Part shown: positions 1 through 64,000 of the stretch, in pieces | How positions within the stretch are numbered: the stretch's first letter is position 1 | Layout of the letters: each line of letters opens with the position of its first letter | NCBI RefSeq assembly: GCF_020164485.1 | Contig: NZ_JAIQZA010000009.1 | Span: forward strand, 1 to 64,000 | Reading direction: 5' to 3' | Length of the DNA stretch: 64,000 nt | Source: Salegentibacter tibetensis | GTDB lineage: Bacteria > Bacteroidota > Bacteroidia > Flavobacteriales > Flavobacteriaceae | Notes under the pieces: generated by a model | What the model saw: the letters and a program-made list of their open reading frames with translations, nothing else | The model's database searches: none | What the model was told of the DNA's origin: nothing | Translations under genes and position numbers: made by a program

Positions 1-68
1 TGGTTAATGAATATTTGGAGCACCATCGTCGAGATTCGAGTGATAACTCCAATTTCATATTGGAATAG
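1..68 (+). CDS. C-terminal end of an unidentified protein (partial)
   Basis: The frame starting at base 3 is open from the window edge to a TAG at 66-68 and gives a hydrophilic tail of 21 residues ending RRDSSDNSNFILE. A strong hairpin terminator follows at once, as expected at a gene end. The fragment is too short to recognise a family. It could be chance coding, because another frame is also open across the same bases to a TAG at 88-90. Confidence 0.35.
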   Translation, partial: VNEYLEHHRRDSSDNSNFILE

Positions 69-90
69 CTTGGGGACTTTCAGTCCCTAG

Positions 91-126
91 TAAAAAAACC
101 TCTGCACTTTGAGTGCAGAGTGGTTT
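91..126. terminator. Hairpin terminator, probably bidirectional
   Basis: CTCTGCACT (100-108) and AGTGCAGAG (112-120) form a perfect 9-bp stem with a 3-nt loop, extended by AAACC/GGTTT outside a small bulge. The A-run at 91-98 becomes a U-tract on the minus strand, and a T-rich stretch follows on the plus strand. It sits between the partial gene ending at 68 and the VOC gene, so the VOC gene starts right against a terminator. Confidence 0.75.
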
Positions 127-155
127 AGTTCAGAAAAGATCACGATACGATTAGG

Positions 156-503
156 GTGAAGGATTTAAAGACTTCGGTGAATTTCTACGGAAATGTCCTG
201 GGGCTGGAGCAAATCTCGAATGGCGGACTTGGAGACCATATAAAATGGTTTCAGCTAAACAATAAGGTGCAGTTGCATCTGGTTGAAAGTGAAGAAGTGG
301 TAGAAAAGAATAAGGGCGTGCACTCGGCTTTTAATACCGATGATTTATCAGAATTTATGGGATTTCTGAGAACCAAAAATATTCCTTTTGAAAACTGGAA
401 GGGAGAAAAAAATACTATAACCAATCGTCCCGACGGGATCAGGCAAATATATTTTCAGGATCCCGATGGTTACTGGATTGAAGTCAATGACAGTACAGTT
501 TAG
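156..503 (+). CDS. VOC/glyoxalase-family protein, apparently lacking its normal 5' end
   Basis: The product is a single vicinal-oxygen-chelate domain of the glyoxalase I/fosfomycin-resistance superfamily. The N-terminal pattern VKDLKTSVNFYGNVLGL and the C-terminal FQDPDGYWIEVND (metal-ligand Glu region) are typical. The only start is a GTG at 156, inside the first beta strand. Coding similarity continues upstream in frame (HDTIRVKDLKTSVNFYG) back to a TAG at 126-128, with no start codon available, and a terminator hairpin lies just before it. The gene has therefore probably lost its real start, and perhaps a signal peptide, through a rearrangement. Substrate unknown. Its stop overlaps the stop of the convergent HAD gene by 4 bases. 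Confidence 0.7.
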   Translation: MKDLKTSVNFYGNVLGLEQISNGGLGDHIKWFQLNNKVQLHLVESEEVVEKNKGVHSAFNTDDLSEFMGFLRTKNIPFENWKGEKNTITNRPDGIRQIYFQDPDGYWIEVNDSTV

Positions 504-1312
504 CTTTTTATAGCATATTCTTCTTTAAGCAGGCCGAGTTCTTCGATGGTTTTTAGAACTCCGTTCTCATTATTGCTAAAAGTGGTTATAAATTTACTTG
601 CGTTAATAATTTCAGGATGCGCGTTTTTCATCGCGTAGCTGTATTTCGCGTTCTGCATCATCTCCAGGTCGTTGAGGTAATCTCCAAAAACCAGGGTTTC
701 CTCCGGGGAGATATTTAACTCTTTCTGGATTCCGCTAATGGCATTTCCTTTATTTGCGGTTATTGATGTAATATCTATAAAAACATTGGCCGCAATGGCT
801 ACTTTGTAATCAGAAGCAAATTCTTTAAAATGCGGGTAAGTATGCTCTTCAACACCATTAAAGTTGCAAAAAGTGACTTTTAAAATAGTATCGTCTACCT
901 CAGTAAGATCCTCTACTTTTTCTATCCGTTTGTAGAACTTATTGATCTCGTTGAAGAAACTATCGTCTTTACTCTCTATATATGCCGAATTCTTTCCGCA
1001 GAGCACCAAATGAGTTTCGGGAAGTTCCCGGCCTTTCCTTACAAAATCTAATGCAGCTGTCTTGTCTAATGGATTTACGTAAAGATCTTTTCCTTTATGA
1101 ACTACGTGAGTGCCATTTTCAGCAAAAAACAGCATCCTGTCTTTAATTTTGTCAAATTTGCTTTCCAGGTTATAAAACTGACGGCCACTGGCAACAGAGA
1201 ACATTACCCCCTTGTTGTTTAGTAATTCTTCTATTTCCCAGAAATCGGGGTGGATCTCGTGTTGGTCGTTCAACAAAGTTCCATCCATATCGGTAACGAT
1301 CAATTTTATCAT
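500..1312 (-). CDS. Cof-type HAD-IIB family phosphatase
   Basis: This is a cytosolic haloacid-dehalogenase phosphatase of the Cof/YidA type, 270 residues, the usual family length. Motif I is VTDMDGTLL near the N-terminus (nucleophile Asp8, acid/base Asp10). Motif II is SVASGRQ near residue 40. A lysine in TANKGNA and motif IV VFGDYLNDLEMM near residue 210 complete the active site, and the C2B cap lies between. Such enzymes dephosphorylate sugar phosphates, FMN or similar small phosphates; the substrate cannot be told from sequence. It is monocistronic and convergent with the VOC gene. Family assignment is sure, substrate open. Confidence 0.93.
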   Translation of the reverse strand: MIKLIVTDMDGTLLNDQHEIHPDFWEIEELLNNKGVMFSVASGRQFYNLESKFDKIKDRMLFFAENGTHVVHKGKDLYVNPLDKTAALDFVRKGRELPETHLVLCGKNSAYIESKDDSFFNEINKFYKRIEKVEDLTEVDDTILKVTFCNFNGVEEHTYPHFKEFASDYKVAIAANVFIDITSITANKGNAISGIQKELNISPEETLVFGDYLNDLEMMQNAKYSYAMKNAHPEIINASKFITTFSNNENGVLKTIEELGLLKEEYAIKS

Positions 1313-1759
1313 AGCGCAAATTTAAGCGGCAAATATAAAAGAATAGAAACCGGGAGAAGTTAAGAAAGCATCAAATGTGCTTTTAGCTGTATAAATTTTT
1401 ATGATCTATGTGTTTGATCAGTCCAATTTCTATTTTCACCCTGAAACCGGGGAATTATAAAAAAGGCCACGACTACTCCAGCAAAAGTGCTAGGATGAGA
1501 TTGCATGGAATGACTTATAGGGCAGTATTTTGGGATAACCAGAAAGATTATCGTTTTTTTGTGGCTGCACTTCCCTTTAGCGGATTTATGGATTGATTTG
1601 GCCGAAGAAATAAAAAACCGAAACTTAGAACCTGAATGGTTTTCAGTATTTTAAGGTTTCGCGCCTTATGTGAAAGGTTCTTTTTATATTAATTTAAGCA
1701 GGCGATTGATTCTCTGTTTATTCAATGGCTCCTGCTCAAAAAACTTTTGTCCTTGTTTT
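1313..1759. other. Gene-free stretch, possibly a decayed coding sequence
   Basis: About 450 bases without a convincing gene. Short protein-like pieces appear in different plus-strand frames: YVFDQSNFYFHPETGEL (from about 1400), a 62-codon frame at 1408-1596, and DLAEEIKNRNLEPEWFSVF ending in TAA near 1653. This looks like a frameshifted remnant rather than a live gene. An imperfect hairpin, AGCAGG (1697-1702) with CCTGCT (1731-1736) and an inner ATTGA/TCAAT stem, could terminate the minus-strand lipoprotein gene to its right. Confidence 0.35.
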
Positions 1760-2164
1760 TTAGTCTTTTATTAGCGTTGCCCTGGTAATTTCTGTACCTG
1801 TTGGCAGGCAATTTCCTTCTTCGTTTTCTGCGGTAATAAATACCTCTATTGGTTTGTATGGGAACGAAGCCTTGTAGGTTGATTTTTCGGCATTCTCCTG
1901 GTTAAAGTGCCCTACATTCCTAACCACCCCCGATTCTGAAACAGCCCAAATAACATAAAGCTTTTTGGGTGGTTCCAGCCTTTCGGGGGATGCAAGATTG
2001 TTTGCTTCTATTGTAACCAAATAATTGGGGTCGCCCTGTTCTTTCACTTCTGCAGAAATATCTGCGGCAGGTACAATTTTAGATACCGGAAACTTTATTG
2101 TTTCAGAACAGGAAGTCATCACCGCCAGGATTATAGTGATCGATAGTATTTTAATAGATTTCAT
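1760..2164 (-). CDS. Small lipoprotein resembling the anti-sigma-K (RskA) C-terminal domain
   Basis: A 134-residue protein with a lipoprotein signal: hydrophobic residues 4-15, then the lipobox VMTSC, so the mature N-terminal Cys is residue 19. The body has YVIWAVSESG, VGHFNQ and IEVFITAENEEGN followed by PTG. This is the order seen in the extracytoplasmic C-terminal domain of RskA-type anti-sigma factors, including the one in this window at 35790-36593 (VYQVWSL, IGLL, FGITLEPEGGS, PT). There is no zinc-finger or sigma-binding half and no adjacent sigma gene. It would sit in the periplasmic leaflet of a membrane. Function unknown; the domain match is judged by eye. Confidence 0.75.
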   Translation of the reverse strand: MKSIKILSITIILAVMTSCSETIKFPVSKIVPAADISAEVKEQGDPNYLVTIEANNLASPERLEPPKKLYVIWAVSESGVVRNVGHFNQENAEKSTYKASFPYKPIEVFITAENEEGNCLPTGTEITRATLIKD

Positions 2165-2205
2165 GTTTTCTAATTAAATTATTATACTGAATTGTCTCAA
2201 TTAAA

Positions 2206-3114
2206 CTATTCGTTTTCGTTTATTTTAAGGTTTAGGGTATTTGGTGGGTCATAGTTTTTTAATTCAACTATAGAAGCTGGTAAACTAAAACCCTTTGCAA
2301 TTAATGCTGCAATAACATTGTTCATAATCTGCGACCGGATGCTATGGTGGACAGATCGCCTGGAAGTCTTAAAAGTATCAACCCAAAACTGCACATTAAT
2401 GTTTATGGTATTTGTAGCCAGCTCCCTTATGCTAATAGAAGGCTTTTTATCCCCTTTTAAAACTCCTTCCACATTATTTACAGTTTCAAGTATAATCTTT
2501 ATAGCATCTGTGGGATTATTCTCATAAGCAATCCCAACGGTAAATTCGTAACGTAAAAAGCCATCAATAGTATAATTAAACAAGGGGTTTTTAAGGATTA
2601 TGGAATTAGGTAGAAAAACATCTTTTCCATCTGGCGTTTTAATGAGTGTTTCGCGAATATTGATATCCTTTACAAAACCTTCAATATTATTTATTTCAAT
2701 TAAATCATCTAATCTAAAAGGGCTTTTAAAAGCGAGAATAATTCCTGCCAGAAAATTTTCTCCAATGTCTTTTAAAGCAAACCCAATAACAAAAGTTAAG
2801 AGACCTGCACCTGCTAACACTTTATTGGTAAAAGCATCAAGTCCCAATAAATAGAGTGTTATTAATACTATAATTGATTTTAGGGTGAAACCTGTAATTT
2901 GTGATATAAAAGTAGCAGTGATATGGTTGGGTGATCTTTTTATTAAGCGTAACCTTATTCTACGCTTAATAAAATTGGCTATAAAAAACCCGGCAACTAA
3001 AAATAAGAAGGTTAGCCCAAGATTAAGATAATTCAATCTAAGATATTGAACTATATTATTGTACAAATCACTTGCGTTTTCCAAATTACTTAGTTTAAGG
3101 ATTGAATTCTTCAA
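2206..3114 (-). CDS. MscS-family small-conductance mechanosensitive channel
   Basis: The 302-residue product has hydrophobic segments near residues 30-50, 72-92 and 95-118, followed by the MscS beta domain. The third helix and its exit (GAGLLTFVIGFALKDIGENF) match the pore-lining TM3 region, and PFRLDDLIEINNIEG then TLIKTPDGKDVFLPNS are the conserved beta-domain signatures. It forms a heptameric inner-membrane channel that releases solutes on hypo-osmotic shock. It lies alone between small membrane-associated genes, all on the minus strand with short gaps. Family certain. Confidence 0.93.
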   Translation of the reverse strand: MKNSILKLSNLENASDLYNNIVQYLRLNYLNLGLTFLFLVAGFFIANFIKRRIRLRLIKRSPNHITATFISQITGFTLKSIIVLITLYLLGLDAFTNKVLAGAGLLTFVIGFALKDIGENFLAGIILAFKSPFRLDDLIEINNIEGFVKDINIRETLIKTPDGKDVFLPNSIILKNPLFNYTIDGFLRYEFTVGIAYENNPTDAIKIILETVNNVEGVLKGDKKPSISIRELATNTININVQFWVDTFKTSRRSVHHSIRSQIMNNVIAALIAKGFSLPASIVELKNYDPPNTLNLKINENE

Positions 3115-3208
3115 CCATTGCCGCTGCTCAAATGTCTATAATATTTCGTTTATGGCTTCCCTGGCAAATATCTTATTAGAAACCTTATTGTTTTTAAAGT
3201 TTGTTTAT

Positions 3209-3565
3209 CTAAAAAAGTATAGCATCTACAATTCCACCTACAATCGCTATAAATACGGCCAGCCATAGGGAGGGAAGAAAGCCTTCCGTTTTAAAATCAT
3301 CGCTAAACTGGTCGGCTATTTCAATAATAATGGCGTAGGCTATCACCCGGGTAATAAATCCTAATCCCAGGAAATAAAAAATTCCGAAGGTTGCAACATT
3401 TAGTAATAGGGTGAGAACCCAACTTAATAGGAAACTAAGCACTCCAATAATAAGTGCTACGATAATAGCTGTTTTGAAACCTTTAAGTTCTACTTTTGGC
3501 ATTATGTTGGCCGCGGCAAGCAATACCAGGGCATCAATAACAATATGCACTACCCACTGAAGCAT
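3209..3565 (-). CDS. YvlD/phage-holin-family small membrane protein (four TM)
   Basis: A 118-residue protein made almost entirely of four hydrophobic helices (about residues 5-25, 31-55, 57-85 and 95-117). The pattern AANIMPKVELKGFKTAI, then ALIIGVLSFLLSW, then a final GGIVDAIL helix, is that of the Phage_holin_4_2/YvlD group. Despite the name these chromosomal proteins are not phage holins; the role is unclear, with envelope stress suggested for relatives. There are no phage genes nearby. Confidence 0.85.
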   Translation of the reverse strand: MLQWVVHIVIDALVLLAAANIMPKVELKGFKTAIIVALIIGVLSFLLSWVLTLLLNVATFGIFYFLGLGFITRVIAYAIIIEIADQFSDDFKTEGFLPSLWLAVFIAIVGGIVDAILF

Positions 3566-3627
3566 ATTCTTGGTTTTTAGGTTAGTATACCTAAAGATAA
3601 AGAATTTTGTTTAAAGATTTGATGAAT

Positions 3628-4254
3628 TCAGTTTTCCATTGTAGTTGGTTGCTGTTTAGTGAGAATTTCCCAAATGGCTTTAAAATTAGCCAGTTGTTCC
3701 CGGCGTTTAATTGTTTCAGAAGAGGTATAGGCTACAGGTGCAGCTTCAAAACCCTTGTATTTGGCGTCCAGATTTCTGGCAATATAAAGACTTCTGGGTA
3801 AATGGAATTTTTGCGTGATCACAATTGCGTCTTCAATTTCAAAAACGGCTTTAGCGCGAAACATACTATCGTAAGTATCAAAACCAGAGTGGTCTAATAT
3901 CATATCATCGAGAGGTACATCTTTCTTTAGCAGGTGATTTTTTATGGCATTAACTTCGTCGTAATCATCTGTTCTGTGATCCCCACTTATCAGGAAATTT
4001 TCAATTTTGTTTTGTTTGTAAAGCTGATAGGCAGTCTCTACCCGATCCTCGAGAATAGGCGATAATTTCCCATCTGCATGTACGCTCGCTCCCAGAATTA
4101 TACCTGTTTGAGCAGAAGGAACTTCTGTGATTTCAGAATAAATAAGATGAGAGGTTTCTTTTTGGATATAAGCTTCTAACCCAAATATGATGAGGATGCT
4201 TAAGATAACGAAAAGTGCAAAAGCAAAGATTAGTTTTTTAAGAAGCTTCATCAT
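3628..4254 (-). CDS. SanA/YdcF-like DUF218 membrane-anchored protein
   Basis: A 208-residue protein with one N-terminal TM helix (about residues 5-27) and a DUF218 domain. Visible motifs are GIILGASVHADGKLSP, the ILEDRVETAYQLYKQ helix, FLISGDHR, and VITQKFHLPRSLYIA near the C-terminus, all diagnostic of the SanA/YdcF group. E. coli SanA affects the envelope barrier to vancomycin at high temperature; the biochemical activity of the family is not settled. The start is the first of two ATGs (MMKLL), so the true start may be one codon later. Confidence 0.88.
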   Translation of the reverse strand: MMKLLKKLIFAFALFVILSILIIFGLEAYIQKETSHLIYSEITEVPSAQTGIILGASVHADGKLSPILEDRVETAYQLYKQNKIENFLISGDHRTDDYDEVNAIKNHLLKKDVPLDDMILDHSGFDTYDSMFRAKAVFEIEDAIVITQKFHLPRSLYIARNLDAKYKGFEAAPVAYTSSETIKRREQLANFKAIWEILTKQQPTTMEN

Positions 4255-4347
4255 AGGCTACGCCAATTATATCACGAAGATAAAGAATAATAGTTTACCT
4301 ATATGTATAATTTATGGGGGATGCTTTAAGCATTAAACCTGATTGTT

Positions 4348-4355
4348 TACCTTTG
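4348..4355 (+). promoter_or_regulatory. Bacteroidota-type -7 box for the nitroreductase gene
   Basis: TACCTTTG matches the TAnnTTTG consensus of the main Bacteroidota sigma factor and lies 25 bases before the ATG at 4381, which predicts a short 5' leader of about 20 bases. No good TTTG -33 element is seen at the expected distance; the nearest is CTTTAAG near 4325. Confidence 0.4.
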
Positions 4356-4380
4356 ATGGTCTTAAAGAAGAATTGAAAAA

Positions 4381-5013
4381 ATGAGCAATATTAAAGCTTT
4401 ACAATGGCGTTATGCCACTAAAAAGTTCGACCCCAATAAAATACTTTCTTCAGAGAAAATAAATATTCTTAAGGAAGCTTTTAACCTTACCGCCACATCC
4501 TACGGTTTGCAACCTTTAAAAATGGTTGTTGTGCGTAATAAACAGCTTCAAGAGCAGTTAAAAACTGCTTCCTGGGAGCAGCAGCAGTTAAATACTGCTT
4601 CCCATGTTTTAGTGATTTGCATTGAAAAGAAAGTTGATAAACATTTTATTGAACAGTATTTTAAAAGGGTAAAACATATACGGGAAACTCCAGATGAAAT
4701 TCTAGATCCTTTTAAAAAGTCTTTGGTAGATAGTTTTGAATCTAAAGCAGAAGAGGAAGTTCATGCCTGGGCCCTAAATCAGGCTTACTTAACTTTAGGA
4801 ACACTTTTAACTGTTTGTGCTACCGAAGAAATAGATGCCTGCCCTATGGAAGGTTTTGAGCCCAACAAATACGATGAACTGCTGAATTTAGATGCTCATA
4901 ATTTAAAGTCGGTACTGGCTTTGCCGGTAGGTTATCGCGCAGAAGACGATATGTTTTCTGAATTTAAAAAGGTGCGAAGACCCCTGGATGATGTAATTAT
5001 TGAAGTGAATTAA
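4381..5013 (+). CDS. NAD(P)H-dependent nitroreductase-family oxidoreductase
   Basis: A 210-residue flavoprotein of the NfsB/FMN-dependent nitroreductase family. The N-terminal WRYATKKFDPNK (FMN phosphate contact), SYGLQPLKMVVVR, and the C-terminal ACPMEGFEPNKYDELL with VLALPVGYRAEDD are the classic signatures. It is a cytosolic enzyme reducing nitroaromatics, quinones or similar acceptors with NAD(P)H through FMN. It stands alone on the plus strand, and its stop overlaps the stop of ribB on the other strand by 4 bases. Confidence 0.93.
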   Translation: MSNIKALQWRYATKKFDPNKILSSEKINILKEAFNLTATSYGLQPLKMVVVRNKQLQEQLKTASWEQQQLNTASHVLVICIEKKVDKHFIEQYFKRVKHIRETPDEILDPFKKSLVDSFESKAEEEVHAWALNQAYLTLGTLLTVCATEEIDACPMEGFEPNKYDELLNLDAHNLKSVLALPVGYRAEDDMFSEFKKVRRPLDDVIIEVN

Positions 5014-6158
5014 TAATTTACGTAGCGGGTAATTTCCAGTCCGTAGCCAATCATTCCAACACGTTTTGTTTGTTGGGTGTTAGAAAGTAATTTGATTTTA
5101 TGAATTTCCAGGTCGTGTAGAATCTGGGCACCAATTCCAAAATCTTTATTATCCATATTAATTGGCGGAGCTTTAACTTCGCCTTTTTTCTGGCGTTCTT
5201 TTAGCTCAGCCAGTCGTGGCAATAGATTTAAAGATTGTCTGGCAGGATTAATAAAAACAATAGCACCACGACCTTCATCGTTAATGGCCCTGAACATATT
5301 GTCCAGTTTCTTGTCGGCATCATTGGTAAGCGTTCCAAGAATGTCATTATTAACCAAAGTAGAGTTTACACGAACCAAAATTTCTTCCTCGCTTTTCCAG
5401 CTTCCTTTAGTAAGTGCCAGATGAACCTGATTATTTGTAGTTTGGCGGTAAGCTCTTAATCTAAATTTTCCGAATCGAGTTTCAAGATCAAAATCTTCTT
5501 TTTTCTCGATCAAAGAATCGTGCTGCATTCTATAAGCCACGAGAGCTTCTATAGAAACTATTTTAAGATCAAATTTTTGTGCAACTTCCATTAGTTGCGG
5601 AAGCCTCGCCATAGTTCCATCTTCGTTCATGATTTCCACGATAACTCCTGCTGGCTCGAAACCGGCAAGCCTTGCAAAATCTATAGCAGCTTCGGTATGC
5701 CCCGTTCTTCTTAATACGCCACCTTCTTTGGCTTTAAGCGGAAAAATATGTCCGGGACGGTTAAGATCTATGGGTTTGGTTTCATGATCTATAAGCGACT
5801 GAATTGTTTTGGCTCTGTCTGAAGCTGAAATTCCCGTAGTAACACCTTTACCTCGCAAATCTACAGAGATGGTAAAACCGGTTTCCATAGGATCGGTATT
5901 GTTGCTTACCATCATCTCCAGTTTCAGATTTTTACAACGTTCTTCGGTTATTGGTGCGCAAATGAGTCCGCGGCCGTGAGTAGCCATAAAGTTGATCATT
6001 TCCGGAGTCACCTTTTCTGCGGCTGCAACAAAATCTCCTTCATTTTCTCTGTCTTCATCATCTACCACGATAATTACCTTTCCTTCACGAATGTCATCTA
6101 TCGCTTCCTGAATGCTGTGAAGTTTAAGGGTATTTTTGATAGTGGTTTCCTGAGCCAT
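5010..6158 (-). CDS. ribB: 3,4-dihydroxy-2-butanone-4-phosphate synthase with a degenerate GTP cyclohydrolase II half
   Basis: The N-terminal half is an intact RibB enzyme, converting ribulose 5-phosphate to the four-carbon riboflavin precursor. It has [13 protein letters not shown] (acidic loop), [22 protein letters not shown] and [17 protein letters not shown]. The C-terminal half aligns with RibA ([10 protein letters not shown] at its start, [11 protein letters not shown] at its end), but the zinc motif of three cysteines is gone: VNSTLVNND and LTNDADKKL replace the usual cysteine-bearing strands. The catalytic YLRQEGRGIGL-type segment is replaced by [15 protein letters not shown] cyclohydrolase II activity is therefore unlikely. 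I chose the ATG at 6158 (MAQETTIKN); an in-frame ATG at 6182 is possible. It is the last gene of the ftsK-lolA-lptF/G run. Confidence 0.92.
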
Positions 6159-6188
6159 GTTGTGTGTTATTTTGGGCTGCAAAGATAT

Positions 6189-7637
6189 TTAATCTATTTT
6201 TCTTTTCGGCTTAATAATACCAGCTTTTTTAAGCCCTTTCCGTATAGGTTCGGTAATATTATCAAAAGCAAAAAGACCCTGGTCTGTAGTAGCCCTGTAA
6301 GTAAGATAAATTCCTAATGGGAGCATGATAAGTGTGGAAAGCCAGGTAGCCATAAAGGGGCTGATACTGCCGTCTTCTGCACTGTTTTTAGCAAATATGC
6401 CGATAAAGTGATAGGTTAGAAACAGTAGGATCGCAACTACCATAGGTAAACCCATTCCTCCTTTTCTAATAATAGCGCCTAAGGGTGCGCCTACAAAGAA
6501 TAAGACAATACAGGCTGCAGCGAGAACATATTTTTCGTGTAAGGCTATCTCAAATTTATTGAGTTGCTTGGTAGAGTTTTTTAACTCAGATCTTTTAATA
6601 TTAAGATGTGAAAGTGCACCGTTTACAGAACCTAATGATAGACTCACTATCTGGATGGCCTGGTAGGTGTCATATTCTTCCAGGATGGTATTTTTAATTT
6701 CCTTTATAGAATCTGCAGGATTTAAATTCACCTCTATTTTGTCAAAATCTGTACGTTGGTACATATTTTCGGTTAAGGCTCTTTTCTTTTCATTATGGGA
6801 GGTAGAAAATGAATCTATACTCTGACGGAGTTCAGAAATATTAAGCATTCCCTGAGTGTTACTGTAACTTTCATCTTCCAGATCTACATTGTTGAAATCT
6901 GAAAGATCGAGGTTTATGGTATATTCCTCGAAATAACTCTTGGCAAAGGGTTTATTTCTTCTTTTAGAATAATCTGATGGTTGAATTTCGTCGTAATAAT
7001 TACCGTCTTTTAGAATGAGGGAAAGTACATCTGAATCTGTACTACCCATTAATTCGCCTTCTTTGGCCTTCATTACGGTAAAGTTTCCGCTACGGGCTGT
7101 TTTTTTATGGATTATAACATCGGTTAGATATTGGCCGTTATCCCCACTTTTGTCTTCAACTTTAATATTTATGGTTCCCAAATCGTTAAAAACGCCTTCG
7201 GTAATAGCCATCGCAGGTTTTAATTTCGCAATATTTTTCCGAAGATTTATCGATTTATATTCAGCGGCAGGAATTACATTATTAGCAAAAAAGAATGCGG
7301 TAACGCTAACTAATAAGATGAAGAAAGTTAAGCTGCGCATAGCTCTTTGTAGTGAAATCCCGGAAGATTTCATTGCTGCAAACTCATAATTTTCGGCAAA
7401 ATTACCAAAAGTCATTATGGAAGTAAGTAAAATGGTAAGCGGTAAAACCAGTGGCACCAGTTTGGGAGAAAAATAGAGGAGGAATTTGAAAATTATTTCG
7501 GTATCCAAATCTTTTCCTGCCAGTTCACCAATGTACAACCAAATGGTTTGGAGTACAAAGATGAACATAAGAATGATAAAAACTGTAAAAAACGTTTTTA
7601 GGTAACTGGTGAGTATGTACCGGTCTAATATTTTCAA
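6189..7637 (-). CDS. LptF/LptG-family permease of the LPS export complex
   Basis: A 482-residue YjgP/YjgQ-family protein. It starts KILDRYILTSYLKTFF, the usual N-terminal coupling helix, has three TM helices within about the first 125 residues, a periplasmic beta-jellyroll region of roughly 200 residues, and three C-terminal TM helices with GAPLGAIIRKGGMGLP. It would form half of the LptB2FG ABC transporter that extracts LPS from the inner membrane. F and G cannot be told apart here. It is two bases downstream of lolA and six or more upstream of ribB, so it is almost certainly co-transcribed with them. Confidence 0.93.
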   Translation of the reverse strand: MKILDRYILTSYLKTFFTVFIILMFIFVLQTIWLYIGELAGKDLDTEIIFKFLLYFSPKLVPLVLPLTILLTSIMTFGNFAENYEFAAMKSSGISLQRAMRSLTFFILLVSVTAFFFANNVIPAAEYKSINLRKNIAKLKPAMAITEGVFNDLGTINIKVEDKSGDNGQYLTDVIIHKKTARSGNFTVMKAKEGELMGSTDSDVLSLILKDGNYYDEIQPSDYSKRRNKPFAKSYFEEYTINLDLSDFNNVDLEDESYSNTQGMLNISELRQSIDSFSTSHNEKKRALTENMYQRTDFDKIEVNLNPADSIKEIKNTILEEYDTYQAIQIVSLSLGSVNGALSHLNIKRSELKNSTKQLNKFEIALHEKYVLAAACIVLFFVGAPLGAIIRKGGMGLPMVVAILLFLTYHFIGIFAKNSAEDGSISPFMATWLSTLIMLPLGIYLTYRATTDQGLFAFDNITEPIRKGLKKAGIIKPKRKID

Positions 7638-7638
7638 T

Positions 7639-8289
7639 TTAGTCTAATCTGTTGATATAAAAATCTTCGTAACGGGCTTCTTCAAAAATAAAAAGGTTTT
7701 GTGCCAGCTCCTGGTCAGTTTTAAAGCTTTTTACGGTAATAGTAATTTTCGTATCGTTATCCTGGGTTTGGATAAGGTTATAAATATGTTTGGTTTGGCT
7801 ATCTATACCCAATAGTATATTCTTAACCTCGGCATTGCTGTCTTTTGGGGTTAATTTTACATACTGAATTTTGCGTCCATTTAAATTCTGAGCAACATCC
7901 ATTTCGTAATTATATCCTTCTTCATAAAAAGTAAACATTTTAGATGGAGTGATATTATTATCTTCCTCTTCAATATAAGTAGAAATATTAATCTCTTCAT
8001 CTTCCGGAATTATGGTATAAATTTTCTCTCCATCAAACATTTGGGTTGTCCCCATGAGATTCAGTACATATTTTTCACCCTTAATGCTTACATCACCACG
8101 GGTTTCCTGGTTTACGTTGGCCGCATTGTTTTGTAAGGTGTATTTAAAATCTATCACCATATTGTCATAGCCTTTAACCTTAGAAGATACTTCGTTTAGA
8201 AGGCTCTCTGCTTTTGTGGAATTCTGCGCTTGCAAACTTATGGTGAAAATAGCGAGCGTAATAAAAATTAAATTTTTCATCTTAGTCAT
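7639..8289 (-). CDS. lolA: LolA-like outer-membrane lipoprotein carrier
   Basis: A 216-residue periplasmic protein with a Sec signal peptide (KNLIFITLAIFTISLQAQ) and the LolA fold: a run of beta strands including MVIDFKYTLQN, RGDVSIKGEKYVLNL, QMFDGEKIYTIIP and a C-terminal FEEARYEDFYINRLD. LolA shuttles lipoproteins from the inner membrane to the outer membrane. An alternative ATG lies three codons in (8280). The gap from the ftsK stop is only six bases, and lptF/G follows after one base. The family is clear; sequence conservation in Bacteroidota LolA is low, so assignment leans partly on context. Confidence 0.88.
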   Translation of the reverse strand: MTKMKNLIFITLAIFTISLQAQNSTKAESLLNEVSSKVKGYDNMVIDFKYTLQNNAANVNQETRGDVSIKGEKYVLNLMGTTQMFDGEKIYTIIPEDEEINISTYIEEEDNNITPSKMFTFYEEGYNYEMDVAQNLNGRKIQYVKLTPKDSNAEVKNILLGIDSQTKHIYNLIQTQDNDTKITITVKSFKTDQELAQNLFIFEEARYEDFYINRLD

Positions 8290-8295
8290 TAGGTG

Positions 8296-10665
8296 TTATT
8301 CTTCATTTAATAATTGATCTAAGGCTGCAAGATCGGTTACTAAAACCTGTCGTGCTTTACTGCCTTCAAAAGGTCCAACTATTCCGGCAGCTTCTAATTG
8401 ATCTATAATCCTGCCGGCGCGATTGTAACCTAATTTTAGTTTACGTTGCAGCAAAGAAGCCGAGCCTTGTTGAGCAGTAACGATCACTTCGGCAGCTTCC
8501 CTAAAGAGTTTGTCTCTTTCGCTTACATCTATATCAACACCTGTGCCACTCTCATCTGCTTCATAAGCAGGAAGTTGGTGCGCCTCCGGGTAAGCCTTTT
8601 GCGAGCCAATGAATTCGGTTATTTTATCAACTTCCGGAGTATCTACAAAAGCACATTGTAAACGCCTTAATTCATTCCCCTGGGTGAAAAGCATATCACC
8701 ACGCCCAATAAGCTGATCGGCTCCCTGGCCATCTAAAATGGTCCTGGAATCTATTTTTGAAGTCACCCTAAAAGCAATCCTGGCGGGGAAGTTGGCTTTT
8801 ATAATTCCGGTAATTACGTTTACCGAAGGTCTTTGTGTAGCGATTATTAAATGAATTCCAATCGCACGGGCCAGCTGAGCCAAACGGGCAATTGGTGTTT
8901 CAACTTCTTTCCCCGCGGTCATTATTAAATCGGCAAATTCATCTACTACCAATACGATGTATGGAAGGAACTTGTGGCCGTCTTCAGGATTTAATTTTCT
9001 TGCTTTAAACTTAACGTTGTATTCTTTGATGTTACGAACCATTGCGTTTTTAAGCAGTTCATAACGATCATCCATTTCAATACATAGAGAATTTAATGTG
9101 TTTATTACTTTGGTATTATCTGTGATAATCGCATCGCCGGAATCCGGAAGTTTGGCGAGGTAATGTCTTTCAATTTTGTTGAAAAGCGTGAGTTCTACTT
9201 TTTTAGGATCTACCAACACAAATTTTACTTCTGCAGGATGCTTGCTGTAAAGTAGCGAGGTTAAAATAGCATTTAACCCAACCGATTTACCCTGTCCTGT
9301 TGCTCCGGCCATTAGCATATGAGGCATTTTTGCCAGGTCTACCACAAAAGTTTCGTTAGAAATGGTTTTCCCAAGCGCCATTGGTAATTCCATTTCTGCA
9401 TTCTGGAATTTTGGTGAAGCAATTACCGAACGCATAGAAACAATTGTCGCATTTTTATTGGGGACCTCAATACCGATCGTTCCTTTCCCCGGAATTGGCG
9501 CGATGATACGAATTCCCAAAGCAGAAAGGGAGAGCGCAATATCGTCTTCCAGATTTTTGATTTTAGAAATCCTTATCCCGGCTTCTGGTACAATTTCGTA
9601 TAGCGTTACCGTTGGGCCAACCGTAGCCTTTATTTGCGCGATCTCAATTTTATAGTTTTTTAGCGTATCTACAATACGGTTTTTATGCCCTTCGAGTTCT
9701 TCCTGGTCTACCGTAATGCCGCCGCCATATTCCTGAAGCAACTCCAGGGTTGGGAATTTATAGTTGCTTAGTTCTAAAGTAGGGTCAAATTCACCAAAAT
9801 CCTTAACGATCTTATTGCTGATCTTATTTTCATCCAGCTCTTCTTCTTGCGCAGTTTCTACTTCCATTTCTACCTCTTCGGGCTCAGCCGGTTTTGGTTT
9901 TGGAGCAGGGGCGGGGGATTCTTCCTTTGGAGGGGTGGTATCCAGTTTTATTTCTGCTGAAGATTTTTCCGCGGGTTTTTCAGTTTTTGGGATTGATTTT
10001 TCTTTCCATTCGGTTTCTTCCTCTGTAGCTGAAAATTCTTCCTTATTTGATTGAAATTCTTTATTGAGGCTGTCTTTTTTAGACTTTAGAAAACCTCCAA
10101 TTAATTCGGGGGTTAGCTTTAGTCTTAAGGTTAAATAGGCAATAAACAGGAAAAACATCAATAATATTGTTCCGAAGAAACCTAAATAGTCATGAAGAAA
10201 ATCGTTCATTTCATAGCCAATTCTTCCGCCTAAAAGAGGATTTTCAGCAGCAAAAAATCCGAAGAAAATAGCCAGCCAAAGCATCATTAAAATTCCCCAA
10301 AACCAGGATTCCCTGAGTTTGGTAGATTTTACGCCAAGAAAAAGGTGAAATCCGCTATAGCTTACTAAAATTGAAAAGATAAAAGCGGCAAGGCCAAAAC
10401 CTTTATACATAAAAAAGTCGCTTACAGAAGCGCCAAATTTACTCAACCAGTTTTTGGTTTCTATTTCACGGTTTGAGAACTCTCCAAGCGTACTTTGATC
10501 TGCCTGCCAGTTGAATAAAAAAGAGATAAACGCAACGCTTAAAGCCAGGCCGAATAACATTAAAAAACTACCTAAAACTACCTTTTGTTGCCGGTTAAGT
10601 TTAAAGGAAAATTTTGTAGACTTTTTCCCGGTGCTTGTTTTAGTCCTGGTTTTCTTTTTGGCCAT
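8296..10665 (-). CDS. ftsK: FtsK/SpoIIIE DNA translocase
   Basis: This couples chromosome segregation to cell division. Counting from an upstream in-frame ATG at 10698, four N-terminal TM helices lie at about 42-62, 100-122, 132-152 and 172-192. A Pro/Glu/Lys-rich linker spans about 210-300. The motor has Walker A GATGQGKS (465-472) and Walker B VLVVDEFAD (582-590). The C-terminal winged-helix gamma domain (SLLQRKLKLGYNRAGRIIDQ) reads KOPS-like sites. I start the gene at the ATG at 10665 (MAKKKTRTK) because the upstream extension MYFCSKSYLSF is not family-like. It heads the run with lolA, lptF/G and ribB. Confidence 0.95.
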   Translation of the reverse strand: MAKKKTRTKTSTGKKSTKFSFKLNRQQKVVLGSFLMLFGLALSVAFISFLFNWQADQSTLGEFSNREIETKNWLSKFGASVSDFFMYKGFGLAAFIFSILVSYSGFHLFLGVKSTKLRESWFWGILMMLWLAIFFGFFAAENPLLGGRIGYEMNDFLHDYLGFFGTILLMFFLFIAYLTLRLKLTPELIGGFLKSKKDSLNKEFQSNKEEFSATEEETEWKEKSIPKTEKPAEKSSAEIKLDTTPPKEESPAPAPKPKPAEPEEVEMEVETAQEEELDENKISNKIVKDFGEFDPTLELSNYKFPTLELLQEYGGGITVDQEELEGHKNRIVDTLKNYKIEIAQIKATVGPTVTLYEIVPEAGIRISKIKNLEDDIALSLSALGIRIIAPIPGKGTIGIEVPNKNATIVSMRSVIASPKFQNAEMELPMALGKTISNETFVVDLAKMPHMLMAGATGQGKSVGLNAILTSLLYSKHPAEVKFVLVDPKKVELTLFNKIERHYLAKLPDSGDAIITDNTKVINTLNSLCIEMDDRYELLKNAMVRNIKEYNVKFKARKLNPEDGHKFLPYIVLVVDEFADLIMTAGKEVETPIARLAQLARAIGIHLIIATQRPSVNVITGIIKANFPARIAFRVTSKIDSRTILDGQGADQLIGRGDMLFTQGNELRRLQCAFVDTPEVDKITEFIGSQKAYPEAHQLPAYEADESGTGVDIDVSERDKLFREAAEVIVTAQQGSASLLQRKLKLGYNRAGRIIDQLEAAGIVGPFEGSKARQVLVTDLAALDQLLNEE

Positions 10666-10687
10666 AAATGATAAGTAGGATTTTGAG

Positions 10688-10695
10688 CAAAAATA
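10688..10695 (-). promoter_or_regulatory. Possible -7 box for ftsK
   Basis: On the minus strand the bases read TATTTTTG, a TAnnTTTG match 22 bases before the chosen ftsK ATG, which also supports that start over the upstream ATG at 10698. No -33 element is obvious, so this is only suggestive. Confidence 0.3.
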
Positions 10696-10853
10696 CAAAT
10701 TAGCCCCTTCTAATATAAAGAAATTTGATTTCAGTTTAGCGGGCGCTTTTTCGTATGCTTAAACGTTCAAATCTAAGCATTTATTTTTTGAGAAATAAAC
10801 CGGAAAAACAATCAACATTTAAAAGCCTTAGTTTCTGAAAGCTATGCTATATA

Positions 10854-11222
10854 TTATTTTAAAAAAATATAAGGGAAGTAAATAAACGCACCAATAATAA
10901 TAGCGGTTAATGCTGCAATGAATACTGCGCCGGCGGCAATATCTTTAATATGTCCAATCTTATTATGAAAATCTGGGTGTACAAAATCTGCCATCGCTTC
11001 CAGCCCTGAATTTAAACCTTCGGCAGTCATTATAAGGCCTATCGCTAAAAACTGAAACATCCATTCTGTTCTCGTGATTTCAAAGAAATACCCGGCAATA
11101 CACATAATTATGGCAAGGATAAATTGAACCTGGATGCTCTGCTCGTGTTTTAATAATAACCAGGCACCTTTAATGGCATAGCCGCTTCCTTTAATTCTTT
11201 TGACGAGGAAACTTTCCTGCAT
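10854..11222 (-). CDS. dgkA: Diacylglycerol/undecaprenol kinase family membrane protein
   Basis: A 122-residue protein with three TM helices. It has the family motifs ALIMTAEGLNSGLEAMAD-like (here GLIMTAEGLNSGLEAMADF) and HIKDIAAGAVFIAAL, which bind MgATP and the lipid hydroxyl. It phosphorylates diacylglycerol or undecaprenol at the inner membrane; Gram-positive-like members of this length prefer undecaprenol, so the substrate is open. Its ATG overlaps the tpx stop by one base (TAATG), which suggests translational coupling. Confidence 0.92.
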   Translation of the reverse strand: MQESFLVKRIKGSGYAIKGAWLLLKHEQSIQVQFILAIIMCIAGYFFEITRTEWMFQFLAIGLIMTAEGLNSGLEAMADFVHPDFHNKIGHIKDIAAGAVFIAALTAIIIGAFIYFPYIFLK

Positions 11223-11722
11223 TATAAAAGGGTTTTTAGTGCGGCAAGATAATCTGGTTCGTCATCTATCTCAGAGACTTGTTGGCTGTGAACAACGTTT
11301 CCGTTTTCATCTAACACAATAACTACCCGGGAAAGTAATGCCTCAAAAGCACCATCCATAATTTCCAGGCCGTAATCTTTTCCGAAATTTCTATCTTTAA
11401 AATCCGAAAGGTTGGTGACGTTTTTCAAACCTTCATCGTTTACGAAACGTTTTTGTGCAAATGGTAAATCACGGGAAATACAAAGTACAACCGTGTTATC
11501 AAGTTCAGTAGCACGTTCGTTGAATTTTCTTACTGAAGTTGCACAAACACCGGTGTCTATGCTTGGAAAAATATTAAGGATCACGCGTTTTCCTTTAAAA
11601 TCGTTCAAAGTTGCGGTACTAAGATCTGATTTGATGAGTGCAAAATGTGGTGCTCTCTCTCCTTTTTCAGGAAGGCTGCCATAGGTGTTAATTTTTTCAC
11701 CTTTTAATGTTATCTGCGACAT
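11222..11722 (-). CDS. tpx: Thiol peroxidase (Tpx, atypical 2-Cys peroxiredoxin)
   Basis: A 166-residue peroxiredoxin that reduces H2O2 and lipid peroxides with thioredoxin. The peroxidatic cysteine is in FPSIDTGVCATSVRKF and the resolving cysteine in VVLCISRDLPFAQKRF, the arrangement of the Tpx subfamily. Length and motifs are normal. It is co-directional and overlapping with dgkA. A separate thioredoxin-peroxiredoxin operon lies just upstream, making this a local peroxide-defence region. Confidence 0.96.
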   Translation of the reverse strand: MSQITLKGEKINTYGSLPEKGERAPHFALIKSDLSTATLNDFKGKRVILNIFPSIDTGVCATSVRKFNERATELDNTVVLCISRDLPFAQKRFVNDEGLKNVTNLSDFKDRNFGKDYGLEIMDGAFEALLSRVVIVLDENGNVVHSQQVSEIDDEPDYLAALKTLL

Positions 11723-11790
11723 GGATGTTACTATTATATTGGATTGCTAAATTTAGAACATCTCTTTTAGGGATTTACTAAAATTATCAT

Positions 11791-11827
11791 AAAAACAAAG
11801 GACTGCCTTAATGTAAGACAGCCCTTT
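11791..11827 (-). terminator. Rho-independent terminator of the peroxiredoxin-thioredoxin operon
   Basis: Bases 11797-11809 and 11815-11827 pair over 13 positions with a 5-nt loop. The two imperfect positions are G-U pairs on the minus-strand transcript, and an A-run at 11791-11795 gives the U-tract on that strand. It lies just past the stop of the DUF6952-like gene, fixing the end of that operon and separating it from tpx. Confidence 0.8.
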
Positions 11828-11852
11828 ATAGATAATATTCAAACCGCGATTT

Positions 11853-12101
11853 CTATCGGTCTATAGAACCAACTACTTTTTGCATAAAGTTGTTGCAGGC
11901 ATCTTTTTCTGGAGTTCCTCCATCAATTGAATGCTTAACTTCTACAGCACCGCATAAGTTCGAAATCAATTCGCCTATCACATCCATTTCCTCGTCTTTT
12001 ACTGAACGGTGTTCAGTGTAGCTTTCGAGTACTTCTATGGTATGTTCCAGTTTTTGAACTTCGTTCTCGCGTGCTAAATGTTTAATTACTGGTAACTTCA
12101 T
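11853..12101 (-). CDS. DUF6952-like small protein linked to thioredoxin
   Basis: An acidic, soluble 82-residue protein with no signal peptide, mostly helical by eye, with two cysteines (ISNLCGAV and KDACNNF). It resembles the small DUF6952 proteins that follow thioredoxin genes in Flavobacteriia; the name is from memory. It overlaps the upstream thioredoxin gene by 20 bases and is followed by a terminator, so it is the last gene of a peroxiredoxin-thioredoxin operon. A redox role is inferred from context only. Confidence 0.8.
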   Translation of the reverse strand: MKLPVIKHLARENEVQKLEHTIEVLESYTEHRSVKDEEMDVIGELISNLCGAVEVKHSIDGGTPEKDACNNFMQKVVGSIDR

Positions 12102-12396
12102 TTACTAGGTCTTTTAGAGGTTCAAATTTGTTAGTTTGTACCTGGTTAACGAGACTTCCGTTTTTGAAAGTGGCAAAAGTTGGTAGATTATCTACCTTAG
12201 CCAGTTTTCTGGATTCTGGATATTTCTCGGCATCTACCAACAAGAACGTAGCGTTCTCATTTTCTGAAGCCAATTTTTTGAATTTAGGCTTCATTAATCG
12301 GCAGTTACCACACCATCCGGCCATATACTGTACCACAACGGTTTCGTTTTCTGAAACTATCTCGTTTAAATTATCATGTTCTAATTCTTTTATCAT
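12082..12396 (-). CDS. Thioredoxin-family protein with WCGNC active site
   Basis: A 104-residue, single-domain cytosolic thioredoxin-fold protein. The active site is GWCGNCRLMKPKF, with Asn where classical thioredoxin has Pro, which is expected to alter redox potential. The cis-proline loop is present (DNLPTFATFKNG). It lies 22 bases after the peroxiredoxin gene and overlaps the following small gene by 20 bases. Context suggests that it recycles the peroxiredoxin encoded next to it. Confidence 0.92.
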   Translation of the reverse strand: MIKELEHDNLNEIVSENETVVVQYMAGWCGNCRLMKPKFKKLASENENATFLLVDAEKYPESRKLAKVDNLPTFATFKNGSLVNQVQTNKFEPLKDLVNEVTSN

Positions 12397-12418
12397 AACA
12401 ATCTCTTTCCCTTTTTTC

Positions 12419-13057
12419 TTAGTTTAAGCTTAGGTAAGAAGCAACTCCGTCTCTATCGGCGTTCATTGCATCTTTACCTTCTTCCCAGTTTGCAGGACAA
12501 ACCTCACCTTTTTCCTGTACGTGAGTGTAAGCATCTACAAGTCTTAAGAATTCAGCTACGTTTCTACCTAGTGGCATATCATTTACCCCTTCGTGGAAGA
12601 TTTTTCCATCTTCATCAATAAGGTAAGTTGCACGGTAAGTTACGTTGTCTCCTTCTAAAGTAACATCTCCGGTTTCTTCATCATAAGATTCTCCGGTAAT
12701 GTCTAAAATTCCAAGACGGGAGCTTAGGTTTCTGTTGGAATCTGCAAGAATTGGGTATTTAATTCCTTCAATTCCTCCGTTATCTTTTGGAGTACTTAAC
12801 CAGGCGAAATGTACTTCTGGAGTGTCGCAAGAAGCTCCAACAACCATTACATTTCTTTTTTCAAATTCTTCTGCTGCTTTTTGGAAAGCGTGTAATTCTG
12901 TGGGGCAAACAAAGGTGAAATCTTTTGGGTACCAGAATAACAGTACTTTTTTCTTGTTCTTCTGAGCTTCTTCCAAAATATTTAGTTGAAAGGTATCACC
13001 CATTTCATCCATTGCATTTACACTTAAATTCGGGAATTTTTTTCCTACTAATGACAT
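12419..13057 (-). CDS. AhpC/Prx1-type 2-Cys peroxiredoxin
   Basis: A 212-residue typical 2-Cys peroxiredoxin. The peroxidatic Cys is in YPKDFTFVCPTELHAF and the resolving Cys in GEVCPANWEEGKDAM near residue 187. The GGxG region involved in sensitivity to overoxidation reads NGGIEG. It reduces hydrogen peroxide and organic peroxides in the cytosol. It is first in an operon with thioredoxin and the DUF6952-like gene. A minus-strand TAAATTTG box at 13105-13112, about 50 bases before the start, may be its -7 promoter element. Confidence 0.95.
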   Translation of the reverse strand: MSLVGKKFPNLSVNAMDEMGDTFQLNILEEAQKNKKKVLLFWYPKDFTFVCPTELHAFQKAAEEFEKRNVMVVGASCDTPEVHFAWLSTPKDNGGIEGIKYPILADSNRNLSSRLGILDITGESYDEETGDVTLEGDNVTYRATYLIDEDGKIFHEGVNDMPLGRNVAEFLRLVDAYTHVQEKGEVCPANWEEGKDAMNADRDGVASYLSLN

Positions 13058-13244
13058 ATTAATTCTGTTTTTTTATCTGTTTAACTTTAATTGTAATTCG
13101 TTTGCAAATTTAGGGAAAGATCCCGATGATAAAAGTTATTGAAATTTTAAAATACTATGCAATGATAGTTTTTGATTATAACTCACTCCAAAACAAATAG
13201 AAATCCCTTATTTGACAATTGTATGCCTTGCCAATGTTGAATTT

Positions 13245-14732
13245 TTATGCCGTTTGAGCTTTTGAAGACCGACTTAATTCTTTGATTTTTATGCCTAAAG
13301 CAGCAAAAAGCAAGGTCATAAAAGGACTCAAATAGTTGAAGAAAGCATAACCGGCGTAGCTAAGGGTAGGAACACCTAATACACCACTATGATATGCCCC
13401 GCAAGTATTCCAGGGAACTAATACCGAAGTCACCGTTCCCGAATCTTCCAGGGTACGACTCAAATTTTCGGGCGCGAGACCCTTGTCGCGATAAGCTTTT
13501 GCAAACATTTTTCCGGGAACCACAATGGCTAAATACTGGTCTGAAGCGGTTGCGTTTAAAGCCAAACAGCTAAAAACTGTACTGGCAAACAAGCCAAAAG
13601 TGGTATGAAACAGATTTAATAAAGCTTTACTAATTTTAGCTAAAGCACCAATGGCCTCCATAATTCCACCAAAAACCATGGCGCAAATAATTAACCAGAT
13701 CGTGCCCAACATTCCGGCCATTCCTCCAGAAGAAAATAGATCATTTAAATTCTCGCTATCGGTTTCCACAGCAGTGTCCACTGTAATGGCCTGCATCACG
13801 CCACGGTAACCGCTAATAAAATCGAGATTGCTGGTTCCTGCAATTTGCGCTACAATTCCCGGTTGAAAGATCAAAGCTGCAGCTGCTCCTAAGAGCGTAC
13901 CCAGCAGTAAAGCGATTAAGGGAGACGTTTTTTTAATAATTAAGACGATCACAATAATTGGCACCAGGAACAACCAGGGCGTAATTCTGAAAGAATTTTC
14001 TATAGAGGCAAGAATAGCTGAAGTATCTGTAGTCCCTGAAGTATCTAAATTAAGTCCGATGATCACGAAAATAATAAGCGTTATGGTAATTGTAGGAACC
14101 GTTGTAAGCGTCATATACCGAATATGAGTAAAAAGGTCGGTCCCTGCCATAGCGGGTGCAAGGTTGGTGGTATCGCTTAAAGGAGATAATTTATCCCCAA
14201 AATAAGCTCCTGAAAGTATGGCGCCGGCCGTCATCCCTACTGAAATTCCTAAAGCTTCGGCAATTCCTATCAATGCAATACCCACAGTTGCTGAAGTTGT
14301 CCAGCTACTTCCGGTTGCTACCGAAATTACCGCACAAATAATAACGCAGGCTGCCAGGAAAATTGTAGGATTTAAAATTTGTAATCCGTAGTAGATCATT
14401 GTGGGGATTATGCCAGAAATAAGCCAGGTTCCTGCCAAAGCACCAACCATTAACAAAATGAGAATAGCCCCGGCCGTACTTTGAATGTTTCCGGCTACTT
14501 CATCAATCATTTTGTCGTACTCCACATTATGGAAATACCCTACAATAGCAGCAACAGCGCCACCAAGTAATAATACAAACTGATTGGAACCACTTAAAGA
14601 GTCATCTCCAAAAACAAAAACATTAAAGGCCAGCATGGCAATTAGCGCAAAAACAGGAATTAATGCAGGCCAAATACCAAGTTCTTTATTCGTTGGAATT
14701 TGTTCAGTTTGGGACGGGTTTTGGTTTTCCAT
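13245..14732 (-). CDS. nhaC: Na+/H+ antiporter, NhaC family
   Basis: A 495-residue inner-membrane protein with about 11-12 hydrophobic helices. NhaC signatures include SVATGSSWTTSATVGIAL, GAYFGDKLSPLSDTTNLAPA and, near the C-terminus, TVTSVLVPWNTCGAYHSG. It exports Na+ in exchange for protons, which fits a marine or halotolerant lifestyle. It is transcribed alone; the 187-base gap to the peroxiredoxin gene has no clear terminator. Family certain. Confidence 0.93.
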   Translation of the reverse strand: MENQNPSQTEQIPTNKELGIWPALIPVFALIAMLAFNVFVFGDDSLSGSNQFVLLLGGAVAAIVGYFHNVEYDKMIDEVAGNIQSTAGAILILLMVGALAGTWLISGIIPTMIYYGLQILNPTIFLAACVIICAVISVATGSSWTTSATVGIALIGIAEALGISVGMTAGAILSGAYFGDKLSPLSDTTNLAPAMAGTDLFTHIRYMTLTTVPTITITLIIFVIIGLNLDTSGTTDTSAILASIENSFRITPWLFLVPIIVIVLIIKKTSPLIALLLGTLLGAAAALIFQPGIVAQIAGTSNLDFISGYRGVMQAITVDTAVETDSENLNDLFSSGGMAGMLGTIWLIICAMVFGGIMEAIGALAKISKALLNLFHTTFGLFASTVFSCLALNATASDQYLAIVVPGKMFAKAYRDKGLAPENLSRTLEDSGTVTSVLVPWNTCGAYHSGVLGVPTLSYAGYAFFNYLSPFMTLLFAALGIKIKELSRSSKAQTA

Positions 14733-14869
14733 TCAGGCTTGAAGTATATATAGAAAATCCTTCTAAAAAGGTTTTCGGTTGAATTTATTTTAATCAGATT
14801 TTTATTTTCGCCTGTAATTTTACGATTTTACACGAAAATGAGCAAGTTTTCTAGAAAACTATAAATTGA

Positions 14870-15448
14870 TTAAAATCTGTAACCAACCCCCAATTGCACC
14901 CCAAATGTGGTAAGTTTCTGATGGAAATTTTTCTCTTCAAACGGAATTACCGCATATCTCCTGAAATTTGGGTTTACATAAAAATTAAAATTATTATATG
15001 AATATTGGGCACCTAACCCAAAACCAACCCCAATACCGGCCTGGGGATCTATAGATTCACTTTCTGAAGCTTGAAAATCCATCACCGGGCCTCCATTTAC
15101 AAAGAAATAATCTAAGAAAGTATAATTGGCAAAAATAGGAATAGAAGTGGTTTGTAACTCTTCCGAGCGGGTGGTTTGTTCAGGCATAGGCGCTGAAGTA
15201 AGCATTACATCCCCTCGCCAGTAATTGAGCCCGGTTTCCAGGGCTAGATTATCGGTTACCTCAAGCAAATATCGAAACCCAAATTCGTAAGAGTTTTCAA
15301 TTTCAACACTCCCGGCACCATCAAGGTTTTCGCTTCTCAATAAATCGCTGTTAGTAAATCCGTAATACAGCCGAACTTCATTTTGAATTTGGGAAAAAGC
15401 GCTGAGGCTGAAAAATGTAATAAATATAGAGAGTAGTAGTTTTTTCAA
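14870..15448 (-). CDS. Outer-membrane beta-barrel protein
   Basis: A 192-residue protein with a Sec signal peptide (KKLLLSIFITFFSLSAFS) followed by alternating amphipathic strands such as YEFGFRYLLEVTD, LALETGLNYWRGD, TTSIPIFANYTFLDYFF and the final LTTFGVQLGVGYRF, which ends in Phe as outer-membrane barrels do. It looks like an eight-stranded OmpX/OmpW-size barrel of the OMP_b-brl type. Function unknown. It is monocistronic, between nhaC and the trans-sulfuration gene. Confidence 0.85.
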   Translation of the reverse strand: MKKLLLSIFITFFSLSAFSQIQNEVRLYYGFTNSDLLRSENLDGAGSVEIENSYEFGFRYLLEVTDNLALETGLNYWRGDVMLTSAPMPEQTTRSEELQTTSIPIFANYTFLDYFFVNGGPVMDFQASESESIDPQAGIGVGFGLGAQYSYNNFNFYVNPNFRRYAVIPFEEKNFHQKLTTFGVQLGVGYRF

Positions 15449-15537
15449 AATTATATTTTTTGTGAATATACAAAAAAGTAAAAGTCCGAAAATATCTTCG
15501 CTCTATAACGATTTTATATTTCGGACATTCTTTTTTT

Positions 15538-16752
15538 TTAAACCATCTCCTTGTTTAAAATCCCGACTTCCTTCATACAGGATTTCATCATTTTATAAGT
15601 CCGTTTTATATCGTTGTCCAAACCGATAGAAAAACGGATCAAGCCATTGCTTAGTCCCATTTCTTCCTGCTCTTCAATGGGAATTTCAGAAGAAGTAGAG
15701 CTTCCGGGAGCGCTAAAGAGTGTTTTATAGAAGCCCAGACTTACCGCCAGGTAGCCCAGGTTTTTCTCCTGCATCAATTCCATTAATGCATTGGCTTTAT
15801 CAAGACTGCCTACATCTACGGTCAACAAACCACCAAAACCGTAATCTTCATTCATCCTCTTCTTAAAGGTTTCGTGGCCGGGATGATTTTTTAATCCGGG
15901 ATAAACCGTTCTCAAGCCGTCTTCCTGAAATTTTTCAGCTAAAAACATCGCGTTATGGCTGTGCTGTTTAATTCTTATATGAAGGGTTCTTAAATTCTTT
16001 AAAACCGAAGCCGCCCGCATACTGTCCATCGTAGGTCCCAGCAGCATATTGGCGCCATCGTTAACGCTGCGAAGCGCATTGATGAAATCCTGGCTTCCGC
16101 AGGTAACGCCACCAACGGTATCGCTGCTGCCATTGATGAATTTGGTTAAACTATGAATTACAACATCGGCTCCTAATTCCTTCGGACTAATAGAAAGTGG
16201 GGAAAATGTATTGTCTACCACAAAAGTTAGCTGGTGTTTTTTTGCGGTTTTAGCCAAAGCTTCAATATCGGCCACTTCCAGCAGGGGATTACTTACCGTC
16301 TCGCAATAAAGTACTTTAGTGTCTTTGGTAATCGCAGCTTCAACACTTTCAAGATTAGTAATATCTACAAAAGAAGTTTGAATGTTGAACTTCGGAATAA
16401 AATTCTTCATAAATGCGTAGGTTCCGCCGTAAACTGTGCGGCTGGAAACGATATGATCGCCGGCCTGGCATAACTGAAGTAGGGTAGAGGTGATAGCGCC
16501 CATTCCGCTGGCAGCTACGTTTGCTGTTTCGGTACCTTCCATCGCTGCAAGGGCTTCGCCCAAATATAAATTTGAAGGGGAAGAATGCCTGGAATAAAGG
16601 TAGCAACCTTCTGAATTTCCTTCAAAAGTATCGAACATGGTTTTCGCTGAAAGAAATGTATAAGTAGAGGAATCGGATATTGAAGGATTAACGCCTCCAA
16701 ATTCGCCAAAATATTGAAGGTCCTGAATATTATCTGCGGGTTTGTATTTCAT
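15538..16752 (-). CDS. PLP-dependent trans-sulfuration enzyme (methionine gamma-lyase/cystathionine-type)
   Basis: A 404-residue Cys/Met-metabolism PLP enzyme. The PLP lysine is in VIHSLTKFINGSSDTVGG, cofactor stacking and binding residues in AASGMGAITSTLL and VDNTFSPL, and the substrate-contact region in LYSRHSSPSNLYLGEALAAME. Members cleave or form C-S bonds; the lack of an adjacent homoserine acetyltransferase and a divergent Lrp-type regulator suggest a catabolic lyase, but reaction type cannot be read from sequence. It is divergent from the Lrp gene across a shared 158-base control region. Confidence 0.9.
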   Translation of the reverse strand: MKYKPADNIQDLQYFGEFGGVNPSISDSSTYTFLSAKTMFDTFEGNSEGCYLYSRHSSPSNLYLGEALAAMEGTETANVAASGMGAITSTLLQLCQAGDHIVSSRTVYGGTYAFMKNFIPKFNIQTSFVDITNLESVEAAITKDTKVLYCETVSNPLLEVADIEALAKTAKKHQLTFVVDNTFSPLSISPKELGADVVIHSLTKFINGSSDTVGGVTCGSQDFINALRSVNDGANMLLGPTMDSMRAASVLKNLRTLHIRIKQHSHNAMFLAEKFQEDGLRTVYPGLKNHPGHETFKKRMNEDYGFGGLLTVDVGSLDKANALMELMQEKNLGYLAVSLGFYKTLFSAPGSSTSSEIPIEEQEEMGLSNGLIRFSIGLDNDIKRTYKMMKSCMKEVGILNKEMV

Positions 16753-16829
16753 TATTATTTAATTAGTCGTTTATCCAAAATAAAGGTATAGCTGAATAAA
16801 AATCAACAGTAAATTATAAATTCAGTAAA

Positions 16830-16861
16830 TAAATCTATATAAATCGTATTTAATAGATTTA
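16830..16861. promoter_or_regulatory. Inverted repeat in the lrp/trans-sulfuration divergent region, candidate Lrp operator
   Basis: TAAATCTAT (16830-16838) and ATAGATTTA (16853-16861) form a perfect 9-bp inverted repeat with a 14-base AT-rich centre. It lies about 80 bases before the trans-sulfuration start and 50 before the regulator start. Lrp/AsnC regulators usually sit divergent to a target and bind such AT-rich dyads. Confidence 0.5.
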
Positions 16862-16910
16862 GAATCATTAAATGCTTAAATTTAAAATTCAGCATAGAAA
16901 AATTTTCATT

Positions 16911-17369
16911 ATGAAATTAGATCAAAAAAACCTTCAGATTTTAAAACATCTTCAGGAGGACAGCAAAATGACCAACAAGGAGATCTCTAATAAACTGCAG
17001 CTTTCCGTAACTGCTGTTTTTGAAAGAATTAAGCGCCTTGAACGAGAAGGGGTTATTTCGAAATATGTAGCTTTGGTTTCCCCCGATAAAGTGGAAAAAA
17101 GTTTTATGGTTTTTTGCCAGATTAAACTCATTCAACATTCCCGGTCTTACTTAACCAAATTTGAAGCTGAAGCCGCAAAGCTTTCTGAAGTTCTTGAATG
17201 TTATCACGTAAGTGGTGAATACGATTATATCTTAAAGGTCCTGGTAAAAGATATGGAAGCCTATCGCGAATTTATGGTTACCAAACTCACCAACTTAGAT
17301 CATATAGGGAGCACTCAAAGCACTTTTATTATTAGCCCTGTGAAAAGTACCACAGCCGTTCCGCTATAA
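16911..17369 (+). CDS. Lrp/AsnC-family transcriptional regulator
   Basis: From the ATG at 16911 (MKLDQKNLQILKHLQ) the protein has 152 residues, the normal Lrp length; an earlier in-frame ATG at 16872 adds an unlikely 13-residue leader. The N-terminal helix-turn-helix covers NKEISNKLQLSVTAVFERI-like residues, and the C-terminal RAM effector domain includes VLECYHVSGEYDYILKVLV. These regulators form octamers sensing amino acids. Its divergent partner is a sulfur amino-acid PLP enzyme, its likely target, with methionine or a related amino acid as a guessable effector. Confidence 0.93.
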   Translation: MKLDQKNLQILKHLQEDSKMTNKEISNKLQLSVTAVFERIKRLEREGVISKYVALVSPDKVEKSFMVFCQIKLIQHSRSYLTKFEAEAAKLSEVLECYHVSGEYDYILKVLVKDMEAYREFMVTKLTNLDHIGSTQSTFIISPVKSTTAVPL

Positions 17370-17766
17370 ATAACAGGGAGTTTTAGATTGATACCATATT
17401 CTAATTATAACACAATCAAATATCTATAAAATTAATTTTTTATTTTTTTGGGACTTCAAAATGGACTTCATTTTTAAATAAAACTGGCATTTTAGCTTTA
17501 GCTTGAAATAGTGATAAATTATTGAATACTAATGGAATAAAAAATATTTTGATTCATCTTTTTTAATAAATATTAAACAAAAAATCTCACCTTAAATAAG
17601 ATGCTAGCAAGGTTTCTGATTGGTTTACAGTAAGAAAGCAGTTCTAAATAAGAAAATAAAATTGTATATTAACCAGCAGCAAAAGTGGTTGGGGCCTACT
17701 TACTTATCTCCTCACTGCGTATTTGCATTATTTAGATTAACCATTCAATTGAACAACCAAATATTT
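17370..17766. other. 397-base non-coding leader before the aminotransferase gene
   Basis: No gene is seen. Notable items are a direct repeat GGACTTCA at 17451-17458 and 17463-17470, a T-rich tract at 17437-17449, and a perfect palindrome TTCAATTGAA at 17744-17753, 13 bases before the start codon. The last position suits an operator. No TTTG-N19-TAnnTTTG promoter matches exactly. An in-frame extension of the aminotransferase back to 17620 is open but not protein-like. Confidence 0.4.
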
Positions 17767-19074
17767 ATGACTGAAGAGCAAACAAAATCTCAGCAGCTCC
17801 TTGACAGGAGAAAAAACATTGTCGCCAACGGAGTTGGTGTTTTTAATACAGCCACCGTTAGAGAGGCAAAAGGAGCAATAATAACAGATGTAGACGGAAA
17901 TGAACTTATAGACTTTGCCGGCGGAATTGGCGTTGTAAATGCAGGCCATTGTCCCGAACCTGTGGTGAAGGCTATTCAGGAACAGGCAGAAAAGTATCTT
18001 CATACCAGTTTTAATGTAGTTACTTATGAACCGTACATTAAACTCTGTGAAGAACTTGCTGAAATACTTCCACACGGGGAGAAAACAAAAGCGATGCTGA
18101 TTAGCACCGGGGCAGAAGCCGTAGAAAATGCCATTAAAATTGCACGCCAGGCCACAAAAAGACCAGCGGTAATTTGTTTTACAGAAGCATATCACGGGCG
18201 TACTCTTATGGGTATGAGCCTAACCAGTAAGGTAAACTACAAATTTTCTTCAGGGCCTTTTGCTCCGGAAGTTTACCGAATTCCTTTTCCGAACTTTTAC
18301 AAATATCACGGTACGCAAAGTATGGAGGAATTTGTGGAAACAGAACTAAAAAGACTTAGGGGAAGTGCACATAGTATGGTTGATATAAATAGCGTTGCAG
18401 CTATAATTGTCGAGCCAATTCAGGGAGAAGGAGGTTTTAATCCAATTCCTCAAAAATACCTGGAAGGACTGCGCTCCTTTTGTGACGAACATGGTGTTTT
18501 GTTAGTTTTTGATGAGATTCAAAGCGGTTTTTGCCGCACGGGGCATTGGGCCAGCTGGCAACATTACGGAGTACAACCTGATATTAGTACTTATGCAAAA
18601 TCTATGGGTTCAGGGCTTCCTATTGCTGCAGTACTTGGAAGGGCTGAAATTATGGATGCGGCGGAATCAGGCACTATTGGTGGCACCTATATAGGTAGTC
18701 CTGTTTGTTGTGCTGCTGCTTTGGCTACTATCCAGTTAATGAAAGATGAAAACCTTAACGAGAGAGCAATTTATATAGGTAAACTCATCACAGACCGGAT
18801 GGAAAAGTTTAGGAAAGAATGTCCTGAAATAGGGGACGTAAGAGGATTAGGTGCGATGATAGGAATAGAATTTATAAAAGATAATGATCCTGGTAACCCG
18901 CATACAGAACTCTGCGCTAACATCGTAAAAGGCTGTGCCCGGGAAGGTTTAATTCTTATAAGCGCCGGTACCTTTAAAAATGTTTTAAGAATACTGTGTC
19001 CACTCGTAATTACCGATGAACAATTAAATAAAGCTCTGGATATTCTGGAAAATCAAATAAGAAAACATACTTAA
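17767..19074 (+). CDS. Class III aminotransferase (GABA/putrescine/ornithine-type)
   Basis: A PLP-dependent omega-aminotransferase of about 435 residues from the ATG at 17767 (MTEEQTKSQQLL). Motifs are FAGGIGVVNAGHCPE, STGAEAVENAIKIAR (PLP phosphate), AYHGRTLMGMSLTSK, VFDEIQSGFCRTGHW (PLP-ring Asp) and the Schiff-base Lys near residue 278 in TYAKSMGSGLP. The overall pattern is closest to 4-aminobutyrate aminotransferase. In context it may deaminate GABA, a diamine, or an N-protected diamine. It is 168 bases upstream of the amidase, so it may share or have its own promoter. Exact substrate is open. Confidence 0.9.
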   Translation: MTEEQTKSQQLLDRRKNIVANGVGVFNTATVREAKGAIITDVDGNELIDFAGGIGVVNAGHCPEPVVKAIQEQAEKYLHTSFNVVTYEPYIKLCEELAEILPHGEKTKAMLISTGAEAVENAIKIARQATKRPAVICFTEAYHGRTLMGMSLTSKVNYKFSSGPFAPEVYRIPFPNFYKYHGTQSMEEFVETELKRLRGSAHSMVDINSVAAIIVEPIQGEGGFNPIPQKYLEGLRSFCDEHGVLLVFDEIQSGFCRTGHWASWQHYGVQPDISTYAKSMGSGLPIAAVLGRAEIMDAAESGTIGGTYIGSPVCCAAALATIQLMKDENLNERAIYIGKLITDRMEKFRKECPEIGDVRGLGAMIGIEFIKDNDPGNPHTELCANIVKGCAREGLILISAGTFKNVLRILCPLVITDEQLNKALDILENQIRKHT

Positions 19075-19242
19075 GTTTTAAAATTAGGTTGAAGTTCTTT
19101 AAAAGGAATTTCAATGAAGAGTTACGTTCAGTTTTGTGGTGAATTAATTACTATGAAACGATGTTTTTCTAAACATATAAAAGGAATTGATTACAGAATC
19201 CGGGAAAATATTTTCTACGGATAATAAGAAATAAAAAATATT

Positions 19243-20175
19243 ATGAATCCATTTGCAATAGCAGGAATACAGATGAAGGTTTCCGCAGTCGCTTCCAATG
19301 TGGAAATGATGAAGCTGAAACTTGATATTACCATGAGTCTTTACCCCTGGGTAGACATGGTAGTTTTTAGTGAGTTATGTGGCTACGGTCCTTTAACCCA
19401 TAATGCCCAGGAAATACCGGGAGAGTTCGAAAAAGAGATGCAGGCCGCGGCTAAGAAACATGGTATTTGGCTGTTACCGGGTTCCATCTTCGAAAAAAGC
19501 CAAGGTAAAATTTATAATACCGCTACAGTGATTAATCCTCAGGGAGAGATCGTTACGCGTTATAGAAAAATGTTTCCCTTTTATCCTTATGAAGTAGGAG
19601 TGACACCGGGTTCAGAATTTTGCGTTTTTGATGTGCCGGGAGTTGCAAAATTCGGACTATCTGTTTGTTACGATATGTGGTTTCCTGAAACAGTGCGTAC
19701 TCTCGCGGTGATGGGAGCAGAAGTTATTTTGCATCCAACTATGACAGGAACTATAGACAGGGATATTGAATTGTCTATTGTGAGGGCTATGGCCGCGGTA
19801 AATCAGTGTTACTTCTTTGATGTAAACGGGCTTGAATCGGGAGGAAATGGAAGATCTTTGGTTTGTGGGCCCGATGGTCGTGTGATCTATCAAGCCGAAG
19901 GAAATGAAGAAATTTTTCCGCTGGAACTCAACATCAGTCGTGTGAGAAGAAGTAGGGAACTCGGAGTTTTACGTTTGGGCCAGCCTTTAAAAAGTTTTAG
20001 AGATCATATCGGTCAATTTAATATTTATCAACAGGGGGCTCAATTGCCTTATCTCAATTCACTCGGGCCACTTATTAAGCCTACGAGGTTGGATAACCTT
20101 GCTGAATTGAAAATGAAAGAACATGAATATGAACCACCGGCTAATCCTACAGGATATAAAGGATTTGGAGGATAA
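19243..20175 (+). CDS. Nitrilase-superfamily amidase (carbon-nitrogen hydrolase)
   Basis: A 310-residue cytosolic enzyme with the Glu-Lys-Cys triad: Glu in VVFSELCGYGP, Lys in VTRYRKMFPFYPYEVG and Cys in LSVCYDMWFPETVR. The fold hydrolyses amides, N-carbamoyl compounds or nitriles. The pattern MFPFYPYE resembles formamidase/aliphatic-amidase-like branches more than agmatine-pathway N-carbamoylputrescine amidase, so the substrate is uncertain. It starts a tight run with the VOC, decarboxylase and ATP-grasp genes (gaps of 16, 2 and 12 bases), tying it to amine or amino-acid metabolism. Confidence 0.9.
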   Translation: MNPFAIAGIQMKVSAVASNVEMMKLKLDITMSLYPWVDMVVFSELCGYGPLTHNAQEIPGEFEKEMQAAAKKHGIWLLPGSIFEKSQGKIYNTATVINPQGEIVTRYRKMFPFYPYEVGVTPGSEFCVFDVPGVAKFGLSVCYDMWFPETVRTLAVMGAEVILHPTMTGTIDRDIELSIVRAMAAVNQCYFFDVNGLESGGNGRSLVCGPDGRVIYQAEGNEEIFPLELNISRVRRSRELGVLRLGQPLKSFRDHIGQFNIYQQGAQLPYLNSLGPLIKPTRLDNLAELKMKEHEYEPPANPTGYKGFGG

Positions 20176-20191
20176 TTAAAAAAACAGAACT

Positions 20192-20608
20192 ATGGGAGGA
20201 ACAACACAAAAGAATAAAAAGGAAAAACAGGAAGAACAACCTGTAAAGGACTTTATAAGCTGGTTTGAAATTCCTGCAATTAATTTCCAACAAGCAGTAG
20301 ATTTTTATAACCGCATTTTTAAGATTGATATGGAAACCCAATTTGACGGGAATTATGCAATGGCATTTTTTCCTGCAGAAAAGGGTATTGGAGGGGCGAT
20401 TGTTACGGGACCAAATTCTATACCCGGTATAATAGGTCCCCTGCTTTATCTCAATGCAGGTAAAGACCTAAACCGTATTTTAAATAGAGTTGAAGCAGCC
20501 GGAGGAAGAATTGTGATGACCAAAACCCTGATTAATCCGGAGTCCGGACATTTTGCCATTTTTATTGATTCTGAAGGAAACAAACTCGCCTTACACTCAA
20601 AAGATTAA
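20192..20608 (+). CDS. VOC-family protein
   Basis: A 138-residue protein. About 20 charged residues (KNKKEKQEEQ) precede one glyoxalase/bleomycin-resistance-like domain beginning FISWFEIPAINFQQAVDFYN and ending GHFAIFIDSEGNKLALHS. This matches the YdeP/VOC subgroup that usually has no proven catalysis. It lies 16 bases after the amidase and 2 bases before the decarboxylase, so it is translationally close to both. A role in the pathway is inferred from context only. Confidence 0.85.
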   Translation: MGGTTQKNKKEKQEEQPVKDFISWFEIPAINFQQAVDFYNRIFKIDMETQFDGNYAMAFFPAEKGIGGAIVTGPNSIPGIIGPLLYLNAGKDLNRILNRVEAAGGRIVMTKTLINPESGHFAIFIDSEGNKLALHSKD

Positions 20609-20610
20609 TT

Positions 20611-23358
20611 ATGCCAGAGAAAAAAATAGACAGTGCACATTATTATAATATCGCTCAACTTAGAGTAGAATCCTGGAATACTTTAAAAAGTGAGTCTACG
20701 AAACTTCATTCTACTCCTCGTGGATCAGAAGATGAAAAGGCGCGTAAAAAAAATCTTAGGCAACTTTTAAAGGATCTTGAGGGGGTAGAATGCTTCTTTG
20801 CATTTCCAGGTTTATCCTGTATTGATTCTTTAAGGGAAATGTTAGAAAGACAGGAACATACCGCTTTATCCCATAAAATTGCAGAGATCACAAAAAACTT
20901 AGTAAGTGATAGGTATAGAAGCAATCCAGATTTTTTAGAAGATGAAGATCCGGGAGCAGATCTTACTGATAAAGGAGAGTATACCGAAGTAGCCAGGAAA
21001 AATTATTTTGAAGTCATGTTTGTAGAAGATATTTCTCAGGCAGAGGAAAATAAACTTCGGCATGATCTTAAAGAAATGCGACTTTCTAACGAGCAGTTTG
21101 CTTATGGGATTGTAGTACAGCGTTCTTTTGAAGATGCTTTAATCGCCCTTCAGTTTAATTTTAATATTCAGGCGGTTGTAATTCGTTATGCTCCTCGCTA
21201 TCATTCAAAAAAGATCACTCCTGCAATAAAACCTTTTATTCAGAATATATTGAAACTGAATTATGGTTCTAATTCGCCTACGGAGTTAGGACCAATTTTA
21301 GGAACCATGGTAAAAAAATTCAGGCCAGAACTGGATACCTATTATGTAACCGATACGGCTCTAAGTAATTTAAAGGATAGCACCTTAAAAACCTTCAGAA
21401 GGATTTTTTATCGAACTGAAGATTTGCAGGAGTTACACCTTACCGTTATTAGAGGAATAAGCGAGCGTTATGAAACTCCATTTTTTTCAGCTTTAAAAGA
21501 TTACAGTAAAAAGCCTACCGGGATATTTCATGCCATGCCAATTTCCCGGGGTAATTCGGTATTTAAATCAAGATGGATTAACGATTTCGGAAATTTTTAC
21601 GGCCGTAATATGTTTCTGGCAGAAACATCTTCTACCACCGGTGGATTAGATAGTCTATTACAACCAACCGGTTCGCTTAAAAAAGCGCAGCAAAAGGCCA
21701 GTGAAGCCTACGGCTCAAGAAATACGTTTTTTGTAACCAACGGTACCTCTACCGCCAACAAGATTGTAGTGCAGGCATTGGTAAAACCGGGGGATGTTAT
21801 ATTAATAGATAGAGATTGCCATAAATCGCATCATTACGGACTCGTGTTGGCAGGAGCTTACCCGGTTTACCTCGATTCTTATCCCATAGAAGAATATTCT
21901 ATGTATGGCGCGGTGCCGCTAGAGCAGATAAAAGAAAAATTACTTCAATTAAAAAAGGCAGGAAGATTAAAACTTGTTAAAATGCTGTTGTTAACCAATT
22001 GCACTTTTGACGGTTTAGTTTATAATGTAGAAAAAGTAATGCAGGAAGTTCTGGCCATAAAACCAGATATGATATTTTTATGGGATGAAGCCTGGTTTGC
22101 ATTTGCCGGTTTTACGTATAATTATAAGCAACGTACCGGAATGTTCGTTGCTCAAAAATTATGTGATAAATATCAAAGCGATAGCTACAGGGAAGAATAT
22201 AACGCGCATATTAAAGGCCTTAAAAAGAATGAAATTCCGAGCCTGCCAAATCCAGATGAGGTGCGAATAAGGGTATATTCTACCCAAAGTACCCATAAGA
22301 CCTTAAGTAGTTTCAGACAGGGTTCTATGATACATGTTTGGGATGAGGATTTCCGTAAAAAAAGCGAGAATACTTTTATGGAAGCCTATATGACGCATAC
22401 TTCAACTTCTCCTAATTACCAGATGCTGGCTTCCCTTGATGTTGGGAGAAGACAGGTGCAATTTGAAGGTTATGAGCTGGTAGAAAAAAGTATTGAATTG
22501 GCTATGGTCCTAAGGGCTAAGGTCAACGATCATCCCAAATTAAAGAAATATTTTGACGTATTAACCATAGGTAATTTTATCCCGAAGCAGCACCGTAAAT
22601 CGGGTATAAAGGAATATTATAATCCCAAAGAAGGCTGGAACAGGATGGAAACCGCCTGGGAGCAGGATGAATTTGTTTTAGACCCCACCAAAATCACCTT
22701 ACATATAGGTAGAACTGGAGTAGACGGTGATACCTTTAAGAACAGGTACCTTATGGATAAATTTAATATTCAGATCAATAAAACCTCCAGGAATACGGTT
22801 TTGTTTATGACGAATATTGGAACCACCCGGGGAAGTGTAACCTATTTAACCAATGCATTATTAAAGATAGCCGATGAGCTGGATCAGGAATTTAAGACTC
22901 TTAGCCAGAAAGAGGGTAACAACCGCAGGGACCGCATTAAATCTTTAACCGAAGATTTCCCTCCATTGCCCGATTTTAGTTATTTCCACCATTCCTTTCA
23001 GGCAGTTCCCGGAGTTCCGGGAGGAAATATAAGAGAGGCATTTTTTCTCGCTTACAACGAAGAAAATTACGAATATATGCCGCTCCTGGAATGTTTGCCC
23101 GCTATGGAAGAAAACAGAATTCTTGTAGCTTCATCCTTTATAATCCCTTATCCGCCAGGATTTCCCGTGCTTGTGCCCGGGCAGGTGGTAAGTAAGGAGA
23201 TTATAAGATTTCTTACTGCATTAGATGTATCTGAAATTCACGGCTACCGGGCAGATCTCGGTCTAAGAATTTTTAAAGATAATGTGCTTAATCGTCAAAA
23301 AACAGTGAGTTCTATGGGCTCCATGGGAAGTAATGCGAAAAAAAGATCACTAACTTAA
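20611..23358 (+). CDS. Orn/Lys/Arg decarboxylase-type PLP enzyme
   Basis: A 915-residue fold-type-I decarboxylase, longer than the E. coli inducible decarboxylases (about 710-760). Around 330 N-terminal residues look like a response-regulator-like wing domain. The PLP core has FVTNGTSTANKIVVQAL, DRDCHKSHHYG (His stacking on PLP), IFLWDEAWFAFAGF (Asp to the pyridine N) and the Schiff-base Lys563 in STQSTHKTLSSFRQGSM. The C-terminal domain ends with PYPPGFPVLVPGQ. It should decarboxylate arginine, lysine or ornithine to a diamine or agmatine; which one cannot be told. It sits in an operon with an amidase, an ATP-grasp enzyme and a C45 hydrolase. Confidence 0.9.
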   Translation: MPEKKIDSAHYYNIAQLRVESWNTLKSESTKLHSTPRGSEDEKARKKNLRQLLKDLEGVECFFAFPGLSCIDSLREMLERQEHTALSHKIAEITKNLVSDRYRSNPDFLEDEDPGADLTDKGEYTEVARKNYFEVMFVEDISQAEENKLRHDLKEMRLSNEQFAYGIVVQRSFEDALIALQFNFNIQAVVIRYAPRYHSKKITPAIKPFIQNILKLNYGSNSPTELGPILGTMVKKFRPELDTYYVTDTALSNLKDSTLKTFRRIFYRTEDLQELHLTVIRGISERYETPFFSALKDYSKKPTGIFHAMPISRGNSVFKSRWINDFGNFYGRNMFLAETSSTTGGLDSLLQPTGSLKKAQQKASEAYGSRNTFFVTNGTSTANKIVVQALVKPGDVILIDRDCHKSHHYGLVLAGAYPVYLDSYPIEEYSMYGAVPLEQIKEKLLQLKKAGRLKLVKMLLLTNCTFDGLVYNVEKVMQEVLAIKPDMIFLWDEAWFAFAGFTYNYKQRTGMFVAQKLCDKYQSDSYREEYNAHIKGLKKNEIPSLPNPDEVRIRVYSTQSTHKTLSSFRQGSMIHVWDEDFRKKSENTFMEAYMTHTSTSPNYQMLASLDVGRRQVQFEGYELVEKSIELAMVLRAKVNDHPKLKKYFDVLTIGNFIPKQHRKSGIKEYYNPKEGWNRMETAWEQDEFVLDPTKITLHIGRTGVDGDTFKNRYLMDKFNIQINKTSRNTVLFMTNIGTTRGSVTYLTNALLKIADELDQEFKTLSQKEGNNRRDRIKSLTEDFPPLPDFSYFHHSFQAVPGVPGGNIREAFFLAYNEENYEYMPLLECLPAMEENRILVASSFIIPYPPGFPVLVPGQVVSKEIIRFLTALDVSEIHGYRADLGLRIFKDNVLNRQKTVSSMGSMGSNAKKRSLT

Positions 23359-23370
23359 AAAATTAAAATT

Positions 23371-25161
23371 ATGGAATCTAAGAAACCAAAAGCCTCCAAT
23401 AAAAAAGGAGCAACAAATAAAAAGAAAACTACACCAAAAAAAGAACCGGTATCCCCGGAACGCAGTGCTAAAAAAGATAGCAAATTAAAGGTTACAGAAG
23501 AAAAGTCTTTAAAAGGGAAGAAATCTGTGCCTTCAGATTCTACCGCGCAGCAGGGAAAAGCTCCTGCTTCTTCAGCTAATAAAAAGAAAAAAGCTACTAC
23601 AGCTTCCGGTGTTGGAAAGAAAAAAGCTAGTCAAAGTAAAAAGAAAGTTGGAGGTACGCTGGCGAAAAACAAAAAATTAGCTGCGAATGCCCCCAGACAA
23701 TATAAAAGTAAGAATGCGCTGGATGGAGTTTCAGATATTAGAAGATCTTTTCATAAAAATGAAGAGCCACTTTATTTTATAAGTGCAACAAACTTCAATC
23801 TTTTAGGCGCTGATGAGTGGATTAAAGGATTTAAATTCATTTGCCATATCGAATGTTTTGACGGCCTTCATCCCAATGTTTTTTCTCCTAAAACCGAGAT
23901 ACCACACGATGATTTTGAAGGTATAGAGGATATAAATAATTACCTGTTGCAACATCCGGAAGTTCAGGATTACCTGAAAACGAGATCTATAGACGGAAGA
24001 TCCGGTAAAGCAATGTTCCTTATGTTTAATGAGAAAACCGAAGAGCTTGCAGAAAAACTCGGGCTGGAAATTATGTTTCCAAAAGCTGAAATGCGAACTT
24101 TTTTGGATAACAAAGTAAACACCAACCGTATTGCAGAAAAAGCAGGGGTGGCTTGCGTACCTTACGTACTTACCAAAGTAGATAATTTTGAACATTTGAG
24201 AGAGGTTTCAAAGCACCTTGGAAACGAGCTGGTTATACAAACCCCTTTTGGTGACTCTGGTCATACTACTTTCTTTATTTCAAATGAAGAAGAATATCAA
24301 AAACACGCTGAAGAGATCGAAAAAGAGGAGGAAGTTAAAGTAATGAAGCGTATTCGTTGCAGAGGTTCTGCTATAGAAGCCTGTGTAACCAGACACGGAA
24401 CGATTGTAGCTCCCTTAATGACAGAACTGGTAGGTTTTAAAGAACTTACTCCTTACGAAGGTGGATGGTGTGGCAATGAGATCTATCCCAACGCCTTTAC
24501 TCCAGAGTTAAGGGATAAAGCGATAGAATATACCCAGTTATTTGGAAATCAGTTACGGGAAGAAGGTTATAAAGGATATTTTGAACTTGATTTCTTAATA
24601 GACCAGGACAATGGAGAGATCTATTTAGGGGAATTAAACCCACGGGTTACGGGAGCAAGTTCGATAACAAACCATGCTGTTTTTGCTCTTGCAGATGCAC
24701 CATTATTCGTTTTTCATATTCTGGAATGGATGGATATTGATTATGACCTTGATATAGAGGCTATCAACGATCGTTGGGCCCGCCAGGAAAATATTGACGG
24801 ATGGAGCCAATTAATTGTAAAACATACTGAAGATACCATAGAATATATTACACATGCACCAAAATCTGGTATTTATAGAATGTATGATACGGGCCATATT
24901 CAGTTTGATAGAATGGATACGCACCGTAGGGCAGTTGAAAATGAAAATGAAGCCTTTTTCTTACGAATTAGCAGAAAAGGGGAATACCTTTATGAAGGAG
25001 CAGATATGGGAATCCTTGTTAGTCGCGGCCGTATGATGACTGATGATTTTCAGCTTAACAACAGGGCTAAACACTGGATTAAGGCTATTAGGGGGCAGTA
25101 TGCCTCGGAAATGGTAGAAGATAAGAAGAAGCCAAAATTATCCGGAACTTTAACTAAATAA
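23371..25161 (+). CDS. ATP-grasp ligase (biotin-carboxylase-like) with a lysine-rich N-terminal tail
   Basis: Residues 1 to about 115 are a low-complexity, highly basic tail rich in Lys, Ser, Ala and Thr, with several KKK runs, resembling a histone H1-like segment. From about residue 125 the protein is an ATP-grasp enzyme: MFPKAEMRTFLDNKVNTNRI, ELVIQTPFGDSGHTT (nucleotide loop), VMKRIRCRGSAIEACV, FELDFLID and the Mg/ATP-binding IYLGELNPRVTGASS near 415-430. Such enzymes activate a carboxylate with ATP and join it to an amine, thiol or bicarbonate. In an operon with a decarboxylase and a C45 hydrolase, amide formation on an amine is a reasonable guess. The basic tail is odd for this family. 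Confidence 0.85.
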   Translation: MESKKPKASNKKGATNKKKTTPKKEPVSPERSAKKDSKLKVTEEKSLKGKKSVPSDSTAQQGKAPASSANKKKKATTASGVGKKKASQSKKKVGGTLAKNKKLAANAPRQYKSKNALDGVSDIRRSFHKNEEPLYFISATNFNLLGADEWIKGFKFICHIECFDGLHPNVFSPKTEIPHDDFEGIEDINNYLLQHPEVQDYLKTRSIDGRSGKAMFLMFNEKTEELAEKLGLEIMFPKAEMRTFLDNKVNTNRIAEKAGVACVPYVLTKVDNFEHLREVSKHLGNELVIQTPFGDSGHTTFFISNEEEYQKHAEEIEKEEEVKVMKRIRCRGSAIEACVTRHGTIVAPLMTELVGFKELTPYEGGWCGNEIYPNAFTPELRDKAIEYTQLFGNQLREEGYKGYFELDFLIDQDNGEIYLGELNPRVTGASSITNHAVFALADAPLFVFHILEWMDIDYDLDIEAINDRWARQENIDGWSQLIVKHTEDTIEYITHAPKSGIYRMYDTGHIQFDRMDTHRRAVENENEAFFLRISRKGEYLYEGADMGILVSRGRMMTDDFQLNNRAKHWIKAIRGQYASEMVEDKKKPKLSGTLTK

Positions 25162-25247
25162 TATGCTGATATTTTGAAGGTTCAAAAGGAATTAAAACTA
25201 CTTTGCCAAACTTTAAAAGTATAAGTAATTATTTAAAACCCATATCT

Positions 25248-26498
25248 ATGCAGTTACATTTTAATGCTATTTCTGAACCCGGAAAACCGGGTTCCAAATG
25301 GCAGAAACTATATAATACCCATTGGTCGGCTTATAAAAGCTGGCTTAATTCAAAAGGATCGGCTAACTATCCAGATCTTAAAACCTCGCAGGAGGCACTT
25401 AAAAAGTATATGCCAGAGATGTGGCCTACTTATCAGCGCCTATGCAAACTTGCAAAAGGAGATAAGGTAGCAGCACGATTCTTAACAGGCTTTCAGCCTC
25501 CTGCATACATAAGTGGCTGTTCACAGGCGGTTACTACGGGAGAGGATATTCAACTGGTTAGAAATTACGATTTCCATCCAGATTTAATGGAAGGAACGCA
25601 ATTGCTGACCTCCTGGAATGATAAAAAAGTGATCGCAACCAGCGATTGCCTTATTGGAGTTGTAGATGGAATGAATGAAGACGGACTGGCCATTTCGCTT
25701 ACTTTCGGAGGCCGAAAAGAGGTAGGGGTAGGTTTCGGTATTCCGTTTATCTTACGTTATGTTTTAGAATTTTGTAGTGAAGTTGATGAAGCTGTAGCAG
25801 CTTTAATTAGGATTCCTTCGCATATGTCTTACAATGTAACCGTTGTGGACAAAACAGGAAAATTCAAAACCGTACAACTGGCACCGGATAAAGCACCAGT
25901 GGTTACCGATGCCTCGTTTACTACCAATCACCAGGGAACAATAGACTGGCCGGAAAACGCCGCATTTAATAAAACGATGGAACGTTCGTCTTTTCTGAAT
26001 AAAATGTTATCGGCGAAAAAAGTGGATTCCGCCCAGGTAGCCGATGCTTTTCTTAAGGCGCCACTTTATAACACTAAATTCAAGGAAGGTTTTGGAACTT
26101 TATTTACCTCTGTATACCGACCATTAGAAGGAAAAGTAGAACTTCGCTGGCCTGAAACTTCGGTACAACAAAGTTTCGAAAACTTTCAGGAGGTTTATAA
26201 GCTCATAAATTACGAACCAACCGAGATTGCAACTGAATGGTGGAACCAGCCAGCTGTAGAAGTGGCTCAAACGGTAGAAGATCCATTTGAAGAGCAATAC
26301 GCCGAGAATGTAGATTGGCAGGAAACTGTTACCGAAATTATGGTAAATGCCATGACTCAGGCTCACCCATCAACAAACGTCAAGGAGCTTGAAAAATTAA
26401 GAAGCAAAATAATTAATAATGGAGAAGTCTCCTGGCAGGCAGTTGCCGGTTTCTGGAGTAAAATGGGAACAGGATATGTTGATTCCTGGAGGAGTTAA
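25248..26498 (+). CDS. C45-family autoproteolytic acyltransferase/hydrolase
   Basis: An Ntn-hydrolase of the acyl-coenzyme A:6-aminopenicillanic-acid acyltransferase (C45) family, 416 residues from the ATG at 25248; an in-frame TTG start at 25203 is less likely. The self-processing nucleophile is Cys91 in AYISGCSQAVTTGED, followed by LVRNYDFHPDLMEG and later GLAISLTFGGRKEVGVGFG, the usual order after the cleavage site. Members hydrolyse or transfer amide-linked acyl groups. It is 86 bases after the ATP-grasp gene and just before a strong terminator, making it the last gene of that operon. It could remove a group added by the ATP-grasp enzyme. Confidence 0.88.
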   Translation: MQLHFNAISEPGKPGSKWQKLYNTHWSAYKSWLNSKGSANYPDLKTSQEALKKYMPEMWPTYQRLCKLAKGDKVAARFLTGFQPPAYISGCSQAVTTGEDIQLVRNYDFHPDLMEGTQLLTSWNDKKVIATSDCLIGVVDGMNEDGLAISLTFGGRKEVGVGFGIPFILRYVLEFCSEVDEAVAALIRIPSHMSYNVTVVDKTGKFKTVQLAPDKAPVVTDASFTTNHQGTIDWPENAAFNKTMERSSFLNKMLSAKKVDSAQVADAFLKAPLYNTKFKEGFGTLFTSVYRPLEGKVELRWPETSVQQSFENFQEVYKLINYEPTEIATEWWNQPAVEVAQTVEDPFEEQYAENVDWQETVTEIMVNAMTQAHPSTNVKELEKLRSKIINNGEVSWQAVAGFWSKMGTGYVDSWRS

Positions 26499-26532
26499 TT
26501 TCTATTTCTTGATTGTACAAATATTTCTATAG

Positions 26533-26587
26533 AACCTGGTGTTTTAAATAATGGATTTTGCTATTATTTATAACACCAGGTTTTTTT
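26533..26587 (+). terminator. Long rho-independent terminator ending the amine operon
   Basis: AACCTGGTGTT (26533-26543) pairs with AACACCAGGTT (26572-26582), and an inner TAAATAAT/ATTATTTA stem extends it. A T-run to 26587 follows. It separates the C45 gene from the dehydrogenase gene. Confidence 0.9.
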
Positions 26588-26657
26588 AGTTAGTTCCTTA
26601 TTTTCATTTTTAATTAGTGTCAGTCCTAATTCAATAGTCATTAAAAAATAAAACACA

Positions 26658-28016
26658 ATGGAATTTTATAGCACAAACCCTTATAATAGGGAGCAGGTTG
26701 GGAAGTATACTGCCCAAACCACGGAAGAAACTAAAAAGGTTTTAGACCTATCTGGAGAGGCTTTTAAGGATTGGAGCAAGACACCTCTTTCTTCAAGAAC
26801 CGGGCTTTTAAAAAAAGTCGCACAGATATTAAGGGATAATGTTGAAGAGTATGCCCAAATGATTACTCAGGAAATGGGGAAACCAATTCCTGAATCGAGA
26901 GCTGAGGTTAATAAATGCGCCTGGGTTTGTGATTATTATGCTGAAAATGCTTCAGAATTTCTCGCTCCTGAAGAGATAAAAACCGATGCTACCCATAGCT
27001 ATGTTAGGCACGATCCCATAGGAAGTGTATTCGCTATTATGCCATGGAATTTTCCATTCTGGCAGGTTTTTAGGTTCGCCGCACCAACACTTACTGCTGG
27101 GAATACCGGAATTTTAAAACACGCACCTAATGTTTTTGGCTGTGCTTTAAAAATTGAAGAGATATTTACAAAAGCTGGATATCCAAAGGGCGTTTTTCAG
27201 AATTTAATTGTACACCACGACCAAACAGAAATGATCATTGCCCACGAGGCAGTACAGGCGGTTACCTTAACGGGAAGTGAAGCTGCAGGGTCTGCGGTGG
27301 CAGAACTTGCCGGAAAGTATATAAAAAAGAGCCTACTTGAGTTAGGCGGTAATAATTCCTTTATTGTTTGGGAAGATGCAAATATAGATCGCGCCGTTAA
27401 AACAGCGGTAACTGCCAGGATGTTAAACTGCGGACAAAGCTGTATCGCAGCCAAACGTTTTATTTTGTTAGAAGGAATCTATGATGAATTTGTTTCTAAA
27501 TTCAAGGCTGCAGTAAGCGAATTAAAAACAGGCGATACTATGCAGGATGCCACCCAGGTAGGTCCGCTGGCCAGAAAAGACCTGGCAGATCAACTTCAAA
27601 GTCAGGTAAAAAGATCTGTGGAAAAAGGAGCCGAGTTATTGCTGGGAGGTGAACAAGAAAATTGTTTCCACCAGCCTACCATTCTCGGAAATGTAAAACC
27701 GGGAATGCCCGCTTTTGATGAAGAGACTTTTGGCCCGCTTGCAGCAATGATTAAAGTAAAAAATATAGAGGAAGCATTTGAACTTTCAGAAAAATCAAAA
27801 TTTGGACTGGGAATTACGGTTTTTACAAAAGATATCCAAAAGGCTATGGAAATGGCCGGAAGAGTGAGTGATGGGGCTTTCTTCGTAAACGAGTTGGTAA
27901 AATCTGATCCCCGACTTCCTTTTGGAGGAACAAAGAGATCCGGTTACGGGCGTGAGTTAGCCAGGGAAGGAATGATGGAATTCGTTAATAAGAAAACTGT
28001 TTATGTTAAAGCTTAG
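26658..28016 (+). CDS. Succinate-semialdehyde-type aldehyde dehydrogenase
   Basis: A 452-residue NAD(P)-dependent aldehyde dehydrogenase. It has VFAIMPWNFPFWQVFR, the NAD-fold GSEAAGSAVAE, general-base Glu in KKSLLELGGNNSF, the catalytic Cys in LNCGQSCIAAKRF and the C-terminal PFGGTKRSGYGRELA. The short length and absence of an N-terminal extension fit the GabD-like/Sad group that oxidises succinate semialdehyde or 4-aminobutanal. It has its own transcription unit after a terminator but follows the aminotransferase-decarboxylase cluster, which fits a GABA/diamine degradation route ending in succinate. Confidence 0.92.
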   Translation: MEFYSTNPYNREQVGKYTAQTTEETKKVLDLSGEAFKDWSKTPLSSRTGLLKKVAQILRDNVEEYAQMITQEMGKPIPESRAEVNKCAWVCDYYAENASEFLAPEEIKTDATHSYVRHDPIGSVFAIMPWNFPFWQVFRFAAPTLTAGNTGILKHAPNVFGCALKIEEIFTKAGYPKGVFQNLIVHHDQTEMIIAHEAVQAVTLTGSEAAGSAVAELAGKYIKKSLLELGGNNSFIVWEDANIDRAVKTAVTARMLNCGQSCIAAKRFILLEGIYDEFVSKFKAAVSELKTGDTMQDATQVGPLARKDLADQLQSQVKRSVEKGAELLLGGEQENCFHQPTILGNVKPGMPAFDEETFGPLAAMIKVKNIEEAFELSEKSKFGLGITVFTKDIQKAMEMAGRVSDGAFFVNELVKSDPRLPFGGTKRSGYGRELAREGMMEFVNKKTVYVKA

Positions 28017-28033
28017 ATCATAGTTTTATGTGC

Positions 28034-28065
28034 ATTGGTCATTGCCGCGAATAGTTGTACTTTTG
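28034..28065 (+). promoter_or_regulatory. Promoter of the lipoamide dehydrogenase gene
   Basis: ATTG at 28034-28037 and TACTTTTG at 28058-28065, separated by 20 bases, match the Bacteroidota TTTG-N19/20-TAnnTTTG promoter. The predicted start near 28072 gives a leader of about 33 bases before the ATG at 28105. This is the best promoter match in the window. Confidence 0.65.
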
Positions 28066-28104
28066 TGTTTAATTTGTAAAAAAATCAACCTAAAAGATAA
28101 AATT

Positions 28105-29511
28105 ATGAGTAAATATGATGTTGCAGTTATAGGTTCTGGCCCCGGAGGATATGTGGCCGCTATACGCTGCGCTCAACTGGGAATGAAAACTGCTATCATA
28201 GAGAAATATTCAACTTTGGGAGGAACCTGCCTAAATGTAGGTTGTATTCCAAGTAAAGCTTTATTGGATTCTTCACATCATTATCACGATGCTGTAAAGC
28301 ATTTTGAAGAGCACGGAATTGATATTCCGGGAGAGGTAAAGGTCAACCTTGAAAAAATGATGGAACGTAAAGCTTCGGTGGTAAGTCAAACTTGCGACGG
28401 GGTGAAGTTCCTGATGGATAAAAATAAAATTGATGTTTTCGAAGGTGTAGGCTCTTTTAAAGATAAAACCCACATCAATATTGAAAAGAACGATGGCGAA
28501 ACCGAAACCATCGAAGCAGCGAAAACTATTATCGCTACAGGTTCTAAACCTTCCAACCTTCCATTTATCGAGCTTGATAAAGAAAGGGTGATCACTTCTA
28601 CTGAAGCTTTAAAGCTAAAGGAAATACCAAAACACATGATTGTGATTGGTGGTGGAGTTATTGGCCTGGAACTAGGTCAGGTTTATCGTCGTTTGGGCGC
28701 TGAGGTTACTGTAGTAGAATTTATGGATAGAATTATCCCAACTATGGATAGCGCACTTTCTAAAGAACTTCAAAAAGTGCTTAAGAAACAGGGCGTTAAA
28801 TTCCATACTTCTACCAAAGTTAAATCTGTAGAGCGCAAAGGTGATGAGATAATCATCAAAGCTGATGATAAGAAAGACAAGGAAGTAGAGTTTAAAGGGG
28901 ATTACTGCCTGGTTTCGGTAGGGCGTAAACCTTTTACTGACGGATTAAATGCCGATGCTGCCGGAGTTAAGGTTACCGATAAAGGAATGATCGAGGTTAA
29001 CGAACATCTACAAACCAACGTAGACAATATCTATGCAATTGGTGATGTTGTTCGTGGCGCGATGCTGGCCCATAAAGCTGAAGAAGAAGGAACTTTTGTT
29101 GCTGAAACTATCGCTGGACAAAAACCGCATATCGATTACAACTTAATCCCTGGTGTTGTTTATACCTGGCCAGAAGTTGCTGCAGTAGGTAAAACCGAAG
29201 AAGAACTTAAGGAAGATGGTGTGAAATATAAAGAAGGAAAATTCCCAATGCGAGCGCTTGGTCGTGCAAGAGCGAGTGGAGATACAGACGGATTTGTAAA
29301 AATCCTTGCCGATGAAAAAACAGATGAGGTTTTAGGTGTGCATATGATCGGTGCTCGTACTGCCGATCTTATTGCCGAAGCTGTAACTGCAATGGAGTAC
29401 AGAGCTTCTGCCGAAGATATAGCCAGAATGAGTCACGCTCACCCAACTTATGCTGAAGCCGTTAAGGAAGCTGCCCTGGCCGCAACCGATAATCGTGCAC
29501 TTCACGTGTAG
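28105..29511 (+). CDS. lpdA: Dihydrolipoyl dehydrogenase (E3)
   Basis: A 468-residue flavoenzyme from the ATG at 28105 (MSKYDVAVIGSGPGG). It reoxidises dihydrolipoamide in the pyruvate, 2-oxoglutarate or branched-chain dehydrogenase complexes. The FAD GxGxxG is at the N-terminus, the redox-active pair is GGTCLNVGCIPSKALL, the NAD-binding site is VIGGGVIGLELGQVY, and the interface His-Glu pair is in SHAHPTYAEAVKEA. An in-frame upstream extension from 28030 is not coding-like, and the promoter found just upstream supports the chosen start. It is monocistronic with a terminator directly after. Confidence 0.96.
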   Translation: MSKYDVAVIGSGPGGYVAAIRCAQLGMKTAIIEKYSTLGGTCLNVGCIPSKALLDSSHHYHDAVKHFEEHGIDIPGEVKVNLEKMMERKASVVSQTCDGVKFLMDKNKIDVFEGVGSFKDKTHINIEKNDGETETIEAAKTIIATGSKPSNLPFIELDKERVITSTEALKLKEIPKHMIVIGGGVIGLELGQVYRRLGAEVTVVEFMDRIIPTMDSALSKELQKVLKKQGVKFHTSTKVKSVERKGDEIIIKADDKKDKEVEFKGDYCLVSVGRKPFTDGLNADAAGVKVTDKGMIEVNEHLQTNVDNIYAIGDVVRGAMLAHKAEEEGTFVAETIAGQKPHIDYNLIPGVVYTWPEVAAVGKTEEELKEDGVKYKEGKFPMRALGRARASGDTDGFVKILADEKTDEVLGVHMIGARTADLIAEAVTAMEYRASAEDIARMSHAHPTYAEAVKEAALAATDNRALHV

Positions 29512-29538
29512 TTAAAACTTAGATTACGATTTACATAA

Positions 29539-29580
29539 AAATGGCTGTTTGATACTAATTTCAAACAGCCATTTCTATTT
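29539..29580 (+). terminator. Rho-independent terminator of lpdA
   Basis: AAATGGCTGTTTGA (29539-29552) and TCAAACAGCCATTT (29561-29574) form a 14-bp perfect stem with an 8-base loop, followed by a T-rich stretch. Confidence 0.9.
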
Positions 29581-29639
29581 TATAGTCTGAAGTTTAAACT
29601 GGCGATAATATTATTAACTTTCCCCTAGTAAGGACCGTC

Positions 29640-29660
29640 ATGCTGAACTTGATTCAGCAT
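29640..29660. repeat. Short palindromic element of REP-like type
   Basis: ATGCTGAA and TTCAGCAT flank CTTGA, an 8-bp stem inside the sequence GTCATGCTGAACTTGATT followed by CAGCATCT. This word recurs in Bacteroidota intergenic regions (from memory). It lies between the lpdA terminator and the convergent membrane-protein gene. Confidence 0.45.
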
Positions 29661-29706
29661 CTAACATGAAGAATGTAAGCTCAACTTATACACATTGATG
29701 GTTTTT

Positions 29707-30345
29707 CTAAACTTCTAATTTCTTTAATTCCTTGTAATTTTTATTCAATCGGCGTAGCAAAATACCATAAAGTACTTTGTAGAATAACCATAATAAGCCG
29801 AGGAAAACAGCTAAACCGCCTATTATTATTCCGGCAAACTTTATCCATTGAATTGAGGTGAAACTGTACTTCTCCATGTCTTCCACGACCGTGTTAGTGG
29901 CGTGGTAATCCATCATAAAATAAGTGTAAATAAGTGTAATTAAGGCCGTAGATAACAAAATATAGCCTATATAATATTTGACGGTCTTTCTGGTTCGTAG
30001 AATGTTTTTCATTAAACCTGCCACATTATCTGTAGAAGATATTTTTCTATAATTCTTATAAAAGCAATAAATAAAGAAAAAGGTGACGGCATAATTTATC
30101 ACATAAACTGTTACCGTAAATTCTTTTAGATTAATACGCTCCATCTCTGTCCAATAATCAATATCGGCCATAAAAATTGTAAGAAGTGCCCAGAATAAAA
30201 ATTCAAGAATACTAATCACAAAAATCCATTTTACTATGGAAGATGATCGCTTCCAAAGCATCTTGTATATTTGGTCGTAGGAAAGTTGGGGGATGTCGCT
30301 TTCCCGTTTTTTCCAGTCTTTTTTTAATAAATTCAATCCATCCAT
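29707..30345 (-). CDS. Membrane protein paired with an ECF sigma factor
   Basis: A 212-residue protein. A soluble N-terminal stretch of about 40 residues (MDGLNLLKKDWKKRESDIPQ) is followed by four TM helices at about 36-58, 75-95, 118-140 and 160-190, and a short basic cytosolic tail. It starts six bases after the sigma gene stop and is clearly in one operon. That position, and the cytosolic N-terminus, suggest a membrane partner or anti-sigma factor, but no zinc-binding or RskA-type motif is present. No established function. Confidence 0.8.
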   Translation of the reverse strand: MDGLNLLKKDWKKRESDIPQLSYDQIYKMLWKRSSSIVKWIFVISILEFLFWALLTIFMADIDYWTEMERINLKEFTVTVYVINYAVTFFFIYCFYKNYRKISSTDNVAGLMKNILRTRKTVKYYIGYILLSTALITLIYTYFMMDYHATNTVVEDMEKYSFTSIQWIKFAGIIIGGLAVFLGLLWLFYKVLYGILLRRLNKNYKELKKLEV

Positions 30346-30351
30346 TATTCG

Positions 30352-30846
30352 CTACGGATTTAAAATGTTTTTTAACTTTGTTTTTACCCTGTTCATCTTC
30401 ACTCTTGCATTTACTTCAGTAATACCAAGGGTTTCAGAAATATCTCTGTAGTTCTTATCTTCGAGATAAAGAAAAACGAGTGCTTTTTCAATATCGTTTA
30501 ATTCCTGAATTGCAGAATACATTACTTTTAATTGCTGTTCCGTCTCATCGTCATATTCTTCCGCTTTAATTTTGAAATCAACAGTATCAAAATCCTGTGT
30601 TCTTATACTTCTTTTTTTCTTTCGGTATAAAGTGATCGCGGTATTAAGAGCTACCCGGTACATCCAGGTACTAAATTTAGCTTCGCCCCTAAACTTGGGA
30701 TATGCTTTCCAGAGCTGTATGGTAATTTCCTGAAACAGATCGTTGTGCGAATCCTGATCGTTAGTATAAATACGACAAATTTTATGCGCAATATTCTGGT
30801 ATTTTTCCAGGTTCGTTACAAACTGATGTTCTAATTCCTTATCCAC
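30352..30846 (-). CDS. ECF-type RNA polymerase sigma factor
   Basis: A 164-residue group IV sigma-70 protein. Region 2 has DLFQEITIQLWKAYPKF and FSTWMYRVALNTAI; region 4 has the helix-turn-helix KNYRDISETLGITEVNARVK. The start is a GTG at 30846, directly preceded on its strand by AACCAACTATT. It is followed by a membrane protein gene that probably controls it. The regulon cannot be read here. Confidence 0.92.
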   Translation of the reverse strand: MDKELEHQFVTNLEKYQNIAHKICRIYTNDQDSHNDLFQEITIQLWKAYPKFRGEAKFSTWMYRVALNTAITLYRKKKRSIRTQDFDTVDFKIKAEEYDDETEQQLKVMYSAIQELNDIEKALVFLYLEDKNYRDISETLGITEVNARVKMNRVKTKLKNILNP

Positions 30847-30953
30847 AATAGTTGGTTAGCACATATATGTAGCCTAAGTGCTTACAATGTTACAAAAAAG
30901 TATAAAGTATAGTTAATGCAGCCTTATTTTTTTAGCTATAGAAGGAGAAAACT

Positions 30954-30961
30954 TAAATTTG
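30954..30961 (+). promoter_or_regulatory. Possible -7 box for the NDH-2 gene
   Basis: TAAATTTG matches TAnnTTTG and lies 61 bases before the ATG at 31022. No -33 box is evident. Two dyads lie between it and the gene: GAGTA-TAC-TACTC at 30961-30973 and CTCACC-T-GGTGAG at 30995-31007. Confidence 0.4.
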
Positions 30962-30994
30962 AGTATACTACTCTTAACAGGGAGTATATTAAAT

Positions 30995-31007
30995 CTCACC
31001 TGGTGAG
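30995..31007. promoter_or_regulatory. Perfect dyad CTCACC-T-GGTGAG before the NDH-2 gene
   Basis: A 6-bp inverted repeat around a single base, 14 bases before the ATG and downstream of the likely transcription start. It could be a repressor operator or a small hairpin affecting translation. Confidence 0.4.
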
Positions 31008-31021
31008 TAAAACCAAGCTTT

Positions 31022-32329
31022 ATGAATATTCCAAGAACAAATTTACCGAGGGTCGTTATTATTGGTGGCGGCTTTGCTGGAATGGCACTGGTACGTAAAC
31101 TAATGGGCGAAGATGTGCAAACCGTGATTTTGGATCGTCACAATTATCACACTTTTCAGCCATTGCTTTACCAGGTTTCTACCTCTGGACTAGAGCCAGA
31201 TTCTATTGCTTATCCTATGCGTAAAATAACGCGCAATAGTAAAAAATGTATTTTCAGGATGGCAGAGGTAAAATCTATAAATACCGAAAAGAGTTTTATT
31301 GAAACTACTATTGGTGATTTGATCTATGATTACCTTGTAATCGCTACCGGTTCCAAAACTAATTTCTTCGGAAATAAAAGTATTGAGAAAAACGGCATGT
31401 GGATGAAAACTGTTCCGCAGGCATTGAATATTCGAAGTTTAATATTGGAAAATTTAGAACAGGCCGTAATTACCGATGATCCTGAACTAAGAAAAGCTTT
31501 GCTGAACTTTGTTTTGGTAGGAGCAGGGCCCACCGGAGTTGAACTTAGTGGTGCTATTGCTGAATTGAAAAACCATATTGTTCCCAATGATTATCCTGAT
31601 ATTAATCCTAGTGAGATGAATATTCATCTTCTGGAAGGCCTGGACCGGGTTTTGCCGCCAATGAGCGAAAAAGCTTCTAGAAAAGCCCACGAATTTCTTG
31701 AAGAACTTGGGGTGAAAGTTCATTTAAATACTATGGTACAGGAATATGACGGGCATTTGGTTACCACCAATACAGATCTTTCCTTAAAAACCGAAACCTT
31801 TATCTGGGCTGCAGGAGTAACGGGTGCGCCTGTAAAAGGCTTAAATGCTGCAGCAATGGTGGAGAAAGCCAATAGGTATGAAGTGAACGCATTTAATCAA
31901 ATTTCAGGTTACGAGAATATTTTTGCTATTGGAGATATTGCCTTAATGCAAACAGAAGATTATCCAAAAGGACATCCAATGGTTGCCCAACCGGCGATTC
32001 AGCAAGGAAAACATTTGGCCAAAAATATTATGAATATTCTTGAAGGTAAAAAACTGGAAGCTTTTAATTACAAAGATAAAGGAACAATGGCCACGGTAGG
32101 GAGGAACCGCGCCGTAGTAGATTTAGACCAGGGCTCTTTTAGTGGGTTTTTTGCCTGGTTTATCTGGATGTTTGTACATCTTTGGTTCCTTATTGGTTTT
32201 AGAAACCGATTGGTGACTTTCTTTAACTGGCTTTATAATTACTGGAATTATGATAAGGCCGCCCGGCTAATAATCAGGCCTTTTAAAGGTTATGAAAATC
32301 AAATGAAGGTTGATAAAGAAGAGATATAA
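31022..32329 (+). CDS. Type II NADH:quinone oxidoreductase (NDH-2)
   Basis: A 435-residue single-subunit flavoprotein that passes electrons from NADH to quinone without pumping protons. The FAD site is VVIIGGGFAGMALVRKL, the quinone-proximal loop YHTFQPLLYQVSTSGLEP, the NADH site FVLVGAGPTGVELSGAIAEL and the second FAD contact NIFAIGDIALMQ. The C-terminal GFFAWFIWMFVHLWFLIGF and the amphipathic tail anchor it to the membrane. It is monocistronic with its own terminator. Upstream is a divergent ECF sigma gene. Confidence 0.94.
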   Translation: MNIPRTNLPRVVIIGGGFAGMALVRKLMGEDVQTVILDRHNYHTFQPLLYQVSTSGLEPDSIAYPMRKITRNSKKCIFRMAEVKSINTEKSFIETTIGDLIYDYLVIATGSKTNFFGNKSIEKNGMWMKTVPQALNIRSLILENLEQAVITDDPELRKALLNFVLVGAGPTGVELSGAIAELKNHIVPNDYPDINPSEMNIHLLEGLDRVLPPMSEKASRKAHEFLEELGVKVHLNTMVQEYDGHLVTTNTDLSLKTETFIWAAGVTGAPVKGLNAAAMVEKANRYEVNAFNQISGYENIFAIGDIALMQTEDYPKGHPMVAQPAIQQGKHLAKNIMNILEGKKLEAFNYKDKGTMATVGRNRAVVDLDQGSFSGFFAWFIWMFVHLWFLIGFRNRLVTFFNWLYNYWNYDKAARLIIRPFKGYENQMKVDKEEI

Positions 32330-32335
32330 AAATTA

Positions 32336-32372
32336 AAAATGCAGTTAAGTGAATTTCGCTTAACTGCATTTT
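32336..32372. terminator. Bidirectional terminator after NDH-2
   Basis: AAAATGCAGTTAAG (32336-32349) and CTTAACTGCATTTT (32359-32372) form a 14-bp perfect stem with flanking A and T runs. It serves NDH-2 and possibly the convergent hemerythrin gene. Confidence 0.88.
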
Positions 32373-32426
32373 CGCATTGAAATTATCATCTTTTCTCGAG
32401 GCTTCGAAGCGATAGAGCTCCTGGGA

Positions 32427-32861
32427 TTACCTCATTTTCCTGATTTCCTTGTTGTAATCTTCAGCAAGGCTTGTCTTTTGGTTGTCGGTTAGGGCTTTTC
32501 CGGCCATTTGAAAAACTTCCTGCTCCTCTTCATCTAAATGATGAATTACCTTATGCTTAAGCTCTTTGGCGATTTTTAGCCAGTTAGAAGTGTCCATTTC
32601 TGTAACCTCTAATTGCTCAATAAGTTCATCCATTTCGTGATGTTCGGCCACACTGTGCCTGGCTTTTTCCTGGGTAAAGTCCTTTTTTATCAACGGAATA
32701 TAAAAATGCCTTTCTTCAGCATCAGCGTGAATTTTTAATTCGTGTTTTAACTGCTCAAAAATCTTTTTTCTTTCTTCTGTATCGCCGTGGGTTTCTACCA
32801 ATCTGGCTACAAGGTGGCGCTGTATTTCGTGTTCCTGGCGTAATGCTTCAAAAATATTCAT
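32427..32861 (-). CDS. Hemerythrin-domain protein
   Basis: A 144-residue four-helix protein with the hemerythrin HHE pattern. Likely iron ligands are His in RQEHEIQRHLV, HADAEERHFYIPLI, AEHHEMDELIEQ and HHLDEEEQEVFQMA. Such proteins bind O2, NO or help repair iron centres; the exact role is unknown. It is monocistronic and convergent with NDH-2. Confidence 0.9.
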   Translation of the reverse strand: MNIFEALRQEHEIQRHLVARLVETHGDTEERKKIFEQLKHELKIHADAEERHFYIPLIKKDFTQEKARHSVAEHHEMDELIEQLEVTEMDTSNWLKIAKELKHKVIHHLDEEEQEVFQMAGKALTDNQKTSLAEDYNKEIRKMR

Positions 32862-33002
32862 AATTTAGGCTATTGGTTAAGTATCGAAATTATTGATTTA
32901 TATGTTAAGGAAAATTTAAACTGAAGTTTTCCTTATAGTTTAAATCGGTTCTAAAGGAAAATAACGGTTCAGATTGTTTTTTCTACAATTCAGGATTTTT
33001 AA

Positions 33003-33128
33003 TTAGAAAAGAAAACGACTTTCTCGCATCTTAGCCTTGTAAATGAAAATCGATGAAACCAGCATGATGCTGGATCCAAAAAATGCAAAAAACAGGGGAA
33101 TGATTATAAGTTCGTGTTTAATTTTCAC
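33003..33128 (-). CDS. Possible 41-residue single-TM membrane peptide
   Basis: From a GTG at 33128 the minus strand encodes KIKHELIIIPLFFAFFG, continuing SSIMLVSSIFIYKAK and ending MRESRFLF before a TAA at 33003-33005. It is one hydrophobic helix with positive flanks, typical of small membrane peptides, and it is divergent from the sensor kinase gene. There is no clear ribosome site, and the opposite strand also has a short ATG frame over the same bases, so it may be chance. A 23-base piece of it (33052-33074) recurs inverted at 40230-40252. Confidence 0.4.
   Translation of the reverse strand: MKIKHELIIIPLFFAFFGSSIMLVSSIFIYKAKMRESRFLF
33052..33074 (+). repeat. 23-base sequence shared with 40230-40252 (inverted), containing a palindrome
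   Basis: GATGAAACCAGCATGATG followed by CTGGA occurs here and, on the other strand, at 40230-40252. Its core CCAGCATGATGCTGG is a palindrome with a one-base centre. Confidence 0.6.
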
Positions 33129-33150
33129 TTTGGGTTAAAATTATAAACAG

Positions 33151-33486
33151 ATGAAATTCTTTCTGAAAATATTAAAAATTAGTCTTGCGATCACTGCATT
33201 AATCATTAGCCTGGAAATTCTTTTCAGCGGATTTGAGTTTGAAGAATTCCGGGAATTAGAAACATGGCTCCTCTATTTTTCCTATAGTTTTATTCTCACG
33301 CTAATAAATGGAAGTTACTTCTGGTGGTTCGAGGCTAAAATAACCTGGGAAAGCGCCAATTTAAGAAAGGTGCTTTTGGGGACCTTTGGTTCTGTTACGC
33401 TAACGTTAATCGGATATTTCTTCTGCCGTTTAATGCATTACGTGGTTTACGAAGGAATCCCGTTTCAGGGGTTTATTGCTAACTAA
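33151..33486 (+). pseudogene. N-terminal membrane part of a LytS-type sensor kinase, cut off by an in-frame stop
   Basis: A 111-residue product with three TM helices (about 8-28, 40-62 and 78-100), ending GIPFQGFIAN and a TAA at 33484-33486. After AAG an ATG at 33490 continues in the same frame directly into the kinase, so both pieces read as one protein of about 440 residues with a single stop codon between N and K. One base change (GAA to TAA or CAA to TAA) would explain it. Alternatives are a true two-gene arrangement with coupled re-initiation, or a sequencing error. Confidence 0.7.
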
Positions 33487-33489
33487 AAG

Positions 33490-34476
33490 ATGGTTTTTTA
33501 TCTTTTTCCGCTGCTATTTACAGCTATTATTTCTTTGTTTTTTCATCTTATTTATTCCTACAAGGCTCTACAGGAAAAGGAGGTAAAAGAACAAAAGATA
33601 ATCGCTGGTACGGCTTCGGCTAAATTCGATGCGCTTAAAAATCAGTTAGATCCGCATTTCTTATTCAATAGTTTAAATGTTTTAAGTGCTTTGATCGACG
33701 AAAATCCAGACCAGGCTCAGAAGTTTACAAGCGCGCTTTCTAAGGTTTACCGCTATGTTTTAGAACAGAAAAATAAGGAATTGGTAGATATTGAAGAAGA
33801 ATTAAAATTCGCTACAACCTATATGGATTTGTTGAAAATGCGCTTTGAGGATGCCATTGTTTTTAATTTTCCTTCAGTATTAAAAAATCCGAAAGCCAAG
33901 GTTGTGCCGCTTTCGCTTCAGCTGCTGTTGGAAAATACCATAAAACACAATACGGTGAATTCTGAAAATCCTTTGGAGATAAGTATTGTAGAAGAAGATC
34001 GAAAATTGGTGGTGAAAAATAATCTTCAGCCAAAGGAAATTCTAAAGCGGGGGAGTGGTGTTGGGCTTTCTAATATTCAGCAACGCTATCAATTGCTTAC
34101 AGATAGAAAAGTAGAAATCGATAACTCTCATAATGTATTTAGTGTAAAACTACCGCTATTAACTAAAATAGTAAAAATGGAAAATCAAAAACCGGTATAT
34201 GTCGAACAGGACGCTTATTTAAGGGCAAAAAAGCAAGTAAAAGCAGAGCGGGAATTCTATGGGAATTTAACTTCTTACTTATTTGTTATTCCTGTACTCG
34301 GCTTATTCAATTATCTAACCTACAGCGGATTTATATGGGCCGTTTTTCCGGCAATTGGGTGGGGTGTAGGCGTGTTCTTTCACGGTCTATCGGTATTTAA
34401 TTATAACCTTTTACTGGGTAAGAATTGGGAAGAGCGAAAAATAAAAGAACTAATGCAAAAAGATAAAATCGACTAA
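33490..34476 (+). CDS. LytS-family histidine kinase with C-terminal 2TM domain (N-terminal part in the preceding frame)
   Basis: A 328-residue product. One TM helix at residues 1-22 leads to a short coiled helix, then the His_kinase H-box LKNQLDPHFLFNSLNVLSAL (His near residue 55), the HATPase N-box LLLENTIKHNT and the G-box RGSGVGLSNIQQRYQLL. A C-terminal 2TM domain (YLRAKKQVKAEREFYGNLT, two helices, NWEERKIKELMQ) follows. It autophosphorylates and should signal to the LytTR regulator two genes on. The preceding frame supplies three more TM helices, in the same reading frame, beyond a stop codon. Gaps to the next genes are 2 bases and a 1-base overlap. Confidence 0.9.
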   Translation: MVFYLFPLLFTAIISLFFHLIYSYKALQEKEVKEQKIIAGTASAKFDALKNQLDPHFLFNSLNVLSALIDENPDQAQKFTSALSKVYRYVLEQKNKELVDIEEELKFATTYMDLLKMRFEDAIVFNFPSVLKNPKAKVVPLSLQLLLENTIKHNTVNSENPLEISIVEEDRKLVVKNNLQPKEILKRGSGVGLSNIQQRYQLLTDRKVEIDNSHNVFSVKLPLLTKIVKMENQKPVYVEQDAYLRAKKQVKAEREFYGNLTSYLFVIPVLGLFNYLTYSGFIWAVFPAIGWGVGVFFHGLSVFNYNLLLGKNWEERKIKELMQKDKID

Positions 34477-34478
34477 TC

Positions 34479-34772
34479 ATGGAAACTTCAGAAGACAAAT
34501 ATTTAAAGGCCCGGGAGCGGGTTAAAGAACTGCGAGAATTCTACAATCATTTATTCTCCTATATTTTAGTGAACTTATTCCTGGCCGGAATTAATTACTA
34601 CAGCAATCAATGGGCATATCCCTGGTTTTTATGGGTTGTAGGTGGCTGGGGAATCGGTTTGGCCTTTGATGCTTTAAAAGCCTTTAGATTGAATCCTATG
34701 TTCGATAAGCGTTGGGAAGAACGCAAGATTCAGGAGTATATGGAGAAAGAAGAAAAACAGCGCTGGGACTAA
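34479..34772 (+). CDS. Stand-alone 2TM-domain protein
   Basis: A 97-residue protein made of one 2TM domain: a charged helix (YLKARERVKELREFYNHLFS), two TM helices (about 24-42 and 50-68) and the closing RWEERKIQEYMEKEE. It closely resembles the C-terminal domain of the kinase just upstream, so it is a paralogous single-domain copy. It lies 2 bases after the kinase and overlaps the response regulator start by one base (TAATG). A role as membrane partner of the kinase is inferred. Confidence 0.88.
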   Translation: METSEDKYLKARERVKELREFYNHLFSYILVNLFLAGINYYSNQWAYPWFLWVVGGWGIGLAFDALKAFRLNPMFDKRWEERKIQEYMEKEEKQRWD

Positions 34773-35524
34773 TGGAAATTGTAATTGTTGAAGACGAAAA
34801 ACCGGCTGCCCGGCGTTTACAAAGAATGCTTAAAAAGCTGGAATTAGAAGTGAATACTCTGTTGCATTCAGTAAATGAAGGTGTTACCTGGTTTAAGGAA
34901 AATCCCGAGCCTGATCTCGTTTTTCTTGATATTCAACTTAGTGACGGTATTTCTTTGGAAATTTTTGAGCAAGTAAAAATTAGCAGCGCGGTTATTTTCA
35001 CCACAGCCTATGATGAATATGCACTAAAAGCTTTTAAACTGAATAGTGTAGATTACCTTCTGAAGCCAATAGATGAAGAAGAATTGGGGAATGCGGTGAA
35101 TAAATTCAAAGAAAATTATCATAAAAATTCACCTCAAATAGATTTTAATGCTTTTAGAAAGATTCTGGAAACCGGAAGCAAACCAGATTACAAATCACGT
35201 TTTACAATCCGGGTGGGACAACATCTAAAGATCATCGCTGCCAATGAAATTTGCTGTTTTTATTCTGAAAATAAGGCTTCTTATCTCACTACAACTACCG
35301 GGAGAAATTATCTGGTAGATATTTCACTTGAAAACTTAGAAAAGGAGTTGGATCCTGAAAAATTCTTCAGAATTAACCGAAAATCGATTTTGAACATTGA
35401 TTGTATTGAAGATATTATCAGTTACACCAATAGCCGGTTAGAAGTCAAATTAAATACTTTTAAGGATTTTCAACTCATTGTAAGTCGTGAAAGGGTTAGG
35501 GATTTTAAAACCTGGATTTCTTAG
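34772..35524 (+). CDS. LytTR-family response regulator
   Basis: A 250-residue regulator from the ATG at 34772 (MEIVIVEDEKPAARRL). The receiver domain has the phospho-acceptor Asp in PDLVFLDIQLSDG, the conserved Thr region VIFTTAYDEYALKAF and Lys in YLLKPIDEEE. The LytTR DNA-binding domain runs from about residue 145 to 250 (ENKASYLTTTTGRNYLVD, FFRINRKSILNID, FQLIVSRERVRDFKTW). It is the cognate partner of the LytS-type kinase encoded just upstream. Targets unknown. Confidence 0.95.
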   Translation: MEIVIVEDEKPAARRLQRMLKKLELEVNTLLHSVNEGVTWFKENPEPDLVFLDIQLSDGISLEIFEQVKISSAVIFTTAYDEYALKAFKLNSVDYLLKPIDEEELGNAVNKFKENYHKNSPQIDFNAFRKILETGSKPDYKSRFTIRVGQHLKIIAANEICCFYSENKASYLTTTTGRNYLVDISLENLEKELDPEKFFRINRKSILNIDCIEDIISYTNSRLEVKLNTFKDFQLIVSRERVRDFKTWIS

Positions 35525-35661
35525 GCTTAAATGTTAAAATTGAAGATATTAAAACCTTCACGCTTTTTTCTTCGTAAATATTTATAGAGAGTTAGGAGTC
35601 TAAAAACACAATTTTGTTTTAGTTAGCCCCTGGTTTTTTGGATTTTTTTGGTTGGTTAGGT

Positions 35662-35706
35662 GAAGGTTTGCCATATAGATGTATGGTGAGCCTTCATTGT
35701 TTTTGT
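35662..35706 (+). terminator. Hairpin terminator of the LytS/LytTR operon
   Basis: Bases 35662-35674 and 35683-35695 pair over 13 positions, three of them G-U, around an 8-base loop, followed by a T-rich stretch (ATTGTTTTTGTC). A second T-rich run precedes it at 35630-35650. Confidence 0.65.
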
Positions 35707-35789
35707 CAATATTTGAGATATAGAGTACTTAAAAACTAGCGTTTTCTAAATTTTATCAAATAAAATTTGATAGCCTTTTAAAAGATATT

Positions 35790-36593
35790 TTAAAGTGCGG
35801 CTACTGTACCCAGAACGTATAATTGTTCCATTGTTGGAGCTTCACTACCACCTTCAGGTTCTAAAGTAATTCCGAAAGCTTCTGACTGGTTAGGGTTTTT
35901 AAGACTGAAAACCTTATTATCGTCTGCTTCAAAATCATCCAGTAATCCTATGCTCGTTGGCGTAAGTGGCTGCATGGTAAGTGACCAAACCTGGTAAACT
36001 TTTCCGCGTGGAGGTTCGGGTAGGTCTTTAGCGTCTATATAAGCGGTATTTTCCTGAGTGTTCCAGTAAACCGAAGCATAGGCTTCGGGAGCTACGTTTT
36101 GCCCTTTTAAAGGTACTCGTTGTACGTCTTTATCTCTAATTACCGCAAGCAGTTCTTCAGCGTTTTCAGCATCTTCACGCGCATTGGCAATTTGTTCTTC
36201 CATTTGGGCATTTCTGGCTCGTTCAGCACTTAATTCTTCCCTTAAATCATTGGTTCGGTTAAAGAAAACGAAAAGGCCTATAAGTAATAATAAACTTGCC
36301 GCCCAACCTGAATAGGTAGTCCAGTTTATCTTTCTTACCGGAGTCTCTGTTGGCTCAGTAGCGGTTGGCGATTTAGTTAATTTTTTCTTTATAGAAGCGA
36401 TTAAATGTTCAGCATTATTTGGAGCCGCCGCAGACGATAATGTGAGTAAAGCTTTTTCAATTTCTTCAACCTCGGCTTTAACTTCAGGATATTCTTTTAG
36501 TACACGACTAACCTCGCGACTTTCTTTTTCGGAAAGCGCACCATAAACATACAATTCGAGAATTCCAGACGATATATACTTTTGAATATCCAT
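35790..36593 (-). CDS. RskA-like anti-sigma factor
   Basis: A 267-residue single-pass membrane protein. The N-terminal cytosolic domain has ISSGILELYVYGALSEKE and EEIEKALLTLS, as in anti-sigma-K/ZAS-like domains without zinc ligands. A TM helix lies near residues 95-110 (WAASLLLLIGLFVFF), then a coiled coil (RNAQMEEQIANAREDAENAE), and the RskA C-terminal domain (YASVYWNTQENTAYI, VYQVWSLTMQPLTPTSIGLL, FGITLEPEGGS, LYVLGTV). It sequesters the sigma factor encoded upstream; the genes overlap by one base (TAATG). Confidence 0.93.
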   Translation of the reverse strand: MDIQKYISSGILELYVYGALSEKESREVSRVLKEYPEVKAEVEEIEKALLTLSSAAAPNNAEHLIASIKKKLTKSPTATEPTETPVRKINWTTYSGWAASLLLLIGLFVFFNRTNDLREELSAERARNAQMEEQIANAREDAENAEELLAVIRDKDVQRVPLKGQNVAPEAYASVYWNTQENTAYIDAKDLPEPPRGKVYQVWSLTMQPLTPTSIGLLDDFEADDNKVFSLKNPNQSEAFGITLEPEGGSEAPTMEQLYVLGTVAAL

Positions 36594-37123
36594 TATTTAA
36601 TTACCATTTTTCTTAAATTATCAATACAAGCTCTATTTCGGGTTTTAACAGTCCCCAAAGGCATATCTAATTCTTCTGAAGTTTCTTTTTGCGTGTAGCC
36701 TTTGAAAAATAGGTAATCTATCAATTTTTTACATACCGGCTTTAAAGCGTCAATATACTTTTTAAGCCCGATAGAATCTACAGCTTCAGAGAAATTAGTT
36801 TTAGCTTCTAGTATATCTACGAAATTATCTGTCTTAAGGTTTTGTAGATCGTTTTTAAAATCTTTAGACCTTATTTTATCTATGGCTGCGTTACGCGCAA
36901 TATTAAGAACCCAGGTAAAAAAACGCCCTTTATCTGAACTGTAACTGGGTGCTTTATCCCAGATCTTTAAAAATACGTCTTGAAGTACTTCTTCAGCAAT
37001 AGTTTCATCTCTAATTATACTGTAAATAATTCCATAAGTACTTTCTGAATACAAATGGTAAATACGTTCAAAAGCTCTTTCGTTACCATTTTGAAGTTCT
37101 AAAATTAGGGCGTCCTGTTGCAT
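36593..37123 (-). CDS. ECF sigma factor of the SigK type
   Basis: A 176-residue ECF sigma factor. Region 2 covers ESTYGIIYSIIRDETIAEEV to GRFFTWVLNIARNAAIDKIR; region 4 has YTQKETSEELDMPLGTVKTRNR. It forms a translationally coupled pair with the RskA-like anti-sigma gene. On its own strand the leader contains GGGGCCTTCCCC, a small hairpin, and AACCAACTATT ahead of the ATG, the same 11-base word that precedes the other sigma gene in this window. Cu/Zn SOD lies directly upstream but is separated by a terminator. Confidence 0.94.
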   Translation of the reverse strand: MQQDALILELQNGNERAFERIYHLYSESTYGIIYSIIRDETIAEEVLQDVFLKIWDKAPSYSSDKGRFFTWVLNIARNAAIDKIRSKDFKNDLQNLKTDNFVDILEAKTNFSEAVDSIGLKKYIDALKPVCKKLIDYLFFKGYTQKETSEELDMPLGTVKTRNRACIDNLRKMVIK

Positions 37124-37230
37124 AAAAAATAGTTGGTTGGTATGTGATCTACCCCGGGGAAGGCCCCTAGGTATTTAGTAAAAAAAATAAATCTCGCTTA
37201 GTGGGTAAATGTATAGAAAAGTACTATTTG

Positions 37231-37263
37231 AAAAAAATAAAAAGCAGCAATTTGCCGCTTTTT
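37231..37263 (-). terminator. Terminator of the Cu/Zn superoxide dismutase gene
   Basis: Bases 37239-37250 and 37252-37263 form a stem of about 11 pairs (AAAAAGC...GCTTTTT outer arms, one G-U pair on the minus-strand RNA), with an A-run at 37231-37240 giving the U-tract on that strand. Confidence 0.75.
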
Positions 37264-37285
37264 ATTAAAATTTATCTGAAAGAGT

Positions 37286-37873
37286 TTACATTTTTATTAC
37301 TCCACATCCAACTCTGGTGCCAGCAGCTCCTGACGGTTGTGAGGTGAAATCGTCTACCCCGTCGTGTACTATAATCGCTTTTCCTACGATGTTTTTATTA
37401 TCGTCATCACATCCTATACACCATTCATCCGTTGTCATACTAACAGTTCCTACTCCATTGGCATCAACTTCAAAGTTTCCTATATCTCCTTTGTGGTAAC
37501 CTTCAGCATCACCCCATTTTCCGTGTTTTTCGTTGGTGGGATTCCAGTGGCCACCGGCAGAAGTTCCGTCTTCGGCAGAGCAATCTGCTTTCTGGTGAAT
37601 GTGAATAGCATGTTTACCTTCAGCTAAACCAGTAATGGTAGCTTCCATAGTAACTTCACCATCTTCTTCGGTGAAGCTTACTTCGCCACCCAGTTCGCTT
37701 CCGCTTTTAGGCTCCAGAGGAACAGTAATTTCTTTAACTTCTTGCTGAGCTTCCATTTCAGAATTCATTTCTGTTTCGGCAGCGTTTTCAGCATCGTCTT
37801 CTTTCTTGTCGTTTTTACAACCTATTATTAATAAAGAGGCGCAAAATACTAATGATAAACTTATTCGTTTCAT
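37286..37873 (-). CDS. sodC: Cu/Zn superoxide dismutase family lipoprotein
   Basis: A 195-residue protein with a lipoprotein signal (SLVFCASLLIIGC, Cys19), a short acidic linker (DDAENAAETEMNSEMEAQQ), and a SOD_CuZn domain. Metal ligands are in GKHAIHIHQKADC, GGHWNPTNEKHGKWG and AIIVHDG; the disulfide cysteines are ADC and VGCGVI, and the active-site Arg is in GAAGTRVGCG. An extra pair, DEWCIGCDDDN, is present in the loop before the electrostatic region. It detoxifies superoxide at the cell envelope. It has its own terminator and lies just before the sigma gene. Confidence 0.94.
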   Translation of the reverse strand: MKRISLSLVFCASLLIIGCKNDKKEDDAENAAETEMNSEMEAQQEVKEITVPLEPKSGSELGGEVSFTEEDGEVTMEATITGLAEGKHAIHIHQKADCSAEDGTSAGGHWNPTNEKHGKWGDAEGYHKGDIGNFEVDANGVGTVSMTTDEWCIGCDDDNKNIVGKAIIVHDGVDDFTSQPSGAAGTRVGCGVIKM

Positions 37874-37970
37874 AATCTATTGATTGGTTTTAGATTGAAT
37901 ACAACTAAATTAAGCCTATCTTAAAGCCTAACCAAAGATTTAAGGATAGGTTAACAAAGCCCGTTTTATT

Positions 37971-39182
37971 TCAAATTAGTTTGGTTTTTATTTTTGTTTC
38001 TGAAGCTAAACTTTTGTGTACCGGGCATCGGTCGGCTATTTCCAGTAACCTTTGTTTTTGTTTTTCATCCAGGTCTCCAAACAGTTTAATCTCCCTTCTA
38101 AAAGTATCTATTTTTGAAGTTTTTTCTTCGCAATTTTCACAATCCTCGTGATGTTCCCGGGAATAATAAACATGTGTTTCAACATTTTCCAGTGGCCATT
38201 TTTTGCGTTTGGCATACATTTGAAGCGTCATAGAAGTACAGGAAGCCAGGCCAGATGATAAGAACTGATAGGGAGTAGGGCCGTAGTCTTTTCCGCCTGC
38301 GCTTATGGGTTCATCGGCCAGGAAAGTATGATTTCCGGCTTTCATATTTGTAGTAAAAGCATCTTCTTTTTCTAATCCTGCTACTACATCTGCATTAGAT
38401 TCCGGAATTTCTTTCTTCGGAATTTCCAAATATCGTGCAGCCCACGTAGCAATTACATTACCGGCGTAAGAAGCGTCACCTTTGGCTGCAAGTAAATGTT
38501 CTGCCCCATCCAGAGAAATAAAACTCTTAGGATGTCTGGCAGCAATATAAAGTTCTTCAGCATTTTTAATGCTTACAATATTATCTTGCGGCGAGTGCAT
38601 AATGAGGAGGGACTTTTTAAGATCGGCGAGATATGGTTTTAATTCATGTTTGGCGATATCGTCCAGAAATTGCTTTTTGATCTTAAAAGACCGGCCGCCA
38701 ATATTAACCTGAGCTTCCCCATTTTTCTCGATCTCTTTTATATTATTCTCTATTAAATGCTGAACGTGGGCCGTGGTAGAAGGCGCTGCTATAGTTGTAA
38801 CCGCTTTAACCGATTTCAACTCTTTTGCTGCAAATAGAACTGCAGCTCCACCTAGCGAATGGCCTATTAATAAGCTTGGAGCTTTAAATTCTTTTTTCAA
38901 ATAAGTTGCCGCAGCCAAAAGATCCTGGATATTTCCCGAAAAATTACTTTCTGAAAACTCTCCCTCGCTTTCTCCCAATCCGGTAAAATCGAAACGTAAA
39001 ACTCCATAGCCGTTTTGAGCCAGGGTGCGGCTGATGTTTTTGGCGGCAAAAAAATTTTTATTGCAGGTAAAACAATGCGCGAAAAGCACAAAGTTATGAG
39101 GATCCTGGTTAAAGGGGAGCTCCAGGTAACCTGATAAGTCATCACCACTTTTATTCTTAAAGTTTACTTTTTCGGTTTTCAT
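37971..39182 (-). CDS. Alpha/beta hydrolase fused to an OsmC domain
   Basis: A 403-residue protein with two domains. Residues about 20-250 are an alpha/beta hydrolase (FVLFAHCFTCNKNFFAAKN, nucleophile elbow LIGHSLGGAA, acid/His in SLDGAEHLLAAKGD). Residues about 265-403 are OsmC (ADEPISAGGKDYGPTPYQF, redox Cys in SGLASCTSMTL and ADRCPVHKSL). OsmC/Ohr proteins reduce organic hydroperoxides. The fusion is found in several bacterial groups; the link between both activities is unknown. An extra cysteine cluster, HHEDCENCEEK, sits in the OsmC part. Confidence 0.92.
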   Translation of the reverse strand: MKTEKVNFKNKSGDDLSGYLELPFNQDPHNFVLFAHCFTCNKNFFAAKNISRTLAQNGYGVLRFDFTGLGESEGEFSESNFSGNIQDLLAAATYLKKEFKAPSLLIGHSLGGAAVLFAAKELKSVKAVTTIAAPSTTAHVQHLIENNIKEIEKNGEAQVNIGGRSFKIKKQFLDDIAKHELKPYLADLKKSLLIMHSPQDNIVSIKNAEELYIAARHPKSFISLDGAEHLLAAKGDASYAGNVIATWAARYLEIPKKEIPESNADVVAGLEKEDAFTTNMKAGNHTFLADEPISAGGKDYGPTPYQFLSSGLASCTSMTLQMYAKRKKWPLENVETHVYYSREHHEDCENCEEKTSKIDTFRREIKLFGDLDEKQKQRLLEIADRCPVHKSLASETKIKTKLI

Positions 39183-39317
39183 TTACAAGTTTTTTAGACT
39201 GAGTAGATATTTGAAATATTCGGCTTTTATTTTGAAACATTTTGATTTTAAATACCCTGTGAAATTGCCAGAGCAGTTAATTTCAATTTACAAAAATGTT
39301 TGGTGTAAATAACAAAC

Positions 39318-39371
39318 AAAAAAGCTGATCAAAAATCAAAGAATTTTTCTTTTGATTTCCAATCAGCTTTT
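39318..39371 (-). terminator. Terminator after the DUF1080 gene
   Basis: AAAAAGCTGAT (39319-39329) pairs with ATCAGCTTTT (39362-39371), with a second inner stem AATCAAAGA/TCTTTTGATT. The A-rich bases upstream (39308-39320) give a U-tract on the minus strand. It ends the sugar operon that runs leftward. Confidence 0.8.
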
Positions 39372-39391
39372 AAAAAAATGGGAGATTGGTT

Positions 39392-40159
39392 TTAATCCAA
39401 TTCCTTTATTTTAATATTTCTAAACCATACTTTATCACTATGATCCTGCAGGGCAATATGGCCTTTACGGTTTTTACCGAAATCCTCCCAGTCTTTAAAC
39501 TTTGAGTTTTCTACTAATTTACTCCATTCTTCCCCGTGAACGGGAAATTCATTGATTAAAGTACCATTTAGTCGCACTGAACCTTTATTGGTTGCGTGAT
39601 TAATTCTAATTACGGTTTCATTCCATTCTCCCGCGTTCCTGGTTTTGTCCTCACTTGGCGGCATCATATCGTAAAGAGCACCGGCCTGTCTTATTTCACC
39701 ATTTTTTGCATCTGGATGCAATTTATTGTCTAAAATTTGAATTTCAGGTCCGGTTAAATAAGGTTCAGAAAACTCTTCACTTTCCTGAACTCCCCACATG
39801 ATCCCGCTGTTTCCTCCTTCTGAAATTTTCCATTCTACAGAAAGTTCAAAATTGGTGTAGGTTTTTTCTGAAATAAGGTTTTCAGAACCTTCGCGTTCTC
39901 CTTCAGAAGGAGTAAAAGCAATTACGCCGTCTTTAACCTGCCACTGGTCTGAAATGGAATCGGCGTTAAAAGCTTTCCAGCCTTCAAGGTTCTTACCGTT
40001 AAATAGTTTGTCCCAATTGTCATCGTTGCTGGCCATTGCGGTAGTATCATTAGCCGCATCAGATTCATAAGCCTCTTTTGCCTCTTGTTCTTTTTTATCA
40101 GATTTACAGGCAGTGGCTATAATCGCAGCCGCTACTAATATTAAAGTATTTTTCTTCAT
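39392..40159 (-). CDS. DUF1080 lipoprotein (3-keto-glycoside hydrolase/lyase-type)
   Basis: A 255-residue protein with a lipoprotein signal (LILVAAAIIATAC) and one DUF1080 (3-keto-disaccharide hydrolase) jellyroll domain, with the signatures KLFNGKNLEGWKAFN, ENLISEKTYTNFELSVEWK, GNSGIMWGVQ, GPEIQILDN and GHIALQDHSDKVWFRNIKI. Relatives cleave 3-keto-glycosides made by sugar 3-dehydrogenases. Nearby GMC oxidoreductase, TIM-barrel isomerases and Gfo/Idh/MocA enzymes fit that route. The mature protein would be at the periplasmic or outer-membrane face. Confidence 0.92.
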   Translation of the reverse strand: MKKNTLILVAAAIIATACKSDKKEQEAKEAYESDAANDTTAMASNDDNWDKLFNGKNLEGWKAFNADSISDQWQVKDGVIAFTPSEGEREGSENLISEKTYTNFELSVEWKISEGGNSGIMWGVQESEEFSEPYLTGPEIQILDNKLHPDAKNGEIRQAGALYDMMPPSEDKTRNAGEWNETVIRINHATNKGSVRLNGTLINEFPVHGEEWSKLVENSKFKDWEDFGKNRKGHIALQDHSDKVWFRNIKIKELD

Positions 40160-40229
40160 TTATTTATCATTTTAACCCAATATAGGGGATTTATCACAGG
40201 CTTATAATAATTTCCCTGTTATTTATGCG

Positions 40230-40252
40230 TCCAGCATCATGCTGGTTTCATC
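40230..40252 (-). repeat. Inverted copy of the 23-base sequence at 33052-33074
   Basis: The minus strand reads GATGAAACCAGCATGATG then CTGGA, identical to 33052-33074. It lies in the 100-base gap between the DUF1080 gene and the TIM-barrel gene. On the plus strand it encodes SSIMLVSS, the same peptide as in the candidate small ORF, but without a start codon or open frame of useful length. Confidence 0.6.
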
Positions 40253-40259
40253 TTTATGT

Positions 40260-41315
40260 TTAGTTAATTCCTAAGATTCGTTTTAATTTTTGCTCATCTA
40301 TATCGCTACCAGCAAAATCGTCGAATTTCTTTTGGGTAGCTTCAATAATATGGCTTTTAATAAACGGAGCTCCCTCACGAGCACCCTGATCTGGTGATTT
40401 GATGCAGCATTCCCATTCAAGAACTGCCCAGACATTGCAGCCATATTCGGTTAATTTAGAAAAGATGGTTTTGAAATCTACCTGACCATCTCCGGGATGC
40501 CTATATCTTCCTGCACGATCTATCCAGTCGCCATAACCACCAAAAGAGCCTTTTTTTCCGGTAGGGTTAAATTCAGCATCTTTTACGTGGAACATTTTTA
40601 TGAATTCGTGGTAATGATCTATGTACGAAATATAATCTAATTGCTGCAGCACAAAATGGCTGGGATCATATAAAAGATTTACTCGTTTGTGATTATTGGT
40701 TGCTTCAAGGAAACGTTCAAAAGTCACCCCATCGTGGAGATCTTCTCCCGGGTGAACTTCGTAGCAAACATCTACACCCTGTTCATCAAATTCATTTAAA
40801 ATTGGCATCCAGCGTTTTGCAAGTTCCTTGAATCCCATTTCTACAAGGCCTTGCGGTCTTTGTGGCCAGGGATGGGCCGTATGCCAAAGCAAAGATCCAC
40901 TAAACGTTCCGTGAACATCCAAATCAAAATGCCTGCTGGCGCGGGCTGCGCTTTTCATTTGCTCCACGGCCCATTCGGTTCTGGCTTTTGGATTGCCTTT
41001 AACCTCATCTGGGGCAAAATTATCGAACATGGTATCGTAAGCCGAATGTACCGCAACAAGTTGCCCCTGTAAATGGGTGCAAAGCTCAGTGACTTCCAGC
41101 CCGTAAGACTCTACTCTTCCCTTAATTTCTTCGCAATAATCTTTGCTTTCTCCAGCCTTTTTCAAATCGATTAAAGCCGATTCCCAGGTAGGAATCTGAA
41201 TTCCTTTATATCCTAAATCTGCAGCCCATTCGCACAAACCATCCAAACTATTGAATGGCTCTTTGGTATCCATAAATTGTGCTAAATAAACCGCAGGTCC
41301 TTTTACTGTTTTCAT
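40260..41315 (-). CDS. Sugar phosphate isomerase/epimerase family TIM-barrel enzyme
   Basis: A xylose-isomerase-like (AP endonuclease family 2) TIM barrel of about 351 residues from the ATG at 41315 (MKTVKGPAVYLAQFMD); the in-frame ATG at 41348 would overlap the upstream gene. Metal and substrate ligands are in CYEVHPGEDLHDG, LLYDPSHFVLQQ, FHVKDAEFNPTG and AVLEWECC. Members isomerise or epimerise sugars and keto-inositols with a divalent metal. It follows the Gfo/Idh/MocA gene by 11 bases in the sugar operon. No signal peptide: cytosolic. Confidence 0.92.
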   Translation of the reverse strand: MKTVKGPAVYLAQFMDTKEPFNSLDGLCEWAADLGYKGIQIPTWESALIDLKKAGESKDYCEEIKGRVESYGLEVTELCTHLQGQLVAVHSAYDTMFDNFAPDEVKGNPKARTEWAVEQMKSAARASRHFDLDVHGTFSGSLLWHTAHPWPQRPQGLVEMGFKELAKRWMPILNEFDEQGVDVCYEVHPGEDLHDGVTFERFLEATNNHKRVNLLYDPSHFVLQQLDYISYIDHYHEFIKMFHVKDAEFNPTGKKGSFGGYGDWIDRAGRYRHPGDGQVDFKTIFSKLTEYGCNVWAVLEWECCIKSPDQGAREGAPFIKSHIIEATQKKFDDFAGSDIDEQKLKRILGIN

Positions 41316-41326
41316 TTTATTAAATT

Positions 41327-42466
41327 TTATGCATCTAATTTCACCCAAACATTTCCTTTGGCATGAGAATCTACTACTTTTTCTATAAAGTTCATTCCGC
41401 GTTTCCCATCTTTCATTGTAGGAAATTCTGCCGGATTATATTTTTCTTCGTTAATCGCCCTGGCAACTCCTTTGTAAATATTACCCATAGAATCAAAAAT
41501 GCCTTCTGGGTGTCCCGGAGGCAATTTGCTGCCATCTAATGCAAGCGCAGAGTTATATTCGTTCCCTGGTTTTAAAACTTTAAGCGGTTGCCCGTCTTCC
41601 AGTTTGTAGAGGTAATTTGGATTTTCCTGCTCCCATTTTAAGCCGGCTTTTTTTCCGTAAATCTTTACGGCAAAATTATTTTCTTCTCCCGTAGCGATCT
41701 GGCTTGATCTAAGCACACCTTTTACGAATTCTGAAAAACGCAGTAGCACCGTACCGTCTACATCCATTTTATTATCTGAATACACATAATTTAAGTCGGC
41801 TAAAAGTTCTTTTACCTCGAGACCTGAAACATACTCGATCATATTAAAAGCGTGGGTGCCAATATCACCAATACAGCAACTGATGCCTCCTTTTTCAGGA
41901 TCAAGACGCCAGATACTGTTCCTTTCATCTTTATCGTGAATAATTGAATTTATCCATCCCTGATAATATTGGACGTCTATCTTTTGAATTTCACCAATCT
42001 CGCCAGCGGCGATCATTTCTTTCATTTGGCGAATCATTGGATAACCTGTGTAAGTGTAAGTTACCGCAAAAACGGTTTTAGATTTATTGAGGGTGTCTTC
42101 AAGTATTTTTGCTTCTTCATAAGTAGTGGTCATTGGTTTTTCACAAATTACGTGATAACCGTTTTCCAAAAGCTGCTTGGCCATTGGGAAATGCAAAAAG
42201 TTTGGTGTAAGAATTGAAACTACTCTAATACGCTCTTCCTCCGGTAGTTTTGCCTCTTCTGCAATTAAATGGTCCAGATCTTTATAAACCCTATCGATTC
42301 CAATTCCCAGTTCCTGAGCAAATTTTTTGCTCTCTTCCAGGTCAGGATTAAAAACCCCGCCTACAAATTCAAATTTATCAAACATAGAAGAGGCAACCCG
42401 GTGTAGAATTCCGATAAGGGAATCTCCACCTCCGCCTAATACTCCTAATTTTATTTTTTTACTCAT
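41327..42466 (-). CDS. Gfo/Idh/MocA-family oxidoreductase
   Basis: A 379-residue NAD(P)-dependent dehydrogenase. The N-terminal Rossmann fold has KLGVLGGGGDSLIGILH, HVICEKPMTTTYEEA (catalytic Lys in EKP) and VTYTYTGYPMIRQMKEM. The C-terminal substrate domain includes the DIGTHAFNMIEYV motif (catalytic Asp/His). Such enzymes oxidise or reduce inositols, keto-sugars or amino-sugars. It lies between the MFS transporter and the TIM-barrel gene in one run with gaps under 25 bases, suggesting cytosolic handling of an imported oxidised sugar. Confidence 0.93.
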   Translation of the reverse strand: MSKKIKLGVLGGGGDSLIGILHRVASSMFDKFEFVGGVFNPDLEESKKFAQELGIGIDRVYKDLDHLIAEEAKLPEEERIRVVSILTPNFLHFPMAKQLLENGYHVICEKPMTTTYEEAKILEDTLNKSKTVFAVTYTYTGYPMIRQMKEMIAAGEIGEIQKIDVQYYQGWINSIIHDKDERNSIWRLDPEKGGISCCIGDIGTHAFNMIEYVSGLEVKELLADLNYVYSDNKMDVDGTVLLRFSEFVKGVLRSSQIATGEENNFAVKIYGKKAGLKWEQENPNYLYKLEDGQPLKVLKPGNEYNSALALDGSKLPPGHPEGIFDSMGNIYKGVARAINEEKYNPAEFPTMKDGKRGMNFIEKVVDSHAKGNVWVKLDA

Positions 42467-42488
42467 AATTTATTTATTTTTTGCTTGG

Positions 42489-43724
42489 TTATATTTCAAT
42501 ATCTTTTTTCGCGATATCTTCATTTTTGAAGAAAATAGCAAATATTATCATCACTACAAAGGCAAAACCTGCCGGAACTATCCAAATCTGTTCCCAGTCG
42601 TGGGTGCCATCTGCGTTTAAATAGAGATCGCTAATTTGTCCTGCTACCCAGAAACCAATCAACATCCCTACTCCGTAGGTTGCCAGGGTAATTAAACCCT
42701 GTGCCGCACTTTTAATTTTTGGTCCGGCCTTAGAGTCGGTATAGATCTGTCCGGAAACGAAGAAAAAGTCGTAGCAAATTCCGTGAAGTGCAATTCCTAT
42801 AATTAGCATATAGACCAGTTCTCCTGCATTACCGTAGGCGAAAAGTAAATAACGCAGTACCCAGGCAAGCATACCGGCCAGTAAAGTAATTTTAAAGCCG
42901 AATTTCTTAAAAAAGAAAGGCAGTAATAACAGAAATAATGCCTCTGAGATCTGGCCGATAGACATCATAAAAGTAGGATCTTCCATCCCTACTTCAGAAA
43001 GAAACGGGTTGGCATTCTGGTAATAAAAAGCCAGAGGGATACATATTAATACCGATGAAATAAAGAACATTAAAAAGTTTCTACCTTTTAAAAGAGCTAA
43101 AGCTTCAAGTCCTAAAATATCAGATAAAGTTACTTTTTCACCTTTGCTGCTTGGTGGGGTTTTAGGTAAAGTGAAACTAAATAATCCCAATATTGCAGAG
43201 GCAACCGCAGCCATTAAAAAGGTATACCTAAGCATTCCTTCTTCCCTTGCCATTGCAGAATCCCAGCCAAAGACCAGGCTAATTACTACTCCTGAAACAA
43301 TCCAGCCAATGGTTCCAAAAACTCTGATGCTGGAAAATTGTTTGGAAGGATCTGTCATCTGGTAAAAAGAAATAGAATTTACCAAAGCCAAAGTTGGCAT
43401 GTAAAGAATCATATATCCGAGAACGAAGGGATAGAAATTGGTAAAATCTTCCGATTGAAACATCATATAAAGCAAAATCGCGCCTATAAGATGAAGAATT
43501 CCTAAAATGCGTTCGGCATTAAAAAAGCGGTCTGCAATTAGGCCAATAATAAAGGGAGCTATAATGGCTCCCCAGGATTGTGTAGAAAAGGCCATTCCGG
43601 TTTGGGCCCCGGTGGCACTTAAATTCTGACCTAAAAATGTTCCTAAAGTTACAAACCATCCTCCCCAAATAAAGAATTCGAGGAACATCATGGTTGATAG
43701 TTGAAATCTGGTTAAACTTTTCAT
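42489..43724 (-). CDS. MFS transporter, nucleoside/sugar permease-like (NupG family)
   Basis: A 411-residue inner-membrane protein with 12 hydrophobic helices. Motifs such as FFIWGGWFVTLGTFL, IAPFIIGLIADRFFNAERIL and RVFGTIGWIVSGVVISLV match the nucleoside:H+ symporter-like group common in Bacteroidota sugar loci. In this operon the cargo is more likely a sugar, polyol or keto-sugar than a nucleoside. It is 22 bases upstream of the Gfo/Idh/MocA gene and 18 downstream of the TIM-barrel lipoprotein gene. Confidence 0.9.
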   Translation of the reverse strand: MKSLTRFQLSTMMFLEFFIWGGWFVTLGTFLGQNLSATGAQTGMAFSTQSWGAIIAPFIIGLIADRFFNAERILGILHLIGAILLYMMFQSEDFTNFYPFVLGYMILYMPTLALVNSISFYQMTDPSKQFSSIRVFGTIGWIVSGVVISLVFGWDSAMAREEGMLRYTFLMAAVASAILGLFSFTLPKTPPSSKGEKVTLSDILGLEALALLKGRNFLMFFISSVLICIPLAFYYQNANPFLSEVGMEDPTFMMSIGQISEALFLLLLPFFFKKFGFKITLLAGMLAWVLRYLLFAYGNAGELVYMLIIGIALHGICYDFFFVSGQIYTDSKAGPKIKSAAQGLITLATYGVGMLIGFWVAGQISDLYLNADGTHDWEQIWIVPAGFAFVVMIIFAIFFKNEDIAKKDIEI

Positions 43725-43742
43725 TATCTACTGTAGCTTTTC

Positions 43743-44756
43743 TTAGTTACTGGTGCTGTTTAACTTGCTGCCAACTTCTATTAAAAGTTCTCTGGTCGCT
43801 TCAATGCCTTCTTCGGGAGATAAATTTTCACCTTCATATTCTACACCTACAAATCCGGTGTAACCGGCATCCTGTACAATTTTCAAAATCCTTTCATAAT
43901 CAAGCGTAGTTTCTTCGCCTTCTTCATTAAAATTATAAGATTTGGCGCTAACTGCTTTCGCATGAGGCATCATTTCTTCTATCCCCTGGTATTTTGGATA
44001 CTCCTCAACACACTTTGCTTCCCAGCGTTCGCCATCTTCTCTTTTAAGGCAAAAATTACCAAAATCGGGCAGTGTACCGCAGTTTTCCATATTTACTTCT
44101 TCAATTACATCTACAAGTAATGCTGCATCAGAAGAAAGATAGCCGTGATTTTCAACTAAAACATTTACATTTTTTTCTGCAGCATATTCACTAAGAGCTT
44201 TTAAACCTTTTGTAGCTGAAGCTTTCCATTCCTCGGACTCTTCACTTCCAAAAAGGTTTACACGAATAGAGTGAGCCCCAAGAAAATTAGCAGCATCTAC
44301 CCATTTTTTATGATTTTCAACTGCTTTTTTACGTTCTGCCTGGTTAGGGCTGGCCAATTCGCCTTCCCCGTCTACCATAATCAAAACATTTTCTACATTG
44401 AATTCTTCACTCTTAGCTTTTAGAGTATCCAAAACCTTTTGCATCGCTTTTTCAGGGTTTTCGGCTTCCTTGATTTGCTGGCCGTAAAAACCACTAACAT
44501 ATTCAATACCTTCAAAACCCATTTCGCTTGCTGTTTCAGCAAAATCCATAGGATCTAACTCCCCGGCATAAATAGGTTTGTTAAGAGACCATTGTGCCAG
44601 GGAAAGTTTAAAAAATGGTTCAGCATTTTCCCCGGCCTGAATTTGAGAGATTTCTGAGTTTTTATTTTCTGATTTTTGGTCTTTGCAGGAATAAATTCCG
44701 AACGATAAAAAAAGGATAAGTAAAAGGGATGAAACTTTAGTTGGTGTAATTTTCAT
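43743..44756 (-). CDS. Lipoprotein TIM-barrel isomerase (hydroxypyruvate isomerase-like)
   Basis: A 337-residue xylose-isomerase-like TIM barrel with a lipoprotein signal (SSLLLILFLSFGIYSC, Cys24), unlike its cytosolic relative at 40260-41315. Signatures are FKLSLAQWSLNKPIYAGEL, GFEGIEYVSGFYG, VLVENHGYLSSDA, GTLPDFGNF, AKSYNFNEEGEE and FVGVEYEGE. It would act outside the cytosol, matching the exported DUF1080 and GMC enzymes. It is the first gene of the minus-strand sugar operon and is divergent from the GMC gene. Confidence 0.9.
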   Translation of the reverse strand: MKITPTKVSSLLLILFLSFGIYSCKDQKSENKNSEISQIQAGENAEPFFKLSLAQWSLNKPIYAGELDPMDFAETASEMGFEGIEYVSGFYGQQIKEAENPEKAMQKVLDTLKAKSEEFNVENVLIMVDGEGELASPNQAERKKAVENHKKWVDAANFLGAHSIRVNLFGSEESEEWKASATKGLKALSEYAAEKNVNVLVENHGYLSSDAALLVDVIEEVNMENCGTLPDFGNFCLKREDGERWEAKCVEEYPKYQGIEEMMPHAKAVSAKSYNFNEEGEETTLDYERILKIVQDAGYTGFVGVEYEGENLSPEEGIEATRELLIEVGSKLNSTSN

Positions 44757-44809
44757 AGAATAAAATTAAGAGTTAGTAGTATGTGATTTTACTGATATTT
44801 TTGGATCTT

Positions 44810-44823
44810 AAAAGTATACTTTT
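44810..44823. promoter_or_regulatory. Perfect 14-base palindrome in the divergent sugar-operon control region
   Basis: AAAAGTATACTTTT lies between the TIM-barrel lipoprotein gene (starts 44756, minus) and the GMC gene (starts 44906, plus), roughly central. It is a candidate operator controlling both directions. Confidence 0.5.
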
Positions 44824-44856
44824 TTTTAAAGAAGCAAAATTATAACCTTAAATTTA

Positions 44857-44864
44857 TATATTTG
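44857..44864 (+). promoter_or_regulatory. Bacteroidota-type -7 box for the GMC oxidoreductase gene
   Basis: TATATTTG matches TAnnTTTG and lies 42 bases before the GTG start at 44906. No TTG is found at the expected -33 distance; the palindrome at 44810-44823 lies just upstream of that position. Confidence 0.5.
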
Positions 44865-44905
44865 GAGCGATTCGATTAACTAAATTATTAATTAACTACA
44901 AGACA

Positions 44906-46609
44906 GTGAGCAATTATTATGAAAACGACACTTACGATGCAATAGTCGTAGGTACAGGAATTAGCGGTGGTTGGGCCGCAAAAGAGCTTAGTGAAAAAGG
45001 ATTTAAAACCCTGGTTCTTGAACGTGGACGTATGGTAAAACATATAGAAGATTATCCTACCATGAACGATGATCCATGGGATTATAAATATAAAGGCCAG
45101 TTAACCCGGGAAGAAGAAAAGCGCCAACAAAAGCAATCCCGTACCGGTTATACTACCAATAAAGCGAGTGCACATTGGTTTGTAGACGATGTTAAACATC
45201 CCTACAATGAAACTAAAAGATTTGACTGGATGCGTGGTTACCACGTTGGGGGTAGATCTATTATGTGGGGACGTCACAGTTACCGCCTGAGTGATTTAGA
45301 CTTTGCAGCCAATAAAAATGACGGTCACGGCGTAGATTGGCCAATTAGATATAAAGATATTGCTCCCTGGTATGATTATGTTGAATCTTATATTGGAGTT
45401 AGTGGAGAGAATCTTGGTTTAAGCCAATTACCCGATGGTAAATTTCTTCCGCAAATGCCGCTGAATTGTGTAGAAGACCATCTTAAAAAAAGTATGGCTG
45501 AAAACTTTACAGACGGTCGTGTATTAACTGCAGGAAGAGTTGCCCACTTAACGGGTGATAAAGAATTTGAAGGACGTTCTAATTGCCAGTTTAGAAACCG
45601 ATGCATTAGAGGTTGTCCTTACGGAGCTTACTTTAGCAGTAACTCGTCTACCTTACCGGCTGCAGAGCGAACAGGTAATATGACTTTAAGACCAAATTCT
45701 GTAGTAAATCAGGTTATTTACGATCCTGAAACCAAACTGGCAACAGGCGTAAAAGTTATAGATACAGAAACTAAAGAAGAAATAGAATTTAAAGCCAATG
45801 TGATTTTCCTTTGTGCTTCTGCAATTGCCTCTACAAGTATCCTGATGCAATCCAAATCTGATAGATTTGAAGATGGTATGGGTAACGATAGTGGTGAATT
45901 GGGACATAATGTAATGGATCACCATTTTAAAGCCGGAGCATCCGGAAAATATGATGGTTTTGAAGATCAGTATTACAAAGGAAGAAAGCCGAACGGAATC
46001 TATCTACCTCGTTTTAGAAATATAAACGGAAGTGATAACCTTGGTTTTACCAGAGGTTATGGTTACCAGGGTGGTGCAGGTCGTGGAGACTGGAGCGAAA
46101 GTATTGCTGAAGCATCTTACGGAAAAGAATTAAAAGAGGCCATTGTTAAGCCTGGAGGCTGGACCATGGGGCTAATGGGCTTTGGTGAGACTTTACCGTA
46201 TCATGAAAACAAAATGACCCTTGATTATAATAAGACTGATGAATGGGGCTTGCCAACCATAACTTTTGATGCAGAGTTCAAAGAAAATGAACTTATAATG
46301 AGAAAGGATATGGTAGAACAAGCCGTAGAAATGCTTGAAAAAGGAGGCTTTAAAGATGTGCAAGGTTATGATGACATTGGTGCTCCCGGGCTTGGAATTC
46401 ACGAAATGGGAACTGCCCGAATGGGAAGAGACGCAAAGACATCGGTATTAAATGGTAATAACCAGGTGCACGCTGTTCCAAATGTGTATGTAACAGATGG
46501 TGCTTTTATGACCTCTGCAGGTTGCCAGAACCCATCTTTAACCTATATGGCTATGACCGCGAGGGCAGCAGAGCATGCCTCTAAAAACTTTAAAAAATCT
46601 AACGCTTAA
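44906..46609 (+). CDS. GMC-family sugar/polyol oxidoreductase
   Basis: A 567-residue FAD enzyme starting with GTG (SNYYENDTYDAIVVGTGISG). It has the ADP-binding GxGxxG and VLERGRMV, the GMC signature around GYHVGGRSIMWGRHSYRL, CRGCPYGAYFSS-like cysteines (RCIRGCPYGAYFSSN), and the active-site region GIHEMGTARMG with the closing VYVTDGAFMTSAGCQNPSLT. These oxidise sugars or polyols at the periplasmic face, passing electrons to a partner. The next gene encodes the gluconate-2-dehydrogenase-type small subunit, 10 bases on. The pair plus DUF1080 suggests a glycoside 3-dehydrogenase; specificity is inferred. No signal peptide is seen, so export may rely on the Tat signal of the partner. Confidence 0.93.
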   Translation: MSNYYENDTYDAIVVGTGISGGWAAKELSEKGFKTLVLERGRMVKHIEDYPTMNDDPWDYKYKGQLTREEEKRQQKQSRTGYTTNKASAHWFVDDVKHPYNETKRFDWMRGYHVGGRSIMWGRHSYRLSDLDFAANKNDGHGVDWPIRYKDIAPWYDYVESYIGVSGENLGLSQLPDGKFLPQMPLNCVEDHLKKSMAENFTDGRVLTAGRVAHLTGDKEFEGRSNCQFRNRCIRGCPYGAYFSSNSSTLPAAERTGNMTLRPNSVVNQVIYDPETKLATGVKVIDTETKEEIEFKANVIFLCASAIASTSILMQSKSDRFEDGMGNDSGELGHNVMDHHFKAGASGKYDGFEDQYYKGRKPNGIYLPRFRNINGSDNLGFTRGYGYQGGAGRGDWSESIAEASYGKELKEAIVKPGGWTMGLMGFGETLPYHENKMTLDYNKTDEWGLPTITFDAEFKENELIMRKDMVEQAVEMLEKGGFKDVQGYDDIGAPGLGIHEMGTARMGRDAKTSVLNGNNQVHAVPNVYVTDGAFMTSAGCQNPSLTYMAMTARAAEHASKNFKKSNA

Positions 46610-46619
46610 TAAAAGGATT

Positions 46620-47264
46620 ATGAATAGAAGACAAGCATTAAGAAACATAGGACTTGGAGCCGGGGCTATTATTGTAGGTCCAGCTACTTTAAACCTCTTG
46701 CAAAGCTGTAAGAATGATCCTTCTTATAACTGGGAACCTACATTTTTAAGCGCTTCTAATGGTTTTGCTTTAAAGCAAATTCTAGAAGTTATTCTTCCTA
46801 AAACCGACACTCCGGGAGCAGAAGACCTAAATATTGCTGAATTTATAGATTCCTATATGCAGGAAGTGGCACATGAAGATAGACAGGAAAATTTCAGAAG
46901 TTCGGCAGATGCTTTTTCCAGGGCTTTTAAGAATGAATTCGATAAAGAAGAAGGCGAAGGCAGTGCAGAAGAATATGAGCAAATTGTAGCGAAATATCTA
47001 AAAGCATCTCCGGCAGAAAGAGATGAAATGGCTATGCGTCTTACAGAAACCCAGGACCCTCAGGACAGGGATCAAAAAATAACTTTAGATGCAGATGCCG
47101 GTTCATTGGCTTATTTACAAGAAGTACGTGATATGGGTATCTGGGCATATAAAGCCAGCGAAGAAATTGGTGAAAATGTAATGTGGTACGATCCAATTCC
47201 GGGTGAATATATCCCATGTGCACCTATTGATGAACTCGGTGGAGGCAAAGCGATGTCGCTTTAA
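46620..47264 (+). CDS. Gluconate 2-dehydrogenase subunit 3 family protein (Tat-exported)
   Basis: From the ATG at 46620 (MNRRQALRNIGLGAG) the protein has 214 residues. The N-terminal RRQALRNIGLGAGAIIVGPA is a twin-arginine-type signal, followed by LLQSC, a possible lipobox. The rest matches the small subunit of membrane GMC dehydrogenases (EVILPKTDTPGAEDLNIAEF, FIDSYMQEVAHEDRQENF, WYDPIPGEYIPC). It pairs with the flavoprotein upstream and probably carries it across the membrane by hitch-hiking. A longer in-frame start at 46575 overlaps the GMC gene and lacks signal logic. Confidence 0.92.
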   Translation: MNRRQALRNIGLGAGAIIVGPATLNLLQSCKNDPSYNWEPTFLSASNGFALKQILEVILPKTDTPGAEDLNIAEFIDSYMQEVAHEDRQENFRSSADAFSRAFKNEFDKEEGEGSAEEYEQIVAKYLKASPAERDEMAMRLTETQDPQDRDQKITLDADAGSLAYLQEVRDMGIWAYKASEEIGENVMWYDPIPGEYIPCAPIDELGGGKAMSL

Positions 47265-47298
47265 ATTACTTGTACATAATATATCAGATAAAAAAAAG

Positions 47299-47332
47299 CT
47301 CACGGTTTTCAAACTAAACTGTGAGTTTTTTA
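47299..47332 (+). terminator. Rho-independent terminator of the GMC operon
   Basis: CTCACGGTTT (47299-47308) pairs with AAACTGTGAG (47316-47325) over 10 positions with one G-U pair and a 7-base loop, followed by TTTTTT. Confidence 0.85.
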
Positions 47333-47687
47333 ATTTTTTGGCGCCGTGAGTAGTTTACTTGCAAAAACCGGTTTGGGGTTCGCAATAATTTACTGTATAC
47401 TAATGCTTACTAAATTGTTGAAATTCTTTGAAACGAATAAATACAAATCGAACATTAAAATCATTGAATGTCTTAAAGATTAACTTGCAAAAGTACAATT
47501 AGAAATGTGTGAAAAGGATTTGGATTTTAGAAAGACTATTTTTTGAATTCAGCTTATTGTTGCAGGGTTAGACGAAATCGTTTTCGTTATTTTTATTTTG
47601 ATATACCTTTTTTGTTGACATTTATTTACATAAATTTATAATTAATTTAATACTTAATTTAGAATCTCTCAATTAAAACTAATTCTT
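47333..47687. other. 355-base non-coding control region before susC
   Basis: No gene is seen. It is AT-rich and holds the LacI-like dyad at 47573-47586 and AT-rich inverted sequence at 47620-47665 (TTTACATAAATTTATAATTA). No exact TTTG-N19-TAnnTTTG promoter was found. The length is typical of SusC leader regions. Confidence 0.4.
47573..47586. promoter_or_regulatory. LacI/GalR-type operator-like dyad upstream of susC
   Basis: CGAAATCGTTTTCG is a 14-base dyad with a central CG and a single mismatched pair, the form of LacI-family operators. It lies 102 bases before the susC start. No LacI gene is in the window. Confidence 0.45.
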
Positions 47688-50600
47688 ATGAAAAAAATTA
47701 CTTTCAGGAGCCTTTTGTTTGCTATCGCTTTTCTGTGTTTTAGCATGGTGCATGCACAACAGACAGTTTCCGGAACCGTTACCGATGAAAGTGGGCCCTT
47801 GCCGGGTGCCACTGTTTCCATAAAAGGAACATCTACAGGAACCACAACAGATTTTGACGGAAATTATTCCCTTGATGATGTGCCAGCAGATGGCGTATTA
47901 ATTTTTAGTTTTGTGGGTTATGAAACCCAGGAAATCGGTGTGAATGGACGTTCTGTTATTGATGTTAATTTAGCGGGTGATGCTGCTGAATTGGAGGAAG
48001 TGATTCTTATTGGGTATGGAACTACTACGGTACAGGATGCAACTGGTTCAGTTTCTTCCGTAACTTCCGAGGATTTTAATAAAGGAGTTATTTCCTCTCC
48101 TGAGGAACTTATTCAGGGTAAAACTGCCGGGGTGCAAATTTCGCAAACCTCCGGAGAGCCTGGAGCTGGTATAAATGTAAGGATAAGAGGATCTAATTCG
48201 ATTCGTTCGGGTAACAATCCTTTGTTCGTTGTTGATGGAGTTCCATTAACCAGTGGTTCTGCTCCCCAAACGAATGTTTCGGGGATTGGAGGTTCAGGAC
48301 AAAAAAACCCGTTAAACTTTCTTAACCCTAATGATATTGAAAGTATTTCTATTTTGAAAGATGCTTCAGCTACCGCTATTTATGGTTCCAGAGGAGCTAA
48401 CGGTGTGGTGATTATTCAAACAAAAGGAGGTAGAGGAAGAAAAGGTACGTTTGAGTTTAATAGTACCGTGAGTATAGCATCTCCGGCAAGTGAATATGAT
48501 CTTTTAGACCGCGAAACTTACTTAAATGCTCTAACAAGTGTGGGTAATAATCCCGATGAATTAGATTTTGGAGCTGACTCAGATTTTCAAGATTTTTATA
48601 CCCGAACTGTAGTTTCTAACACAAACGATCTTAGTTATTCTAAAAGTTACAATACGGGTAGCGTGAGAGCTTCTTTAGGATATACTGATCAAAAAGGTAT
48701 AGTAGAAAATACTTCATTAGAACGATTATCAGGCCGTCTTAATGCCTCTCAGCGTCTTTTTGATGATAAATTAACCTTGAGTGCACAGTTGTCTCTTTCT
48801 ACCGTGGATGAAGAAAGAGCCCCAATTTCTGGAGCAGCTGGTTCTACTGGAGATTTAATTGGTGCGTCTATCACACAAAATCCAACGGCTCCTATAGACC
48901 CATTATTTAACCCTGGAGGTAACGTATTAAACCCTGTGAGTTTATTGAATAATTTTGAGGGATTATCAGAATCAGATAGATTTTTAGCAAACCTATCCGC
49001 AGAATATGCTATTACATCCGAGCTTAAAGGAAAGGTAACTGTAGGTTACGATAAACAGGATACCGAAACCACATCTGTTTTTAGTTCTGATGTTATAGGA
49101 CTTAACGGGGTTACGGGAATAGGTAGAGGTAATTATAGTACATTTAATCAGGAAAACAGTCTTTTAGAGGCTACCCTTACTTATCTAAAAGAGTTTGATA
49201 ACTCGGTACTTGATGTGGTAGCTGGTTATTCCTATCAAAAATTTCAGCGTGATGGATTTGGTTCTGAAGGTGCAGGATTCAATACTACAAATCTTAATGC
49301 CATGGCAGGTCAGCTTAGAGATGCTTATGGTAATGTTACTGCCGTAGTTGATGATTTTGCTGTATTTGGATATGGTGCAGATGGGACTTATCTCAATACA
49401 ATTTTCCCAGAATTTTCTTCTGGCGAATTACCTTCAAATTTCGAACGACCTGTTCCAGCTTTTGTTGTGAATAATGTCTTTGACAATTTTGACGAATTGC
49501 AATCATATTTTATGCGGGCTAATTACACCTTAGCAGAAAAGTACCTGTTTACAGGAACATTTAGAGCCGATGGTTCTTCAACATTTGGTGAAAATAACCG
49601 GTATGGATATTTCCCATCAGGGGCAGTGGCATGGCAAATACATAAAGAAGATTTTATTGGAGGTAATGTATCCTTGCTTAAGTTACGTTTAGGTGCAGGT
49701 ATTGTTGGTAGCCAGGAAGGCTTGGGTTACGGGCGTTTCGTGCAGCGCGAAAGAGCTGCAGGTGGTGGAATAAGTAATGATCTTAATGTGTTACCGGCTC
49801 CTGGTTCTTTAATTGTTGGAGATCCAAATGCGGATCTTAAATGGGAGGAAACTACAGATTTAAACTTGGGTGTCGATTTTGGATTTAATGCTAACCGTTT
49901 ATCTGGCTCTTTTAACCTTTATCGTAAAACTACCAATGATCTTTTATTGGCAAGGCAAACTGCTGCTCCAAGTAATGGAGAGGTGGTTTTTAGTAACTTA
50001 CTGGATGGTAAAGTTGTAAACCAGGGTGTAGAATTTTCTCTGGATTATGATTTTATAAATGAGCAAGATTATAGTTTTTCAGCAAGCTTTAATATAGCAT
50101 ATAATCATAACGAAGTGCAGGATACTCCTTTCGTTATCCCTACAGGGGCAATACGGGGAAATGGACTTACCAATGCCTTTGCCCAGCAATTACAGGCAGG
50201 CCAGCCGCTATTTTCATTTTATATGGCTGAATTTACTGGTTTTGATGACGACGGGAACCCTACATACTTTGATTTTGATGGAAATGGCGTGGGCGATCCT
50301 GATGCTGATAAATTCTTTGTAGGTAAAGATGCGATTCCAGACTGGAATGGGGGTCTCTCATTGAGTGCCCGTTATAAAGCTTTTGATTTTGCGGCCTACT
50401 TTAACGGGCAATTCGATTTCTATGTGTATAATGCAACAAATAATGCCTTTTTTACAAAAAGTGCCTTACTTATAGGTAAGAACGTAACAGAAGATGTTTT
50501 AACTACTAATGAAAATGCCGCTTCTACTGTTGCAGTTTCCACGAGGTTCCTGGAAAGAGCGGATTTTGTAAGATTAACTTCAACTTCAATAGGATATAAC

Positions 50601-50813
50601 CTTCCGTTAGATGGGGATAACCTGGTGAAATCTTTACGACTTAGTTTGATTGGTCAGAATCTTTTCTTAATCACAGGTTATAGTGGTTTAGATCCTGAAA
50701 TTTCAGCTGATACTGGATCTCTTAATGCTTCTTCTATTCCTACTGCAGGAATAGATTATGCATCGTATCCAAGACCAAGAACTATATCTTTTGGACTTAA
50801 CGCTAGTTTTTAA
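47688..50813 (+). CDS. SusC/RagA-family TonB-linked outer-membrane transporter
   Basis: A 1041-residue protein with a Sec signal (KKITFRSLLFAIAFLCFSMVHA), a carboxypeptidase-D-like N-terminal domain (VSGTVTDESGPLPGATVSIK), a TonB-box-like EEVILIGYGT near residue 104, a plug domain (GVQISQTSGEPGAGINVRIR, LFVVDGVPLTSG) and a 22-strand barrel ending TISFGLNASF. It imports oligomers or other ligands bound by the SusD-type partner 16 bases downstream. The substrate is not obvious because no glycoside hydrolase is beside it; the neighbours are propeller lipoproteins and a haloperoxidase-like enzyme. Confidence 0.96.
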   Translation: MKKITFRSLLFAIAFLCFSMVHAQQTVSGTVTDESGPLPGATVSIKGTSTGTTTDFDGNYSLDDVPADGVLIFSFVGYETQEIGVNGRSVIDVNLAGDAAELEEVILIGYGTTTVQDATGSVSSVTSEDFNKGVISSPEELIQGKTAGVQISQTSGEPGAGINVRIRGSNSIRSGNNPLFVVDGVPLTSGSAPQTNVSGIGGSGQKNPLNFLNPNDIESISILKDASATAIYGSRGANGVVIIQTKGGRGRKGTFEFNSTVSIASPASEYDLLDRETYLNALTSVGNNPDELDFGADSDFQDFYTRTVVSNTNDLSYSKSYNTGSVRASLGYTDQKGIVENTSLERLSGRLNASQRLFDDKLTLSAQLSLSTVDEERAPISGAAGSTGDLIGASITQNPTAPIDPLFNPGGNVLNPVSLLNNFEGLSESDRFLANLSAEYAITSELKGKVTVGYDKQDTETTSVFSSDVIGLNGVTGIGRGNYSTFNQENSLLEATLTYLKEFDNSVLDVVAGYSYQKFQRDGFGSEGAGFNTTNLNAMAGQLRDAYGNVTAVVDDFAVFGYGADGTYLNTIFPEFSSGELPSNFERPVPAFVVNNVFDNFDELQSYFMRANYTLAEKYLFTGTFRADGSSTFGENNRYGYFPSGAVAWQIHKEDFIGGNVSLLKLRLGAGIVGSQEGLGYGRFVQRERAAGGGISNDLNVLPAPGSLIVGDPNADLKWEETTDLNLGVDFGFNANRLSGSFNLYRKTTNDLLLARQTAAPSNGEVVFSNLLDGKVVNQGVEFSLDYDFINEQDYSFSASFNIAYNHNEVQDTPFVIPTGAIRGNGLTNAFAQQLQAGQPLFSFYMAEFTGFDDDGNPTYFDFDGNGVGDPDADKFFVGKDAIPDWNGGLSLSARYKAFDFAAYFNGQFDFYVYNATNNAFFTKSALLIGKNVTEDVLTTNENAASTVAVSTRFLERADFVRLTSTSIGYNLPLDGDNLVKSLRLSLIGQNLFLITGYSGLDPEISADTGSLNASSIPTAGIDYASYPRPRTISFGLNASF

Positions 50814-50829
50814 TTAAATAAAATAGACA

Positions 50830-52488
50830 ATGAAAAAGATTAGAATAACAAAACGATTGATAAACCTATTACTGTTAACAGTATTGCTGGGAAATACCAT
50901 CGTGTCTTGCAGTGATTTGGAAATTGAAGGAACGGATTCTATTATAAAGGATGCTGACGAAACCGGTTTTCAGGGGGTGAGTGATCCGGAATCATTTCTA
51001 GACAATGCTTATAATAGTTTACGTGGTTATATAGGTGACCAGGCTAATTTATATGCCCTAAGTGAAGTGACTACAGATGAACAACTGGTACCTACAAGGG
51101 GATCAGACTGGGGGGATAATGGAATATGGAGACAATTACATCAACATTCCTGGACGGCAGAGCATAATTTTATTTTAAATGTCTGGAATCAATGGAATAC
51201 ATTGCATTTTCAGGGAGCTCAGGTTCTTTCTGAATTAACAAACAGTACGCCGGAACAGCAAGCAAATGCTTATTTTCTGAGAGCCCTTGGAATGTGGGTT
51301 ATCCTGGATAATTTTGGACAGGTTCCTGTAAGGGATCCCCAGGCACCACTTTTTGAAGATCCTGTGGTGCTTAAGGGGCAAGAGGCAGTAGATCAAATTG
51401 TTTCCGATTTAAATGCAGCTATAGCAGGATTGCCAGCAATTGGTCCGGGTACCGGTATGGGGGATTCAGGTGCAGCAAATGCGCGACCTGGGAAAGAAGC
51501 CGCTAAATATCTATTGGCAAAAATTCTTTTAAATAAACATATTTATCTGGGAACTGAACCTAATTCTACAGATATGAACCAGGTGGTAAGTCTTGTAGAT
51601 GAAATTACAACAGCGGGATATGGCCTTGAAGAAGGTTACTTCGATATTTTTAGAAGAGATTTGGACAGGGAAACCATATGGTTTATCCCTACTGCAGTTG
51701 GAAATAGAATCTGGAATGGGCTCCACTATAATCAGGCTCCAGATCAAACGGGTGGTGGATGGAATGGTTTTTCTACCCTTGCCGAATTTTATGATATGTT
51801 TGAAGGAAATCCTAATATGAACAGGGGAACCGCAGAAGGAGTGCTTCTAGATGATCAGGAAGAGCGTAGAGGTTATGTTCCTCCATCGGGTTTACCTGCC
51901 GGCTCATTTGAAGGTTCTACTGATAATAATGATGATGGATTTGCAGATGGTTCCAGTGTTGGTTTTGGTTTTCTTATTGACCAACAATATGACTATGATG
52001 GAACTGCTTTAAATGATAGAGGTGGAAATCCCTTAACTTTTAAAAGAGAATTTACCAATGGTTCTGGCGAAAAAAGCCTTATTAATAATAGTGAGACTAC
52101 TGGTATTCGTACCATTAAATATAATCCTCGTTATGGGGCATTTACAGAGCATGAAATTTTCTTCAGGTATTCAGATGCCTATCTGATGAAAGCTGAAGCA
52201 ATAATGAGATCTGGTGGAGATCCTACAGCAATGGTTAATGAGTTAAGGGTTCTTAGAAAAGCTCAACCTCTTAGTAGTGTAACAGAAAGTGATTTTCTTG
52301 AAGAAAGAGGAAGGGAATTGTATATGGAATTCTGGAGAAGAAATGATATGATTAGGTTTGGAGAATATACCAGGGATTGGTCTTTAAAAGCTCCTAGCGC
52401 AGTTGGGGATGAAACAAAAAACTTGTTTCCAATTCCAGCAAATCAATTGATCTTGAACCCTAATCTTACTCAGAATCCTGGGTATTAA
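50830..52488 (+). CDS. SusD/RagB-family outer-membrane lipoprotein
   Basis: A 552-residue lipoprotein (signal LLLLTVLLGNTIVSC, Cys27) with TPR-like helices of the SusD fold: GFQGVSDPESFLDNAYNSL, LYALSEVTTDEQLVPTRG, ANAYFLRALGMWVILDNFG, NARPGKEAAKYLLAKILLN and the C-terminal FLEERGRELYMEFWRRNDMIRFGEY, LFPIPANQLILNPNLTQNPG. It is the surface lid that captures ligand for the SusC transporter upstream. A strong terminator follows, but the propeller genes just beyond are probably related in function. Confidence 0.96.
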   Translation: MKKIRITKRLINLLLLTVLLGNTIVSCSDLEIEGTDSIIKDADETGFQGVSDPESFLDNAYNSLRGYIGDQANLYALSEVTTDEQLVPTRGSDWGDNGIWRQLHQHSWTAEHNFILNVWNQWNTLHFQGAQVLSELTNSTPEQQANAYFLRALGMWVILDNFGQVPVRDPQAPLFEDPVVLKGQEAVDQIVSDLNAAIAGLPAIGPGTGMGDSGAANARPGKEAAKYLLAKILLNKHIYLGTEPNSTDMNQVVSLVDEITTAGYGLEEGYFDIFRRDLDRETIWFIPTAVGNRIWNGLHYNQAPDQTGGGWNGFSTLAEFYDMFEGNPNMNRGTAEGVLLDDQEERRGYVPPSGLPAGSFEGSTDNNDDGFADGSSVGFGFLIDQQYDYDGTALNDRGGNPLTFKREFTNGSGEKSLINNSETTGIRTIKYNPRYGAFTEHEIFFRYSDAYLMKAEAIMRSGGDPTAMVNELRVLRKAQPLSSVTESDFLEERGRELYMEFWRRNDMIRFGEYTRDWSLKAPSAVGDETKNLFPIPANQLILNPNLTQNPGY

Positions 52489-52509
52489 TTTAAAGTTTTA
52501 AAATTTTAA

Positions 52510-52541
52510 AAGAGAGGGCATATTCGCCCTCTCTTTTTTTT
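52510..52541 (+). terminator. Rho-independent terminator after susD
   Basis: GAGAGGGC (52512-52519) and GCCCTCTC (52526-52533) form a perfect GC-rich 8-bp stem (10 bp with flanking A-T pairs) with a 6-base loop and an 8-base T-run. Confidence 0.93.
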
Positions 52542-52605
52542 ATAAAATATTTTATTTTAATTATAAATTATAATAGATTGCCTCGAAATATAGTTGAAGA
52601 ATTCC

Positions 52606-55600
52606 ATGGTAAAAACCAGAAGACTATTCTTAATTTTTTTCCTTACCATCCTGTTTTTTCAGGCCTGTAAAAAAGAAGAGCGTCTTTTTGAAAAAATAGA
52701 GGCTTCATATTCTAATATTTATTTTTCAAATGAGCTTGATTCAAATTCAAATCTAAACATCTTTAATTATCTGTACTATTATAATGGTGGAGGAGTGGCA
52801 GCAGGGGATTATAATCAGGATGGCCTTATAGATTTGTATTTCACCTCCAATGAGAAGGAGGATAAGCTTTTTTTGAATACAGGTGATTTTAAATTTGAAG
52901 ATATCACTTCGGCATCCGGGATTGATAACTCCGGCGGATGGACTACAGGAGTTAGTAATGTAGATATTAACGGAGATGGTTTACTGGACCTATACATTTG
53001 TAAAGTAAGTAGTTTCATGGATATGGATGGGCATAACCTGCTTTATGTGAATCAGGGTCCGGATGAAGATGGAATTCCCATTTTCGATGAGCAGTCTGCA
53101 AAATATGGTCTCGATTTCTCAGGTTTTTCTACTCACGCTGTTTTCCTGGATTACGATCAGGATGGAGATCTTGATATGTTCTTATTAAACCATTCAGTAC
53201 ATCCTAACAGAAATTACGGAAGAGGGGAAAAAAGGCAAAGTTTCGATCCAAAATCTGGAGACCGGCTGTTCAGAAACGATGATGGATTTTTTACAGATGT
53301 CTCTTCTGAATCTGGAATCTTTCAGGGAGTGATTGGGTACGGCTTGGGCGTAGCCGTGGGGGACCTTAATAATGATTTGTATCCTGATATATATGTAGGG
53401 AATGATTTCTTTGAAAATGATTATTTATATATTAATCAGAAAAATGGAAGTTTTAAAGAGTTAATTTCAGATAAACCTGAAAAAATGGGTCATACTACCC
53501 ATTTTTCCATGGGAAACGACATCGCTGATATTAATAATGATGGCCTTGCAGATATCATATCTCTGGATATGCTTCCCGAGGATTTGAATACCTACAAAAC
53601 TTCTGGACAGGAATATCCATTCCAAACTTATGCTAACTATTTGAAGCAAGGCTTTTCACCACAATACATGCAGAATACCTTACACATCAATACAGGGAAT
53701 CTAAATTTTTCGGAAACTGCATATTTAAGCGGGATTGCTGCTACAGAATGGTCCTGGGGAGTTCTTTTGGCCGATTTTGATAATGATACTCACAAAGATA
53801 TCTTTATTACCAATGGTATCAAAGGTGCTACCAACGATATGGATTTTATCAGATACATTTCAAATGAAAAAATTCAGAAACAGTTGAGTCAGGGAATATT
53901 TGAAAATTATGAGGATCTTATTAAAGAGCTGCCCAAAAAGAAATTATCCAATTACATATTTCAAAATCAGGGTGATAATACTTTTGTAAATCGAAAAGAG
54001 GAGTGGCTCAATGCAGAACCTACCTTTAGCCATGGGGTTGTGTATGCAGATCTTGATAATGACGGCGACCTGGATTTAGTCGTAAATAATGCTGATGCAA
54101 GCGTGGGTATTTTTAGAAATAATTCAGAAAAATTAATAAAAAACAATTATCTCAAGGTTCACCTGGATGGCGATAACTCTAACAAATTTGGTATTGGTGC
54201 AAAAGTTTCACTTTATTATGGAGATAAACTTCAACAGCAGGAACATTATTTAAGCAGGGGATATCTTTCTTCCCTGGCGCCTGGTTTGCATTTTGGTCTT
54301 GCTAATCAATCTTTAATTGATTCAGTAAAAGTTATCTGGCCGGGATTTTTGACTGAAACCAGGTACAAAATTGAAGCTAATAGAAGTATTAAATTTAATA
54401 TTGAGGATGCCACTTCCCTTATAGTTAATGAAGCTGAAAGCAATTCTATATTTACGAGAAGGGATTCTTTGATAGATTACAAACATGTCGAGCAATCTAC
54501 GCTGGAATTTAATCGAGAACCTCTAATCCCATTTGGTTATAGTAATCAAAGTCCACGTGCCGCAGTAGCCGATATCAATAAAGACGGTTTAGATGACCTG
54601 GTAATAGGTGGAGGAAAAACACAGGGCCTGAATTTGTGGTTGCAAAATGTTGATGGCAGTTTTGAGAAATCTGAGCAAATAGTATTTTCAGAAGACGCCA
54701 TTTCAGAAGATACCGATCAAATATTTATGGATGTGGATGGTGATATGGATTTGGATTTAATAGTAGTAAGCGGGGGTAATGAATTTACAAAAGGAAAACC
54801 TTTACAACCTCGATTATACCTTAATGAAAATGGGAAATTTAGATTAGACGACCAACAATTTAAAGGTATTAATCTTAATGCTTCCAGGATAACATCGGTA
54901 GATTTGAATGCAGATGGCTTTCCTGATGTTTGTTTTAGTGCTAATATAGTTCCGGGGGAGTACGGTAAAACTCCCCGGCAGTATTTATTTTTGAACGACG
55001 GCAATGGTAATTTTAAGGAAGTTACCGATCAATATTCTAAAGAATTTAAGAATGTCGGAAATGTTCAGGATATTATATGGATAGACATCAATAATGATAA
55101 TATTAAGGATGCTATAATGGTTGGTCACTGGATGCCTGTCACGATTTTTCTGAATAATGGGAAGAAGCTCAGCAAACTGGATAGCGGGCTTCAAGACACG
55201 AACGGATGGTGGAATGCGGTAATAGCAGAAGATTTTGATGGTGACGGGGATATAGATATTGTAGCAGGAAATTGGGGGCTTAATTCCAGACTTGAAGCTT
55301 CTTTAGAAAAACCTTTAAAGCTGTATCTTGGAGATTTTGATGGAAATGGATCTATAGATCCTGTTTTGAGCTATTTTTATGAAAATAAGGAAACAGCTTT
55401 TGCGTCTAAGGACGAACTTGACCACCAAATGCCATTTCTAAAAAAGAAATTCCCCAGTTATAAGGATTATGCAGATGCCGACTTCTCTGAGATTCTACCC
55501 AGGGAAAAATTGAAGAATGCAAAATTGAAACAGGTTTTTGAATTGGCTACTTGCTATTTTGAAAATAATGGAGACAATACCTTTACAAAGCATATCTTAC

Positions 55601-55905
55601 CTTTTGAAACACAGGTTTCCGCAATATTTGCTATTGATACGCAGGATTTTAATAATGATGGTTATCCCGATCTATTTTTAGTAGGAAACAACTATGAAAT
55701 TAGCACTCAATTAGGTAGATTAGACGCCAGCCATGGAACTGTTCTTATTAATGATAAAAACGGTTTCTTCCAAACTTATAAAAAAGAAAAACCTGATATT
55801 TCCGGGGCTGCCCGGGATATTCAGGAAATCTGTATAAATGGTGAGTTACATCTAATTGTAACCCTTAATAACGGTACTCCGACTATTTTGAAAATTAATA
55901 ATTAA
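52606..55905 (+). CDS. VCBS/FG-GAP repeat lipoprotein with ASPIC/UnbV domain, copy 1
   Basis: An exported lipoprotein of about 1099 residues from the ATG at 52606; a TTG at 52594 is also in frame. Signal FFLTILFFQAC. I count 14 Ca-binding DxDxDG-type motifs: seven before (DYNQDGLIDLYF, DINGDGLLDLYI, DYDQDGDLDMFL, DLNNDLYPDIYV, DINNDGLADIIS, DFDNDTHKDIFI, DLDNDGDLDLVV) and seven after the ASPIC/UnbV domain at about residues 510-600 (FGIGAKVSLYYGD, DSVKVIWPG). This suggests two seven-bladed beta-propellers. No enzyme motif is seen; it may bind ligand, matrix or partner proteins at the cell surface. The gene precedes two paralogues. Confidence 0.93.
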   Translation: MVKTRRLFLIFFLTILFFQACKKEERLFEKIEASYSNIYFSNELDSNSNLNIFNYLYYYNGGGVAAGDYNQDGLIDLYFTSNEKEDKLFLNTGDFKFEDITSASGIDNSGGWTTGVSNVDINGDGLLDLYICKVSSFMDMDGHNLLYVNQGPDEDGIPIFDEQSAKYGLDFSGFSTHAVFLDYDQDGDLDMFLLNHSVHPNRNYGRGEKRQSFDPKSGDRLFRNDDGFFTDVSSESGIFQGVIGYGLGVAVGDLNNDLYPDIYVGNDFFENDYLYINQKNGSFKELISDKPEKMGHTTHFSMGNDIADINNDGLADIISLDMLPEDLNTYKTSGQEYPFQTYANYLKQGFSPQYMQNTLHINTGNLNFSETAYLSGIAATEWSWGVLLADFDNDTHKDIFITNGIKGATNDMDFIRYISNEKIQKQLSQGIFENYEDLIKELPKKKLSNYIFQNQGDNTFVNRKEEWLNAEPTFSHGVVYADLDNDGDLDLVVNNADASVGIFRNNSEKLIKNNYLKVHLDGDNSNKFGIGAKVSLYYGDKLQQQEHYLSRGYLSSLAPGLHFGLANQSLIDSVKVIWPGFLTETRYKIEANRSIKFNIEDATSLIVNEAESNSIFTRRDSLIDYKHVEQSTLEFNREPLIPFGYSNQSPRAAVADINKDGLDDLVIGGGKTQGLNLWLQNVDGSFEKSEQIVFSEDAISEDTDQIFMDVDGDMDLDLIVVSGGNEFTKGKPLQPRLYLNENGKFRLDDQQFKGINLNASRITSVDLNADGFPDVCFSANIVPGEYGKTPRQYLFLNDGNGNFKEVTDQYSKEFKNVGNVQDIIWIDINNDNIKDAIMVGHWMPVTIFLNNGKKLSKLDSGLQDTNGWWNAVIAEDFDGDGDIDIVAGNWGLNSRLEASLEKPLKLYLGDFDGNGSIDPVLSYFYENKETAFASKDELDHQMPFLKKKFPSYKDYADADFSEILPREKLKNAKLKQVFELATCYFENNGDNTFTKHILPFETQVSAIFAIDTQDFNNDGYPDLFLVGNNYEISTQLGRLDASHGTVLINDKNGFFQTYKKEKPDISGAARDIQEICINGELHLIVTLNNGTPTILKINN

Positions 55906-55910
55906 ATATA

Positions 55911-58900
55911 ATGAAAGCCCTATCATATTTTTTATATTTCAGCCTAATTTTTTTACTGCTTATCTCGTGTACAGGTGAGGATAAAACAGATGAAAAACCA
56001 GAGGTTAATGAAAACACTCTCTTTACTTTAATGCCATCTGAGGAGACAGGGATTGAATTTATAAACGAAGTAAAAAACAGCCCCGATTTCAATATTTTTA
56101 AATATCGGAATTTTTATAATGGGGGAGGAGTAGCTATTGGCGATATTAATAATGATGGTTTGCCCGATATTTATTTAACAGCCAATATGAAGCCAAATAA
56201 ACTCTATCTGAATAAGGGAAATTTTCAGTTTGAGGATATTTCGGCATCTGCGGGAGTGGAAGGAAATAAACCCTGGTCTACCGGTGTTAATATGGTAGAT
56301 ATCAATAACGACGGGCTATTGGATATATATGTTAGCAATGCCGGAAATATGGAGGGGGATAATCATAATAACGAACTTTACATCAACAACGGGGATCTTA
56401 CATTTACTGAAAAAGCCGAAGAGTATAATCTTGCCGAAACCGGTTTTAGTACTCACGCTACCTTCTTCGATTATGATAAGGACGGCGATTTGGATGTATA
56501 TATTTTAAATAATAGTAATATTCCTGTGAGCAGTTTAGGATATGCTGAACAGCGAGAAGTGAGAGCGCAGGACTGGGAAAATGTTCCAAAAATTTTTCGC
56601 GGAGTTGGGGATATGTTGTTACGCAATGACGATGGTAAATTTGTGGATGTTAGTGAAGAAGCGAATATTTACGGAAGTTTGATCGGATTTGGTCTGGGGG
56701 TAGTGATAAGTGATTTTAATAATGACCTGTATCCCGATATTTATGTTTCCAATGATTTTTATGAAAGGGATTATCTCTATATCAATAATCAGGATGGAAC
56801 TTTTACCGAAGATATTGAGAACTGGACTCAGCACTTAAGTCTGTCAGCTATGGGAGTAGATATAGCAGATATCAACAACGATGGTTATGGTGATATTTTC
56901 GTAACCGATATGTTACCCGATACTGATGAGAGGGTAAAATCTGTTATGGAATTTGAAAGTTATAATGTTTTTAAACTTAAACAAAGTAAAGATTTCTTTC
57001 AGCAGTATATACATAATACGCTTCAGCTAAATAATGGAAATAATACCTTTTCTGAAATAGCACAATTCAGTGGTGTGGAAAGTACCGATTGGAGCTGGGC
57101 AGGCTTGATCTTCGATATGGATAATGATGGAAATCGCGATATTTATGTGACCAACGGTATCAATCACGATCTTACCGATCTTGATTTTGTAGAATTTTTT
57201 GCGAATGAGATTATTCAGAAAATGGCGTTGACCGGGAAAAAAGAGGCTATAGACTCCATAATTAATAAGATGCCGGTTACACCGCTCCCAAATTATGCCT
57301 TTCAGAATATGGGGAATCTCAAATTCAAGAATTCAGCGAGAGAGTGGGGGTTGGGGATTCCAAGTTTATCAAATGGCAGTGCTTATGGAGACCTGGATAA
57401 CGATGGGGATCTGGATCTTGTAGTGAATAACGTAAATATGGAATCCTTTATCTTTCGAAATAATACAGAAAAACTAAAAGACAGAAATTATTTGAGAATT
57501 AGACTAAAAGGAAATCAGAAAAATAGTTTTGGAATTGGAAGTATCATTAGACTTTACCATAATGATGAAATTATTATGCAGGAGCAGAATCCCTCAAGAG
57601 GTTTCCAGTCATCCATGGATTATACGATGAACATCGGTCTGGGAAAAGTTAATAAAATAGATTCTTTAAGGATTATTTGGCCCAATGATTCTTCCCAATT
57701 GCTTGAAAATATTGAAGCGAATTCTACCCTTATTTTGAAACAAAGTGAAGCGCTGGAAAAATACAATATCAAACCTGAAAAAAAACGTAAGCAATTGTTT
57801 GCCGAATTATCTAATAAAAATTTAGAGGCTCATAGCGAGAATTCTTATACAGATTTTGATTATGAAGGATTGATATATAAAAAATTATCTCAAGAAGGGC
57901 CTTCGCTTGCTGTCGGAGATATTAACGGAGATGGTAATGAAGATGTATTTATTGGAGGAGCGAAGGGACAGCCGGGAATTATATATATGAATCAAGGGAA
58001 CGGAAACTTGAAGAAGTCTAAACAGCCTGCCCTGGATACTGACTTTCTTTTTGAAGATACTGCCGCTGCTTTTTTTGATTTTGATGGTGATGGGGATCAG
58101 GATCTAATGGTTGGTTCGGGAGGTAATGAAGTGGGAGAAGAGCAGAATTACAGGCCCAGGTTATATATTAATGATGGGCAGGGAAAATTTTCGCCCTATG
58201 AAGGGGTACTTCCATCGGTAAACCAGAATGTCGCGGTTATTGCACCCCATGATTTTGATGGTGATGGGGATATAGATGTATTTATCGGTTCCCGAAGTGT
58301 AGTTGCTAATTATGGAATAGATCCACAACATTTATTTTTGGAAAATACAGGGGATGGTAATTTTTTAAATGCTACAGAAAGGATGGCTTTTGATGTTAAA
58401 TATGCCGGTATGGTCACCGATGCGATCTGGGAGGATGTAGATGGAGATGGTAAAAAGGATCTTATAACGGTTTCAGATTGGGGAGCACCAAAGATTTTTA
58501 AAAATTCAGGAAGGAGGCTTTCATTTTTTAAAAGCAATTTATCTAAATATACTGGATGGTGGAACACTATAGAAGCTGCCGATTTAAACAATGATGGCCA
58601 TCAGGATTTTATAATTGGTAACAAAGGCTCTAATATCCCTTATAAACCTTCTATGGAAAAACCTATGAAAATGTGGGTAAACGATTTTGATAACAATGGT
58701 ACTATTGAACAGATTGTTACCCAGCATGAAAATGGAAAAGATTATCCACTGCACATGAAGAGGGAGATGATCGCCCAGCTGGTTTTTCTAAAAAAAGAGA
58801 ATTTAAAAGCATCTGACTACGCCAAAAAGTCGATCAATGAACTAATGCCAAAAGACAAGCTTAACAATGCAATTGTGAAGGATGTAGCAATTTCGGAAAC

Positions 58901-59267
58901 AGTTATTGCTATTAATGATGGCAAAGGAAATTTCAAAATTAAAGAACTTCCCGCCCGTATTCAGTTTTCCAGCGTAAATGGTATTTCCTCTATAGATGTG
59001 AATAACGATGGTAATTTAGATCTCGTGATGGGGGGGAATAATTACGAATTTAAACCCCAGTTTTCAAGACAGGATGCCAGCTATGGAAATGTCCTGCTTG
59101 GTGATGGTGAAATGAATTTTGAATGGCAGGAGTATACCAAAAGCGGATTTTATGTTGAAGGGGAGGTTAAATACTTACGCCGATTTAAAGATAAGAATGG
59201 AAGACACTTTATAATAGTGGCTATAAACGATGAAAAACCCAAAATTTTTGAAATTAGTAATAAATAA
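55911..59267 (+). CDS. VCBS/FG-GAP repeat lipoprotein with ASPIC/UnbV domain, copy 2
   Basis: An 1118-residue paralogue of its neighbours, five bases after copy 1. The lipoprotein signal is YFSLIFLLLISC (Cys20). Seven motifs (from DINNDGLPDIYL to DLDNDGDLDLVV) precede the ASPIC/UnbV domain near residue 525-610 (FGIGSIIRLYHND, DSLRIIWPND), and seven follow (DINGDGNEDVFI, DFDGDGDQDLMV, DFDGDGDIDVFI, DVDGDGKKDLIT, DLNNDGHQDFII, DFDNNGTIEQIV, DVNNDGNLDLVM). The 13th motif is degenerate, as in both paralogues. The gene end overlaps the start of copy 3 by 38 bases. Confidence 0.93.
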   Translation: MKALSYFLYFSLIFLLLISCTGEDKTDEKPEVNENTLFTLMPSEETGIEFINEVKNSPDFNIFKYRNFYNGGGVAIGDINNDGLPDIYLTANMKPNKLYLNKGNFQFEDISASAGVEGNKPWSTGVNMVDINNDGLLDIYVSNAGNMEGDNHNNELYINNGDLTFTEKAEEYNLAETGFSTHATFFDYDKDGDLDVYILNNSNIPVSSLGYAEQREVRAQDWENVPKIFRGVGDMLLRNDDGKFVDVSEEANIYGSLIGFGLGVVISDFNNDLYPDIYVSNDFYERDYLYINNQDGTFTEDIENWTQHLSLSAMGVDIADINNDGYGDIFVTDMLPDTDERVKSVMEFESYNVFKLKQSKDFFQQYIHNTLQLNNGNNTFSEIAQFSGVESTDWSWAGLIFDMDNDGNRDIYVTNGINHDLTDLDFVEFFANEIIQKMALTGKKEAIDSIINKMPVTPLPNYAFQNMGNLKFKNSAREWGLGIPSLSNGSAYGDLDNDGDLDLVVNNVNMESFIFRNNTEKLKDRNYLRIRLKGNQKNSFGIGSIIRLYHNDEIIMQEQNPSRGFQSSMDYTMNIGLGKVNKIDSLRIIWPNDSSQLLENIEANSTLILKQSEALEKYNIKPEKKRKQLFAELSNKNLEAHSENSYTDFDYEGLIYKKLSQEGPSLAVGDINGDGNEDVFIGGAKGQPGIIYMNQGNGNLKKSKQPALDTDFLFEDTAAAFFDFDGDGDQDLMVGSGGNEVGEEQNYRPRLYINDGQGKFSPYEGVLPSVNQNVAVIAPHDFDGDGDIDVFIGSRSVVANYGIDPQHLFLENTGDGNFLNATERMAFDVKYAGMVTDAIWEDVDGDGKKDLITVSDWGAPKIFKNSGRRLSFFKSNLSKYTGWWNTIEAADLNNDGHQDFIIGNKGSNIPYKPSMEKPMKMWVNDFDNNGTIEQIVTQHENGKDYPLHMKREMIAQLVFLKKENLKASDYAKKSINELMPKDKLNNAIVKDVAISETVIAINDGKGNFKIKELPARIQFSSVNGISSIDVNNDGNLDLVMGGNNYEFKPQFSRQDASYGNVLLGDGEMNFEWQEYTKSGFYVEGEVKYLRRFKDKNGRHFIIVAINDEKPKIFEISNK

Positions 59268-62200
59268 AGCATTAATTTTTCTGGTCCTTATCGGTTTTTT
59301 TCAGGGATGCTCAGAAAATGAAGAAAAGTTTTTTTCAAACCCCGGGGCAGAAACTTCCGGGATAGATTTTATCAATAAACTTATCGAAACCCGGGATCAG
59401 AATATTCTCGATTACCTGTATTTCTACAACGGTGGGGGGGTAAGTATAGGTGATATTAATAATGATGGCTTGCCGGATATCTACTTTACCGGAAACCAGG
59501 TGGGAAATCGTTTATATCTTAATAAAGGGAATTTACAATTTGAAGATATTACTGAAAAAGCCGGAGTACAGGGCAATAGTACCTGGAATACAGGTTCTAC
59601 TATGGCCGATGTTAACGGGGATGGTCTTCTGGATATTTATGTTTGTGCCGTGGTAGGAGTAAACGGTTTTACCGGCTACAACGAACTTTTTATTAATAAT
59701 GGAGATCTAACATTCTCGGAAAAAGCTAAAGAATTCGGGCTGGATCTTGAAAATTACTCTTCTCAGGCAGCTTTCTTTGATGCCGATAATGATGGTGATC
59801 TGGATATGTACCTTCTTAATCATGCCATTCATACAAATGAATCTTTTGGTCCCGCTGAAATTAGGAATAACAGGGTTTACGAAAGTGGTGATAAATTATT
59901 TCTCAATGAAAATGGGAAATTTATTGATGTAAGTGAAGAAGCGGGGATCTATGGTGGGCCAAATAGTTATGGGCTTGGTATTAGCACAGCCGATTTTAAT
60001 AACGATGGTTTTACGGATATTTACATTGGAAATGATTTTCATGAAGATGATTACTATTATCTGAATAATGGCGATGGTACTTTTACTGAAAGCCTTAAAT
60101 CCAATTTTGGCCACGTGTCAAGGTTTTCAATGGGTAATGATGCGGCCGATATTAATAATGATGGATTTATTGATCTTATTACGCTGGATATGTTGCCGGA
60201 GGATGAAAAAATCCTCAAATCTTCAGCAGGTGAAGATGACGTTAATCTTCATAATTTGAAAATAGAACGCCTGGGGTACCATCCTCAGTACAGCCGGAAT
60301 ATGCTACATTTAAATATGGGCGGCGATTATTTTGCTGAAGTTGCACTTATGAGTGGTGTTGCTGCTACAGACTGGAGCTGGGGTGCTCTTTTTGCAGACT
60401 TTGACCAGGACGGACAACAGGATCTTTTTATCACTAATGGGATTCCTAAACGCCCAAATGATCTTGATTATATTAAATACACTTCTAATGAACAAATTAA
60501 GAAAAAATTAGATCAAACCACGTTAATAGATAACGAAGCCTTGGATAAAATGCCTTCCGGTGCAGTTACCAATTACGTTTTTAAAGGCAATTCAAACGGA
60601 ACTTTTGAGAATATGACTGATATATGGATTGCGAATGATTCAGTAATCTCTACCGGTGTTGCCTACGCCGATCTGGATAACGACGGGGATATAGATATAG
60701 TTACTAATAATATAAATAAACCTCCCAGCCTGTATATCAATAATGAAGCTACCGGCAATTATCTGAAAGTTAAATTATGGGCTGGTGAGGGCAATACGTC
60801 TGGTATTGGTAGTAAAGCCATTCTTTATACTAATAAGGGAAAGCAATACCGCCAGTTATACACTACAAAGGCTTATCAGTCTTCCTCGGAACCAATTATT
60901 CATTTTGGAATTCCTAAAAATGCCCAAATAGATTCACTTAGTATTGTCTGGCCAGACCAGACTATGAAAACACTGAATACAGTGAGGGCAAACAGTGTTT
61001 TGGAAGTAAGATGGGAACCTGATGATGAAAAAGCCGATCTTGGGAAGTTATTTAATAAAAAAAATAAATTATGGTTTTCTGTAGCTGAAACCGACTTTGG
61101 ACTTAATTACAACCACGAGGAAAATCCTTATATAGATTTTAATCTTCAAAAGTTAATCCCACACAAGATCTCCGATTTTGGTCCTGCTGTTGAAGTGGCC
61201 GATCTCAACAATGATGGTTTGGATGATGTCCTTTTCGGTGCATCCAGGTATAAACCATCAGTTGTGTTTTTTCAGGATGAAGAAGGTTTTACCAGGGAAA
61301 AACAAAAAGAAATTCAAAATGATTCCCTTTATGAGGACACTGATGTTGAAATAGCCGATTTTAATAATGATGGGACACAAGATATTTTAATGATTTCTGG
61401 AGGAGGAGAATCTGTAGGAAATAGTGAATGGTTACTGGACCGACTTTATATTAATAAGGCTGGAAATTTTAAGAAAGACAGCCTTTTTCCAGAAATATAC
61501 GCTAACTCTTCGGTAATAAAATCGGCAGATTTTGATGGAGATGGCGATCTTGATATTTTTATAGGTTCTAATGCGGTTAACTATAAGTACGGAGAAATTC
61601 CCAAGGCCTACCTGCTTAGGAATGAGAATGGAAATTTTGTAATTGACGACCAGTCCGCGGTTTTTCAGGAATTGGGAATGATAAACGATGCGGTTTGGGA
61701 AGATTTCGATAATGATGGTGATTTGGATCTTATTGTTGTGGGAGAATGGATGTCTCCCAGGTTCCTGGAGAACAGGAATGGAGTTTTTGTAGACGTGACG
61801 GATAGCCTTATTTCTGAAAAAATAAATGGCTTATGGCAGCGAATTTTGCCATTTGATATAGATAAAGATGGGGATACCGATTATCTTCTTGGTAATTGGG
61901 GCTTGAATACAAAATTAAAAGCGTCCAAAAAATACCCCCTCTTAATGTATTACAAGGATTTTGATAAGAATGGTTTGCCTGAAACATTGTTGGCAACCGA
62001 AAAAAATGGAGAATATTATTTTATCCACGGTTTGGATGATCTTGCTTCCCAGTTAAGTGAACTTATAAGAAAAAGGTTTGCCACCTACAAGGATTTTGCA
62101 GGTAAAACTGTCCAAGAAATTTTTACTAGTAAAGAACTCGAAACGGCTTCTAAGAGGGAAGTGCATTCCCTGGCTTCCGGATACCTGGAAAATAATAACG

Positions 62201-62526
62201 GAAAATTTACTTTTAGAGAATTTGATTTGCAGCTGCAAGTAGCGCCTATAAGAGCAATGTTAAAATATGATTTTAATAAAGATGGTACCGAAGAAGTATT
62301 GATAGGGGGCAATTATTTTGGGGTTACCCCTTATCACGGCAGGTTTGATGCTTTTGGCGGAGCCCTTCTAATTAATTCAGATAAAATTCTGAATTCCAAT
62401 GAAATTGGTTTAAATTTGTCACAAAAATCTGTCAAAGATTTTTCTATAATCGAAATACAGCAGCAATCTTATTTATTAATAACAATAAATGATGGGAAAA
62501 CTGAACTGTATAAATTGAATTATTAA
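59230..62526 (+). CDS. VCBS/FG-GAP repeat lipoprotein with ASPIC/UnbV domain, copy 3
   Basis: A 1098-residue paralogue. The ATG lies 38 bases inside copy 2, and the start is supported by a good lipoprotein signal (KALIFLVLIGFFQGC, Cys27). The same plan is seen: seven motifs (DINNDGLPDIYF through DLDNDGDIDIVT), ASPIC/UnbV near 510-595 (SGIGSKAILYTNKG, DSLSIVWPDQ), and seven motifs (DLNNDGLDDVLF, DFNNDGTQDILM, DFDGDGDLDIFI, DFDNDGDLDLIV, DIDKDGDTDYLL, DFDKNGLPETLL, DFNKDGTEEVLI). It ends one base before the haloperoxidase-like gene. Function unknown; partner of the SusC/D pair is inferred. Confidence 0.93.
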   Translation: MKNPKFLKLVINKALIFLVLIGFFQGCSENEEKFFSNPGAETSGIDFINKLIETRDQNILDYLYFYNGGGVSIGDINNDGLPDIYFTGNQVGNRLYLNKGNLQFEDITEKAGVQGNSTWNTGSTMADVNGDGLLDIYVCAVVGVNGFTGYNELFINNGDLTFSEKAKEFGLDLENYSSQAAFFDADNDGDLDMYLLNHAIHTNESFGPAEIRNNRVYESGDKLFLNENGKFIDVSEEAGIYGGPNSYGLGISTADFNNDGFTDIYIGNDFHEDDYYYLNNGDGTFTESLKSNFGHVSRFSMGNDAADINNDGFIDLITLDMLPEDEKILKSSAGEDDVNLHNLKIERLGYHPQYSRNMLHLNMGGDYFAEVALMSGVAATDWSWGALFADFDQDGQQDLFITNGIPKRPNDLDYIKYTSNEQIKKKLDQTTLIDNEALDKMPSGAVTNYVFKGNSNGTFENMTDIWIANDSVISTGVAYADLDNDGDIDIVTNNINKPPSLYINNEATGNYLKVKLWAGEGNTSGIGSKAILYTNKGKQYRQLYTTKAYQSSSEPIIHFGIPKNAQIDSLSIVWPDQTMKTLNTVRANSVLEVRWEPDDEKADLGKLFNKKNKLWFSVAETDFGLNYNHEENPYIDFNLQKLIPHKISDFGPAVEVADLNNDGLDDVLFGASRYKPSVVFFQDEEGFTREKQKEIQNDSLYEDTDVEIADFNNDGTQDILMISGGGESVGNSEWLLDRLYINKAGNFKKDSLFPEIYANSSVIKSADFDGDGDLDIFIGSNAVNYKYGEIPKAYLLRNENGNFVIDDQSAVFQELGMINDAVWEDFDNDGDLDLIVVGEWMSPRFLENRNGVFVDVTDSLISEKINGLWQRILPFDIDKDGDTDYLLGNWGLNTKLKASKKYPLLMYYKDFDKNGLPETLLATEKNGEYYFIHGLDDLASQLSELIRKRFATYKDFAGKTVQEIFTSKELETASKREVHSLASGYLENNNGKFTFREFDLQLQVAPIRAMLKYDFNKDGTEEVLIGGNYFGVTPYHGRFDAFGGALLINSDKILNSNEIGLNLSQKSVKDFSIIEIQQQSYLLITINDGKTELYKLNY

Positions 62527-62527
62527 T

Positions 62528-63874
62528 ATGAAGAAATTTATATTACTTATTTTCTCCTCCATTCTTATCATTTCATGTGAAAAGAAGGCTGAAAAAATAG
62601 AAATCACTTCAGAAGATTTTCATGCGGCGAATGATCATCTTACAAAGGTAATGGTGCATGATATATTTTCTCCACCCGTTGCAAGTCGTGTCTATTCGTA
62701 TTCAAATATAGCTGCCTACGAGGTTATGGCGCAGTTTGACTCTGAATATAAAAGTCTTGCCGGGCAATTAACAGGGCTTGATCCTGTTCCCGAGTCTACT
62801 TCAGAACTAACAAATCCTGAAATAGCTGCACTGGTTGCATTTTACGAAATTGGTAAGAACCTTGTTTTTTCAGAAGAAAGGCTTACAGTTAAAAGCGATA
62901 GTATTTTTGAAAGCTGGGAAGCCAGGGATGAACAAACCTTTAAAGCTTCTGAAGCTTATGGTTTGCAAATAGCAAGCCATATTAAAGATTGGATGTCCAG
63001 GGATAATTATTCCGAAACACGTACTATGCCCAAATTTTCTGTGCATACAGAAGATGAAAGCCGATGGCAACCCACCCCACCATCTTATATGGATGGGATA
63101 GAGCCACATTGGAGCAAAATACGACCATTTGCTATTAATACTGCCAATCAATTTAAGCCGGTGCCACCGCCGGAGTTTTCCATGGAGCCCGGAAGCCGTT
63201 TTCATACTGAATTGATGGAAGTCTATAATGTTCGGGAAGAGATTGCTAAAGATGAAGAGAATAGTGAAAAGATGGCTATTGCTAAATTTTGGGACTGTAA
63301 TCCTTATGTTTCCATTACAAGGGGACATTTAATGTTCGCAACAAAAAAAATAACTCCAGGGGGTCATTGGATGGGGATTACAAAAATAGCCTGTCAGAAA
63401 TCAGAAGCCGATTTCAGTAAATCTATATATGCTTACACTAAAGTAGCCATAGTACTTTCCGATGGTTTTATTAGCTGTTGGGATGAAAAATATCGCAGTA
63501 CACTGGTACGTCCTGAGACTTTAATCAATAAGTATATTGATGAGAGTTGGACTTCAGTGTTGCAAACCCCGCCATTTCCTGAATATACCAGCGGCCATTC
63601 GGTAGTTTCAGGCGCTGCGGCTATTGCACTTACTGATGTTTTTGGAAACGATTTTAGTTTCGATGATGATACTGAAGTGGAATATGGTCTACCAGTTCGA
63701 AGTTTTAATTCGTTTAAAGAAGCCTCTACTGAAGCTGCCGAGAGTAGGTTATATGGAGGAATTCATTACAGGGCAGCTATTGAAGTAGGACTTGACCAGG
63801 GTGAGGCACTTGGACACTTTATAATTAATAAGCTGGAAATGACTAATTCCCAGGGTAAGCTCGCAGCCCAGTAG
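62528..63874 (+). CDS. Vanadium-dependent haloperoxidase/PAP2-superfamily lipoprotein
   Basis: A 448-residue helical protein with a lipoprotein signal (ILLIFSSILIISC, Cys17). The vanadate/phosphate site of the superfamily is visible in order: DEKYRSTLVRPETLI (Lys, Arg, Pro), FPEYTSGHSVVSGAAA (Ser-Gly-His) and ESRLYGGIHYRAA (Arg and His). Members are haloperoxidases with bound vanadate or acid phosphatases; sequence alone does not decide. It starts one base after propeller copy 3 and is clearly in that operon. Lipid anchoring puts it at the envelope with the propeller lipoproteins. Confidence 0.92.
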   Translation: MKKFILLIFSSILIISCEKKAEKIEITSEDFHAANDHLTKVMVHDIFSPPVASRVYSYSNIAAYEVMAQFDSEYKSLAGQLTGLDPVPESTSELTNPEIAALVAFYEIGKNLVFSEERLTVKSDSIFESWEARDEQTFKASEAYGLQIASHIKDWMSRDNYSETRTMPKFSVHTEDESRWQPTPPSYMDGIEPHWSKIRPFAINTANQFKPVPPPEFSMEPGSRFHTELMEVYNVREEIAKDEENSEKMAIAKFWDCNPYVSITRGHLMFATKKITPGGHWMGITKIACQKSEADFSKSIYAYTKVAIVLSDGFISCWDEKYRSTLVRPETLINKYIDESWTSVLQTPPFPEYTSGHSVVSGAAAIALTDVFGNDFSFDDDTEVEYGLPVRSFNSFKEASTEAAESRLYGGIHYRAAIEVGLDQGEALGHFIINKLEMTNSQGKLAAQ

Positions 63875-63877
63875 TCT

Positions 63878-64000
63878 ATGAAAAAAATTTTTTTGTTATT
63901 CCTGACGCTGGTGCTCTTGGGATTGATCTGGTTTCTATTTATAAAGAAATATGATTACCAGTTTAGGATGGAAGCCAAATATGGTCCTGGTACTGTATAT
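63878..64000 (+). CDS. N-terminus of a membrane-anchored protein (partial)
   Basis: The ATG at 63878 lies three bases after the haloperoxidase-like gene stop and opens a frame that runs off the window: a TM or signal helix (KKIFLLFLTLVLLGLIWFLF), then IKKYDYQFRMEAKYGPGTVY. The start resembles membrane-anchored SRPBCC/GyrI-like proteins of Flavobacteria (KxYDYxxxFxAxxxPGT pattern, from memory), but the fragment is too short to assign. It is probably co-transcribed with the propeller operon. Confidence 0.7.
   Translation, partial: MKKIFLLFLTLVLLGLIWFLFIKKYDYQFRMEAKYGPGTVY

Follow-up and report, generated by a model that had tools for sequence, protein, structure and literature searches.

The window, a stretch of 64,000 nucleotides from Salegentibacter tibetensis, carries near its end an operon whose genes all lie on the forward strand. 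A SusC/RagA-type TonB-dependent transporter (47688..50813; TIGR04056, 670 bits against a cut-off of 368) and a SusD-type lipoprotein (50830..52488; PF07980 and PF14322) are followed by three ASPIC double-propeller lipoproteins, referred to here as A (52606..55905; PF13517 E 3.5e-70, PF07593 E 8.8e-17), B (55911..59267; PF13517 E 1.6e-80, PF07593 E 2.5e-18) and C (59230..62526; PF13517 E 4e-73, PF07593 E 2.6e-18). Behind them lies the gene of a vanadium-haloperoxidase lipoprotein of the iodoperoxidase-like kind (62528..63874; PF01569 PAP2, E 9.3e-9). The last conserved gene is GyrI-like and is cut by the window end (63878..64000); at full length (L007:1879-2802) it encodes 307 amino acids, with an N-terminal hydrophobic segment and a GyrI-like small-molecule-binding domain (PF06445, E 2.2e-7). 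The gap between A and B is 5 bp, B and C overlap by 38 bp, and 1 bp separates C from the enzyme gene. The start of A was taken at its first Met (52606), within an open frame that begins with TTG at 52594. Pfam finds one PF07593 domain per protein in A, B and C. A lipobox-like Cys is present in A, B, C, the enzyme and SusD of the window; among relatives of A, B, C and the enzyme the export-signal residues are mixed, and the lipobox pattern matched only 28 of 59 A sequences, under a crude choice of starts. An earlier reading of the DNA, made from the sequence only, had described three tandem ASPIC lipoproteins of about 1100 residues behind SusC/SusD and ahead of a PAP2/haloperoxidase gene, and the open reading frames together with Pfam confirm this arrangement.

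That sequence-only reading also held that A, B and C each contain exactly 14 calcium-binding motifs, seven on either side of the ASPIC domain. The count depends on loose matching. Searched strictly as Dx[DN]x[DN]G, the motif is found 10 times in A, 13 times in B and 14 times in C; a loose pattern gives 15, 15 and 17 sites, of which 1, 1 and 3 lie outside the regular series and were set aside, leaving 14 in each protein, seven ahead of and seven behind the ASPIC domain. The 13th motif is degenerate in all three proteins, as had been noticed. The distance from site 12 to site 13 is exactly 34 residues in A, B and C, against 49-104 residues for the other spacings within a propeller, and is thus too short for a blade. 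This spacing and the strand order in the model of B point to an insertion at site 13, with the closing blade carrying no motif; the 13th motif probably sits in this insertion and not in a blade. The number of motifs was set aside as a count of blades. The Asp residues of the Dx[DN]xDG motifs are conserved, and calcium is predicted to be bound at these loops of A-C.

A seven-bladed propeller on each side of the ASPIC domain had been predicted for all three proteins and is seen in the AlphaFold models made for two of them, B (pLDDT 88.5, pTM 0.89) and C (pLDDT 84.1, pTM 0.85). Residues 34-613 of B superpose on CRTAC1 (9etn) with Z 40.4 and rmsd 2.5 over 460 residues, and the model of C does so with Z 39.0 over 458 residues. 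The CRTAC1 arrangement, a PF13517 propeller and then a PF07593 domain, is present in the domains of A, B and C and in the models of B and C. Unlike CRTAC1, the bacterial proteins have an extra second propeller and a lipid anchor. This second propeller (625-1118 in B, 611-1098 in C) aligns to whole propellers, such as 4d6v with 298 of 313 residues aligned for B, which we take to be seven-bladed. To our knowledge, double-propeller ASPIC proteins have no assigned function. AUDH (aldos-2-ulose dehydratase, 4a7k), an enzyme acting on sugars, belongs to the PF13517 propellers, and so does PVL, a lectin whose paper title states that it interacts with monosaccharides and calcium (PMC8023676); both have a sugar-directed function and have the Pfam superfamily and seven blades in common with A-C. 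Both are absent, however, from the listed sequence matches to solved structures, and the resemblance is one of fold only. The 50 fold matches listed for B and for C include AUDH, with a Z within the range of many unrelated propellers. No sugar-binding residue was found.

The three propeller genes had been regarded as a local triplication, and this was not borne out. A, B and C are about 39-40% identical to each other, whereas the median identity to same-position proteins in other genera is 53% for A, 68% for B and 54% for C; B is the most conserved protein of the operon (median over 34 loci). In a FastTree phylogeny, which provides local support only, the A clade (32 rows) and the B clade (56 rows) each have a local support of 100, and the C clade has 61 rows. 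Exceptions are the A-like second-position rows L114 and L119 and five of the 65 first-position rows (L111, L125, L131, L156, L162), which fall outside the C clade; a solitary ASPIC protein from the genome of the window groups inside the C clade. On these identities and the separate clades, a recent tandem triplication was rejected. Judged from their sequences, A, B and C are three ancient, position-specific paralogues.

Over nearly its full length, the enzyme matches 4cit/4usz (phmmer E 1.4e-195), the vanadium iodoperoxidase of Zobellia galactanivorans, also called VIPO1. K321, R328, S355-G356-H357, R407 and H413, and also W318 and F350, are identical in all 61 aligned sequences, and D319 is found in 56 of the 61; the vanadate site is assigned after VIPO1. 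The Zobellia enzyme has these site residues and a lipobox-like Cys in common with the window enzyme. In Z. uliginosa, an orthologue 98% identical to 4cit (7 differences in 444) sits behind A-B-C. The title of the 2014 paper on the solved enzyme names a vanadium iodoperoxidase; the Zobellia iodoperoxidase is, as we understand it, known as a single enzyme. We know of no agreed physiological role for bacterial iodoperoxidases, whose structure has been solved. The name vanadium iodoperoxidase is also given to the solved enzyme in PMC5064120. Among the papers listed, none ties it to SusCD or ASPIC proteins. The suggestion that the PAP2 protein is of the vanadium haloperoxidase kind stands, with the vanadate site kept, while its closest characterised enzyme is an iodoperoxidase and not the bromoperoxidase or phosphatase that had been considered. 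By this likeness, the enzyme would use H2O2 and vanadate to oxidise iodide but neither bromide nor chloride.

SusC-SusD-A-B-C-VHPO-(GyrI-like gene) is a conserved module of many genera of mostly marine flavobacteria. Sixty neighbourhoods, selected from 102 matches as the upper part and a spread of weaker ones, were sorted by identity of B (type I, 55% or more) into 34 of type I, 13 of type II and 13 others; L050, counted as type II, is a type-I locus with B about 16 kb before A, and L089, counted among the others, is an inverted type-II set. C is present in all 34 type-I neighbourhoods and the GyrI-like gene in 33; A is in view in 21, and SusC and SusD are in view in 31. Of the remaining three, two have SusC/D at a greater distance upstream, with the strand unchanged. 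In Z. uliginosa, SusD and A lie about 10 kb apart, and in G108 the 28 kb upstream of A showed no SusC/D. A close B occurs in 51 of the 199 genomes searched, a count that may be low as at most three B candidates were scored per genome. The enzyme is present in 50 of these 51, within 10 kb in 47 (Fisher p 1.5e-20 for co-occurrence, with genomes uncorrected for kinship), and 41 of the 91 enzyme-bearing genomes are without a close B. Among the best 80 of the matches, 75 loci were used after five with short upstream DNA had been dropped; at least two ASPIC genes precede the enzyme in 64 of them, 61 having one less than 100 bp away, and the GyrI-like gene follows it in 56. Twenty further loci, chosen from matches on long contigs, belong to other families in the same class, and 13 of them keep an ASPIC gene upstream of the enzyme. 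For some copies of the enzyme no ASPIC gene came into view, for example in L069, L081 and L088, and outside the family in L199 and L200. The sole other searched genome of the window's genus (G031) gave neither the enzyme nor a PF07593 match; ASPIC proteins are otherwise common in this bacterial family, with a PF07593 match in 155 of the 199 genomes. The proposed co-occurrence of SusCD, ASPIC/UnbV and PAP2/VHPO gene types was thus found conserved in relatives. Among the papers listed in literature searches on UnbV, haloperoxidase, VIPO1, SusD and polysaccharide utilization, none is on the operon; the 2014 iodoperoxidase and 2007 C-21 papers may describe it.

The SusCD system, for its part, holds as proposed. 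The nearest solved chain is 8aa4 for SusC (E 4.4e-94), listed as dextran utilisome in PMC7618045, and SusD 3ck7 for SusD (E 2.4e-24), so that the nearest solved relatives belong to dextran and starch systems. As in a PUL, an adjacent susC/susD pair is present; no glycoside hydrolase, lyase or esterase family was found among the eight proteins of 44906-63874, and GH65 or GH32 occurs only beside the copies of relatives. The 60 neighbourhoods contain LacI in 26, a Na/solute symporter in 22, xylose isomerase and xylulokinase in 14 each, pgmB in 12, GH65 in 10 and GH32 in 7. The fetched 20 kb contain 14 of the 36 xylose isomerase genes that 57 genomes carry, with about 0.2 expected; these are not 14 independent events, since some loci have pgmB/LacI together with xylose genes, which makes loss from a single ancestral cluster of sugar genes likely. 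A new observation here is the sugar setting of the module, with LacI, GH65/pgmB and GH32 and, within the module, xylose isomerase and xylulokinase. On a SusD tree of 43 rows, the sugar labels show some clustering (18 changes against 23.1 when shuffled, as low in 1 of 200 shuffles), mostly from GH32/FRK (3 against 6.6), while xylose (9 against 10.6) and GH65/pgmB (8 against 9.1) neighbours are hardly tracked. The sugar cassette is therefore not supported as a guide to the ligand, and the xylose and GH65 neighbours may be remnants of the ancestral cluster.

Upstream of SusC, a GMC oxidoreductase and a gluconate-2-dehydrogenase subunit-3-like protein are encoded at 44906..47264 on the forward strand (PF05199, PF00732, PF13618). 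Among solved structures the oxidoreductase is nearest to glucose and fructose dehydrogenases; pyranose oxidases match it much more weakly. No relative of either protein was found in the 60 neighbourhoods, which cover a few kb upstream of SusC and 0.5 kb downstream of the enzyme; both occur in two of the best 80 named loci (L146, L165; up to 10 kb on each side), and GMC alone in one of the 20 outside-family loci (L214). Given this rarity and the dehydrogenase relatives, the GMC oxidoreductase is not supported as a conserved source of H2O2, and we regard the pair as a sugar-linked neighbour and not a core member. Further upstream, a protein of the 3-keto-disaccharide hydrolase family lies at 39392-40159.

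We would give roughly even chances to the reading that the operon is an outer-membrane uptake machine, resembling a utilisome, for a sugar or a sugar-bearing small molecule. SusC/SusD would provide a channel with a lid, driven by TonB. A, B and C would be outer-membrane lipoproteins, each with two calcium-binding seven-bladed propellers joined by a CRTAC1-like ASPIC domain, and would stand in place of surface glycan-binding proteins, probably capturing the ligand and forming a rim on SusC. The last lipoprotein, as a vanadium iodoperoxidase, would produce hypoiodous acid from H2O2 and iodide at the outer membrane; during feeding it would act either on what has been captured or on the H2O2 and iodide of the surroundings. 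The operon is further a candidate for the iodine uptake of Arenibacter, which depends on glucose, oxygen and calcium. The direct basis is the gene content and order, their conservation, the separate ancestry of A, B and C, the predicted fold of B and C, the intact vanadate site and the linkage to sugar genes. From these we infer complex formation, calcium-dependent sugar binding, surface exposure and a part for the enzyme in the same process. Several observations count against the reading: the window's operon has no glycoside hydrolase or lyase, the SusD tree hardly tracks the xylose or GH65 neighbours, G031 gave neither enzyme nor PF07593 match, many enzyme-bearing genomes have no close B and some enzyme copies no ASPIC gene in view, SusC/D are distant or not seen in Z. 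uliginosa and G108, the export signals are mixed, no sugar-binding residue was found, and the Z of AUDH does not stand out. The operon order is consistent with a stable SusC2D2 complex with extra lipoproteins. The levan and dextran utilisomes of B. thetaiotaomicron (PMC7618045) likewise have a SusC/SusD core with further outer-membrane lipoproteins; there these are a binding protein and a glycoside hydrolase, whereas in the window double-propeller proteins and an iodoperoxidase would take their place. The earlier interpretation, a surface machine for uptake or modification of a substrate that needs oxidation, halogenation or dephosphorylation, is as a whole partly supported.

On the other hand, the operon could serve iodine acquisition, which we consider unlikely: the enzyme would oxidise iodide, the calcium propellers and SusC/D would capture and import oxidised or organically bound iodine, and sugar oxidation would supply H2O2, explaining the sugar linkage. 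In favour of this explanation, iodine uptake by Arenibacter sp. C-21 requires glucose, oxygen and calcium; a system that generates H2O2 or oxidises iodide can take the place of glucose, and at least five proteins related to the Zobellia iodoperoxidase are encoded in the genome of the strain (PMC5064120). It is also favoured by A. palladensis and A. nanhaiticus (L106, L140), in which SusD-B-C-enzyme-GyrI-like is present and A is not in view, and by Zobellia, where A-B-C occur together with an orthologue of the solved enzyme; Z. galactanivorans accumulates iodine (PMC9296495). However, SusC/D are nearest to glycan transporters, and the GMC oxidoreductase, nearest to dehydrogenases, was not seen conserved with the module. 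The operon is also present in Flavobacterium species isolated from freshwater or lake mats (L171, L172, L175, L180). Marine Flavobacteriaceae might owe an iodine uptake that depends on sugar and calcium to this operon, as a TonB-driven utilisome coupling surface iodide oxidation to propeller capture and import, possibly with hypoiodite cycling as an oxidant of the sugar itself; this seems to us rather improbable.

It is also quite unlikely that the peroxidase is merely co-expressed with a sugar importer and removes H2O2, or makes hypohalous acid against competitors, during feeding. Some enzyme copies (L069, L081) do have sugar genes as neighbours while no ASPIC gene is in view, and Zobellia on fresh algae induces vIPO3 along with catalases and further antioxidant genes (PMC9296495), but the co-occurrence with B in 50 of 51 genomes and the near-constant adjacent position suggest a tighter tie. 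A phosphatase acting on sugar phosphates or phosphorylated glycans ahead of uptake would agree with the PF01569 match and with several neighbours that handle sugar phosphates, and the vanadate and phosphate sites of the PAP2 superfamily are interchangeable. We consider it highly improbable, as the window enzyme keeps the site residues together with W318 and F350, and the Zobellia orthologue is 98% identical to 4cit, named a vanadium iodoperoxidase (PMC5064120). The operon allows a test of how sugar feeding and iodine chemistry are linked, which is little understood. With ASPIC double-propeller proteins and an iodoperoxidase placed together in a sugar-linked SusCD operon of dozens of genera, the function of both becomes testable, and this bears on iodine movement by marine bacteria.

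Along the plus strand of the window, from 47688 to its end, the ORF map showed SusC (47688-50813), SusD (50830-52488), the double-propeller ASPIC/UnbV lipoproteins A (52606-55905), B (55911-59267) and C (59230-62526), and a PAP2/haloperoxidase gene (62528-63874). SusC and SusD lie 16 bp apart, SusD and A 117 bp, and A and B 5 bp; B and C overlap by 38 bp, and 1 bp lies between C and the haloperoxidase gene. Pfam and NCBIfam profiles agree with the family labels of these genes. The contig (C177, 134,183 bp in total) runs past the window end, where a further plus-strand gene begins 3 bp past the enzyme (63878-64000 in the window, which cuts it; complete at L007:1879-2802 in the fetched continuation). 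Its product, 307 residues long, starts with a hydrophobic stretch and contains a GyrI-like small-molecule-binding domain (PF06445, E 2.2e-7); the following gene lies on the opposite strand. The operon is real, conserved and unusual in make-up, and every part comes from a known family.

Taking relatives as they come, with kinship uncorrected, we found the enzyme (E <= 1e-20) in 91 of 199 genomes of the family and a close B (at least 1300 bits) in 51, of which 50 also carry the enzyme; 41 of the 91 enzyme-bearing genomes have no close B. The starts of B and the enzyme lie within 10 kb in 47 of the 50 genomes and at 11, 18 and 23 kb in the other three. The sole other searched genome of the genus (G031) showed neither enzyme nor B. 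In 34 of 60 neighbourhoods, B reaches at least 55% identity to that of the window (type I), and the median identities there are 53% for SusC (31 rows), 55% for SusD (31), 53% for A (21), 68% for B (34), 54% for C (35), 60% for the enzyme (34) and 28% for the GyrI-like protein (33). The GyrI-like gene evolves fast, yet keeps its position at the operon end. In 24 of the 34 type-I loci, the end of B runs 8, 35 or 38 bp into C when starts are set at the first Met. At three of the 34, no SusC/D was seen in the 18 kb viewed. In DNA further upstream, one of them (L218 with L048) has type-I SusC (54%) and SusD (48%) some 10 kb ahead of A, another (L220 with L053) has more diverged copies ahead of B (SusC 44%, SusD 37%), and the third (L219 with L057) again showed none. 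With the enzyme in 50 of 51 close-B genomes and SusC and SusD in view in 31 of 34 type-I loci, the conserved co-occurrence of SusCD, ASPIC proteins and enzyme expected by the sequence-only reading was borne out.

In further loci among the 60, a diverged set (type II) adjoins or lies near the enzyme, with SusC at about 28-37% and SusD at about 25-29% identity to the window, and two B-like and one C- or A-like ASPIC proteins at about 36-47%. Between the two B-like genes, a protein of 200 residues with a lipoprotein-like start (L090:10975-11577 and 12 other loci) gave no Pfam or NCBIfam match. Among the best 80 named loci listed, 75 had enough upstream DNA; at least two ASPIC genes lie upstream of the enzyme in 64 of these, an ASPIC gene lies less than 100 bp from it in 61, and a GyrI-like gene follows it in 56. 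Among the genera with the module are Zobellia, Maribacter, Muricauda, Aquimarina, Flavobacterium, Christiangramia and, with no A seen, Arenibacter. Across the class, 58 of 395 genomes hold the enzyme at E <= 1e-60, and in 13 of 20 neighbourhoods from its other families ASPIC genes precede it on the same strand.

The three ASPIC genes had been read as a triplication. A tree of 162 ASPIC proteins instead placed A, B and C in separate clades, each with local support of 100. The B clade holds 56 of 58 rows from the second position before the enzyme; the A clade holds all 30 third-position rows and the remaining two second-position rows; the C clade holds 60 of 65 first-position rows and a stand-alone ASPIC protein from the genome of the window. 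Since the clades sort by position, position and ancestry coincide, and the tree argues that A, B and C are three ancient paralogues. In each of the three, conservation is highest in the first propeller; the ASPIC domain varies more, as does much of the second propeller. Judged by eye from translations, two more ASPIC proteins, on contigs C78 and C111 of this genome, lie near SusCD-like genes; one is followed by an isomerase-barrel-like gene, and the other has two SusCD-like pairs and a lipoprotein-like protein of 456 residues around it.

The enzyme matched 4cit over 441 residues (E 1.4e-195), which has the same sequence as 4usz, the vanadium iodoperoxidase of Z. galactanivorans (PMC5064120). 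Counted from the alignment, 7 of 444 positions differ between 4cit and the Z. uliginosa protein of locus L117, where the gene order is A-B-C-enzyme-GyrI-like; accordingly, the orthologue of the solved iodoperoxidase is a member of the module. At the positions that correspond to the vanadate site, the residues are identical in 61 aligned sequences, including the window's, and one nearby Asp is kept in 56 of 61. These results support the proposed vanadium-haloperoxidase kind; the nearest characterised enzyme is an iodoperoxidase, where the earlier check had named bromoperoxidase or phosphatase activity.

The plan of 14 motifs, seven N-terminal and seven C-terminal to the ASPIC domain, held under a loose pattern (15, 15 and 17 sites in A, B and C, of which 14 per protein form the regular series) and failed under a strict one in A and B (10, 13 and 14 sites). 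Sites 12 and 13 are exactly 34 residues apart in all three proteins. AlphaFold predictions for B (52-row alignment, pLDDT 88.5, pTM 0.89) and C (36 rows, 84.1, 0.85) both showed two propellers with a beta domain between them, in line with the predicted two propellers and central domain. CRTAC1 (9etn) matched B residues 34-613 (Z 40.4, rmsd 2.5, 460 residues) and C residues 31-597 (Z 39.0, rmsd 2.5, 458 residues), and modelled residues 625-1118 of B (Z up to 30.9) and 611-1098 of C (Z up to 28.7) matched entire seven-bladed propellers, among them the LGI1 EPTP domain. In the B model, the site 12 strands (886-890, 899-903) lead into a hairpin (919-924, 933-940) that contains site 13; helices between 950 and 985 come next, then two more strands (998-1002, 1008-1012), and no motif lies in the final three (1085-1115). 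If there are seven blades, the simplest reading of this strand order would make site 13 part of an insertion within blade five and leave the closing blade without a motif; such an insertion would account for the like oddness of site 13 in A, B and C. Considering that D925 and D927 of B are invariant in 52 of 52 alignment rows, metal may still bind there.

Clustering placed the unassigned genes of the 60 neighbourhoods in sugar families: a LacI regulator (26 loci, in 23 adjoining susC and divergent from it), a Na/solute symporter (22), xylulokinase and xylose isomerase (14 each), pgmB (12), GH65 (10), GH32 (7), a sugar MFS (5) and fructokinase (4). In eight loci, the xylose pair is flanked by SusD on one side and A or B on the other; in five it precedes the enzyme, with the symporter in between, and in one it precedes A. 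Xylose isomerase scored 669.9 bits, above the equivalog cut-off of 533; xylulokinase scored 306, below its own cut-off of 380, with FGGY kinase domains present. As a control, 36 xylose isomerase genes are spread over 35 of 57 genomes that supplied these neighbourhoods, and 14 of them fall within the 20 kb retrieved, where random placement in 3.6 Mb would put about 0.2. A GH65-pgmB-LacI set diverges from susC in three of four neighbourhoods extended upstream. Since xylose and GH65 labels are scattered on the SusD tree, one ancestral sugar cluster with later losses is likely, and the neighbouring sugar genes do not fix the ligand.

The operon has the order of a PUL, SusC/SusD followed by surface lipoproteins, with the peroxidase putatively standing in place of a glycosidase. 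PMC7618045 shows that lipoproteins of this kind can be mounted on SusC in a single complex, and PMC8023676 groups PF13517 propellers with a sugar enzyme and with a lectin that interacts with calcium and monosaccharides. Arenibacter sp. C-21 needs glucose, oxygen and calcium to take up iodine, and glucose can be replaced by an H2O2-generating or iodide-oxidising system (PMC5064120). Because its calcium-type propellers, sugar linkage and iodoperoxidase match these requirements, and because it occurs in two named Arenibacter species (L106, L140), the module would be a natural candidate for this uptake. In the literature searched, we found no description of the gene combination or its sugar linkage.

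In the window, the module comes after another sugar cluster (39392-47264). Profile matches there indicate, on the minus strand, a 3-keto-disaccharide hydrolase family protein (39392-40159), two xylose-isomerase-like barrels (AP_endonuc_2; 40260-41348 and 43743-44756), a Gfo/Idh/MocA oxidoreductase (41327-42466) and an MFS protein (42489-43724), and, on the plus strand, a GMC oxidoreductase and gluconate-2-DH subunit-3-like pair (44906-47264). This make-up presumably is that of 3-keto-glycoside pathways. In Salegentibacter (L146) and Zunongwangia (L165) loci, the GMC/subunit-3 pair lies downstream of the GyrI-like gene on the opposite strand; the GMC proteins are 95% and 83% identical to that of the window, and the enzymes only 59%. 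A Cu/Zn superoxide dismutase (37286-37873) and an alpha/beta hydrolase with a C-terminal OsmC domain (37971-39182) near the locus could bear on peroxide stress.
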